Shown here in pieces: positions 1-34,412 of a stretch of DNA of 34,412 nt (position 1 is the stretch's first letter; each line of letters begins with the position of its first letter). The notes beneath the pieces are model-generated. The model saw only the letters and a list, made by a program, of their open reading frames with translations. It was not told where the DNA came from and did not search any database. Source of the stretch: a virus; IMG/VR virus record IMGVR_UViG_3300045455_000034, positions 1 to 34,412 of that record; one strand, given 5' to 3'. The position numbers were made by a program, and so were the translations under genes.

Positions 1-70
1 TACACCCCATATATGCCGGTCGAACCTCGATTTTAGCCTATATATCGCCCCTTACGATTATTTCCTTAAT

Positions 71-127
71 CCGGACTTAAAATCCGCCGGTGGTGACACC
101 TTGTGGGTTCGATTCCCACCCGCCCCA
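71..127 (+). other. 3' half of tRNA-Leu(UAA), probable attachment-site core
   Basis: The stretch reads as the anticodon arm (loop with TAA), the long variable arm of a class II tRNA, a perfect T-arm (GTGGG, TTCGATT, CCCAC at 103-119) and the 3' acceptor strand ending near 127. Upstream of 71 there is no D-arm or 5' acceptor strand, so the tRNA is not complete. Integration into the 3' end of a tRNA gene next to the integrase is the classic arrangement. Because the 5' half is missing on the side where an intact host tRNA would be expected, this looks like attP of a free or circular phage, or a distal prophage junction. Confidence 0.75.
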
Positions 128-200
128 TATACAGCATATACAGGGTGTGAAAGAGCTTCAGCCGGCACATATGGGAGTATCCCAGAAAGGCCGGTTTGTC

Positions 201-1100
201 ATGCAAAATAAACTACAGCGGATTTTTGTTAAAGACGTTGTCCAAAAATTCATGATGGCCAAAGAGTCAGAGGGGTTAGCTTCCGGATCTCTACGCTTTT
301 ATCATCAGAAACTGGAACCATTTATAGCATTTTGTGAAAAGTGTGGCTGCCCAGAAATACTCAGTATTGAGGGGGATTTGATTCGGCAGTTCTTGCTGAG
401 CTTGCATGAAAAGCATTCACCTGGCGGTGTTCATTCGTTTTTTCGTGCTGTCCATGCTCTGTTCACCTGGTATGATACTGAGTATGAGGGGGAGAATTGG
501 CGCAACCCCATATCCCGAATCAAAGCTCCCAAAGTGCCTGAAGAAATATTGGACCCTGTTTCAGAAGATACGGTTCGAGCGTTAATAAGAACTTGTAAGG
601 ATGATTTTTACGGCGTTCGTGATAAAGCAATTTTGTTATTGCTGGACAACACCGGATTACGCGCCTCAGAACTATTAAATCTTGATCTTGACTCTGTAGA
701 TTTACCTTTATCGGTTTTATATGTTGAAAGGGGAAAGGGCGGCCATCCACGGGCAATAGATTTTAATCGAGAGGTGAAACGTTCCCTGCGATCATATTTA
801 AAACAACGGTTATCAACTGACACTTACGCTTTTTTCATTAATCGATATGGTGAAAGATTGACGTATGACAATTTACGCAATATGCTAGCGCGGCGAGCCA
901 AATGTGCAGGTATTTTTCCACCTACATTGCATTCATTTAGGCGCAAACATGCGCTTGATTTGCATCGAGCCGGAGAATCATTATTGACTATTCAACATCG
1001 ATTAGGGCACAGGACTGACCGGGTATTGAAGAGATATATAAAACTTACTCGTGAAGATATGATAAAAAGTGCCCGCAGATTGAAAAAGGCTATCCGATAA
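201..1100 (+). CDS. int: tyrosine recombinase / phage integrase
   Basis: Predicted 299-residue site-specific recombinase that would integrate and excise the phage at the adjacent tRNA-Leu core. The N-terminal half resembles a SAM-like core-binding domain. The catalytic half shows the family residues: Arg in NTGLRASEL, Lys in VERGKGGHPR, the H-x-x-R box in LHSFRRKHA, His in HRLGHRTD and the nucleophile Tyr in VLKRYIK. I chose the ATG at 201, preceded by AGAAAGG about ten bases upstream; the frame stays open back to 90, but that would run through the tRNA fragment. It is convergent with the fibre operon, with only three bases between the stops. Two copies of the dispersed 11-bp palindrome lie inside (357 and 475). 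Confidence 0.93.
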   Translation: MQNKLQRIFVKDVVQKFMMAKESEGLASGSLRFYHQKLEPFIAFCEKCGCPEILSIEGDLIRQFLLSLHEKHSPGGVHSFFRAVHALFTWYDTEYEGENWRNPISRIKAPKVPEEILDPVSEDTVRALIRTCKDDFYGVRDKAILLLLDNTGLRASELLNLDLDSVDLPLSVLYVERGKGGHPRAIDFNREVKRSLRSYLKQRLSTDTYAFFINRYGERLTYDNLRNMLARRAKCAGIFPPTLHSFRRKHALDLHRAGESLLTIQHRLGHRTDRVLKRYIKLTREDMIKSARRLKKAIR

Positions 1101-1117
1101 TTACTATCCGATAATTA
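1090..1117. repeat. 14-bp perfect tandem duplication at the integrase/fibre gene junction
   Basis: CTATCCGATAATTA occurs twice in direct succession (1090-1103 and 1104-1117), spanning the integrase stop codon and the C-terminal codons of the convergent gene. It probably arose by local slippage. No intrinsic terminator is visible between the two convergent genes. Confidence 0.8.
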
Positions 1118-1727
1118 TTACTTGAAATTCCCCGCCTGGCGGGATAAATGTTATCTCCAAATAAGGTCTCTGTGCTACCGTGCTGTGTTCGCGACTCGAA
1201 AATTGATAGCGGTCGTTCAACTCCGTGCGCATCCTCAGGATGTACCCCTCGTACACGACTGAGCCATTGACGATGTTTTGCAGATCGGTGATGCCCGCCG
1301 CCACAAACGCTATCGGTTTCCATCCCACCGCCTCGGTCGCCGAAAATGAGCGGCTGCCCAAAACCGTGTTGACAAAATCGGTTGTGGTCGAGCCACAACC
1401 CGCAGTGCCCCAGTTGACGCCCGTGCGGGCGATGTTCCAGGTCGCTTCCATCTCGACCCACGGGCGGATGACACGGAAAATGTCCATTGTGCGGGCATTG
1501 TCGGACGCCTCTACATCCATATGTAAATGCAGTGTGGCCGACTGAATTGTTGATCCTGCAGGAACATGAGTCAAAATATCAAACCAAATCAACGATCTAG
1601 ACAGCCACCCCGTACCGGCTGTCGATTCACCAACACGTAAACCGGTAAAACTCCCGTGATTACCTGTCGCTTCATGTTGATGAATATCGGTGTCTCTCCC
1701 AGGACTAATGTTGACCGTTACCGTCAT
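1104..1727 (-). CDS. DNRLRE-domain virion surface protein
   Basis: 207 residues. The pattern of a beta-rich DNRLRE/CBM-like domain is visible: TVNISPGRDTDI near the start, the ATLHLHMD strand, WNIARTGVNWGTAGC, and a C-terminal RPYLEITFIP strand. Such domains occur on secreted and virion surface proteins and are thought to bind carbohydrate or support adhesion, so a role at the fibre tip is inferred. It is the last gene of the late operon. The ATG overlaps the preceding stop (ATGA) and has GAGG five bases upstream. No enzyme motif is seen. Confidence 0.6.
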   Translation of the reverse strand: MTVTVNISPGRDTDIHQHEATGNHGSFTGLRVGESTAGTGWLSRSLIWFDILTHVPAGSTIQSATLHLHMDVEASDNARTMDIFRVIRPWVEMEATWNIARTGVNWGTAGCGSTTTDFVNTVLGSRSFSATEAVGWKPIAFVAAGITDLQNIVNGSVVYEGYILRMRTELNDRYQFSSREHSTVAQRPYLEITFIPPGGEFQVIIIG

Positions 1728-2335
1728 GTGCGCCTCACTACCAGAACGAGCGTGACCTGCTGGATGGTCGCCACCGAGTCCACGTTGAACGCTAAAATGT
1801 CACCTGCAGCAAGCGTTTTTGTCCAGCCGGTAAGAGTAGTATCCTGTGACTTTTGCGCGCTGCTAAGCGTCGGCTTGGCTGTACTGCAAATTGAATCAGT
1901 TACTGTTGGCGGAGCATTACTGTAAGTATCACGCCAAATGTCCACCACAATCGAGCCCGATATATTCGCTAATAGCGTGACACGCTCGATCTCGCAGTTG
2001 TACGGTATTTCCAGAAAACCCTTGATGCCGGTGGTGATGACCACCGAACCATTGCCTAAAATGACATTGATCGTTGAGCGAATAATGAGGTCGGGCTCAT
2101 TTTCCAATATAGTTACACGTCCATTCAAAGCAGCAATATCAGTATGGGCAGTATCTATGCCAGTCTCGATATTATTCATTCGAGCAGCCGTAATTGTAGT
2201 GCCCGCCTGCACAATAGCAGGGACAAGCTGCAACACAGTATCTGGCAATAGTGTATTCCCACTGACATCCTTGATGTGATATGTCTCATCGCCAGCCAAA
2301 ATTTCATCGACCCAGGTAGTCTTTGTGTAAGGCAT
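1724..2335 (-). CDS. tail fibre / receptor-binding protein (paralogue of the gene at 3628-4218)
   Basis: 203 residues. The N-terminus (TKTTWVDEI, then ITAARMNNIETGIDTAHTD) matches the start of the product of the gene three positions upstream in the operon (KTNWIDEI, ITATRLNNLENGVD). This shared virion-anchoring module is followed by an unrelated beta-rich C-terminal domain with GWTKTLAAGDILAFNVDS near the end. The layout fits a modular adhesin: a common base and a variable receptor-facing head. GGAG lies eight bases before the ATG. No lytic or hydrolase residues are apparent. Confidence 0.65.
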   Translation of the reverse strand: MPYTKTTWVDEILAGDETYHIKDVSGNTLLPDTVLQLVPAIVQAGTTITAARMNNIETGIDTAHTDIAALNGRVTILENEPDLIIRSTINVILGNGSVVITTGIKGFLEIPYNCEIERVTLLANISGSIVVDIWRDTYSNAPPTVTDSICSTAKPTLSSAQKSQDTTLTGWTKTLAAGDILAFNVDSVATIQQVTLVLVVRRT

Positions 2336-2351
2336 AAGCGTTACTCCACTC

Positions 2352-2771
2352 TTATGATAAGCGCATAATGAATACCAGCTTAATGTGCCGGTTCAGATTC
2401 GATGCTGCTCCGGTTTGCCCGATCCCATGCCGGTGTGCGCCGCCAGAATACACCAGGAAACCAGCGTCATGATTGTGATTAGCAGCGCGAAAGACATTCG
2501 TCCCAGACGGGCCTTTATCAGCAGATACACCTGAATTCGACCACGAATGAAGTACCGAGTGAACATGCGCTCCATTTTCGCTGGTGGCATTGGTTGGATA
2601 GGTATGCGTGTGTGTAGCAGCCCCTCCGGTCGTTTTCAATTCTCCGTCATTGGCAGCGCCTTTCGGCATCCTGCCGCGTATATCGGGTGTGCCATTCTGT
2701 CCATCACACAACACCCAACCTAACGGGATATCCGCGTTTCTCCAGGCAATGATAGTTCCTATTTCAAACAT
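2352..2771 (-). CDS. short phage tail-collar domain protein
   Basis: 139 residues beginning with the hallmark of the phage tail collar family: IGTIIAWRNADIPLGW followed by CDGQNGTPDIRGRMPKGA. The rest is Gly/His-rich with THTHTYP, GAHVHS, NHNHD and GAHRHG pairs, as in fibres whose His pairs coordinate metal ions in a trimeric shaft. Probable fibre or tip component that contacts the host surface. AGG lies six bases before the ATG. It sits directly downstream of a longer protein with two similar modules, so it may have arisen by duplication. Confidence 0.75.
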   Translation of the reverse strand: MFEIGTIIAWRNADIPLGWVLCDGQNGTPDIRGRMPKGAANDGELKTTGGAATHTHTYPTNATSENGAHVHSVLHSWSNSGVSADKGPSGTNVFRAANHNHDAGFLVYSGGAHRHGIGQTGAASNLNRHIKLVFIMRLS

Positions 2772-2773
2772 CT

Positions 2774-3631
2774 TTATCCTTTCTGTATGAAATAGACTAA
2801 TGCAAATGGAGGTTCATACGCAGCAGCATTGGTATCAACCACGTCATGATCATGTGCTCCACTACTGGATGTTTGTCCACTGGTGGAATGGGTATGATTC
2901 CCGGCTGCGACGGAATGTACACCGGTCGAGAAACCCTGATTGGCAGTGGCTGTGGCATTGGACAATGAACCACCGTATGAATGCGTATGACCTCCGCCGG
3001 ATGCAGCTTTACTGTTGCTATGCTGGTGATTGGCGGCTCCCGCACTTTGACCAACATCGCTATCAAGGTTAGCCCCAAAGATAAATTGGCCGCGCAAATC
3101 GATTCTCCCGCCTAATCCGTCACAAATATTCCATCCCGCTGGAATTTGTGCAATGGGCAGCACAGTCATGACAATCACGCCATTGGGAATGGCGCTGCCT
3201 GATACTCTCCGAATCCAATACAAACGCTTCGATGGCGGCAAACCCATAACAGTATTGGTATCCAACAAGGTGTGTGAGTGATTCCCTCCAGAGCCGGTGG
3301 ATGCCAACCAGCTCGAATGGGTATGTTCACTTGCGATCGATGAGCCGCCTCCAGCAGGACCAATCTCTACGATCGAGCTTGCGCCGCTTTGTGTGCCCAC
3401 CTCAGCCGTGTGTGTGTGATTTGCAACGGCATTCATCGTTGGGTTTGTGTGAAGGTGCGTATTCTCTCCGATTGGTGTTTCGACAATATCATCCGGTGTT
3501 GCACCCAGAATATAAGCATCCTTTGTCGGAGCATAGATCGACCAGTCTGCAGGCAACGCAGATGCCACACCATGCCATAGTACAATTGCGTCAATCAGGC
3601 TACCAGAAGAAGGGTTTTGAATGACAATCAC
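2774..3631 (-). CDS. tail fibre with two tandem collar-like modules
   Basis: 285 residues with two collar-type units. The first half has a degenerate unit (LPADWSIYAPTKDAYILGA). The second has a good match (IPAGWNICDGLGGRIDLRG and FIFGANLDSDVG). Both carry His-pair clusters such as NHTHTAE, SEHTHSS, NHQHSN and GGHTHS. A GTG start overlaps the previous stop (GTGA) with GGAG five bases upstream, suggesting translational coupling. The role as a host-recognition fibre is inferred from the collar motif and its place between two paralogous fibre genes. Confidence 0.75.
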   Translation of the reverse strand: MIVIQNPSSGSLIDAIVLWHGVASALPADWSIYAPTKDAYILGATPDDIVETPIGENTHLHTNPTMNAVANHTHTAEVGTQSGASSIVEIGPAGGGSSIASEHTHSSWLASTGSGGNHSHTLLDTNTVMGLPPSKRLYWIRRVSGSAIPNGVIVMTVLPIAQIPAGWNICDGLGGRIDLRGQFIFGANLDSDVGQSAGAANHQHSNSKAASGGGHTHSYGGSLSNATATANQGFSTGVHSVAAGNHTHSTSGQTSSSGAHDHDVVDTNAAAYEPPFALVYFIQKG

Positions 3632-4218
3632 GGCAACTCCGCTAAAATGATAACATCAAGCCCGCGTACACCAGTACCGGCGCCATCTACATCTACTCGT
3701 ATTCTCTCGCCCGTAACCAAATTCTTTTGGGCAGCAGCCACTACAGCAGGCACAGCAGCAGTGTAGCTGTTAAATTCTCCCTGATCGATTGTAGCCGGAG
3801 TACTCAGTATGTCGGAGGAGCGGGAAAGATTATGCAACTGGACAGTAACTACACCTGCGGATGATGGCGTATAAACTGCAATATGCACCGAGGTAATATT
3901 CATACCATTGACAGCCGCAGGAACAGTGAAAATCATTCTCCCGTCGCCTACACTAAGCGAGGCATCATCAGACAACACTTTCAGGTAGATCGTCTCACGA
4001 GATACATTCACCATGAGAGTATCCAATGAATCCACGCCGTTTTCGAGGTTGTTCAACCTGGTGGCGGTGATAGCTGTACCCGGTGTTGTGATGGTGGTTG
4101 CCGGAGTGATTTCCACTTCTGCATGAATGATCGATGCACCCTCAACGATACGATATTTCACTGGCGTCGAAGCAGGTATTTCATCGATCCAGTTCGTTTT
4201 CACATATTGCTTCTGCAT
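3628..4218 (-). CDS. tail fibre / receptor-binding protein, paralogue of the gene at 1724-2335
   Basis: 196 residues. Residues 1-70 (KTNWIDEIPAS, then TPGTAITATRLNNLENGVD) repeat the N-terminal anchor of the downstream paralogue. The C-terminal part is a different beta-rich domain (GMNITSVHIAVYTPSS, TGERIRVDVDGAG). ATG with GGAGG eight bases upstream; TAATG overlap with the previous gene. One 10/11 copy of the dispersed palindrome lies inside (3800-3810). Probable adhesin; the receptor is unknown. Confidence 0.65.
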   Translation of the reverse strand: MQKQYVKTNWIDEIPASTPVKYRIVEGASIIHAEVEITPATTITTPGTAITATRLNNLENGVDSLDTLMVNVSRETIYLKVLSDDASLSVGDGRMIFTVPAAVNGMNITSVHIAVYTPSSAGVVTVQLHNLSRSSDILSTPATIDQGEFNSYTAAVPAVVAAAQKNLVTGERIRVDVDGAGTGVRGLDVIILAELP

Positions 4219-4778
4219 TACAAATACCTCCGATGGGCATTCTGGCGTCTCATGCCAGTTCCGGCTTGTGTAACACCAGTGCGAGGTCTGCGAACCGGCG
4301 TTGGAGCATCAGGTACAAACGCAAACATCCGAAATCTAATCTGCCACATACGGCTCTGGCCGGCTGCGCCGACGCCGGCATACACGAGATAGTGCATTTG
4401 CCGGAGAATAAATGACCTCATTATCTCTATGTTGCGTTCAATTTCGTTGATGTCTTCGTAATTTGGGGATGTGCCGCCTGCCCCCTCAACATACTGAGTA
4501 TTGGGGGACGATAGAGAAGCATCAACGTACTTTTCCCATTTTGCAACATTGATTACTTCTAAAAAGTGATTGAATTCAGTAACGGTAGGGATGGTTTGAC
4601 GGGTAGGCTCTGGTAATGTTTCATAGTCAATTCCGGCATTGTGTAAAAAATTGATCAGCGCTGCCACTACGGATGCATTACCATAAATGCGCACCCAATC
4701 AACGACATTGAAAAAAGCCTTAGAGGTGCGATTAACAATGTCTTCACTGGTGCGATCCGTAATCGGTTTAAGCCACAT
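4218..4778 (-). CDS. tail-tip / baseplate-associated structural protein
   Basis: 186 residues from the ATG at 4778, which has GGAG six bases upstream. A TTG 45 bases further up is in frame but would overlap the previous gene by 56 bases. The start (WLKPITDRTSEDIV, then TSKAFFNVVDWVRIYGN) resembles small structural proteins that follow tail-tip genes in phages of anaerobes. The C-terminus is Arg-rich. An exact dispersed palindrome (4491-4501) encodes NTQY. Function beyond a virion part is unknown. Confidence 0.55.
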   Translation of the reverse strand: MWLKPITDRTSEDIVNRTSKAFFNVVDWVRIYGNASVVAALINFLHNAGIDYETLPEPTRQTIPTVTEFNHFLEVINVAKWEKYVDASLSSPNTQYVEGAGGTSPNYEDINEIERNIEIMRSFILRQMHYLVYAGVGAAGQSRMWQIRFRMFAFVPDAPTPVRRPRTGVTQAGTGMRRQNAHRRYL

Positions 4779-6462
4779 GTTCCACTCCAATAATTTCTGT
4801 GTTGACAATGAAACCTCGCGCAAGATCGGTATCCATTTTTTCGATCACGCCCCGTAAGGTTTTACCATACATTGTTTCGATGTTGACCACATCACCAGGT
4901 TGTACGGATGGCGCAAACAATTGAACTTTTTGCAGGTATCTTTGTTGATAATAATCGTACAATCGCTGCGTAATTTGGACCAGGTTGTTAGGATTGACCA
5001 AATAGGCATCTTTTACTTCCAACACATTCGGCTTGACAGATATGCTCAATCCTGGCGTGTGTATGGCATGTCCACGGGTGATTTCATTGTACGTCTGGCC
5101 GGTCAAGATTACCTGGCCTGATGTAGCTACATTTATAATGGCATAGTTTGCGCCGCTCTCGGCAATCGTGCCTCCACTAATACTGAGTGTATGCATAGGC
5201 TGGCTAAAAAGAATTTCATGTAATCCTGCCGGCAGATTATCCTTAAATAGCTCCTTGCTCTCCGTAGATGGTAAATAAGAGTGTGCAATTACAGTAACAC
5301 CAGTAACCAGCGGGCGCATGGCAATCGATTGATTCATACCCTTTTCGGAACGAGTTATGGTTGCAGCAGCCACTTCTTGTGCTGCGATACGTGAACGATA
5401 TATTTTGATTGTCCATGATCGGGAACAATCCACTGCTGCGCCGGCAGCGAAGGCAATCTGCTGTAATGTTTTTCTCAGGGTGCCATAAGGTATCCAGCCG
5501 CTGATTAACACATTATTTAGGTTGGGATCCAATTGATAGGGTATTGATGCAGCGCTCATGATGTCGTACAGCAAATCTTCCAGGCGTACAGCAGTATACA
5601 TACCTCCACGATGAGGAATACTATCCAATACACCTGCCATGTCTATTGCTCGAAATTCAATTTCCTGTTTGCTCTTGTTCTCCCAGGTGTCCAGATAGAA
5701 TTGCCCTATTAGATTGATTGCTCCATCCACATATAGATATGCAGCAATTGGCTGACGGGTTGCCAGCGCCGCAAATTCACCGGCAGGATTTAAAATCGAA
5801 AATTGCTCATCTTCTGAGAATAATGTCAAATTAAATGCATTAACTCGTAATGATGTGCTCAAAGGATCAACTTCCTCTATTACAGCCGCGCTTTTGATAC
5901 TCTCGCCGGTGAACGTGATAAGTTTTCCAAAATCAATCCCCAACAAACGAAAATAGCGATAAGGACGAGAGGTTTTCTGAAATGTTATGACAATTCGATT
6001 AAAACTCGATACAAATTGGTTTGCAGAAAATTCTACATCTGTCGGGAAATATGTGTTGGATATAATCAAAGCTGCGCCATTATAATAATCAACTTTGATC
6101 TCTGATGCGTAATCGCCAGTGTTCAAGGAGAAACGAAAACCAATTCCATCAGTATCATGTAGCTGGCTAAATGTGATCTCTAATACAGGTGGACTGATAA
6201 ACCCACCACTGGCATTGCTCATCTCTAATGACATCATGCCCACCAACGCCTTGGAAGGATCGACAGGGATAAAACGATAGCGCCCATCTAAAACCCAGTA
6301 ATCAGGCTCATACGTGATCGATGGATACAGTAATACATTGTCCGTTTTCAAATTGGCAACATTAGAAAATGGCTGTAATGCGGTTGTTGTAGAAATAGTG
6401 GCATCCTGTTTGATCTCAATTACATATAAACCAAACGAAATGCGTGGTGTCGTTACTGGCAT
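4768..6462 (-). CDS. phage tail protein (tail-tip / baseplate hub-like)
   Basis: 564 residues. Placed directly after the distal-tail-like protein and before the fibres, where siphophages encode the tail-associated hub. The N-terminal 200 residues are beta-rich (discoidin-like strands such as FSLNTGDYASEIKVDY). The middle segment (LIGQFYLDTWENKSKQEIEF, then LLYDIMSAASIPY) resembles the hub domain of many phage tail proteins, and the end (VQPGDVVNIETMYGKTLRGV) is typical of hub proteins. ATGA overlap with the preceding gene. No peptidase or muramidase signature was recognised. Confidence 0.65.
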   Translation of the reverse strand: MPVTTPRISFGLYVIEIKQDATISTTTALQPFSNVANLKTDNVLLYPSITYEPDYWVLDGRYRFIPVDPSKALVGMMSLEMSNASGGFISPPVLEITFSQLHDTDGIGFRFSLNTGDYASEIKVDYYNGAALIISNTYFPTDVEFSANQFVSSFNRIVITFQKTSRPYRYFRLLGIDFGKLITFTGESIKSAAVIEEVDPLSTSLRVNAFNLTLFSEDEQFSILNPAGEFAALATRQPIAAYLYVDGAINLIGQFYLDTWENKSKQEIEFRAIDMAGVLDSIPHRGGMYTAVRLEDLLYDIMSAASIPYQLDPNLNNVLISGWIPYGTLRKTLQQIAFAAGAAVDCSRSWTIKIYRSRIAAQEVAAATITRSEKGMNQSIAMRPLVTGVTVIAHSYLPSTESKELFKDNLPAGLHEILFSQPMHTLSISGGTIAESGANYAIINVATSGQVILTGQTYNEITRGHAIHTPGLSISVKPNVLEVKDAYLVNPNNLVQITQRLYDYYQQRYLQKVQLFAPSVQPGDVVNIETMYGKTLRGVIEKMDTDLARGFIVNTEIIGVEHVA

Positions 6463-6839
6463 CAGGGCTTCCTCGCCGGCTCTTTGGCAATGAAACGTGC
6501 CGAAAGTTCTTTCCAGTACGGTTTGCCATCTTTAATTCGATATAGCGCATCTTTCACACTGGAGATGTAGCCGGTAAAACGATAAACAGCATTCGTGCCC
6601 GGCACTTCGATAGTATGAAAAGCTGTCGGCTCAGTAAGTTTATTATAAAGATTAAAATATAACGATTGATCGAAAATTTCACCAAAGGTGATGCTATAGT
6701 TGTAATAAACGCCAATGATTTCACGCCTCAGACTGCCGTCCTCAGTGCGTTCCGCGTATTTGTCCAACACATCCGCCTGACGTTGCACATCCACATACGG
6801 CACTTGATAGATCACGCCATCGATCTTGATATAGTTCAC
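6462..6839 (-). CDS. distal-tail-like minor tail protein
   Basis: 125 residues, with the pattern of a conserved phage protein that links tape measure and hub: YIKIDGVIYQVPYVDVQR near the start, YYNYSITFGE in the middle, and YRFTGYISSVKDALYR followed by FIAKEPARKP at the end. GTG start overlapping the tape-measure stop (GTGA), so probably translationally coupled. It likely forms a ring at the distal tail. This is a family-level inference only. Confidence 0.6.
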   Translation of the reverse strand: MNYIKIDGVIYQVPYVDVQRQADVLDKYAERTEDGSLRREIIGVYYNYSITFGEIFDQSLYFNLYNKLTEPTAFHTIEVPGTNAVYRFTGYISSVKDALYRIKDGKPYWKELSARFIAKEPARKP

Positions 6840-8977
6840 CTAATAAGCCCTCCACTTATCAGACTTGCGCCAACTCGCTGCCCTTCCTGATCGATATACG
6901 GTTTCATTTGACGTACCAGCTCGGCCATCGATCCTGTAAAGTGCACTTCGACTCTGATTGGTTCGCGTTGTCCTAATTCTTCACGGATAAGTTGACGCAA
7001 TAGCGCTTCGGGTGTTTCGATGTTGCGCCCGCTGCGCTGATCACCTAAAAGAGCAAGGAACTCCGAATTTGCAGGAATTACCGCCCCGGTAGCCAATCGA
7101 GGTATTTGCCTCGCCACAACAGAAGGCAGATTCAATCCCCAGGTTTGACCGCCAAATTGAGGCACCCAAGACGGAATCTCGATCTTGAAACTATTCAGGG
7201 CATTGATAATGCCATTCAAAGCGCTGGCAATCCCTCTTAAAAGCGCATTCAGAAAATCGATAATTCGATTGACATTTGACCTTGCCCATTCACGCACTGC
7301 AAATAATGCGGCATCCGTCGCCTTTGGTATCCAGTCAAATAACGTCTTGAATGCCTTTTCGATTGGATCAGTGACATTAGCTTTAAACCACGCGCCTGCT
7401 TTACCCCACTGTTCAACAATCCAAGACCAAACTTCACCCGCTTTTTCTTTGACATAATCCCAATTTAAAATCAATAGGGCGATAATCGCAATCAGAACGC
7501 CAATAGCAAGCACCGCCAAAAAGATCGGTGATGTCAAAAAGGCCATTGCTGCGCCAAATGCCATCGTAACTTTTGCAGCAATCAACGCACCCAATGACCA
7601 TAAACCAGCGATGCCCGTCAGCAGCAGCCAGGCGGCAGCAAATGAACCCAAAATCACAATGATATTGCGAAAAGCAATAGGATTTTCTCTAATCCACTGG
7701 CCTAATTCAACTAGCCGGTCATTTATCCATTTCAGCGCATTAATAAATGCGGTCGCGGTCCAGCCGCCAACAGGCACAAGAATATTCTGGTAAATCCATA
7801 ATCCCACAGGTTTAATAAAGCGATCTAAAATGAAATATAAAGTCTTGAGATGTGGATCAACAAATTCCCTCACTTTCTTCTTGAGCTCTTCGATGCGCTC
7901 CCTGAACTCATCCGGAATTAGATCCTCGGGTGGTTCAATGCCCAGTTCCCCTAACCCACCCAAACCACCTAAACCACCTGGTACAGCGCCGCCACCACCG
8001 CCGGTGTCCTGCTGCAAGACATTCAAATCGTCAAATGCCGCCAGCGACCCCTTCGCAGCCTTGCCCGCTTTACCGGTTGCGCCTGCTAAGTTTTCTTGCG
8101 CATCTGCAGCGTTGTTAGTAGCATCTGCCACAGCCTCCATCCCGGCTACACTCGCACCAACATTGACGCCAAACAGCAAGCTCATCACCCAGGCGACTCT
8201 TTGCGCAAACCAGGTCAAAGCGTCAACTGCCATTTTGATGTAAGGCATGATTCTGGATACAATTGGAATAATAGAATTGCCTACAGCAACCCGAAAATTC
8301 TGGAAACTTGTGCCCAGCGCCGCAACCTGACCGGCATATCCACCTGACAACTTGGCGGCATCTCCAACTTGATATTTGCTCTCCTCTAAAATGCCATTTA
8401 ATTCTGCCTGTATTTTCTGTTGCTGAGTCAACTTGTCAGCCGTCGTTCCGATGCTCCGTGCATACTCTTGCCACATCTTGGCAACATTCTTGGTAACGCC
8501 GGCATTATCGACTAAAATGCTATTTTCATTCTTCAAACCCTCACTTGCGCTGCGTATGGCCTGACCCATCGTCATGGACGCCTGCCGGCCAAAAGCTGAT
8601 GCATCCTTGAGCGCAATTAATGTTTTCTGAATTTGGGACGTATCATATCCACGTAATGCCAGATTTTTATATGCGATAATAGCATCGGTTGCCGGCACCA
8701 GGCCATCAGCAATGTAATCATCAATGAACGCCTGGGCGCCCGAAAAACTCTGTCCAGTACCCTCCAACACACTCCGCAGCCCAACCATGGCTGAAGCCAG
8801 ATTCGAGGCCGCACCGACAGCAGTTCTCCCGAAGTTGACAATTGCCGCTATACCAAATGTAATACCAATGGCAGCCGCCATGTTCCCAAGCGCGGTTGTC
8901 ATCCGCTGAATGCCGGCGTTGAAGCCCTTACTATCCAGGCTGGTATCTATTCGAATGCTGCCATCATAACCGGGCAT
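6836..8977 (-). CDS. tail tape measure protein
   Basis: 713 residues. It begins with the typical tape-measure opening (GSIRIDTSLDSKGFNAGIQR) and contains the conserved block around YDTSQIQKTLIALKDAS, SMTMGQAIRSASEGLKNEN and KLSGGYAGQVAALGTSF. A Gly-rich linker follows near residues 325-345, then a long hydrophobic stretch around residues 445-510 (AAAWLLLTGIAGLW, IFLAVLAIGVLIAIIALLIL) that could enter the host membrane during DNA delivery. At about 1.5 angstrom per residue, the tail would be near 105 nm. GGGAG lies nine bases upstream of the ATG. Confidence 0.92.
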   Translation of the reverse strand: MPGYDGSIRIDTSLDSKGFNAGIQRMTTALGNMAAAIGITFGIAAIVNFGRTAVGAASNLASAMVGLRSVLEGTGQSFSGAQAFIDDYIADGLVPATDAIIAYKNLALRGYDTSQIQKTLIALKDASAFGRQASMTMGQAIRSASEGLKNENSILVDNAGVTKNVAKMWQEYARSIGTTADKLTQQQKIQAELNGILEESKYQVGDAAKLSGGYAGQVAALGTSFQNFRVAVGNSIIPIVSRIMPYIKMAVDALTWFAQRVAWVMSLLFGVNVGASVAGMEAVADATNNAADAQENLAGATGKAGKAAKGSLAAFDDLNVLQQDTGGGGGAVPGGLGGLGGLGELGIEPPEDLIPDEFRERIEELKKKVREFVDPHLKTLYFILDRFIKPVGLWIYQNILVPVGGWTATAFINALKWINDRLVELGQWIRENPIAFRNIIVILGSFAAAWLLLTGIAGLWSLGALIAAKVTMAFGAAMAFLTSPIFLAVLAIGVLIAIIALLILNWDYVKEKAGEVWSWIVEQWGKAGAWFKANVTDPIEKAFKTLFDWIPKATDAALFAVREWARSNVNRIIDFLNALLRGIASALNGIINALNSFKIEIPSWVPQFGGQTWGLNLPSVVARQIPRLATGAVIPANSEFLALLGDQRSGRNIETPEALLRQLIREELGQREPIRVEVHFTGSMAELVRQMKPYIDQEGQRVGASLISGGLIR

Positions 8978-9136
8978 TTACTTGCGCTCCCGGCAATACT
9001 GAGTATAGATGCCCTGGCTGACCAAAAGTTTCTTGAACCACTCCACCATCTCCGGAGTCATCTTTGCAATTTTCTTTTTTATTTCCGGTCGGGCAAGCAG
9101 CTCATTCATAATTCGAGGATCAACTTTGGTTTGCAC
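8978..9136 (-). CDS. small protein between the tail chaperone and tape measure genes
   Basis: 52-residue ORF not previously delimited. GTG start at 9136-9134 with a strong AAGGAG Shine-Dalgarno nine bases upstream, overlapping the end of the upstream chaperone-like gene by 17 bases. Its TAA directly abuts the tape-measure ATG. The product (QTKVDPRIMNELLARP, then KMTPEMVEWFKKLLVSQG) is Lys-rich and helical. In this slot siphophages usually carry the second tail-assembly chaperone, often made by frameshifting; here a separate start is visible. An exact dispersed palindrome (8996-9006) lies near its 3' end. Function inferred from position only. Confidence 0.65.
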   Translation of the reverse strand: MQTKVDPRIMNELLARPEIKKKIAKMTPEMVEWFKKLLVSQGIYTQYCRERK

Positions 9137-9716
9137 GATTTCTTTCTCCTTCTGTAACCAGCCGTAAAAATTCTGCTTCTTGCTCTTTCTCTTCGAGTGA
9201 TCGATTATCGATTTCCGGCACCTCGAATAAATCTCCCATTTCTCGAGCCGCCTGGCGTTCTTCTTTGGTGGCCTTTCCTGTTTTTACTCGCTTTCGCAGC
9301 GCAACCAGGTTACAAAACGTTGTATTTGCTCCTAGATCAGAGAACAAAGCCAAAAATTGCCACCAATGCAAATACTCAGTATTGGGGAGGTCGAGCCCGT
9401 GGGTCTGCTGAAAAGCGGCCAGGATGAAATTGGCATCTTTGGCAAAACTGTATAATCGCGGTGATGAATTATCCTCTTCACCAGGTTGCCCGCCATTTAA
9501 AAATTTCAATCCCTGAATGAAGGCTTCCTGAGTATCTTTTGGCGGATCCGGATAAAGGTTATCAATCAAAATCATCTGCTTTTCGATTGCACTCAAAGCA
9601 TTATCCTCAAATGCCAGTATGACCCGCAGGCAATCTCTGAAGTTCGTGTTGATCTTAACTTCTTGACTGTGGATCATCACCGCAGTGGGCAGCTTTTCGA
9701 AAAGAATATTCACCAC
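9120..9716 (-). CDS. Gp15-family tail assembly chaperone-like protein
   Basis: 198 residues. Resembles the bacteriophage Gp15 family (A118-type phages): FRDCLRVILAFEDNALS near residue 28, then FIQGLKFLNGG, RLYSFAKDANFILAAFQQ and YLHWWQFLALFSDLG. Position between tail tube and tape measure supports a role in chaperoning tail assembly. Two GTG codons at the start (9716, 9713) are both possible; an AAGGTGATG box lies upstream. The C-terminus is highly charged. One exact palindrome (9372-9382) encodes NTEY. Confidence 0.75.
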   Translation of the reverse strand: MVNILFEKLPTAVMIHSQEVKINTNFRDCLRVILAFEDNALSAIEKQMILIDNLYPDPPKDTQEAFIQGLKFLNGGQPGEEDNSSPRLYSFAKDANFILAAFQQTHGLDLPNTEYLHWWQFLALFSDLGANTTFCNLVALRKRVKTGKATKEERQAAREMGDLFEVPEIDNRSLEEKEQEAEFLRLVTEGERNRANQS

Positions 9717-9718
9717 AT

Positions 9719-10156
9719 TTATTTCATCACCTTTGAGCCAGGGCGCTTTCGCGTATACTTCGCGATCATTGGCGAACGTGATTTCTGAATGATCGGTGTG
9801 ATCCCTTCAAAAAACTGGCAAATTGCCTCTAAGCTAAGTACATCTCCAAATGCCTTTTGAGATGTTCCGGCGCCAAAGAGACTATCGATCATAGTGCGCA
9901 TAGATTCACAAAGCTCACGTACAAACGTCAATCGTTCAGATAGGTTTTCTGGCAAACCAAGTTCATTGAGGGATGAAACCTTATCAAGTTCCTTCGCTTT
10001 CCGCTGATACTCAGCATATTTCTGGTCAAACTCGTGAATCAGCATGTAAAATCGATCAGCAAATGCCACTTCGCTTGGGTTAAACTCGATCACTCGATTT
10101 GGATCATCATTGATGCAAACTTGTTTCTTTCCAACATCGATGCGAATGCTTTCCAT
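9719..10156 (-). CDS. tail chaperone-type protein upstream of Gp15
   Basis: 145 residues from the ATG at 10156, which follows AGG by nine bases; a TTG at 10174 is less likely. The sequence (ESIRIDVGKKQVCIND, FNPSEVAFADRFYMLIHEFD) resembles the small proteins found between major tail and Gp15 genes in A118-like phages. Mostly alpha-helical and charged, with a basic C-terminus. Probably the first tail assembly chaperone. No enzymatic motif is present. Confidence 0.6.
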   Translation of the reverse strand: MESIRIDVGKKQVCINDDPNRVIEFNPSEVAFADRFYMLIHEFDQKYAEYQRKAKELDKVSSLNELGLPENLSERLTFVRELCESMRTMIDSLFGAGTSQKAFGDVLSLEAICQFFEGITPIIQKSRSPMIAKYTRKRPGSKVMK

Positions 10157-10172
10157 AAAAAACAGCCTTTCC

Positions 10173-10202
10173 AAAAATACCCGTCAAAATTGAATTGACG
10201 GG
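10173..10202 (-). terminator. intrinsic terminator downstream of the major tail protein gene
   Basis: On the - strand CCCGTCAA pairs with TTGACGGG (10195-10202 and 10180-10187, seven-base loop), followed by TATTTTT. It would reduce read-through from the highly expressed tail tube gene into the chaperone and tape-measure genes, a common stoichiometry control in tail operons. Confidence 0.7.
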
Positions 10203-10210
10203 CTCGTAAG

Positions 10211-10221
10211 ATACTCAGTAT
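10211..10221. promoter_or_regulatory. intergenic copy of the 11-bp palindrome
   Basis: Between the major tail gene and the terminator at 10173-10202. A bound protein here would meet polymerase just before the terminator, the position expected of a transcription-blocking site. Confidence 0.5.
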
Positions 10222-10256
10222 GAGGGGTCAATTCAAAGCTTATTAGAAGAGCAACA

Positions 10257-10739
10257 TTATGACCCAGTAAATGCCAGTGTAACCGGATTGAAGGTTCCAG
10301 TTACCGGATCACCCACGAAGTTAATCGTGTAGTTGATCTTCGCCGATGTGCCGCCATCGCCGCCGAAGCTGTCGATCTGGATGGATACTGCCTGCTTTTC
10401 AGCAGGATAAGCGCCTGTCACTGGAGCTTCATACAACCATACATTTACAATCTCCGTCCTGGCTGCGGTCAGCACTGCGCGAGCCTGGCGCAAATTATCG
10501 ATGTAATCAAATACCGCATCGCCAGCTTTGCAGGTTCCTTCGATGGGCATGGTCGGTTTGTAACTCTCAATCTCGGTAGACCCGCTATCCTGATGAATAT
10601 AGACCTCTTCCAGCGTTTGCGGGTTGTAGTTGATCGTCCCGGTGGTAATGCCATCGCCAAGCAACGACCATACCGGAGTTGCAACAGTGCCGGTGTTCAA
10701 AAAGGTTTTGAAATTGCTGCGCTTTACTGTAGTTGCCAT
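10257..10739 (-). CDS. major tail tube protein
   Basis: 160 residues with the usual length and beta-rich character of siphophage tube proteins: start VKRSNFKTFLNTG, then GTINYNPQTLEEVYIHQD, IEGTCKAGDAVFDYIDNLRQ and a C-terminal VGDPVTGTFNPVTLAF strand. Placed between the tail terminator-like gene and the tail chaperones, and followed by an intrinsic terminator, as expected for an abundant product. ATG with AGAGGA five bases upstream. Confidence 0.85.
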   Translation of the reverse strand: MATTVKRSNFKTFLNTGTVATPVWSLLGDGITTGTINYNPQTLEEVYIHQDSGSTEIESYKPTMPIEGTCKAGDAVFDYIDNLRQARAVLTAARTEIVNVWLYEAPVTGAYPAEKQAVSIQIDSFGGDGGTSAKINYTINFVGDPVTGTFNPVTLAFTGS

Positions 10740-10748
10740 AGTTCCTCT

Positions 10749-11171
10749 TTATGGTTCTTGCATATAAGTTAACCGGGCTTGAATTTGGTAAATGCCGGTT
10801 TCTGAATTTCCTTGTTCAAACAAAAATGCCCAATTGAGCGCTTCGAGTGCAATCGCAGTCTTGCCTGCATCTAAAACTGGCAAATTGTCATTTTCAGTCT
10901 GCTGCTCAAACCAATCTGCTAAGGCCTCATAAAAACCACTGGTCTCTAATCGTTCCAGATCGTCGGCTGTAGATTCCATTGACTGGAAGGCAAAGCTGAA
11001 CTCACGCAAGCTGCCGCCATTCAAATAACGCTCAACGATTCGTCCTCCGGCAATTGGGATAATAGCATACTGCGTCGGCTCGGAACCCAGATAATTCACC
11101 CAGACTGGAGCGCTCTCCGCTAGTTCTGTGTAGGTCCTTAGGTAGTTTCGCAGTGACGCTATGATGCTCAT
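10749..11171 (-). CDS. tail terminator / minor capsid-type protein
   Basis: 140 residues with the pattern of the A118-type minor capsid/tail terminator family: IASLRNYLRTYTEL, YAIIPIAGGRIVERYLNGGS, FSFAFQSMESTADDLERLE and a C-terminal IYQIQARLTYMQEP strand. Such proteins cap the tail tube and dock it to the head. ATG follows AGGTGG closely and abuts the previous gene's stop. Confidence 0.7.
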   Translation of the reverse strand: MSIIASLRNYLRTYTELAESAPVWVNYLGSEPTQYAIIPIAGGRIVERYLNGGSLREFSFAFQSMESTADDLERLETSGFYEALADWFEQQTENDNLPVLDAGKTAIALEALNWAFLFEQGNSETGIYQIQARLTYMQEP

Positions 11172-11579
11172 CTAACCACCTCTTCCGGCAATCCTACGGG
11201 CGCCGGCAAGAATCCGTTGGCCGTGGACTTGCACCATACGGGCAAACCAAAACGGTCCGCGTTGTGGTCCTGTCTGGCTGCCGGGTTTGCGTTTAGCGTA
11301 GTACTGCGCCCTGGCGTATGGCGCTATCCAGGAAACTTCGCCACTGCCTATGTCCGTGCCCAATGTGCCCGATTTAACCAGCATGCCGGTCAGCAGAGGG
11401 GTAAAGGGTTCAGACAGACGCAAAACCTCACTATCAACGAATCGCTGGGCAGCGGAATAACGGGCTTGCCACTTTGGTTGAAAATTTGTGTTCCAAACCA
11501 GTCGTGCCTTCCCGCCTTTGGTAGTGACTATTTTGCCGCGTGGCGTGTCAATAGTTGGACCTCGTTTCTTTGCCATCAT
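11172..11579 (-). CDS. minor capsid protein (head-tail junction)
   Basis: 135 residues from the ATG at 11579, which overlaps the upstream stop and follows AGG by six bases; a TTG at 11597 is in frame. Motifs: PLLTGMLVKSGTLGTD, then APYARAQYYAKRKPG and RGPFWFARMVQVHG match the minor capsid family that joins head to tail in A118-like phages. Strongly basic, as is common near the head-tail connector. Confidence 0.75.
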   Translation of the reverse strand: MMAKKRGPTIDTPRGKIVTTKGGKARLVWNTNFQPKWQARYSAAQRFVDSEVLRLSEPFTPLLTGMLVKSGTLGTDIGSGEVSWIAPYARAQYYAKRKPGSQTGPQRGPFWFARMVQVHGQRILAGARRIAGRGG

Positions 11580-11932
11580 GCGCATCCTATCTGCCAATGC
11601 TGCAAATGTCGCCCGCCATAGTCCATGCGGTCCACGCTGCGAATGCTAACTACATCTGGGTATTTCTTCTTCAACGCGGTAATGGTAAATGCTGCGCTGA
11701 TTTCATCGGTCACTAACCCCTTTACCAGGATATCACCAGATTTGAACGAAAATACACCGCGCGTAAAGGGAATATAAATTGCAACGCTGTCTGCTTCGAG
11801 TAATCCTGACCGCTGCACATTGACCGCTTTCCGGTCTTCCCAGAATACATCCCGGATTTGAGTTCGTGTCCACGCTTCAACGCCATTAATCACACTCTTG
11901 TTATAAAGCGTGCAATCACTGTTTGTTTTCAC
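11576..11932 (-). CDS. DUF6751-like head-tail joining protein
   Basis: 118 residues: MKTNSDCTLYNKSV at the start, VFWEDRKAVNVQRSGL, ADSVAIYIPFTRGVFS, GDILVKGLVTDEIS, then VDRMDYGGRHLQHWQIGC. The pattern closely matches a conserved small protein (which I associate with DUF6751) located between connector and minor capsid genes. Probably a head completion protein. GTG start overlapping the previous stop (GTGA). Confidence 0.7.
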   Translation of the reverse strand: MKTNSDCTLYNKSVINGVEAWTRTQIRDVFWEDRKAVNVQRSGLLEADSVAIYIPFTRGVFSFKSGDILVKGLVTDEISAAFTITALKKKYPDVVSIRSVDRMDYGGRHLQHWQIGCA

Positions 11933-12282
11933 AGCTCACCCCGGTACATCAAGCCAGTATTCCAGAGATACCGTTTTGCTGCATTCGCCAATCTCACTTC
12001 AGCAGGCACTTTAGATAAATATGTTATCGAGTAACTACCCACTCGTTCACTTTCAACCGCGCCACCGGCTTCTTCCAGGCCTTGCATCTCCTCAGCTACC
12101 GCACATGCTGCCATCTTAATCTTGTTGATGATCAATTCATCAGTAACAGCGCCAGCCTGGTCAAATGTTACCTGGTCAATGACTTCAGAAGCGCGTAACG
12201 CTAATCGATCAAAATTGACAGCGGCTATGGCAGTCCCTTTAAACTGCTGAGTATAAAAACTGTAATCTACATAGACTGCCAT
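11929..12282 (-). CDS. head-tail connector (gp6-like)
   Basis: 117 residues, mainly helical: VDYSFYTQQFKGTAIA, then FDRLALRASEVIDQVTF, IKMAACAVAEEMQGLE and ANAAKRYLWNTGLM. This matches the gp6-like adaptor that docks on the portal after packaging. First gene after the major capsid, as expected. ATG with AGGA eight bases upstream. Confidence 0.75.
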   Translation of the reverse strand: MAVYVDYSFYTQQFKGTAIAAVNFDRLALRASEVIDQVTFDQAGAVTDELIINKIKMAACAVAEEMQGLEEAGGAVESERVGSYSITYLSKVPAEVRLANAAKRYLWNTGLMYRGEL

Positions 12283-12330
12283 AGCGCATGTCCTTCCCCA
12301 TAGAGGTTGATCACCCCCTTTCGGGATAAC

Positions 12331-13224
12331 TTAGCTGGCCTTGATGTGTGAGTAAATGCCCTTCACCTTGTTGTCATAGACAAAGGCATCATGGTACAGG
12401 CGATATTGCACCTTGTAAGCATCCGCGTCCTGATTCTCATCAGGCGTAAAGATTTTCAGTGCAGCCAGCTTGGTTGCTTGCAGCACAGCGCTGGGATGCA
12501 GCAACAGGAAGTTGATATCGCGTCCGGTTGTCGCCGTCTTAGTGTATCCACCGGCTGTACTGGTAGCGCCGGCATCCAAAGTGATACCTTTGTAGAATCG
12601 AGTCTGCGGAACCATAATGATAGGCGTATTGTCCAACGCCAGTACCCGGCGATCAACACTGGTCTCAGATGCCAGCGAACGTGTAACGGCTGCCTTGATA
12701 AAACTGTCCACGGTATCAGACACAAACAGCAGGCGCCCTTCTGCAGGAACTTCATTTGCGTTCAACACTGCATGCGCAGCATCAATAGCCGCCAGCACGG
12801 TACCGCTGGTCAACGTTGTCGGAGTACCGACCTCTGTGATGCCCGACCAGGTTGCATATCTTGAGAAGCGATAGGCATCCACTTCCGGCGCTACCTGGGT
12901 ACGGATGAACTCGCCCGCCAGGGAACCAAAAGCCATCCCCAGCGTTTCGTCATCATCCATGCGGTCGATAGAAAATTCACGCCCACGGGATGCTCCGAGA
13001 GTCATCGTTTCCCAAACCCCGGTCACATCACCGACCGGATAACCGCCAGAGCGGGAATAGTTACCCAGGCCAACAGTGGATATCTTAAAGACTCTGACCA
13101 CCGCAGCCCCGGCAAAATCAACCGGTTTCGTCGGCGCATCCATGCGAGCCGTCAAGCTCTCACGTCTGTAGATTTCATCCAGAATCGGCTGAAATTTGGT
13201 TACAAGATCAATTGTATTTGCCAT
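12331..13224 (-). CDS. major capsid protein (HK97 fold)
   Basis: 297 residues. Conserved features of A118/PBSX-type capsids: ANTIDLVTKFQPILDEIYRR at the start, FKISTVGLGNYSRSGGY, SRGREFSIDRMDDDET, the QVAPEVDAYRFSRYA helix, and LLHPSAVLQATK followed by the C-terminal YHDAFVYDNKVKGIY. Directly downstream of the scaffold gene. ATG with GAGGAG nine bases upstream. No dispersed palindrome lies between 10221 and 14738, the stretch that includes this most highly expressed gene. Confidence 0.93.
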   Translation of the reverse strand: MANTIDLVTKFQPILDEIYRRESLTARMDAPTKPVDFAGAAVVRVFKISTVGLGNYSRSGGYPVGDVTGVWETMTLGASRGREFSIDRMDDDETLGMAFGSLAGEFIRTQVAPEVDAYRFSRYATWSGITEVGTPTTLTSGTVLAAIDAAHAVLNANEVPAEGRLLFVSDTVDSFIKAAVTRSLASETSVDRRVLALDNTPIIMVPQTRFYKGITLDAGATSTAGGYTKTATTGRDINFLLLHPSAVLQATKLAALKIFTPDENQDADAYKVQYRLYHDAFVYDNKVKGIYSHIKAS

Positions 13225-13227
13225 GTG

Positions 13228-13785
13228 TTATTTCTCCTCGGTCGGCAATCCAGCCGCTTTCCGGGCAGCCAGAATTACCGGATCATTGATTACGGATTTA
13301 TTGTTTCCCCCAATCACAATCTTGGGGGGGTTTTCGCCACTATCGAACAGGAAATCATTCTCGGATTGGATTTTTTCGAGTTGGTCTTTCAGTCCGGAGA
13401 TCGAGCCATCCTCAGCCAGTTTCAACAGCTCAGTATTGAGCAGAGCACGTACAGCCTTCACATTTTTGGCTTTCGCGCCGGTCAGAGCGCCGGTCAATGC
13501 ATGTTCGAAATGGAGCTGCTCAAGCTGCTTTTTGGCATCGATCTGTACCTGCTCAAATTTAGCTTTGTACTCGTCGGCGCTTTTCTTAACGCCTTCGATA
13601 TCCATGCCCTTGAAGTTCTCGATCTGCTTATTGGCTTCTTCGAGCTGCTTTTTCAGCGTGTCGGCTTCGGTTTTTACTGCGGTCAGATCCGTTTTGTGCT
13701 TCTCGATATCTTTACCATGTTCAGCCATGATTTTATCGATCTGCTCAGCAGTTAAACCCAACTTTTCCAAATCTTCCCTTTTCAT
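13228..13785 (-). CDS. capsid scaffold protein (Gp20 family)
   Basis: 185 residues, a highly charged coiled coil: KREDLEKLGLTAEQIDKIM, then KKQLEEANKQIENFKG and AKKQLEQLHFEHALTGALTG, with LKDQLEKIQSENDFLFD near the C-terminus. This is the signature of the phage minor structural protein GP20 (scaffold) family. It would guide capsid assembly and leave before maturation. Adjacent to the capsid gene with only a few bases between. Confidence 0.88.
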   Translation of the reverse strand: MKREDLEKLGLTAEQIDKIMAEHGKDIEKHKTDLTAVKTEADTLKKQLEEANKQIENFKGMDIEGVKKSADEYKAKFEQVQIDAKKQLEQLHFEHALTGALTGAKAKNVKAVRALLNTELLKLAEDGSISGLKDQLEKIQSENDFLFDSGENPPKIVIGGNNKSVINDPVILAARKAAGLPTEEK

Positions 13786-13872
13786 TTCCTATTCCTTTCG
13801 CTATCGCACTACGTTGCTTTTACGTGTCACGAACACATGGTGTTGGCTAGCGTACGTTCTAACCCAACGATT
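13786..13872 (-). promoter_or_regulatory. leader upstream of the scaffold-capsid genes with overlapping inverted repeats
   Basis: After the terminator at 13873-13933 the - strand has 87 bases before the scaffold ATG, ending in AAAGGAATAGGAA. It contains two overlapping palindromes: AACAC-ATG-GTGTT (13828-13840) and a neighbouring GTGT/ACAC pair. I found no convincing -35/-10 pair, so the capsid genes may depend on read-through or antitermination. An operator role for the palindromes is only a possibility. Confidence 0.3.
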
Positions 13873-13933
13873 AAAAAAAGACCGCTCGATGTAATAGCAA
13901 ACAAAAAATCATTTGCGACTACACCGAGCGGCC
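13873..13933 (-). terminator. strong hairpin terminator downstream of the head-protein gene
   Basis: Twenty-base arms (13882-13901 and 13912-13931) pair with 17 of 20 matches around a ten-base loop. On the - strand the stem is followed by seven T residues (13879-13873). It would stop transcripts from the terminase-portal-head segment before the scaffold-capsid genes unless antiterminated. The outer right arm shares an 18-bp box (16 of 18 identical) with the terminator near 21290-21307. Confidence 0.8.
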
Positions 13934-14033
13934 AACTTCGGTATCAGGCCGTAAGTATTCAATTACACACATTATAACAATATCACTGCAAAATGCAAGA
14001 AATTTAATGTGTTCGATTTTGATTAATTGCTTC

Positions 14034-14062
14034 TTGAAATGTAAATCGATCTGTGCTAAAAT
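14034..14062 (+). promoter_or_regulatory. sigma70-type promoter for a short + strand RNA
   Basis: TTGAAA (14034-14039), a 17-base spacer and TAAAAT (14057-14062), preceded by a TGTGC extension. This is one of the best consensus promoters in the window. It faces opposite to the surrounding operon and has no ORF downstream before a terminator at 14143-14166. Confidence 0.7.
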
Positions 14063-14067
14063 AAAAA

Positions 14068-14166
14068 CGTCCTGAGGTGGGAAGGCACCCCCCACGCCCT
14101 TGAAAGAGGAGAGATGCTGACGTAGTGCCAGTGGACGGGACAAAAGACCGGAAACGGTCTTTTTTT
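14068..14166 (+). ncRNA. candidate structured noncoding RNA, about 99 nt
   Basis: Bounded by the promoter above and an intrinsic terminator: AAAGACCG (14143-14150), GAAA tetraloop, CGGTCTTT, then seven T. Between them three helices can form: CGTCC/GGACG (14068-14072 with 14133-14137), GGCAC/GTGCC (14084-14088 with 14125-14129) and GTGGG/CCCAC (14077-14081 with 14091-14095). The last two interlock as a pseudoknot. No protein is encoded; the only start near a GAGGAG box gives three codons. It matches no ncRNA family that I recognise. It is convergent with the head gene, whose stop overlaps its terminator. Confidence 0.55.
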
Positions 14167-16342
14167 ATTTGATCTTGAGATATTTAGATTTAAGTGTTCC
14201 ATCGGCATAAAATAAATCTTTCCAGTTTGCTTCGTGAATCGTAGTAATTTGATGAAAACCACTTGGTGTTTTGCTCAAGCTAACCGCCACAATCATGAAC
14301 CGGTCTTCTATTTTCCCACCAGGATATAACTCGGAAACAAGCGTGATTGAATTATAACCATCTCGTCTTTGACGAATCGTCTTCTCAATAAAATTGGGCG
14401 ATTGTATCGCTTTTACAAGTCCTTCTTGATTCTTTTCGAGCCATTCCAATCGATATCTATGTTTCGGATCGGAAAGATGACTCGCGGAAAACTTATTATA
14501 AATAACCGGTTTTGGTGTAATAAATTTCTTCCCCGGTTCCATTTCTGAAAAATACTTAGAAACATCTCCCAAATCTGTAACCTGTTGATATTCCCCTGAC
14601 CGAAAATCAATCTTCGGAGCTTTTATTGACACATTTGGATGATAGCCAATTCTTTCCCGTTCATACTGCCTTCCCAACCTCGTTTGTTTCGTGAAATCCC
14701 GCATTCTGGCTTGCCACTCTCGCACCTTGCCCCACTCATACTCAGTATCAAGCTGCGCCGCCTTCAATGCCCCTTCTTGCCGTTTCCAGTAACGAATCTT
14801 TCGCTCAATTTCTCGTTGTTGCTGCGTTGCCTCATAAACGCTAATTTCCTGACCATTATAGGTAACGGTTTTGTTCACATAACTTTCAAGCTCAGCTTTT
14901 GAGTAAGCATTCTCAGAAATACCCTCGAAAAATGGATAGAAACTATGACGGCAATTATGGATTACAATGTCATTAGCAAAGTACCAGCCACCTTCTGTTT
15001 CGAGGTTATAAACATGGACAAAAGAACCTTGCGTAGATTTCCGCTCGATGAAAATGATGTTATCCAACTCTACAATTCCGGGGTATCCACTACAACTATC
15101 AAGGAGAAATACGGGTGTTCCCTGAAAGCGGGAATTGAAGCAATCCCGCAAAAAGCCATCTGGAAATATAACATCGACCTCGCCATTGGAAACGTCGCCG
15201 TGGAAGTAACCGGCAGAGGAAGGAAACCGGACTATATTCCCATTTACAGAGAGAGAATCAAATATATCTTGAATTCTGGTTTCTCCCTGGTCTATATTTG
15301 GGCTTCCACCGCTTATCCGGTCAAAGTAGGAGCGGCAGATTACATTATCTCCTTTTGTCAGCAGACCAGCCGCGATCCATCCCTTGTTGGTCAATATAGG
15401 GTGATTGGGTGTACAGGAAAGCTCCTTGCCTCCGGCAGTGTGCAGGATAATGATTTCACCGGAATATTCACGGCGATACCCGGCACATATAGCCGGACCT
15501 GACACAACCGTTTCGCCAACGACACAGTTCCAACCCATCAACCCTTCACCGCTGCCATAACCCGTTTTCTCGATAAAACTCGGATATTCAGCATGAGTGC
15601 CTGACCTGGAATAGACTTTTCCCTGCCACCCCTCGTGATTGGCCGGCCCCGTTCCAGTATTACGAGCGCCGATGTGAGCAGATACAGCAACCAGATCGAT
15701 CCCCATTTCATCAGCACGCGCTTCCTGGAGCTTTCCAACTGTTTGATTGACTCCGGTCAATACAGTTCGCCGCATGGCAACATCCAAATGGTCTTGACGA
15801 CCACTAAAATGGATCACCGGTAATCCTTTGTCAGCCACATCCTTAACTGCCTGACGAATTGCCGTATTGTAATCAAAAGCCCCACTGGTTATTTGCATAT
15901 ACGCCAGGTCAGCAGCATCAATAAAAGCATTTTGTCCGCTAATTGCCGTAGTCATGGTCAAGTTTTTCATAATGCCCTGGGTTTTATTCAATCCAGCAGC
16001 CAAAACTTGTTTCATCGCCGGGGATAAATTGAGAGGAATAGGCTGAAGGCCGGCAGCCTTATAAATTCCATCGTCAAATGTCATCGCTTTTACACCGGCT
16101 TTTTCAAACATGGCTTGTAATTCCCCACTTGTTTTGCCAGTCAAAATCGTCAGCTCAGATAAAATGTTTTCGTATAACTTGCCGCTCTCCGATAGCCGTT
16201 GCATCTGCCAGGCCGCCGTAGAACTGGCAAAATCCAACTTTCCCAACCGCCGCGCAATATCTATAATGACCGAATCAGCATACTCAGTATAAAGGGTAAT
16301 CAGGCGTTGCGGCAGCGCATCGAGCTGGTCGGAGGTGAGCAT
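14165..16342 (-). CDS. phage head morphogenesis protein (Mu gpF-like) interrupted by an intein
   Basis: 725 residues: a 534-residue minor head protein with a 191-residue intein. The N-extein (1-272) is the helical Mu-F-like region with the FSGRQDHLDVAMRRTVLTGV block and HIGARNTGTGPANHEGWQGK. The intein sits inside the family's conserved GWN/CRH motif; after splicing GWN-CRHSFYPF is restored. The C-extein ends in about 120 residues (ITPKPVIYNKFSASHLSD, IRQRRDGYNSITLVSELY, FHQITTIHEANWKDLF) resembling PBECR-type RNase domains found on phage head proteins; that part is tentative. It follows the portal with a TAATG overlap. Two exact palindromes lie within (14738, 16280). Confidence 0.85.
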   Translation of the reverse strand: MLTSDQLDALPQRLITLYTEYADSVIIDIARRLGKLDFASSTAAWQMQRLSESGKLYENILSELTILTGKTSGELQAMFEKAGVKAMTFDDGIYKAAGLQPIPLNLSPAMKQVLAAGLNKTQGIMKNLTMTTAISGQNAFIDAADLAYMQITSGAFDYNTAIRQAVKDVADKGLPVIHFSGRQDHLDVAMRRTVLTGVNQTVGKLQEARADEMGIDLVAVSAHIGARNTGTGPANHEGWQGKVYSRSGTHAEYPSFIEKTGYGSGEGLMGWNCVVGETVVSGPAICAGYRREYSGEIIILHTAGGKELSCTPNHPILTNKGWIAAGLLTKGDNVICRSYFDRISGGSPNIDQGETRIQDIFDSLSVNGNIVRFPSSAGYFHGDVSNGEVDVIFPDGFLRDCFNSRFQGTPVFLLDSCSGYPGIVELDNIIFIERKSTQGSFVHVYNLETEGGWYFANDIVIHNCRHSFYPFFEGISENAYSKAELESYVNKTVTYNGQEISVYEATQQQREIERKIRYWKRQEGALKAAQLDTEYEWGKVREWQARMRDFTKQTRLGRQYERERIGYHPNVSIKAPKIDFRSGEYQQVTDLGDVSKYFSEMEPGKKFITPKPVIYNKFSASHLSDPKHRYRLEWLEKNQEGLVKAIQSPNFIEKTIRQRRDGYNSITLVSELYPGGKIEDRFMIVAVSLSKTPSGFHQITTIHEANWKDLFYADGTLKSKYLKIK
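14954..15526 (-). mobile_element. mini-intein (191 residues) in the head protein gene
   Basis: Encoded residues 273-463 of the precursor. All splicing blocks are visible: block A begins CVVGETVVSG with Cys1; block B has SCTPNHPILTNKGWIAAGLL with the TxxH; block F is VHVYNLETEGGWYFAND; block G is VIHN followed by Cys+1, with the penultimate His and terminal Asn. Splicing should therefore work. No LAGLIDADG or HNH domain is present in the sense frame. The central part (AGYFHGDVSNGEVDVIF) belongs, from memory, to a conserved segment of phage head-gene inteins with no known splicing role. The opposite strand of this same DNA carries a nuclease-like ORF. Confidence 0.92.
15014..15502 (+). CDS. antisense-nested Vsr-like homing endonuclease candidate inside the intein
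   Basis: 162-residue ORF on the strand opposite the intein and wholly within its DNA. ATG preceded by GAGG with eight bases spacing. Residues 12-36 (DENDVIQLYNSGVSTTTIKE onward) look like a helix-turn-helix. Residues 50-96 look like a Vsr/DUF559 PD-(D/E)xK core: WKYNIDLAIGNVAVEVTG with candidate acidic residues D55 and E64, then RERIKYILNSGFSLVYIW. The tail (AADYIISF, GQYRVIGCTGKLLASG) also reads as real protein. Its codons are in exact register with the sense codons, a phase in which chance ORFs are favoured, so homology is the key test. If real, it supplies the homing activity the intein lacks. Confidence 0.65.
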   Translation: MDKRTLRRFPLDENDVIQLYNSGVSTTTIKEKYGCSLKAGIEAIPQKAIWKYNIDLAIGNVAVEVTGRGRKPDYIPIYRERIKYILNSGFSLVYIWASTAYPVKVGAADYIISFCQQTSRDPSLVGQYRVIGCTGKLLASGSVQDNDFTGIFTAIPGTYSRT

Positions 16343-17748
16343 TACACACCACGAAATAGATCGGCAACTTGAGGTTGTTCAGCCTGAATCTCTGCTATTT
16401 TTGCTTTAGCAGTTATTTCATCCTCATCCATATTACGCATTCGAAATTCGATTTTGCTCATCAACCCTTGCTGCACCAATCTCATGTCCTGTTGAAACCG
16501 GGCATCTTTGTCGATGATTACACTGTCATCAAAGGCAAAAATGGTTGAATATGACCCACGTGGCGCTAGATTGCCCAAAGTCGCCCATATATCCATTGCC
16601 CAAAGCAATTGTTCTAACGCATTCTGAAGCGTCTTCTGAGTATCAACGATCGTTGCATATGTGCGCTGGCGAGATATCTTGATTTCGGTTGCAGTCTTAT
16701 CAATCTGTTGTGGATCACTCAAAGTGCCATAAGCAAGCCCGCAAGTGTATTCGATCCGTTTTAGAATTGCATCCAGGCCGGCTAAATAATTTTGTTCTCG
16801 GATCGTAGGCGTCCATTCGTGAAACATTTCTTCATCAGAAACCTGGCCACCTTGATTTAGCGTTCGATATAAGCGCTTGTTGGGAAGAATAGGCTTGCCT
16901 TTTTCATCTTTACCAAAAGCCAGCACGTCTACATACAATGCCCGATTACCGCTTTCGAACTCCCACAATAAATCAGACCATAATCCGTCTGCTTGTTTGA
17001 TTAAGTCAATGGCACGAGCATAACAGGACACACCTAACGGGCTGGTTGGATCGATATTGTTCGCCTGTGGAAACCGGAAATAAGCAAACAACGGTTGATC
17101 GACGCCCGTAATCATTGCCTCTGGTTGAATATCTGCCCATTCCGCAACCTCACCAAGCGGAATTTGTACCCCCAAAGTATCCCGTGAGGTGCTTCTGAAT
17201 GCCATATTTCTAATTTCGCATCCGGAATCGGTCATGGCATGAGATTCCAGACGCGTATAATACCTATTACCTGCTATCTTTTGATCGACAAACACACACG
17301 CGGTGATGTTGCCATTGGAATCAAATCTCACCGGGTAAAACATATCAGCCTGAACGAAATCGACAGCGATCTGGTTGCCATCGATATATGGTTTAAGCAT
17401 CAACCCACCTTTAGCGCAACCATATTCCACCTGCTGCCGCAATTTAGGCAATACTCGTTCAAACTGGAGCGCTAAATAGTCTGCTCGGGGGCTGCCTTCG
17501 ATGGTCACATCCATTTCAATAGTAACCGCCCGCGCAATTTCACCGGCGATGGCCGCTGCCAGGCTCAAACTTTTCACATGGGTATCCAGCCAGGGCGCTT
17601 TATTTTCGTACATCGCCGACCACAATTGCAATGCCTCAGCCATAACTGACGACACTGCAACATCAACTTTTAATGCGGTTTTCACAGTTGACTGAGTAAA
17701 CATCTTTTTGATGACCTCCCGAATGAAATCTAAAATCCTCTGGAACAT
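16342..17748 (-). CDS. portal protein
   Basis: 468 residues of A118-type portal. Visible: an N-terminal helical start, VDFVQADMFYPVRFDSNGNI, FAYFRFPQANNIDPTSPLGV, then AIDLIKQADGLWSDLLWEFE and the C-terminal IEYTCGLAYGTLSDPQQIDK with TATEIKISRQRTYATI. It would form the dodecameric portal through which the terminase pumps DNA. Follows the terminase stop by two bases; AAGAGGA lies eight bases upstream of the ATG. Confidence 0.9.
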   Translation of the reverse strand: MFQRILDFIREVIKKMFTQSTVKTALKVDVAVSSVMAEALQLWSAMYENKAPWLDTHVKSLSLAAAIAGEIARAVTIEMDVTIEGSPRADYLALQFERVLPKLRQQVEYGCAKGGLMLKPYIDGNQIAVDFVQADMFYPVRFDSNGNITACVFVDQKIAGNRYYTRLESHAMTDSGCEIRNMAFRSTSRDTLGVQIPLGEVAEWADIQPEAMITGVDQPLFAYFRFPQANNIDPTSPLGVSCYARAIDLIKQADGLWSDLLWEFESGNRALYVDVLAFGKDEKGKPILPNKRLYRTLNQGGQVSDEEMFHEWTPTIREQNYLAGLDAILKRIEYTCGLAYGTLSDPQQIDKTATEIKISRQRTYATIVDTQKTLQNALEQLLWAMDIWATLGNLAPRGSYSTIFAFDDSVIIDKDARFQQDMRLVQQGLMSKIEFRMRNMDEDEITAKAKIAEIQAEQPQVADLFRGV

Positions 17749-17750
17749 GA

Positions 17751-19535
17751 TTATGATCCTCTTCGTCGCCAGATAAGATTTGTGGCGTACCTGGTTGCAT
17801 CAATGAAGTGGTTATCCCGATCTGGATATTCACTGATGAAATTGCCATCCGGATCCTGCTCCAGCTCATAGTTGATAAACTCTTCAGCAGCATACGGACA
17901 ACGCTCATGATCAATCACAATCGCAGCCAAAGATTGCAGCCACTTCATGGAATATTTAACACTCTCAGGACCTTTCTCAGCGCCGCGGCAGGTTAGGCCA
18001 TACTCACGATAATCAGCTACACTCTTTGGTTCAGCCGAATCCGAAATGATCAAGTCCGATGGTAATACATGCTTATCGCTGATCAACATATCGGCTGTTT
18101 GACGATTAGACGCCTTAAGCGCACGCAGCTCATCATAGATATACAGCGTCAACCTGGCTGCATCATAATGGCATTTCACCCATGCATACGGATCCGGATA
18201 ATAACCCCAGTCGTTACCCATTAGAACATGGTCAAACTGAGAGATTTCATCATCAGTAATTTTGCGGAATTGGACATTTTCGAAGACCAAACCACCAGTA
18301 CCATTAGCAATTCCCAGGTATTCGTGCTCGTAGGCTTTAGGATTGATCACCTTCAAATGATCAGCTTCTTCCAAGAAGACTTTACCCAACCATTCAGGAG
18401 GAACTTCCAAATAGCAGCTCTGATGCTGATACTGAGTATTCTTGGGGATTTTTACGTACTTATTTGCCCAATTCGCTGCTGTCCGTGGCGGGTTGAATGA
18501 TTTGAAAATATAGGCCAGGTCTCCGCCACGAATTACGCTTTGCTCGATCTTGCGAATTGCCTCTTCACCATGAAATTGATCGAGTTCTTCGAACCATAGG
18601 ATTCCGATATAGCCAAATGCCGGCTTTATTGATTTAATCTTCCCTGGATCATCCGCGCCTCGAAAATAGATTTTCTGGCCAGTAGGCAAGTATGTTATTT
18701 CCAACGGCGAAAGCGTGCACTTGAACTCATTATCTAACCCCAATTCGCTGATAGACCATAGAAATTGGGAATAAACACTGTCTTTGAGCGTATTGGCCAC
18801 TTGACGAGCTGCCAGCGCATGCATCTCTGGATTATTTTTCAACAAATAGAGAATAACCAGTGAGACAAATGTTGATTTTGTCGAACCTCGCCCGCCATAA
18901 AATAGATACTCAGTATGTTGATGGTCTCGGATATCCCGATACGCGTTGAGAAATTGCGGAGAAATCAAATCAGCGGGAAGAGAAAACGAAGCTGCGCCAG
19001 CAGCCAGCCGTTCTTCATCGGTGAAAATCCGCATGTGTTTTCCGAGCATCATCATCGCTGTTTGTGGATCGTGCAATCCCAAACTGACAGAATTCGTTTT
19101 TCCTGTCGATGTGGCAACTCGCTTGACCAGGTGCCCGCGCTCTTTCAACGCCCGTTCGTTGATATAAACCATACGCCCACCTTTTTCGGTCTCCACAAAG
19201 TCACTGATACTAGCTCGTCCCATTTGTGAAAGCCTGGCAAGCAATTCTGCCTCCCCCATTATCTGTTCACGCCACTTCTTATCAGCCTGATCGATGACCC
19301 ATTTATCCCAGGCTTCAGCGCGAGGCCACCAATCATCTTCGTCGGCCATTCGCCGCCAGGACCCAGGAGCATTCTTGCCTGGTATTTTTCCCTGCTGCGC
19401 CCGCACCAGTTTGTATGCACCATTCAATGTCCGTCCAGGTCCCATCAACCGGAAAATATTGAACCACGAATGCCTGACGTATGCCTCCCCATCTCGCCGA
19501 TCCCAAGGTTGACGCTCATCAATATCGCGTGACAT
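17751..19535 (-). CDS. terminase with fused small- and large-subunit regions
   Basis: 594 residues from the ATG at 19535 (a TTG nine bases up is in frame; neither has a clear SD). Residues 1-185 resemble a small subunit: GPGRTLNGAYKLV, WWPRAEAWDKWV, and the typical closing segment LHDPQTAMMMLGKHMRIF. From about residue 190 it is a PBSX-type large subunit: Walker A GGRGSTKS (about 214-221), Walker B ILWFEELDQF, coupling motif FNPPRTAANWANKY, and nuclease aspartates in GNDWGYYPDPYAW, ISDSAEPKS and DNHFIDATRYA. One chain could thus recognise, pump and cut DNA. Two exact palindromes are inside, one encoding HTEY next to Walker A. Confidence 0.88.
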   Translation of the reverse strand: MSRDIDERQPWDRRDGEAYVRHSWFNIFRLMGPGRTLNGAYKLVRAQQGKIPGKNAPGSWRRMADEDDWWPRAEAWDKWVIDQADKKWREQIMGEAELLARLSQMGRASISDFVETEKGGRMVYINERALKERGHLVKRVATSTGKTNSVSLGLHDPQTAMMMLGKHMRIFTDEERLAAGAASFSLPADLISPQFLNAYRDIRDHQHTEYLFYGGRGSTKSTFVSLVILYLLKNNPEMHALAARQVANTLKDSVYSQFLWSISELGLDNEFKCTLSPLEITYLPTGQKIYFRGADDPGKIKSIKPAFGYIGILWFEELDQFHGEEAIRKIEQSVIRGGDLAYIFKSFNPPRTAANWANKYVKIPKNTQYQHQSCYLEVPPEWLGKVFLEEADHLKVINPKAYEHEYLGIANGTGGLVFENVQFRKITDDEISQFDHVLMGNDWGYYPDPYAWVKCHYDAARLTLYIYDELRALKASNRQTADMLISDKHVLPSDLIISDSAEPKSVADYREYGLTCRGAEKGPESVKYSMKWLQSLAAIVIDHERCPYAAEEFINYELEQDPDGNFISEYPDRDNHFIDATRYATNLIWRRRGS

Positions 19536-19547
19536 GGCAATCAATCA

Positions 19548-20522
19548 TTACACAAGATGTGAAACACCATCAAAGCGCATCGCTGACCAGCCACGTTCGT
19601 GGCGTACCCATATTTCATCCCCACGAACTGTATCGCCAGCCGAAAGCATGCCTGTTACCGGATATCGTATACCTGGTCCTGACCGCACACGTAGATTGTC
19701 GGTCACAACTCGCAGCGCTGAGAATTCGCTCGTCTGCTGTGGTTGAGATGCTGCCGGAGTTGGAGTTGGCTCCGGAGCTGGGCTGATGCTCCAACGATAA
19801 TCTCGAATCACATCCCACAAATCACTGTGACGACGAGTATGTTCCCACACCCAGAAATTGCATCCCTCGCAAGTTTGTTGAGCTGTAATCATAAACTCCA
19901 AAATCTGATTTGCGGTTGGCCGCCAGCCGTGTTCCTGAAATGCCGCCCCAGTCGGGATAATCGGTCGCTGCACCAGGCTTGCCTGTCTAAACTGACGGAT
20001 TGACTCACGCAACTGTGCACCCGAATTGGTCGCTCGCATCCAGTACACCTGGGGAAGATTAAGGTCGCAATGCTCCAGGAAACGATTGAATGGAAACTCC
20101 CGATGCAAATTAGGAAAACGATAGCTCGACAATCCTATAGGCAGGTCTCTCAAACCCGCTCGCAGCCGGCGCATATAATGACCCGCTTGTCCAGGCCGAT
20201 TTTTATACTCCACTTCGGCATTTACTACAAAGCCATCCACGCCCAATTCCAAACAGCGCCGGATGGCAATATCCGCTTCACGTTCGGGGTGTTGCCCATA
20301 CACATATTGCCAGCCCCACACATGGATGCCTGCAGATTTCAACACATCAACTACTGGTTTTGTTGGGTCAATCTGCATGTATGGGAAAGAACGAACACCA
20401 TCCGCAATTTTGACCAAAACATGAGATAGCCCGGCAGATCGAGCAGTAAACGCAATTGTCTGTGCATTACCGTTCTCACTCCGGCTGATGTTCCACATGT
20501 ACATACCTTTACCCAGTATCAT
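19548..20522 (-). CDS. endolysin: TIM-barrel-like glycosidase plus SH3b domain
   Basis: 324 residues. The N-terminal about 230 residues look like a (beta/alpha)8 glycosidase: KGMYMWNISRSENG, SHVLVKIADGVRSFPYMQID, GIHVWGWQYVYGQHP, LGVDGFVVNAEVEYKNR (likely acidic catalytic region), LPQVYWMRATNS. A Pro-rich linker (SPAPEPTPTPAAS) leads to a bacterial SH3 domain (LRVRSGPGIRYPVTGMLSAG) that would bind peptidoglycan. The ATG at 20522 has GGAGG six bases upstream; another ATG sits three bases earlier. Follows two membrane-protein genes, forming a lysis cassette placed before the terminase. Confidence 0.8.
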   Translation of the reverse strand: MILGKGMYMWNISRSENGNAQTIAFTARSAGLSHVLVKIADGVRSFPYMQIDPTKPVVDVLKSAGIHVWGWQYVYGQHPEREADIAIRRCLELGVDGFVVNAEVEYKNRPGQAGHYMRRLRAGLRDLPIGLSSYRFPNLHREFPFNRFLEHCDLNLPQVYWMRATNSGAQLRESIRQFRQASLVQRPIIPTGAAFQEHGWRPTANQILEFMITAQQTCEGCNFWVWEHTRRHSDLWDVIRDYRWSISPAPEPTPTPAASQPQQTSEFSALRVVTDNLRVRSGPGIRYPVTGMLSAGDTVRGDEIWVRHERGWSAMRFDGVSHLV

Positions 20523-20886
20523 CATTTTCCTCCCAATCGCCTGGCTCCCAACATGGTTTCGCGTTCATCTCACCAATTTGCCGGATCAAAATTCCAATCC
20601 CATTCATCAAATCAAGCACACGATGCGCATACCGGGACAACTGCCGCTGCAATCGCTTAATTTCGCGGTCCTGCCTGGTTACATGCTGTTCAAGTTCCGC
20701 TAAACGCGTTTTCAGTGGTTCTAGTAACGATACGGCAGCATCAGCGATCGCATCTGCAGCATCCGCTTTATTTTTTACCCGAGTGGACAGGTATACAAGC
20801 AACCCACCAAAAATTGCGCCGACCGCCCCAATGATCATTTCGATGATTTTTTCTGACATAGATTTACCCGTAGGAGCGTATATCAT
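20509..20886 (-). CDS. small membrane-anchored coiled-coil protein of the lysis cassette
   Basis: 125 residues from the ATG at 20886 (GGAGG nine bases upstream). One transmembrane segment near the N-terminus (MIIGAVGAIFGGLLVYLS), then KNKADAADAIADAAVSL and a long coiled coil (RLAELEQHVTRQDREIKRLQ), ending in an acidic tail. Located between the holin-like gene and endolysin, so a holin accessory or spanin-like role is plausible. Overlaps both neighbours. Confidence 0.6.
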   Translation of the reverse strand: MIYAPTGKSMSEKIIEMIIGAVGAIFGGLLVYLSTRVKNKADAADAIADAAVSLLEPLKTRLAELEQHVTRQDREIKRLQRQLSRYAHRVLDLMNGIGILIRQIGEMNAKPCWEPGDWEENDDTG

Positions 20887-21226
20887 GTTCATTCACCTCC
20901 CGCTGCCTGGCCGGGAAATATGTGCCGATCAATTGGTGTATGTAACTTGCTCCCATACCAATCGATACTCCGGTAACAATCACTCCAAACGCGGTAGGTT
21001 TGACCGGTGTTTCAACCACCTGGCCGGCCAGATAGATCACATCAAATTGATAGACCCATGCGCCAGCAACTCCGGCTGCTACAGCCAAATAGACCAGCGC
21101 CCATTTATACGGCTGCAATACCGGCACATGATCAACAATCCGGCCAAACAGCGCCTCTACCAGCGTTTCAACCAGAAAGGCCAGCAGCAAAATAACGCCC
21201 AAAGTGCCCATAACTTCTCCAAACAT
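20864..21226 (-). CDS. putative holin
   Basis: 120 residues with three hydrophobic segments: GVILLLAFLVETLVEALF, WALVYLAVAAGVAGAWVY and FGVIVTGVSIGMGASYI. Size, topology and position upstream of endolysin support a holin. No specific family is recognised. ATG with GAGAGGAG upstream, immediately after the T-rich tail of the terminator at 21245-21295. Confidence 0.6.
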   Translation of the reverse strand: MFGEVMGTLGVILLLAFLVETLVEALFGRIVDHVPVLQPYKWALVYLAVAAGVAGAWVYQFDVIYLAGQVVETPVKPTAFGVIVTGVSIGMGASYIHQLIGTYFPARQREVNEHDIRSYG

Positions 21227-21244
21227 ATCGATCTCCTCTCAAAA

Positions 21245-21295
21245 GAAAATAAGAATGCCCGGCACATGCCTGAACGTCTCAAGCGTGTGCCGGGC
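21245..21295 (-). terminator. hairpin terminator upstream of the lysis genes and downstream of the CRISPR-like repeat
   Basis: Ten-base perfect stem (GCCCGGCACA at 21257-21266 with TGTGCCGGGC at 21286-21295) followed on the - strand by ATTCTTATTTTCTTTT. It would end transcripts from the zinc-ribbon gene that carry the repeat. The preceding box at 21290-21307 is nearly the same (16 of 18 bases) as the one beside the terminator at 13873-13933. Confidence 0.75.
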
Positions 21296-21330
21296 GGTCA
21301 ACTTCGGCTCTGTCACATTGTGACGACCGT

Positions 21331-21359
21331 AGAATCACCCCCACGTGTGTGGGGAAAAC
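21331..21359 (-). CRISPR. solitary type I-E-like CRISPR repeat (candidate racRNA / decoy)
   Basis: A single 29-base unit on the - strand: GTTTT, a 6-bp stem CCCCAC/GTGGGG with loop ACAC, then the 8-base tail GTGATTCT. This is the layout of type I-E repeats (Cas6e hairpin plus 8-nt handle) and closely resembles those of E. coli and Streptococcus thermophilus CRISPR4, from memory. No second repeat or spacer array is nearby. It begins on the base after the TAA of the zinc-ribbon gene and is followed by a 36-base structured linker (CGGTC/GACCG enclosing GTCAC/GTGAC) and a terminator, as expected for an RNA anti-CRISPR. Confidence 0.75.
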
Positions 21360-21602
21360 TTATTCAGTTGCACCTATTCTAGCACACCTTATTCGATAAA
21401 TCAATTCATGCAAACGATAATCGCGGCTGTCGAAGTGGAACAGCTTGCGACATACCCCACAAACACCATGCACATAAGCAACATCGCTAACACCAAGTCG
21501 CAGCCATACCCGCTGACGAACACGGATCAATTGGCCTATTTCTGAGCCACACTCACTACATCTCAAACTGGAATCCAATGCTAGCAAATTCTCATCACTC
21601 AA
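21360..21602 (-). CDS. small zinc-ribbon-like protein
   Basis: 80 residues with two Cys pairs, CSEC (near residue 15) and CGVC (near residue 48), separated by a basic strand region (IGQLIRVRQRVWLRLGV). This suggests a zinc ribbon. It starts with TTG, supported by GGAGG five bases upstream. Its stop directly abuts the CRISPR-like repeat, which would be its 3' untranslated region. Function unknown. Confidence 0.6.
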   Translation of the reverse strand: MSDENLLALDSSLRCSECGSEIGQLIRVRQRVWLRLGVSDVAYVHGVCGVCRKLFHFDSRDYRLHELIYRIRCARIGATE

Positions 21603-21614
21603 TTAGACCTCCAT

Positions 21615-22490
21615 TTATCCCTTCGATAAATAAAATATCGCCTCACGATTGGTAATGCCGTAAAGCCGGGAGTAAAGATTGATCACATCTAATGGTTTCG
21701 AAGTGCAACCGGCATAGCAGCCGCAAATCCCACGATGGATATCGATCCAAAAAGACGGATTATGGTCATCATGAAAAGGGCACTTATCCACATACCAACG
21801 GCTATTGCTCGAAGTGCTTTCAGCTTGCGGAAAGAACTCCAAAAGGGAATGTTTCTCACGCGCCTGGTCAACGAGCGCACGAGTGGGATCAGGCACACGT
21901 TCCGCAGAAGCCCACGGATCGGAATTTGGAACTTGAACAGTATTAGCAAAAAATGCCGGTAGATACTCAGTATTGGAGAGGAGCAGAGATGCTGGGATGA
22001 TATCGGATAAAGCCTCTGCCATAACAATATGGTTGTTAGGATTTATGGGCTGATAGTTAATTCCGGACGGGTGCACTGAAGGCGGTATAAGCACATAACC
22101 ATTTCTGGCCTTAATATCGATTCCGGGCAGTTTTCGGTTTTGATCTGCCTGGGGTAAATAGACATAGATGTGGATGCCTCTTGCTGTTTTGACCTGGTAT
22201 GTTCGTTCGGCAATAAATTGGGAGATGCCACCACGTTTAGAGGTCCACAATAGCCAGTGGGTATATGTAGAAAGGTTATCAAAATCGATCACGACTAGAT
22301 TATTCCAGCCAACTATGAGACCGATATTATGTAAATTTCCGGTGAACCACCGTTGTAACTCAGTATAAGAGGGGAGCCGTGTTTTGAAATCGTGCCAATT
22401 TAAATCCGGTTTTTTGTCCCGGAATTTAATAGGGATGGTTGCGATTCCGATATTTTTCCAAAAAAGAGCTGTTTCAAGAATGGTTGTCAT
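21615..22490 (-). CDS. primase-polymerase with C-terminal CHC2-type zinc finger
   Basis: 291 residues. The N-terminal 190 residues fit a bifunctional DNA primase/polymerase (Prim-Pol) domain: GIATIPIKFRDKKPDLNW, the metal-binding LVVIDFDN, ARGIHIYVYLP, and IKARNGYVLIPPSVHPSG. The C-terminal part has a CHC2-like zinc finger (KCPFHDDHNPSFWID, then CGCYAGCTSKPLDVINLY), as in DnaG. It would prime phage replication beside the helicase gene and the iteron region. ATG at 22490; a GTG at 22499 is also possible. One exact palindrome encodes NTEY (21963). Confidence 0.85.
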   Translation of the reverse strand: MTTILETALFWKNIGIATIPIKFRDKKPDLNWHDFKTRLPSYTELQRWFTGNLHNIGLIVGWNNLVVIDFDNLSTYTHWLLWTSKRGGISQFIAERTYQVKTARGIHIYVYLPQADQNRKLPGIDIKARNGYVLIPPSVHPSGINYQPINPNNHIVMAEALSDIIPASLLLSNTEYLPAFFANTVQVPNSDPWASAERVPDPTRALVDQAREKHSLLEFFPQAESTSSNSRWYVDKCPFHDDHNPSFWIDIHRGICGCYAGCTSKPLDVINLYSRLYGITNREAIFYLSKG

Positions 22491-22499
22491 GATTTTCAC

Positions 22500-23069
22500 T
22501 TATCAAAAAGCCTAACTTTCTTTCATCGTGAAAGAATGTGTACCAACTGTACCAACCTGTCCAACCTTTTCCTATAAATTTATAAATTACTACTGTTACT
22601 AGAACATAATTTACAGCTTTAACAGCATTTAGGTTGGACGGTTGGTACAGTAAGGTATAATTTGAGGCATAATTTTTTTATCATTCTTTAACATTACTCT
22701 GGTGGAAACCCTTTTTTTGCTCATTATTTTCTAGAAAAAACCTGTACCAACCTGCGCATAGCCAGACCCAACTTTCGCATAGCCAGACCCAACCTGTACC
22801 AACCTTGAAAAACAACTGTTCTAAAAAAGCAATAATTACGGTAATTACACCTTCGAGTATGCTAAAATAGCGCAATTTCTTCATAGAATATTAGTAAAAT
22901 ATAACCAAAGTAATAAAATCATAACCGAATAGATAGCAAAAACAAATAAATATTGCATAATTAGAACAGTAAATAACAAAATCGTGTTATTTAAGTTATG
23001 TAATTGATATAAATGTGCAAAATATTGGCAAAATGCAAATAAAATATGCATGGCGATCCTTTTTTTGAC
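22500..23069. other. AT-rich intergenic iteron region, probable replication origin
   Basis: About 570 bases without a credible gene between helicase and primase. A perfect 8-bp inverted repeat (22518-22536) precedes the primase. TGTACCAAC-type units occur in tandem at 22539-22566, inverted at 22631-22650, and again at 22741-22752 and 22793-22804. The last pair flank two copies of an 18-base repeat (22755-22772, 22776-22793; period 21). From 22820 to 23060 the DNA is very AT-rich, suitable for unwinding. Iterons plus an unwinding element next to replication genes suggest an origin. A TTGGAC-16-TATAAT promoter-like pair (22634-22661, +) overlaps one iteron. Confidence 0.65.
22741..22804. repeat. 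iteron cluster: two 18-bp direct repeats flanked by GTACCAACC units
   Basis: CGCATAGCCAGACCCAAC occurs twice with a 21-base period. The pair is bracketed by CCTGTACCAACC on both sides, the same core found at 22539-22566 and inverted at 22631-22650. The two helical-turn spacing suits cooperative binding of an initiator protein. Confidence 0.85.
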
Positions 23070-24557
23070 CTATGGCACCACAATCGGAGCTATTTTGATA
23101 CCGGCATAACCCCAAGCTCGTTGACCCAAACTATTCGTCCTTTTACGCCTCTGCAAACCTAATTTTGTAGCTACCGCTGCTAACGCCATAGCATTCCCGC
23201 GGCTGTTTCCCTTCAAATTGCCCTCCGTTGGATTTTCAAGAACAGAAAGAATATCCGTTGTAGCTGTCCATTTTGTCTGATCCGCCGGATCAATGATGAA
23301 ATATTTCATCAGCAGATTTTCGATCGGGTCGATAACCCCGTAATATTCGGCAATTTCATTTGCTTTTATCTGTTCATCCGGAGCAATGCGATAATCTTCT
23401 TTGGCCAGGTACGCCGCCATTGCCTCCGCCCAAAGAAGACCGGGATCGAGCCCTGCATATCCCCAATCAATACTGAGTATGTTACTGACGAGAAAACGGC
23501 GATTGCCGGTTGGATCAGAAAAAATGCCGGTGCTGTTGTTGATGGTGCCAATAAAACTTGCCATTGCCGGCTTTATGATATCCACCCGCCCATAAGGTTT
23601 TCTGACCGTAATTTTTCGAGTAGTCAAAAACGACTTCAGCGCCTCATAATCCGCTTTGCGGGTAGTCGCACCGAGCTCTGATACCTCCCAAATCCAATAT
23701 CTGGCCAATCGAATGATGCAATCTTTATTGTTCGGATCGATCGAGCCTTCGGTAAAATAAGCGGGCAGCGGTTTCGCCAGCCAGCGTACAAATTCACTTT
23801 TGCCAATGCCCTGTTTTCCATCCAATATCAACATCGGATTTTGTTGGGCCTCGAAAACCTTTGCACATGCGCCGATTAGCCATTTTCGCAGCCATATCGA
23901 AAACATCCCGAATTCATCTGTGAAATAATCACAGAGATTTTGAATATATGGCTGACCATCCCAGGATAGTGAAGATAAATAGTCCTTTACTGGATGATAC
24001 CGATGCTTCCAGGCATAAGCTCGATATGCTTCCTCGCCGGTAGTGACCTGGTAAAAGCCGGCATCTCGCAATTGAGAACGGATAGTATCGATGTGGCCTT
24101 CTTCCAGAGGTTCCCCATTGATTTCGATCGTGTCATCACATTCGTTTAGTTTAAAGTCATAACCAAACCGCTTCAATTGGGTCAAGTAATCTTTGGTTTT
24201 GAACCGCTTCTTGTTGCCTTTTTGCTGCTCGAAATCGAGTATCTTTTTGATTTGAACACTTAAAGCTTTTGTCAGAGAGACTTGCACATCCCCCGAATAC
24301 GCATGCAGTGAGTTTGAATATGCCGTATCGATATCAACCCCTGAAGAAACCTCCTGAAACATGTGTGTAAATATGTTTTTCCAGGGCTGCCCAATCGGAG
24401 CCGCCTGGTTAGGTGTTTGCTTCAACGCTAACCAGGTAGCAATTAATTCCATGCCCTCGATAAAATCGACTTCTTGATTGAAAACCTGCTCGAGAACCGT
24501 TGCATCCTGGGGGAGAATGCCAGAATTGATGAGCGATGTGAAAAAGTTAGTCGTCAT
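23070..24557 (-). CDS. VapE/VirE-family replicative helicase (SF3-like ATPase)
   Basis: 495 residues from the ATG at 24557. Walker A LILDGKQGIGKSEFVRW; the family block YWIWEVSELGATTRKADYEA, then KPYGRVDIIKPAMASFIGTI with the GTIN sensor, and GNRRFLVSNI. These match the virulence-associated E family used by phages and satellites as replicative helicase or initiator. The frame is open upstream to 24728, but that part overlaps a convincing small gene in another frame. A dispersed palindrome (24565-24575) occupies the place where a Shine-Dalgarno would lie, seven bases before the ATG. Confidence 0.88.
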   Translation of the reverse strand: MTTNFFTSLINSGILPQDATVLEQVFNQEVDFIEGMELIATWLALKQTPNQAAPIGQPWKNIFTHMFQEVSSGVDIDTAYSNSLHAYSGDVQVSLTKALSVQIKKILDFEQQKGNKKRFKTKDYLTQLKRFGYDFKLNECDDTIEINGEPLEEGHIDTIRSQLRDAGFYQVTTGEEAYRAYAWKHRYHPVKDYLSSLSWDGQPYIQNLCDYFTDEFGMFSIWLRKWLIGACAKVFEAQQNPMLILDGKQGIGKSEFVRWLAKPLPAYFTEGSIDPNNKDCIIRLARYWIWEVSELGATTRKADYEALKSFLTTRKITVRKPYGRVDIIKPAMASFIGTINNSTGIFSDPTGNRRFLVSNILSIDWGYAGLDPGLLWAEAMAAYLAKEDYRIAPDEQIKANEIAEYYGVIDPIENLLMKYFIIDPADQTKWTATTDILSVLENPTEGNLKGNSRGNAMALAAVATKLGLQRRKRTNSLGQRAWGYAGIKIAPIVVP

Positions 24558-24747
24558 ACTTCGAATACTGAGTATTGGCTGTGATTTTGCATTCTGGGCA
24601 ACCTTTGCGATCCGAAGTGCCAAAGCGATGCCGCGCCCAATCGTTCCAGGCGTCCGCAGCGCTTGCACTGTGAGGTGTTTCTGTTTCGATCTGGCAATAC
24701 CGCTCATATAGAGCTTTGCCGACCTCACACAGTTGATATACTATCAT
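24547..24747 (-). CDS. small zinc-finger-like protein overlapping the helicase start
   Basis: 66 residues. ATG with AGAGGA five to six bases upstream. Sequence: VYQLCEVGKALYERYCQIE, then DAWNDWARHRFGTSDRKGC with CPEC near the C-terminus. The W-x-x-W-x-x-H plus Cys pair pattern is typical of small phage zinc proteins. Overlaps the previous gene by 23 bases and the helicase by 11. Function unknown. Confidence 0.6.
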   Translation of the reverse strand: MIVYQLCEVGKALYERYCQIETETPHSASAADAWNDWARHRFGTSDRKGCPECKITANTQYSKYDD

Positions 24748-25084
24748 CGGCTTCCTCTAGCAGTGCAATGGCATACTGTGGAATTGAGTAACCCATAGCC
24801 TTTAATTCCCGGAGAAAGCTCGCGCACTCATCTGACGTATTACAATAAAAGGTCATTCCGTCATACGGCAATCCGATGATTTGCTGGTTTGCATTCCGGA
24901 CCCATTCACGTGTTGCATCCCAATAGGCAAGCCAGGCTTTTACATCGGTTATTGGAGGCTCGATAGGTCTTGGTTGATCACTTACATATCGAATTTTGGC
25001 GATATTGATGACAAAGGCATCATAACCCTCGTATACATATACATCCGACTGATAACAATCTGACGACCAACGGCAGTAGCTCAT
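24725..25084 (-). CDS. conserved phage hypothetical protein (MSYCRWSS type)
   Basis: 119 residues starting MSYCRWSSDCYQSDVYVYEG, an opening I recognise from many phage proteins of unknown function. The rest is mainly helical, with WLAYWDATREWVRNANQQII and a YDGMTFYCNTSDECASFLRE segment. ATGA overlap with the VWA gene upstream. No function is assigned. Confidence 0.7.
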   Translation of the reverse strand: MSYCRWSSDCYQSDVYVYEGYDAFVINIAKIRYVSDQPRPIEPPITDVKAWLAYWDATREWVRNANQQIIGLPYDGMTFYCNTSDECASFLRELKAMGYSIPQYAIALLEEADDSISTV

Positions 25085-25653
25085 GGTTTACTTCCAAGCA
25101 ATAGCCGTTCGATGCCTGCTTTTAACTCTTTGGCGCGGTCGATCGTGATCGATTGCCCGCCTGTAGCCGCAGCTAATCGCTCCAGGAAGTCTCTACCTGT
25201 GGGATTTGCTTCTGGTCCGACATAAATGACATTGATTTTATTTTGAAACGTCTGAGCGATTCTGAGCGTGTTCTGGGGGTCATCCGGTTGGCCATCACTG
25301 ATCAGAAAGAATTGCATTCCTGGAACATCGGCAATTTTTGCAAATGATAGTGCTTTGTCCATTCTTGTGCCGCCGTTGAAATTTACGGGCGTGCCGCTGG
25401 GACAGAATTGCACGTCGTCGCTAAAACTGATCACCGCTATCTTACCCGGCAAAGACTGCTGCAGAGCCGCCAGCTCGTCTGAGGCAACTTTATATCGGGA
25501 ACGCCCACCTCTGCTATCCTTGGTTGCCATAGAGCCGGATGTATCGACAAGGATCACATAATCCACATTGATAAACGATTCCGCAATACTTCTGTTGTTT
25601 TGTTTGGCCAGGGATGAAATGGATCCTGGCACAATCTGATACTGAGTATTCAC
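25081..25653 (-). CDS. von Willebrand factor A (VWA) domain protein
   Basis: 190 residues. A complete MIDAS metal site is visible: VDYVILVDTSGSM (DxSxS), GGTRMDKAL (Thr) and FLISDGQPDD (Asp). The Rossmann strands KIAVISFSDDVQF and INVIYVGPEANP follow the expected order, so this is a stand-alone VWA fold. In phages such proteins are uncommon; they usually act as metal-dependent adaptor or complex-assembly proteins. GTG start with GGAGG five bases upstream. A dispersed palindrome covers codons 2-5. Confidence 0.82.
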   Translation of the reverse strand: MNTQYQIVPGSISSLAKQNNRSIAESFINVDYVILVDTSGSMATKDSRGGRSRYKVASDELAALQQSLPGKIAVISFSDDVQFCPSGTPVNFNGGTRMDKALSFAKIADVPGMQFFLISDGQPDDPQNTLRIAQTFQNKINVIYVGPEANPTGRDFLERLAAATGGQSITIDRAKELKAGIERLLLGSKP

Positions 25654-25674
25654 TGTGACCTCCTCTTGTATTTT

Positions 25675-26418
25675 TTACCTTTGCATGACGATGGTTGTTG
25701 TGTACTTTTTCATCGAATTTACGTAGCATTCACGCGAGCAGTATGACTGGTACTGACGTTTTCGCGGCAGCCGAACGCCGCATCTACGGCAGACACTAGT
25801 CAGTACTGCGTAGCCCAACTCGCGATTGATCCGATCGACATCCGCCATGCCGCTGCGTTCGCGCTTATGCTCTGCGATTCGCTGCCGGTTGGCTTGGCGG
25901 CAGGAACGCCTATACTCCGCGAGCCGCTGCCGGTTGGCTTGGCGGCAGGAACGCCTATACTCCGCGAGCCGCTGCCGGTTGGCTTGGCGGCAGGAACGCC
26001 TATACTCCGCGAGCCGCTGCCGGTTGGCTTGGCGGTAGGAACGCCTATACTCCGCGATTCGCTGCCGGTTGGCCTGGTAGTAGGAGCGCTTATGCTCCGC
26101 GATTCGCTGCCGGTTGGCTTGGCGGTAGGAACGCATATACTCCGCGATTCGCTGCCGGTTGGCTTGGTAGTAGGAACGCATATACTCCGCGAGCCGCTGC
26201 CGGTTGGCTTGGTAGTAGGAACGCATATACTCCGCGAGCCGCTGCCGGTTGGCTTGGTAGTAGGAACGCATATACTCCGCGAGCCGCTGCCGGTTGGCTT
26301 GGCGGCAGGAACGCCTATACTCCGCGAGCCGCCGTTTGTTACACTCTGCGCATCGTTTCGGTCGAGGTCCATATTTGCTCGATTGGTCAAACTCTACGCC
26401 GCAATCAATACAGATCAC
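25675..26418 (-). CDS. zinc-ribbon protein with about ten 15-residue helical repeats
   Basis: 247 residues from the GTG at 26418 (GGAGAGG five bases upstream; overlaps the previous stop as GTGA). Architecture: an N-terminal Cys4 ribbon (CIDCGVEF, RCAECNKRR), then about ten copies of RQRLAEYRRSCRQAN with L/I, Y/H, R/M, C/Y and R/Y variation, and a C-terminal Cys cluster (SVCRRCGVRLPRKRQ, YCSRECYVNS). The repeats are Arg-rich and helical and may form an extended single helix that could bind nucleic acid. Near-identical DNA across units suggests recent expansion. No enzymatic function is assigned. Confidence 0.7.
   Translation of the reverse strand: MICIDCGVEFDQSSKYGPRPKRCAECNKRRLAEYRRSCRQANRQRLAEYMRSYYQANRQRLAEYMRSYYQANRQRLAEYMRSYYQANRQRIAEYMRSYRQANRQRIAEHKRSYYQANRQRIAEYRRSYRQANRQRLAEYRRSCRQANRQRLAEYRRSCRQANRQRLAEYRRSCRQANRQRIAEHKRERSGMADVDRINRELGYAVLTSVCRRCGVRLPRKRQYQSYCSRECYVNSMKKYTTTIVMQR
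25868..26338. repeat. 45-bp tandem repeat array, about ten copies
   Basis: The unit contains CGCTGCCGGTTGGCTTGG and ACTCCGCGAG elements and repeats every 45 bases, keeping frame. Most differences are single bases at a few positions, including synonymous sites, so the array looks recently homogenised. Copy number may vary between isolates and may be collapsed in short-read assemblies. Because the period is a multiple of three, long open frames appear on both strands here; these are side effects. Confidence 0.92.
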
Positions 26419-27236
26419 ACCCACCTCTCCACCAATTTATTAGCGCCAGCCGGCCAGCTAGTGACGAGAGTTTGGTCGCCACGAACAATATCATTCCACG
26501 CCAGTATTTTTTCAACTGTAAAGCGTCCCATTTTTTCTTGACCGTTTGCCATGATGTAGCCACAACGTAGTGGAGATCGATAACCATATCTGGTTACAGG
26601 CTGATCCTCGATCTGCTGTTTTCCCAAACTTGCAGCCATAGCCAATCCCGCATCATATTTTCTTCGCATTTGCGGATCGCTCAGTGTTTGATAGGCATAA
26701 TTGATTTGTTGAAATTGTTGCGTCGCATCGATTTCATGGCATACATCTGGATGCCATTGTCTGGCAAGCCTGCGAAAGGCGCTCTTTAACTCATCAGCGC
26801 TGGCTTGATGACTAATCCCTAAAACGGCATATAAGGTTATTTCTTGGGTTGGTGTGGGTGGACCGGCTTCGAACCAGTCTCGTAAAACTGTTTCGGGGAA
26901 GATAACAGACCACTGTCCATCAACCATCCCATATGCCGAGCGCGTGCCATCACCTCGATCTTTTGTGCTGCCCACGTAACGCACTTCAAGCAGCCTGATT
27001 TCAGATTTGCTAATCGCAGCGTTGATTTGAGGGAGATGTACCGATTCCCCTAAATATTTCTGGCACCAGTTCACTAAGTAGTGTCCGTGCTTGGGGTCGA
27101 TCAACCAGGCTTTGCGGTTTGCATCCCACCGGCGATCAGTATTTGGCAATGATTTAATGAGAGCTACCAATGTCGAATTGTATGGGCTATAAAAAACGTA
27201 TACTCCTTGATCAATGCTAATTTGAACACTACTCAT
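26415..27236 (-). CDS. HARP-like domain fused to a J-domain (DnaJ-type) protein
   Basis: 273 residues. Residues 1-65 (FYSPYNSTLVALIKSLPNT, RRWDANRKAWLIDPKH) resemble the HARP/HepA-associated module found on SNF2-type helicases. Residues about 133-200 form a J-domain: LYAVLGISHQASADELKSAF, ARQWHPDV with the HPD signature, and AYQTLSDPQMRRKYDAG. A further about 70-residue tail follows. It could recruit host DnaK to a phage replication or recombination complex, as lambda P and host DnaJ do; that role is inference. ATG with AAGGA eight bases upstream. Confidence 0.75.
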   Translation of the reverse strand: MSSVQISIDQGVYVFYSPYNSTLVALIKSLPNTDRRWDANRKAWLIDPKHGHYLVNWCQKYLGESVHLPQINAAISKSEIRLLEVRYVGSTKDRGDGTRSAYGMVDGQWSVIFPETVLRDWFEAGPPTPTQEITLYAVLGISHQASADELKSAFRRLARQWHPDVCHEIDATQQFQQINYAYQTLSDPQMRRKYDAGLAMAASLGKQQIEDQPVTRYGYRSPLRCGYIMANGQEKMGRFTVEKILAWNDIVRGDQTLVTSWPAGANKLVERWV

Positions 27237-27269
27237 GGTTATATTCCTTCCGCAATTTATGCCGCCCTT

Positions 27270-27596
27270 TTACACGAGCTTCTTTAACATTTCTATGCAA
27301 GTTTCCAGGTTATTTTTAAGAAAGGTCAAATGAAGTTCAATTTGCTCTAGCCGGTCTTTGCGATTAATAGAGCACACATAAGCATTACCTTCCCATTCAA
27401 AAAAAGGTAAATGAACTGCGTTGTCAGCTCGCTCACCAAGCGCCGCAATTGCATGATCTAAATACAATGGCATTGACACATTTAAAGCCAGATGTCCTAG
27501 TTCGACTTGCACATCCGCAATTTTGCGCACAAATTTAACTTCGAGCTCATGATCGATAGACTCTGTGTTTTCTACTTCAATAGTGTTTTTAACCAT
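27270..27596 (-). CDS. hypothetical early protein
   Basis: 108 residues from the ATG at 27596, preceded by GAGGAAAAT; the frame is open further upstream but would overlap the exonuclease gene by 110 bases. Contains VQVELGHLALNVSMPLYLDH and a helical C-terminus (RLEQIELHLTFLKNNLETCI). I do not recognise a family. The location suggests a recombination or replication accessory role. Confidence 0.55.
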   Translation of the reverse strand: MVKNTIEVENTESIDHELEVKFVRKIADVQVELGHLALNVSMPLYLDHAIAALGERADNAVHLPFFEWEGNAYVCSINRKDRLEQIELHLTFLKNNLETCIEMLKKLV

Positions 27597-28362
27597 ATTT
27601 TCCTCTGCAGCGCGCCCAATATCCGCAGTAATTAGAACTGCATGCCCAACTGGTCGGATTCTCAGGATAGATGCCTGATTCGATTGCTTTCCAGACATTT
27701 CGAACCATCTGAAATAACCACATAAGTTGGCCAGGATTATGGATATGCTCGATCACTTGAAATTGTGGTGTTTTGGTCTTGACAATAACAAAATGAATAA
27801 AACGCCACTCTGGATTCTTGACGATCCCCAACTGGTTGAGCATAGCCAGGTAAAACAGCGGCTGTATTTCTGTGAGCGCCTTATCCGCAGACCAACTTGA
27901 TTTGCTTGTTTTGATATCCCCAGGTATACCGTGTTCGGTAACTAAATCGATAAAGCCTGTGATCGGAATCGGAACGCCAGGCACTTTCAATGCTACTTCA
28001 CGCTCGATCAGCGGCCCATTTGCATCACGCATCACCCGAACACTGAGTATCCCTTTTTGCACTTCTGAATTTGATAGTATACGAATACCTTCATTGCAAT
28101 AGTGTTCCGGAGTGTTTGTCCCCCAGTCGATATTCTTGTCTTTTTCAAGCTGCTCGGTCCATTTTTGATTCCACAGGCCGATCAGGCTGTCCTGGTGGTT
28201 ATTGGCAATGAATGTTTCGACTGTCCCATGCACAGCGCTGCCCATGACTAATTCCGGAGATGTGGGCGTCTTGATCTTATCGATGTATTTCATTTTCCAG
28301 GACGCGCTGCACTGAAGAAATAAACTAATACTTGAATATGAAAGGTGATCAAGCTCAAGCAT
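27589..28362 (-). CDS. Cas4/RecB-like PD-(D/E)xK exonuclease with Fe-S cysteines
   Basis: 257 residues. Nuclease motifs: GSAVHGTVETF (motif I His), ITGFIDLVTEHG (Asp), GDIKTSKSSW (D...xK) and the QxxxYLAML helix. Four cysteines placed like a 4Fe-4S cluster: one near residue 18 (LQCSASW) and three at the end (WACSSNYCGYWARC). This fits the Cas4/AddB-like family found in many phages, where it processes DNA ends for recombination. It overlaps the recombinase upstream by eight bases. One 10/11 palindrome lies inside (28040). Confidence 0.82.
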   Translation of the reverse strand: MLELDHLSYSSISLFLQCSASWKMKYIDKIKTPTSPELVMGSAVHGTVETFIANNHQDSLIGLWNQKWTEQLEKDKNIDWGTNTPEHYCNEGIRILSNSEVQKGILSVRVMRDANGPLIEREVALKVPGVPIPITGFIDLVTEHGIPGDIKTSKSSWSADKALTEIQPLFYLAMLNQLGIVKNPEWRFIHFVIVKTKTPQFQVIEHIHNPGQLMWLFQMVRNVWKAIESGIYPENPTSWACSSNYCGYWARCRGKYG

Positions 28363-29239
28363 TGTTCACCTGCGCTGCCAATTTATTGGCTATGGCTGCC
28401 AATTCTTCATTTGTTCCAGGAATGCGTCCTTCGTTGGCCATCATCACAGCTTCAGCGCCGAACAAGTTGACCAATTGCTCCAGGGTGATCAGCGGAGTTT
28501 CTTCAGATTGGGAACTAATTGGGGTTTCCGGCATCGCATACCTAATCTCCGGACTGCCGGCATTCAGCCATTCGATTACCGGGCGTAAAAATTCGGGACC
28601 AGGGCGCTCCACAATCATATCGGCCACCGCGCTACAGCGGCTCTTAGATACATTCATTATGTGCGCCCAATCGATATCACAAACCAAATCAAATTCATAT
28701 TCCGTTCCGGGCCGCTGAACCGGAGCCATGCCCACTTTGCGAACTACGATTCGGCCTTTATCATCAGTCTCTTGCACATATTCCATGCGGGATCTCATGG
28801 TAGTAATGACATGACAGGGACTTTGCAAAATCGCATCGATCATACGGGTATGCACCGGGGTCACATGCCGCCAGGCAGACCAGGCCTCACCCAGGCGCTG
28901 TTTCATCTCTAATGCTCCGCCAGCGCCTTCCCAGGCATGACTCAGACTATCAATAACCAATACTGAGTATCCGTGACGGCCTGCAGCATTGATCGCTTCG
29001 GTATACTTTTCGGGCGAGAACTGGAAAAGCTCGAGCACATCAAATTGCCAAGGAATTCCATCTGGAGCTTCCCCAACATATTTAGAAGCAGATCCTCGTT
29101 CCGTATCGATAAAGGCGATCTTGCCGCCATTTGCCAGGGCATGCGCAAAGCGTAAGGCCGTGTAGGTTTTACCGGATCCCGCTGGCCCATCTATCGTCAT
29201 GCGTAACTTGGATTGGGTTTTGGTTGCAGTACGAAACAT
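28355..29239 (-). CDS. Sak4-like RecA-fold recombinase ATPase
   Basis: 294 residues. Walker A DGPAGSGKTYTALRFAHAL, Walker B VLVIDSLSHAWEGAGG, and VITTMRSRMEYVQETD as the sensor region. The AAA_24-like fold and length match phage Sak4 single-strand annealing/RecA-like proteins, which work with a phage SSB. The neighbours (Cas4-like exonuclease, ERCC4 nuclease) form a recombination module. ATG with AGGAGA upstream. One exact palindrome (28960-28970) encodes part of GYSVLVI beside Walker B. Confidence 0.8.
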   Translation of the reverse strand: MFRTATKTQSKLRMTIDGPAGSGKTYTALRFAHALANGGKIAFIDTERGSASKYVGEAPDGIPWQFDVLELFQFSPEKYTEAINAAGRHGYSVLVIDSLSHAWEGAGGALEMKQRLGEAWSAWRHVTPVHTRMIDAILQSPCHVITTMRSRMEYVQETDDKGRIVVRKVGMAPVQRPGTEYEFDLVCDIDWAHIMNVSKSRCSAVADMIVERPGPEFLRPVIEWLNAGSPEIRYAMPETPISSQSEETPLITLEQLVNLFGAEAVMMANEGRIPGTNEELAAIANKLAAQVNNA

Positions 29240-29240
29240 A

Positions 29241-29990
29241 TTATTGATCTCCTATTGATACAATTTTGAGCAGTTCTGTGTCAGTTGGACCTTCATTGTC
29301 ATCATCTGTGTGAAGAACCAACTGTTGATCATTCTTTAGTCCGAGCGCAGCTCGTATTCTGGTTTTTACTCCTTGTCCAATGCCAGGTATCGAGCTGGTT
29401 GGATCGGTGAGTGCCACCAGCGACCAGGCTGCAGTACCACAATGTGACATTACGGCCTGTAGCCGTTCGATACCGATGCCCGGTAGCGATGCGACAATCG
29501 CTTCCTGAGCAGATAAAATTTTGGGAAACTTCGGAGGTGCTAACAATAACTCCGGTTTACGATCTCGGTTGCCAATACGCAAAATGGTTGATTCAAAAGC
29601 CATATCATTGGCGCAATGAACCACAAAAATGCCCATTTCCTGAATAGTAAGCAGGCTGCCCATAACCGCATCCCAGTTCCAACCGGTTTCGCCCTGGTCA
29701 GTGATAACTTTATTCCCCGGACCTCGCAGAAAATCACCAGTTACAATCAGATATGACCAACGAGTAACCAGGAGCATTTCAGCAAGCTGAGGAAAAAGCC
29801 GGCCATCTCGCAATGTGTTGAGATAGTCGCCTGGAGTCTTGCGTTCAAAGAGCAGGATATTTCCGTCATCGCAGGCGGCCATTACATCACCATACTCCAG
29901 GTAGGTCACCACTGTGGGGATGCCGCCAAAGGCGAGCTGCTTAATCCAGTTTGGCTCTCTTATGTCAATTAATGTCGCCACGATACTCAT
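29241..29990 (-). CDS. ERCC4/XPF-type structure-specific nuclease
   Basis: 249 residues. The nuclease core shows DIREPNWIKQLAFGG, LEYGDVM and the hallmark LLFERKTPGDYL (ERKx3D), followed by LRDGRLFPQLAEM. Two helix-hairpin-helix motifs follow (LPGIGIERLQAVM, IPGIGQGVKTRIRAAL). It would cleave branched or flap DNA during phage replication or recombination. The ATG at 29990 overlaps the previous stop (ATGA) and has GGAGA eight bases upstream. Confidence 0.87.
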   Translation of the reverse strand: MSIVATLIDIREPNWIKQLAFGGIPTVVTYLEYGDVMAACDDGNILLFERKTPGDYLNTLRDGRLFPQLAEMLLVTRWSYLIVTGDFLRGPGNKVITDQGETGWNWDAVMGSLLTIQEMGIFVVHCANDMAFESTILRIGNRDRKPELLLAPPKFPKILSAQEAIVASLPGIGIERLQAVMSHCGTAAWSLVALTDPTSSIPGIGQGVKTRIRAALGLKNDQQLVLHTDDDNEGPTDTELLKIVSIGDQ

Positions 29991-30664
29991 TTGATGTGTC
30001 TCCACGATCTATAGGTAGCAATTTTCCATACATTTATGGGCGAGATGCCGAACATTTGAGCAATTTTCTTGCTGGAAACACCCTCTTTATACATCTCTCT
30101 AATCTGAATTACCTGGCTATTTGTAACTTTGGCAAACCCACTTTTCTCCCCGCGGGCGACAGAATCGGGATTGGTGTGGGACCAGTGATTTTTTCCACGT
30201 GGTAAGTTTTCTGGATGAAGCCGACTGGGGTGATTATCCCCGCGTCGCAATCTCTCGGGATGGAGATGTGTCCCATGTTTATCCCCTCTCGCTAATCTCT
30301 CTGGATTTGTGCGACTATAGTGCTGGTCTCCTCGTGGGTATTTCTCGGGATATAACACACGGGCATTTCTGGCACCGGAAGCAGATCTTCCCTTTTGAGC
30401 CATGTCTTTGTTGTTTTCGTCCGCGGTGCCCAGAAACAAGTGGTCGGGATTTATGCAGGAAGGAATGTCGCATTTGTGGCAGACATATAACCCGGCGGGT
30501 ATCTCTCCATTTGCCAGTTCCCACATGACGCGATGAGCTCTCGCTGTCTTTCCCCGAAAACCAACTTTCCCATAGCCGCGGCCCACTGTTGGTCCTTGCC
30601 ATAACCAGCAGTCGTTTTCAATCCGCACTCTTTTCATCAAGGTCTCAATAGAAGTTTGGTACAT
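29987..30664 (-). CDS. free-standing HNH homing endonuclease with five 15-residue repeats
   Basis: 225 residues. An HNH_3 core: CWLWQGPTVGRGYGKVGFRG, ARAHRVMWELANGEIP, then YVCHKCDIPSCINPDHLFLG. Next come five tandem 15-residue units of the type PERLRRGDNHPSRLH, which resemble NUMOD-like DNA-contacting modules, and a C-terminal helix-turn-helix (MYKEGVSSKKIAQMFGIS). This is a selfish endonuclease inserted in the recombination region. The ATG at 30664 follows GGGGTAGG; an ATG at 30679 is also in frame. A near-perfect palindrome (30678-30688) overlaps the upstream ATG. Confidence 0.85.
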   Translation of the reverse strand: MYQTSIETLMKRVRIENDCWLWQGPTVGRGYGKVGFRGKTARAHRVMWELANGEIPAGLYVCHKCDIPSCINPDHLFLGTADENNKDMAQKGRSASGARNARVLYPEKYPRGDQHYSRTNPERLARGDKHGTHLHPERLRRGDNHPSRLHPENLPRGKNHWSHTNPDSVARGEKSGFAKVTNSQVIQIREMYKEGVSSKKIAQMFGISPINVWKIATYRSWRHIK

Positions 30665-30969
30665 GTGCCTACCCCACATACTGAGTAACTGGGGTTGGCT
30701 GGAAAAGGAGAGAAGAGAGGAAACCAGTCAGCCCCGGGAATGTGTTGCCCCTTGTGGAAGCACAACAGGGATATACGCTTTGCCAACAGACCGGGTAAAT
30801 ATTCACTATTTGCTATCCGCACCCGCTGCATACATACACACCACAAGGGGCTTATGAAGTTGTTAAGCGCCGGTCTCTCCCGACTGTCGCTCTTATGCTG
30901 TTTCCCGCTTGTCTCAGAGTACGGGCTTTCCCTGCACGCCGTTGGGCCGGCAAGCCCTGCAGGTTCGCA

Positions 30970-31045
30970 TTGGGACAGGTGGGCCTCGAACCGCACCTTA
31001 CAGCGCCGGAGGGGAAAGGCTGCTGTTGCTGTTCCAGCGTCCCAA
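30970..31045 (-). ncRNA. tRNA-like element 1 (degenerate)
   Basis: 76 bases, the length of a tRNA. A perfect 7-bp acceptor-like stem (TTGGGAC with GTCCCAA) closes it. A D-arm-like hairpin (GCTG/CAGC) and a T-arm-like hairpin (AGGTG/CACCT) containing GGTTCGAGG are present, but the T-loop is too long (12) and the anticodon-like loop has ten bases. It is therefore a tRNA-like structure or a decayed tRNA rather than a normal gene. Confidence 0.4.
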
Positions 31046-31100
31046 TAAAAGGGGTCATGATGCTGCCTGGCTTGCCTGGTCAAAACATCGCCCCTTCAGG

Positions 31101-31174
31101 GGGAGAAGAGGGATTTGAACCCTCTAGCTCTGGAGAATGAGGAGGGCATTCTCAAAGCTTTTACCAAATCTCCC
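31101..31174 (-). tRNA. tRNA-like element 2, canonical T-arm but degenerate D-arm
   Basis: 74 bases. Acceptor strands GGGAGAT and TTCTCCC pair at six of seven positions. The T-arm is textbook: GAGGG, TTCAAAT, CCCTC. The anticodon-type hairpin has a seven-pair stem (GAGAATG/CATTCTC) and loop CCCTCCT, with C instead of T at the usual position 33, so the amino acid cannot be read safely (CTC by position). Only about 14 bases remain for the D-arm and they do not pair well. Likely a decayed tRNA or a tRNA mimic. Confidence 0.45.
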
Positions 31175-31257
31175 GTATTAACCCCAATTTGCCATTTATG
31201 CGCCAGCTACCTGGTCACTCGCTCTTAAGCAACATGCACAAATCAGGGATTTGATTA

Positions 31258-31482
31258 TTAAAGTTCTGCTGCGACTTTTGCCGCGCTCACCAGGTCCAAC
31301 TGGATCTGGGCCACATCTATGTACAAATTACGGGCAGCTTCGATATCTCTTTCTTGCGCCAGTCGCAAGGCATCTTGATGGCTCATCTGGTCGGCTTCTG
31401 GCACATAGACCCTGATCAAGATATCTTCAGCTAACTCTTGCCACCCAAACGGTGTAAGTTCATCGTCAAGAAAGTTGGCCAT
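31258..31482 (-). CDS. small acidic hypothetical protein
   Basis: 74 residues, acidic and helical (ANFLDDELTPFGWQELAEDI, LRLAQERDIEAARNLYIDVA). ATG start; the Shine-Dalgarno is weak. It sits just after the SSB-like gene, with two bases between. No family is recognised. Confidence 0.55.
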   Translation of the reverse strand: MANFLDDELTPFGWQELAEDILIRVYVPEADQMSHQDALRLAQERDIEAARNLYIDVAQIQLDLVSAAKVAAEL

Positions 31483-31483
31483 T

Positions 31484-32212
31484 TTATTTCATTTTCTCCA
31501 TAATCATCTGCATCGTTTCCGGGCTGTCCACCGTGAAATACTTGTTGATCAAGGGCATATTGGCCACATTCAAACTGATCGTATCCCGAATCACCTTCAG
31601 ATCAGTTTGGCCGCGCACCGCATTTTCGACCACAACTTTCAGGAATTGCAGCGCCGTATCACGTTCTTTAATGCCGGGGTTGGCTGCCGTTGGTTCTTCG
31701 CTAACATTCACCCCCGAATACTGAGTATTGGTGGGGGTATTGGACGGAGCGCCACGCGTCAAATAGTCGGCGACACACGCGTTGCGATCCTTGAACAGGC
31801 CAATAAATTCGAATGTAGTGCGGTCCTTCGTTTCACCCTTGGCGTTCACATAGGTTTGTCCGGTTGGTTTTTGTCTTACTCGTACATACCGGCCTGCCAG
31901 CTCACGCACACTGATTCCCAATGCTTTGATAGAAGGAAGAACAATCCCGGCCCATTCATGTGATTCGGCAATCATGCCCCGGTTGATTGAGTCCGTTATG
32001 TTTTGCTCAGCAATGGGTACGATTGCGATTTCGATTGCAGTTACCCGCTTGTCAATACTGTGTTGCGCCGGGTCATAGGGCACTTTGCCAACACCTTTTT
32101 GCAAAATCGCATAATACATATCGATATGCACTTCTCCCCAGTACTCGAATTGCCGCATTTGCGGGTTCTCACTGGTGTCCCAGGGATCATCTGTAATAAT
32201 TTGGTTTGTCAT
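31484..32212 (-). CDS. early phage protein, possible ssDNA-binding role
   Basis: 242 residues. It contains VTAIEIAIVPIAEQNITDSI, EWAGIVLPSIKALGISVREL and YVRVRQKPTGQTYVNAKGET followed by FEFIGLFKDRNACVADYL. The strand-rich middle part could be an OB-like fold and the gene belongs to the early/recombination operon, so I suspect an SSB-like function, but no diagnostic motif is present. The C-terminal half is helical. One exact palindrome encodes NTQY (31728). Confidence 0.5.
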   Translation of the reverse strand: MTNQIITDDPWDTSENPQMRQFEYWGEVHIDMYYAILQKGVGKVPYDPAQHSIDKRVTAIEIAIVPIAEQNITDSINRGMIAESHEWAGIVLPSIKALGISVRELAGRYVRVRQKPTGQTYVNAKGETKDRTTFEFIGLFKDRNACVADYLTRGAPSNTPTNTQYSGVNVSEEPTAANPGIKERDTALQFLKVVVENAVRGQTDLKVIRDTISLNVANMPLINKYFTVDSPETMQMIMEKMK

Positions 32213-32247
32213 TTTTGTAGTTCCTTTCGTTTGGACGTTCTGATTGA

Positions 32248-32508
32248 TTATTGTTTTGGTACTCTGCCGGTTGCGACTACTCCGATGGAGGCGAGTGTAT
32301 AAATATCCGCTTTTTCTTGATCAATCCAATTTGCGATCCGTTTGACCAGCCACCGCTCAAGGTGAGTGCGTGGGAGCGGGAGCATGGTGTAGAGATCATC
32401 CAGAAAACGCAGGATACGGGGGTAATTGGCGGTATTTAAGCGGGGAGTATTGCACCGCTGCAACCACCAAAGCATGACGAGAAGCCATAAGGGAAGATTT
32501 CCGATCAC
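32248..32508 (-). CDS. small hypothetical protein with hydrophobic N-terminus
   Basis: 86 residues. GTG start overlapping the lipoprotein stop (GTGA), with GGAGG about ten bases upstream, so probably coupled. A hydrophobic N-terminal stretch (LPLWLLVMLWWLQ) may be a membrane segment; the rest (RILRFLDDLYTMLPLPRTHL) is helical. Its pairing with a lipoprotein suggests a membrane-associated partner. Confidence 0.5.
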   Translation of the reverse strand: MIGNLPLWLLVMLWWLQRCNTPRLNTANYPRILRFLDDLYTMLPLPRTHLERWLVKRIANWIDQEKADIYTLASIGVVATGRVPKQ

Positions 32509-33002
32509 TGTTGAATTACCTCCTGTTGTGGAATGGGTGGGGTGAGGATGATCACAGGCACAATCCAGATCGTGGGCATAGTTTTTACTGCGGTCATTGC
32601 TGCTTCAATCGAATATGTTCCCAAAGCGGTCAAGACTTTCTCCGGCAATGCTGCGGGGAGAATGTATTTCCATCCGCCAGCTTCGAGACTCTTGATCAGC
32701 TCTGCAAAGTTCACAGTGTTCAGCTTGAGCCCGTTCAAGCTGTTTTGTGCCCGACCGCTTTGATCAATGATCGTGAAGGCGTAGTTGGACCCTTGCGGCC
32801 AGGCCATAAGCAGCAAATCCTTCGATTGCATGATAAAGGTGCCAGGATTAGCGGCCACGACAGCTTTCAGCCCATTGATCGTTTCGGCAGCGCCAAGTTG
32901 AGCTCCGCTGCTCGAGCCGGCAGAGATCGCTCCGCCAACACAGGCGATGCTGCTCAGAAACAGACTAAGAATCAATGCGATTGTCCAGATGTATTTGTTC
33001 AT
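32505..33002 (-). CDS. predicted lipoprotein, candidate superinfection-exclusion factor
   Basis: 165 residues with a lipoprotein signal peptide: NKYIWTIALILSLFLSS, then the lipobox SIAC and a Gly/Ser-rich linker. The mature part includes INGLKAVVAANPGTFIMQSK and AELIKSLEAGGWKYILPAAL, and a Pro-rich C-terminal tail. Lipoproteins coded next to the lysogeny switch often block infection by related phages (for example Ltp of TP-J34 or Llp of T5). That function is inferred from position and topology only. ATG with AAGGA upstream. Confidence 0.6.
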   Translation of the reverse strand: MNKYIWTIALILSLFLSSIACVGGAISAGSSSGAQLGAAETINGLKAVVAANPGTFIMQSKDLLLMAWPQGSNYAFTIIDQSGRAQNSLNGLKLNTVNFAELIKSLEAGGWKYILPAALPEKVLTALGTYSIEAAMTAVKTMPTIWIVPVIILTPPIPQQEVIQQ

Positions 33003-33086
33003 GCGTTCCTTTCATGTGTTCTATTTACATGTTCTATTCATGTGATTTTTGGGGTATAATTTTTATGGGACATGCGTCCCTTTCAT
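33000..33086. repeat. duplicated 16-bp ribosome-binding/start segment upstream of the lipoprotein
   Basis: CATGCGTTCCTTTCAT (33000-33015) and CATGCGTCCCTTTCAT (33071-33086) differ at one base. On the - strand each reads as AAAGGxACGC followed by ATG. The downstream copy starts the lipoprotein; the upstream copy starts an 11-codon frame that ends before it. This may be a leader peptide or a simple duplication. Confidence 0.55.
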
Positions 33087-33101
33087 CGCAAGCTCTCGCT
33101 C

Positions 33102-33323
33102 TTACTCAGTGGGAGCTTGCATTTTTGGTCCGACTGCTTGTAGCGCAGTGATGATCCGGTGAAAGGCATCGTTGGCGAGCGCTGCTCGGCGTACTACACT
33201 CACTTCACAATTCTTGTCAGCTAACAATGGAGCTACAGCTTCCAATCCTTTGTAGGCGCTTGCGATTGCTTCTGTTCGAGCCCACTCCACATGATTTGGC
33301 CAACGCTTTCGAGCCGTCGTCAT
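33102..33323 (-). CDS. small hypothetical early protein
   Basis: 73 residues, helical (TTARKRWPNHVEWARTEAIA, RAALANDAFHRIITALQAVG). ATG with AGGAGG upstream (AGGAGGAAATATAGG). Its stop overlaps a hairpin (33088-33120). The family is unknown. Confidence 0.6.
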   Translation of the reverse strand: MTTARKRWPNHVEWARTEAIASAYKGLEAVAPLLADKNCEVSVVRRAALANDAFHRIITALQAVGPKMQAPTE

Positions 33324-33418
33324 CCTATATTTCCTCCTGACTGCTATTCAATTGTCAATGTGCGCCCGGTTAGTGCCCGGATAACTGCTTAATTCTGACA
33401 AATCACCTCCTCCCCTCT

Positions 33419-33429
33419 ATACTGAGTAT
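33419..33429. promoter_or_regulatory. intergenic copy of the 11-bp palindrome after the cro-like gene
   Basis: Seven bases past the cro-like stop, with a CCTCCCCTC run on its left. It lies in the early leftward transcript, where a bound repressor could halt elongation. Confidence 0.5.
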
Positions 33430-33435
33430 GTGGGA

Positions 33436-33726
33436 CTATTCGGTTTGCAATATTTCTCGCCCAATGGCGCTGGCGGGCTGGTACAAATTGGGCTTGATCG
33501 CTGCCAGGCAGTCAAAGGCGAAATCGCCGCGCCAGTCACGACATTTGAGCGCAAGCGTCATCAGAAACGAAAAATCGGGAGTGTTGATACCATCTTCCCA
33601 GTTTTTCACGGTCATGTAGGAAAGGGATTCACCTTGGATATTTTCAACAAGAACTGCAGCAAACTTTCTCAGGCTGAGCTTTTTGGATTTGCGATATCGG
33701 GATACGATTTGTTGGGTAGATTTCAT
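33436..33726 (-). CDS. Cro-like XRE-family helix-turn-helix regulator
   Basis: 96 residues. The helix-turn-helix is visible: IVSRYRKSKKLSLRKFAAVL, then GESLSYMTVKNWEDGINTPD. First gene of the leftward early operon and divergent from the repressor, thus in the cro position. It would bind the shared control region at 33727-33846. ATG with AGAG five bases upstream. An exact palindrome lies seven bases beyond its stop (33419-33429). Confidence 0.75.
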   Translation of the reverse strand: MKSTQQIVSRYRKSKKLSLRKFAAVLVENIQGESLSYMTVKNWEDGINTPDFSFLMTLALKCRDWRGDFAFDCLAAIKPNLYQPASAIGREILQTE

Positions 33727-33777
33727 GTATGCTCTTTATAGGTAACTGGAATTACTAAACGTAACTATGGTGACATT

Positions 33778-33806
33778 ATAATAACAAACAGTGTCCAACC
33801 TGTCAA
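33778..33806 (-). promoter_or_regulatory. early leftward promoter (PR-like)
   Basis: On the - strand: TTGACA (33806-33801), 17-base spacer, TATTAT (33783-33778). This is the best promoter in the control region and points at the Cro-like gene, with an expected start near 33771 and a leader of about 45 bases. Confidence 0.75.
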
Positions 33807-33812
33807 GGGGTA

Positions 33813-33840
33813 TTTACACAAAATGTTCTATTGCTATACT
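33813..33840 (+). promoter_or_regulatory. repressor promoter (PRM-like)
   Basis: TTTACA (33813-33818), 16-base spacer, TATACT (33835-33840). It is arranged back to back with the leftward promoter; the -35 boxes are six bases apart. The expected transcript start, about seven bases after the -10, falls on the GTG at 33847, which would make the repressor mRNA leaderless. Confidence 0.6.
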
Positions 33841-33846
33841 TATGTT

Positions 33847-34281
33847 GTGACGAAAGATAACTTGCGTGAATGGTTCAGACAAAAATATTTCTACTGGGAG
33901 CAAAATATCCATCAGGATCGAGGGTCGATTAAAGAATTTGCAGCTTATCTGGGAATTGGACGTACATATCTAACAATGCTTATGAATGGCACCCGCCAAA
34001 ATATAAGCATGGAAACCGCTCTGCGGATTGCAGAACGGCTGAATGATTATCAAATACTGAGTATTTTAGGATATGCTCGACCAGGTAAACAATTAATTGT
34101 TGATCATTTTCCCCTTGATTTTGGAGAACGTCTTACCCGGGCTACAGAAGAAGTAAATCGCACATTCGCCGAACGTGGAGTAACTGGGGAAATGCCTGCG
34201 GCAGAAAAAATTGCAGTTGAAATTTTTGAGAAATGGGGTTTTAAATACATTTCAACTAACAGTGAGGATGAAGGATCATAA
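33847..34281 (+). CDS. CI-like phage repressor (XRE family)
   Basis: 144 residues from the GTG at 33847; an ATG at 33823 is in frame with AAGGGG twelve bases upstream and would add eight residues, but the -10 box lies inside that part. The helix-turn-helix is clear: GSIKEFAAYLGIGRTYLTML, NGTRQNISMETALRIAERL. The C-terminal part (FGERLTRATEEVNRTFAERG) lacks a LexA/CI-type peptidase signature, so induction would not use classic self-cleavage. It is the only clear + strand regulator and the best candidate to bind the dispersed palindrome, one copy of which lies in its own gene (34054-34064). Confidence 0.75.
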   Translation: MTKDNLREWFRQKYFYWEQNIHQDRGSIKEFAAYLGIGRTYLTMLMNGTRQNISMETALRIAERLNDYQILSILGYARPGKQLIVDHFPLDFGERLTRATEEVNRTFAERGVTGEMPAAEKIAVEIFEKWGFKYISTNSEDEGS

Positions 34282-34412
34282 AATTTTATTTTCATTAGAC
34301 CTCGGTAATATAATAAACCCTGCTTCAATAATAGCATAACGTTCTATGGATTACAATGGTAAAATAGATTAATTGAAAGTCAAAATTCGATTAATCCAAG
34401 AGGTAAACCAAT
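34282..34412 (+). other. AT-rich right edge leading into a gene beyond the window
   Basis: No gene is present. The last bases contain AGAGGTAAACCAAT, a Shine-Dalgarno-like box placed to start a + strand gene just past the edge, and a possible -10 (TAAAAT) about 40 bases earlier. The phage therefore continues to the right, and the second attachment site was not seen. Confidence 0.4.

Follow-up and report, generated by a model that had tools for sequence, protein, structure and literature searches.

A phage intein family with a probable homing endonuclease gene on the opposite strand, and its minimised member in a minor head gene

Introduction

Can one stretch of phage DNA encode a splicing intein on one strand and, codon for codon, a homing endonuclease on the other? 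The question is raised by a minor head gene in 34,412 nucleotides of viral DNA (IMG/VR record IMGVR_UViG_3300045455_000034, positions 1 to 34,412; the whole stretch is referred to here as the window). Its intein has on the opposite strand an open reading frame that an initial annotation, made from the letters alone, took for a homing endonuclease gene. Cases in which two conserved proteins overlap antisense over more than 250 codons are uncommon and tend to be met with doubt. We put a probability of about 0.85 on the intein of the window being a minimised member of a phage intein family whose homing endonuclease gene lies on the opposite strand in codon-for-codon register. It also seems likely that this is a widespread class of phage intein with a working endonuclease of this kind, in which a stretch of 600-1000 bp serves both proteins and intein block F doubles as the ribosome site and start codon of the nuclease gene.

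Results

The host gene (14165-16342, minus strand; 725 codons) encodes a MuF-type minor head protein (Phage_min_cap2, PF06152, E=1e-102; phrog_581, E=6e-103), and is interrupted in frame by an intein of 191 aa (14954-15526, minus strand) with extein junctions GWN|C...HN|C. Cys1, the block B TxxH motif (here TPNH), block F (VYNLETEGGWYFANDIVIHN) and the terminal HN before Cys+1 are all present. The N-terminal splicing model TIGR01445 scores 28.4 bits, over its cut-off of 24.5; PF14890 reaches 25.6 bits, under a cut-off of 35.8 that was exceeded in two of seven scanned relatives, and TIGR01443, matching in the block F/G segment (14954-15013, minus strand), stays under cut-off at 14.4 bits. Scans with Pfam, PHROGs and NCBIfam found no in-frame LAGLIDADG or HNH domain in the window's sense protein, and from its motifs we infer a splicing mini-intein.

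Several other features of the window deserve mention. Across the head region the window is about 95-98% identical to a relative, L001, but at the 3' end of their head gene (14173-14655) the two are strongly diverged, between flanks that are about 95% identical. L001 also jumps directly from window position ~16318 to ~32880 and then to position 1, skipping 16318-32880 as if its genome were much shorter or rearranged. Elsewhere, one ORF (29987-30679) reads by eye as an HNH-type, homing-like endonuclease and adjoins a second (29241-30005) that reads by eye as an ERCC4-like nuclease, and a short Arg/Tyr-rich unit (ANRQRLAEYRRS-like) is tandemly repeated at 25675-26541, with long open frames on both strands.

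The antisense ORF (15014-15502, plus strand; 162 aa, termed P0001) lies wholly within the intein, each of its codons exactly opposite an intein codon. Its ATG at 15014 follows a GAGG (15002-15005) by an 8-nt spacer, and the whole signal (15002-15016, plus strand) is embedded in the sense codons for VYNLE, within the block F/G segment. The initial annotation had the ORF, its GAGG and ATG, the intein coordinates and the codon register right. It had also observed that TTA, CTA and TCA are missing from the overlap, which is so, though the codons concerned number 10 Leu and 16 Ser rather than 11 and 15. With the codon usage of the neighbouring genes, the chance of such an open frame is 0.0033, about four times the 0.0008 first estimated, and of 501 segments of 162 codons taken from the window's remaining genes, 2 are open in this frame. 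The single-locus statistic is therefore modest and, alone, only suggestive; it is the comparative evidence that settles the antisense frame as real.

The ORF retains part of a first helix-turn-helix (LDENDVIQLYNSGVSTTTIKEKYGCS; 15044-15121, plus strand), recognised by alignment to the relatives L111 and L112 and by model helices at residues 13-21 and 26-33. A nuclease core follows, PQKAIWKYNIDLAIGNVAVEVTG...RERIKYILNSGFSLVYIW (15146-15304, plus strand), the mirror of sense FHGDVSNGEVDV, placed by profile matches to 3r3p and 3hrl and by fold matches. P0001 by itself gave no Pfam, NCBIfam or PDB match of value, and the nuclease identity was reached only through its full-length relatives.

These relatives are numerous. 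A tblastn search with P0001 returned 122 phage records, and every match examined was antisense within a head-gene intein. In all 13 inspected genomes, from phages of Gordonia, Mycobacterium, Salmonella, Escherichia, Vibrio, Pseudomonas, Idiomarinaceae and Haemophilus/Aggregatibacter, an open antisense frame lies opposite the intein, without exception in register 0; in the record of vB_StyS-sam, part of it is annotated as a hypothetical CDS. Searching viral contigs and bacterial genomes with no seed but antisense proteins (by alignment subsets, the diverse 14-sequence alignment A1 being unsuited to the purpose) yielded 128 loci, with the same arrangement in all except L073, L098 and a few loci ending at contig edges. 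Nearly all the antisense ORFs of the roughly 120 viral and prophage loci are in register with an open intein-bearing ORF. What had been taken for a single oddity is thus one of a family of more than 100 such loci. Antisense stops number 0 in 4914 Leu and Ser codons against about 723 expected, a comparison that is partly circular, the frame having been defined as open.

The antisense protein has a median length of about 282 aa (103 non-redundant proteins), and the inteins fall into two size classes of about 270 and 320 residues, apparently with one or two helix-turn-helix units. Most sit directly before the Cys of the conserved MuF motif NC|RC. The Kagunaviruses KMB36 (L005) and Snoke (L010) have such inteins at two different head-gene sites, each empty where the other is occupied. 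Snoke's full-length antisense protein is encoded at 2156-2905 of L010. The residues before the second of these sites read PAHFG when it is empty, as in the PAHFG|CRST allele of KMB36, and PAHPN when it is occupied, a difference of the kind expected from co-conversion or from target selection. Two further loci stand apart in their host genes: L052 (2899-6858, minus strand) is a single ORF, apparently of fused portal and MuF domains, with two inteins, one of which reads like a LAGLIDADG intein while the other has the antisense nuclease; and L126 (481-5316, minus strand), on a 197-kb viral contig, is an intein host gene with an ADP-ribosyltransferase domain (ART-PolyVal, E=2e-34).

Full-length members of the family exceed the Pfam gathering cut-offs for HTH_38, HTH_58 and HTH_7; one member reaches 21.6 bits for DUF559 (cut-off 20.6), and matches to Vsr and MTES_1575 are weak. 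The best profile match to a homing enzyme is to the catalytic domain of I-Bth0305I (3r3p; E=8.7e-8 with profile A6, 1.8e-4 with A1), and the endonuclease-like 3hrl is matched at E=7e-7. An AlphaFold2 model of the full-length member L017 (mean pLDDT 88.8) has a Vsr-like C-terminal domain, which superimposes on Vsr 1cw0 with Z 10.7 and rmsd 2.5 over 111 residues, on 3hrl with Z 10.3, on 1vsr with Z 10.1 and on I-Bth0305I with Z 9.7, the remaining matches being at or below 8.4. The Glu of helix 1 is conserved in 99 of 103 proteins, and the YNxD motif with its Asp and the Glu of the AVE motif in all 103; the family His position is His in only 64. The helix-1 Glu, the core Asp and the acidic and His positions that follow give the family an EDxHD-like set, matched to the E, D, H and D of I-Bth0305I by type of position rather than residue by residue. 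By these profiles and this model, then, the family protein consists of one or two helix-turn-helix units joined by a linker to a Vsr/I-Bth0305I-like nuclease with predicted cleavage activity, so that the first reading of the frame, as helix-turn-helix plus a Vsr/DUF559-like nuclease, proves right for the family.

Which strand is under selection can be asked directly, since the wobble base of a sense codon here falls opposite antisense position 1 and that of an antisense codon opposite sense position 1, so that constraint on one frame or the other should leave contrary patterns. In 14 independent pairs, the differences counted at antisense positions 1, 2 and 3 are 1212/615/818 in the N-extein. 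Opposite the DNA-binding region the counts are 541/385/870 (Fisher test against the extein, 4e-35) and opposite the nuclease core 277/165/375 (2e-14), variation being shifted to antisense third positions in both, while opposite the Hint N-terminal blocks the pattern is reversed (236/82/161). Protein identities agree: 0.64 for the antisense against 0.45 for the sense protein in the DNA-binding region, 0.67 against 0.54 in the core, but 0.58 against 0.69 in the tail, to which belongs the block B segment TPNHPIL (15392-15412 in the window, minus strand; mirror of antisense QYRVIGC). Which strand dominates therefore changes within a single intein: as read from these substitutions, selection follows the antisense protein in the DNA-binding and nuclease regions and the sense protein in the splicing blocks. 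The central FHGD...GEVDV segment of the intein is the codon mirror of the nuclease's NID...AVE, and the suspicion that it is kept for the antisense protein is borne out by antisense constraint in the relatives. Neither a lack of nuclease similarity, nor antisense stops, nor substitutions of a sense-only kind were thus encountered.

Two apparent cases of recent homing did not hold up. The low divergence between the inteins of L009 and L010 (Jersey/Kagunaviruses) is explained by the double constraint, because sites silent in both frames (dSS 0.63) have diverged like the synonymous sites of the extein. The similarity of the inteins of the window and L001 is matched by that of the entire head region.

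The antisense start is built from block F codons. Its ATG lies opposite the His codon that immediately precedes VYNL, and its Shine-Dalgarno sequence opposite the VYNL Leu codon and neighbours, so that GGAGGTtrTAnACATG (a GAGGTTATAAACATG-type site) corresponds to HVYNLQ. With the exteins of the same genes, rather than ordinary inteins, as the control, relatives use CTC for this Leu in 73 of 89 cases, compared with 19.5% of extein Leu (binomial 9e-37), and CAT, giving ATG, for the His in 76 of 86, compared with 45% expected (6e-17). Judged by these codon frequencies, the start signal is conserved beyond the needs of the sense frame. A scan for an antisense promoter found no convincing candidate; the host gene lies in a minus-strand structural operon.

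The window copy departs from its family in length. L112 and L111, the relatives nearest to it, show about 60% identity where they can be aligned and have some 136 extra codons between KYGCS and GIEAIPQKA, in which lie the second helix-turn-helix, the linker and helix 1 of the nuclease, Glu included. Aligning protein and DNA to these two, together with the helix-1 Glu column, places the approximate junction near residues 37-40 (15122-15133, plus strand). At the position that is His in 64 of 103 relatives the window protein has Lys, so that it lacks both the helix-1 Glu and the His of the EDxHD set. Its model (pLDDT 79) still finds 3hrl and 1vsr in Foldseek with probabilities of 0.75 and 0.72, helix 1 being missing. 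The best reading is that an in-frame deletion, shortening the two genes together, gave the window its mini-intein. The initial annotation was correct as to the type of nuclease, with the correction that the gene is a truncated derivative and not a complete one.

Over the core, the window and L111/L112 are 0.67-0.70 identical in the nuclease and 0.45-0.48 in the sense protein, antisense-type constraint which suggests that the window lineage probably spent most of its history with a functional nuclease. Since the second helix-turn-helix, the linker and the catalytic-type Glu kept by 99 of 103 proteins are lost, the antisense protein of the window is now probably inactive. L001 shares the deletion, and the 15 differences between the two are spread 5/5/5 over the codon positions, consistent with lost constraint, though they are few and about half of them lie in one cluster.

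It is rather unlikely that the truncated protein still works, whether as a nickase, as the partner of another nuclease or as a DNA-binding regulator. The ORF, its start signal, one helix-turn-helix and the acidic core residues are all retained, the core of its lineage has been under antisense constraint overall, and L001 has the same form with its frame intact; against this must be set the missing parts, the even spread of the differences from L001, and the finding that it is the sole mini form of its kind among 103 proteins.

L073 shows the reverse case. Here (2860-3849) a free-standing nuclease of the family directly adjoins a MuF gene that is not interrupted, and no intein frame is present. 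Several stops break up the mirror strand, whereas the nuclease frame, 330 codons long, is intact and is preceded by a GGAG and ATG of its own. The nuclease has thus been kept without any sense constraint. L073 is nested in the family tree (node supports up to 0.996) and retains EYRVIRG, the mirror of intein block B, which indicates descent from an intein-embedded ancestor. Its protein has an extra Cys/His-rich N-terminus and looks like an intein escapee.

Discussion

In the mechanism that we propose, the sense strand would be translated within the MuF-type head protein, from which the intein would splice itself out, leaving an essential protein intact, while the antisense strand would be translated from its own start within the block F codons. 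The helix-turn-helix array of the antisense protein would bind the head-gene target, and, by analogy with known homing, the nuclease would cut intein-less alleles near NC|RC and repair of the cut allele would copy the intein in. Two unrelated proteins encoded by the same bases would probably form one mobile element. In the window, an in-frame deletion of about 408 nt has removed the second helix-turn-helix, the linker and the helix-1 Glu.

The support for homing, namely the several insertion sites and the reciprocally empty sites of the Kagunaviruses, is circumstantial. The nuclease could be functional without being a homing enzyme, for instance an anti-competitor or defence nuclease that overlaps the intein by chance, and the free-standing gene of L073 beside a head gene would suit this. 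We consider it improbable, however, as the nuclease travels with inteins at several head-gene sites, including the two in the Kagunaviruses, and a helix-turn-helix array joined to an I-Bth0305I-like nuclease is the layout of a homing endonuclease. That the intein alone is coding, with favourable codons lending its mirror the look of a protein, is already contradicted: frames in this register do mirror each other, so that sense conservation alone yields some antisense similarity, and the C-terminal tail (QYRVIRG, mirror of TPNHPIL) is of this type, but the excess of antisense over sense identity in the DNA-binding region and core, the variation at antisense third positions, the curated helix-turn-helix families over cut-off with a confident Vsr-like fold and a PDB profile match, the codon bias at the start signal and the survival of the protein in L073 after the sense frame was destroyed all run counter to it.

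The closest known homing enzyme is I-Bth0305I, which is encoded in a group I intron and is likewise a multidomain protein with a C-terminal Vsr-like nuclease. The present family differs from this EDxHD enzyme in that its gene lies antisense within an intein, overlapping the intein's coding frame, and in having a helix-turn-helix array as the DNA-binding part. The nucleases of the Vsr mismatch endonuclease, DUF559 and MTES_1575 families are free-standing proteins of repair or restriction type, which the family resembles in fold and in mostly weak Pfam matches. With canonical LAGLIDADG and HNH inteins it shares the Hint splicing blocks A, B, F and G and its probable nature as a homing element, whereas its nuclease is a separate antisense gene on the same codons, outside the precursor protein.

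A 2025 preprint by Gosselin and colleagues is said to describe actinobacteriophage inteins of 'non-canonical architecture' and is cited for overlapping frames. We found no intein with an antisense endonuclease in the searchable literature, though that preprint may already include some of the Gordonia members. Homing endonuclease genes on the strand opposite the host gene are known from nuclear rDNA group I introns (PMC9548176), but those introns are non-coding RNA, while in the phage family the overlapped strand must encode a splicing protein. In phage ShiLan, a nuclease is hidden in a non-splicing insertion in a methylase gene that is also open in the host frame (PMC11855218); that nuclease, however, is an HNH enzyme in a shifted frame of the same strand, with no splicing domain and no detectable ribosome-binding site.

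With about 100 distinct sequences, a fixed register and a natural control in L073, selection on both strands of the same DNA becomes directly measurable in this family. It is also a testable system, in that the antisense gene can be stopped by changes that are silent in the splicing protein. If the reading given here is true, it adds an architecture to those of inteins and accounts for many phage inteins that seem to have no endonuclease, and other 'empty' inteins would be worth searching for further antisense nucleases.

Follow-up and report, generated by a model that had tools for sequence, protein, structure and literature searches.

Why does a phage carry a solitary type I-E CRISPR repeat directly after a small gene? 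The question is raised by a virus record of 34,412 bases, the whole of which was analysed and is called the window here; an integrase lies at its left end and its late genes are on the minus strand. The original prediction took the unit for a candidate RNA anti-CRISPR.

The repeat unit and its surroundings

The features on which the analysis turns are all on the minus strand.

21360 to 21602, minus strand: 80-aa zinc-ribbon ORF (CxxC...CxxC), upstream of the leader
21376 to 21404, minus strand: promoter-like TTGATT-17-TAGAAT, its -10 preceded by TG, within the 3′-terminal part of the zinc-ribbon ORF
21360 to 21369, minus strand: the 10 nt, AACTGAATAA, with which the leader RNA is predicted to begin, judging by the position of the -10
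21331 to 21359, minus strand: solitary type I-E CRISPR repeat unit of 29 nt, reading GTTTTCCCCACACACGTGGGGGTGATTCT
21354-21349 and 21344-21339, minus strand: the two arms of the unit's stem; its handle, GTGATTCT, is at 21338-21331
21296 to 21330, minus strand: leader hairpin and linker (ACGG..CCGAAGTTGACC), within which GCCGAAGTTGACCGCCCGGC is kept exactly in the relative L002
21245 to 21295, minus strand: intrinsic terminator, a 39-nt hairpin (17 pairs in the module script) with a T-rich tail
20864 to 21226, minus strand: holin-like ORF, the first gene after the terminator
17751 to 19544, minus strand: terminase large subunit (TerL) of the late block

The unit has the layout first claimed for it: GTTTT, a 6-bp stem (CCCCAC/GTGGGG), a 4-base loop (ACAC) and an 8-nt handle. 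It begins right after the TAA of the zinc-ribbon ORF and is intergenic, lying between that stop (21360) and the next minus-strand ORF start (21226), where only unsupported plus-strand ORFs overlap it. On its 3′ side come a 35-nt hairpin-forming linker (21330-21296) and then a strong hairpin with a T-rich tail (21295-21245), again as predicted. The 131-nt stretch that holds the unit folds at -58.2 kcal/mol (z -5.9), a value equalled in 0 of 200 shuffles; a search of Rfam gave 0 matches. At up to three mismatches the unit occurs once in the window, with no second repeat or array nearby, and no I-E cas gene was found among the 22 window proteins scanned with Pfam or the 20 scanned with PADLOC, which agrees with the earlier view that array and cas genes are lacking.

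Two other genes in the window touch on this subject. A Cas4-like exonuclease (27589-28362; PADLOC Cas4, E 3.7e-07) adjoins a Sak4-like protein and probably serves phage recombination, not CRISPR. The unit was also considered as a means of integration into a CRISPR array, a reading that is disfavoured because the tyrosine integrase (90-1100) adjoins a tRNA-like 3′ end at about 85-125, a by-eye reading at a place where ARAGORN found no tRNA.

The original prediction had missed both a sigma70-like promoter site that ends 16 nt before the unit and the recurrence of leader and terminator in related phages. The promoter match alone is not significant (3 in the stretch against 6.0 expected in shuffles), nor is the fold of the window's leader hairpin alone (z -1.47, p 0.096), and the terminator was detected by the module script while being absent from the list of a simple scan. 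Taken together, promoter, hairpin and strong terminator resemble a leader of the lambda pR′-tR′ kind before lysis and terminase genes, and this arrangement before late genes is the layout of a lambda-type terminated late leader. The original prediction pictured the unit as released from an mRNA's 3′ end; an origin from a separate promoter a short way upstream is likelier, and would place the unit close to the 5′ end of such a leader.

After the holin-like ORF, which is called so by position only (phrog_20258, unknown function), the minus strand carries a second small ORF, an endolysin-like ORF (called from position and an SH3 domain below cut-off), the terminase and the portal gene. Upstream of the leader, small CxxC...CxxC proteins are found in the window and in six of the seven relatives whose leader was read by hand (all except L049), and their alignment has five invariant columns. 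They belong to no confident family, one member weakly resembling a phage translational regulator family (phrog_6417, E 0.0054), and a search for further relatives by sequence pattern in viral contigs gave 19 matches, none of them confirmed. Our guess is that the zinc-ribbon protein might be an antiterminator that binds the leader.

Repeats of the same kind in the probable host class

Judged by sequence, the unit belongs to the type I-E repeats. Among bacterial relatives of TerL the best one found, L087 (70% over a part of the protein), comes from a Chloroflexi MAG, G001, and the probable host is a Chloroflexota bacterium. At up to three mismatches the unit's first 25 bases occur in 49 of 396 genomes of the MAG's class, mostly in multiple copies that form arrays with a period of 61-62 nt; the reversed 25-mer pattern, used as a control, occurs in 0 of the 396. 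The viral contig L200 has a three-repeat type I-E mini-array (GTTTTCCCCACACACGTGGGGGTGAACCG) that is identical to the unit over the first 25 of 25 nt, including the stem, and differs from it solely at positions 26, 27 and 29. Arrays in four class genomes (G132, G150, G194 and G201) are one mismatch away over the same 25 nt and have the identical stem. All four genomes encode Cas6e (PF08798), in G150 and G194 on the contig of the array; in the MAG with the TerL relative neither repeat nor Cas6e was found.

These matches bear on whether the unit is a hairpin that resembles a repeat by chance. The unit is isolated, and the exact 29-mer and the 27-mer core are absent from the collections scanned (0 in the viral contig collection and 0 in the genome contig collection, respectively), which would fit a chance resemblance; against this stand the 0 of 100 dinucleotide shuffles that match the unit, the difference between forward and reversed 25-mer counts, and the full 25-nt identity to a real mini-array. 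A chance origin is hardly credible.

The handle departs from this agreement. Positions 26, 27 and 29, three of the last four bases, are the shared differences of the unit from the repeats compared; host repeats in the 26 loci read mostly end in GTGAACCG, and the ending TTCT is in none of the repeat forms read there. The full 29-mer at up to three mismatches was met in one variant repeat of G132 alone (the one genome to match in each of two overlapping samples, 396 genomes of the class and 400 of the phylum). The comparison with candidate hosts that had been proposed is thus borne out for the 25-mer arrays and not for the whole unit, no exact or 1-2-mismatch full-length copy having been found in the host genomes scanned; a looser pattern with the handle GTGATTC gave 0 matches in the viral contig collection. 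The best full-length identity is 26/29 (89.7%), to the L200 repeat and to the one G132 variant, and 25/29 to consensus arrays; the SRUFinder rule asks that a known CRISPR repeat be matched at 90% or more in both identity and coverage, the repeats compared here being those of L200 and of the class-genome arrays. The 275 array spacers gave only short, chance-like matches to the window and the viral loci, the best in the window being 15 nt.

The changed handle is what would be expected if the unit were a non-functional or decaying repeat, the remnant of a former mini-array or of an RNA anti-CRISPR, with the leader alone under selection for late antitermination. Random decay should be spread across the unit, however, and here the first 25 nt are unchanged from the L200 repeat, the stem is perfect, and the differences take up 3 of the last 4 positions and 0 of the 25 before them (Fisher p 0.001, with a boundary picked after seeing the data).

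Mini-arrays occur in phages (L200, which shares the unit's repeat over 25 nt; also described in the available text of PMC11656645), and the unit with the ~32 nt downstream looks like a repeat and spacer. On that reading Cas6e would turn the 32 nt that follow the unit into a guide, and Cascade would be led to a phage or host site, for CreA-like regulation or for inter-phage targeting. The window, in contrast to a mini-array, has one repeat and no second that closes a spacer. Moreover, the downstream stretch is phage leader with its 3′ part conserved in the nearest relative (L002), its best other match in the window is 12 nt, its first 7 nt occur at no other window site, and the handle is non-canonical. 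We regard such a one-repeat crRNA as very unlikely.

Two viral contigs gave observations of their own. The L200 mini-array is on the reverse strand at about 6530-6673 of a phage-like contig. In L207 (IMGVR_UViG_3300045918_000356), near 11715, a single I-E-like repeat, AATTCCCCACACACGTGGGGGTGAACCGC, is followed about 30 nt on by a different repeat-like unit ending GTGGATTGAAAC and then by a hairpin like that of a terminator; a single RNA may here carry two solitary repeats that differ in subtype.

The leader in related phages

The nearest relative, L002 (TerL 78%), shares with the window the -10, which coding conservation could also explain, similar bases after it, an unchanged GCCGAAGTTGACCGCCCGGC and a terminator at the same place. 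Similar predicted RNA starts, AGTTGAATA, are present in L002 and L007. Sigma70-like promoter, short leader, terminator and small gene follow in that order in L007, L012, L013, L017, L019 and L049, and no clear promoter-leader-terminator was found at the site in L004, L005, L020, L041 and L045, five of 11 loci read there. A script detected promoter-leader-terminator modules within 5 kb before TerL in 19 sequences out of 48, a set made up of the window plus 47 of the 80 TerL-relative loci whose members are non-independent (the rows of L015/L016 and of L059/L060 being identical); the modules of L019 and L049 were seen by eye and missed by the script. Modules are enriched upstream of TerL, with 20 in 234,183 nt against 22 in 1,405,617 nt elsewhere, counted there on both strands (binomial 2.6e-7).

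From the -10 to the terminator the window measures 80 nt, or 51 once the unit is subtracted; L002 measures 54 and the remaining 11 sequences tabulated 35-61, among which the 60 of L007 is too long, the script having taken a -10 eight bases upstream of a better TATAAT. The L002 leader has no recognisable repeat, and among the 80 TerL-relative loci, many of which stop short of the site, the unit was found at up to eight mismatches only in the window and its own copy, L001. Retention in relatives, which had been suggested as a check, is therefore seen for the leader, kept in L002, and not for the unit. The absence of the unit from L002, with that of a full-length host repeat at two or fewer mismatches, goes part of the way towards the outcome that the original prediction had named as refuting it.

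How the unit came to be there depends on the alignment. In the best structural alignment L002 reads AATAA followed by ACGG, hairpin and CCGAAGTTGACC, and the window reads the same with the 29-nt unit between AATAA and ACGG; the hairpins are 26 nt in L002 and 25 nt in the window with a similar 3′ bulge, and that of L007 is alike. This alignment makes the unit a 29-nt insertion into the leader, the reading that we favour. A gap-based sequence alignment pairs GGTTTCCCCGTGGTGGG of L002 with the unit, by which L002 could hold a decayed copy of it. That pairing, and the keeping of the leader in L002 without a recognisable repeat, belong on the side of a decaying unit, which with the pattern of differences described above we consider fairly unlikely.

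With the unit set aside, leader folds reach p <=0.05 in 4 of 11 stretches (L007, L019, L031 and L049); since most leader folds alone are not significant, the shared hairpin is read from layout and not from energy or covariation. The leader 17-mer gave five matches in viral contigs, one of them (L086) L002's own contig and the others (L082-L085) matching over 13-14 nt only. A promoter-leader pattern gave six stretches, of which L213-L217 have no visible leader or terminator and the sixth is L086. L031 and L049 have a common leader, with adjacent hairpins CTCTGAGGACTGGT..AACCAGCCCGG before the terminator, that is like put RNA in layout only.

The same order of promoter, short leader, intrinsic terminator, and lysis and head genes is found in the lambda pR′-tR′ 6S leader with Q antitermination and in the HK022 put RNA; the window has no known put sequence, and the likeness is one of layout alone. 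According to the accessible parts of PMC6606751 and PMC9378689, which treat HK022 put RNA and lambda Q antitermination, Q acts at a late-promoter site and put RNA on its own transcribing polymerase. The unit sits between the inferred start and the leader hairpin, and cutting of the late leader by host Cas6e could be a regulatory switch, in which removal of the 5′ end in I-E-positive hosts alters antitermination or mRNA stability. The relatives manage without the unit, and we hold a switch of this kind to be highly improbable.

A putative RNA anti-CRISPR on a terminated late leader

The reading that we prefer, and consider probable, is that this solitary I-E repeat acts as an RNA anti-CRISPR (Racr) near the 5′ end of a promoter-driven, intrinsically terminated late leader. 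What the sequence shows is the repeat itself, with its identity to I-E arrays in the class that probably includes the host, the promoter-like site, the hairpin, the terminator and the recurrence of the layout in relatives. RNA polymerase would start about 10 nt upstream of the unit and mostly stop at the terminator, and the RNA would be some 120 nt long. The unit's stem would be bound and cut by the host's Cas6e, which would remain on it, and Cas6e, perhaps with Cas7, would be diverted from crRNAs; the non-canonical handle, GUGAUUCU, would hinder a working Cascade from forming on the piece downstream. Should the promoter be constitutive, like lambda pR′, the phage would produce the decoy as soon as it enters, and the lysogen would produce it too, ahead of the antitermination that turns on the late genes.

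Solitary repeats of phages (SRUs) are known to inhibit CRISPR-Cas, and those of viruses adjoin promoter-like sites, as far as the available text of Camara-Wilpert et al. 2023 (PMC10651486) goes, from which the following points are also taken. In the case of a type I-F Racr, Cas6f does the binding and cutting and Cas7f is collected in a dead-end complex; for RacrIF1 the stem is essential, the handle is dispensable, and the product that acts consists of the 70-76 nt lying upstream of the cut by Cas6. Two I-E Racrs, RacrIE1 and RacrIE2, are active in Pseudomonas aeruginosa. Because the RacrIF1 stem is essential and its handle dispensable, an intact stem with the canonical handle lost fits what a Racr needs, and the divergence of the handle does not refute an anti-CRISPR reading. 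Length is the weak point, only about 31 nt lying between the predicted start and the Cas6 cut as against 70-76 nt in the RacrIF1 product; with so short an upstream RNA, the decoy would need either to titrate Cas6e or to draw on read-through RNA from the zinc-ribbon gene.

The window unit is like RacrIE1, RacrIE2 and other SRUs in being one intergenic repeat with no array, an adjacent promoter-like site, the subtype of the likely host class and an intact Cas6-type stem. It differs from RacrIE1 and RacrIE2 in lying inside a terminated late leader that is common to repeat-less relatives, in the short RNA upstream of its stem and in a handle that is off host repeats at three positions, and its Racr role is putative. 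RacrIC1 is 11 nt downstream of acrIC5 and co-transcribed with it (PMC10651486, in the text available), a likeness to the window in that the repeat lies just past the end of a small phage gene; the window's upstream gene, in contrast, is a zinc ribbon present also in repeat-less relatives and no known acr.

The central idea of the original prediction, a candidate RNA anti-CRISPR, has become our best reading, given the matching I-E arrays and Cas6e in the probable host class and an intact Cas6e-type stem. Its suggestion that placement at an mRNA 3′ end was possibly new is not supported; both the kind of element and its position just after a stop codon are already published, in the text of PMC10651486 that was available, with RacrIC1. 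Placement in a terminated late leader may be new: the words 'late', 'leader' and 'terminator' have 0 occurrences in the main text of that paper, as far as it was available, and the literature searched, supplements aside, gave us no account of a late leader that holds a solitary repeat. A stronger version, in which the unit is a new Racr deployment, an exact 29-nt module set between the start and hairpin of a constitutive, pre-terminated late leader to give an immediate decoy from an existing promoter, with Cas6e action that may feed into late antitermination, seems to us unlikely. If the preferred reading of a Racr on a late leader is true, RNA anti-CRISPRs would extend to phages of a largely uncultured phylum. 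It would suggest an origin for such decoys, one host repeat placed in a ready-made terminated leader, and the intact stem with altered handle would be a natural test of which parts of an I-E repeat a decoy needs.

Further observations concern other genes of the window. Numerous near-identical units of the QANRQRLAEYRRS type make up the protein of 25675-26424, whose ends carry CxxC motifs. An intein lies within the minor capsid gene (14165-16342, minus strand) and scores 25.6 bits with Pfam Intein_splicing, below cut-off, and above cut-off with TIGR01445. Almost exactly antisense to the intein, in the stretch 14945-15514, is a 185-aa plus-strand ORF that by tblastn matches 41 phage records, among them several with the annotation minor head protein; this ORF may be a real antisense gene or an echo of similarity on the sense strand.
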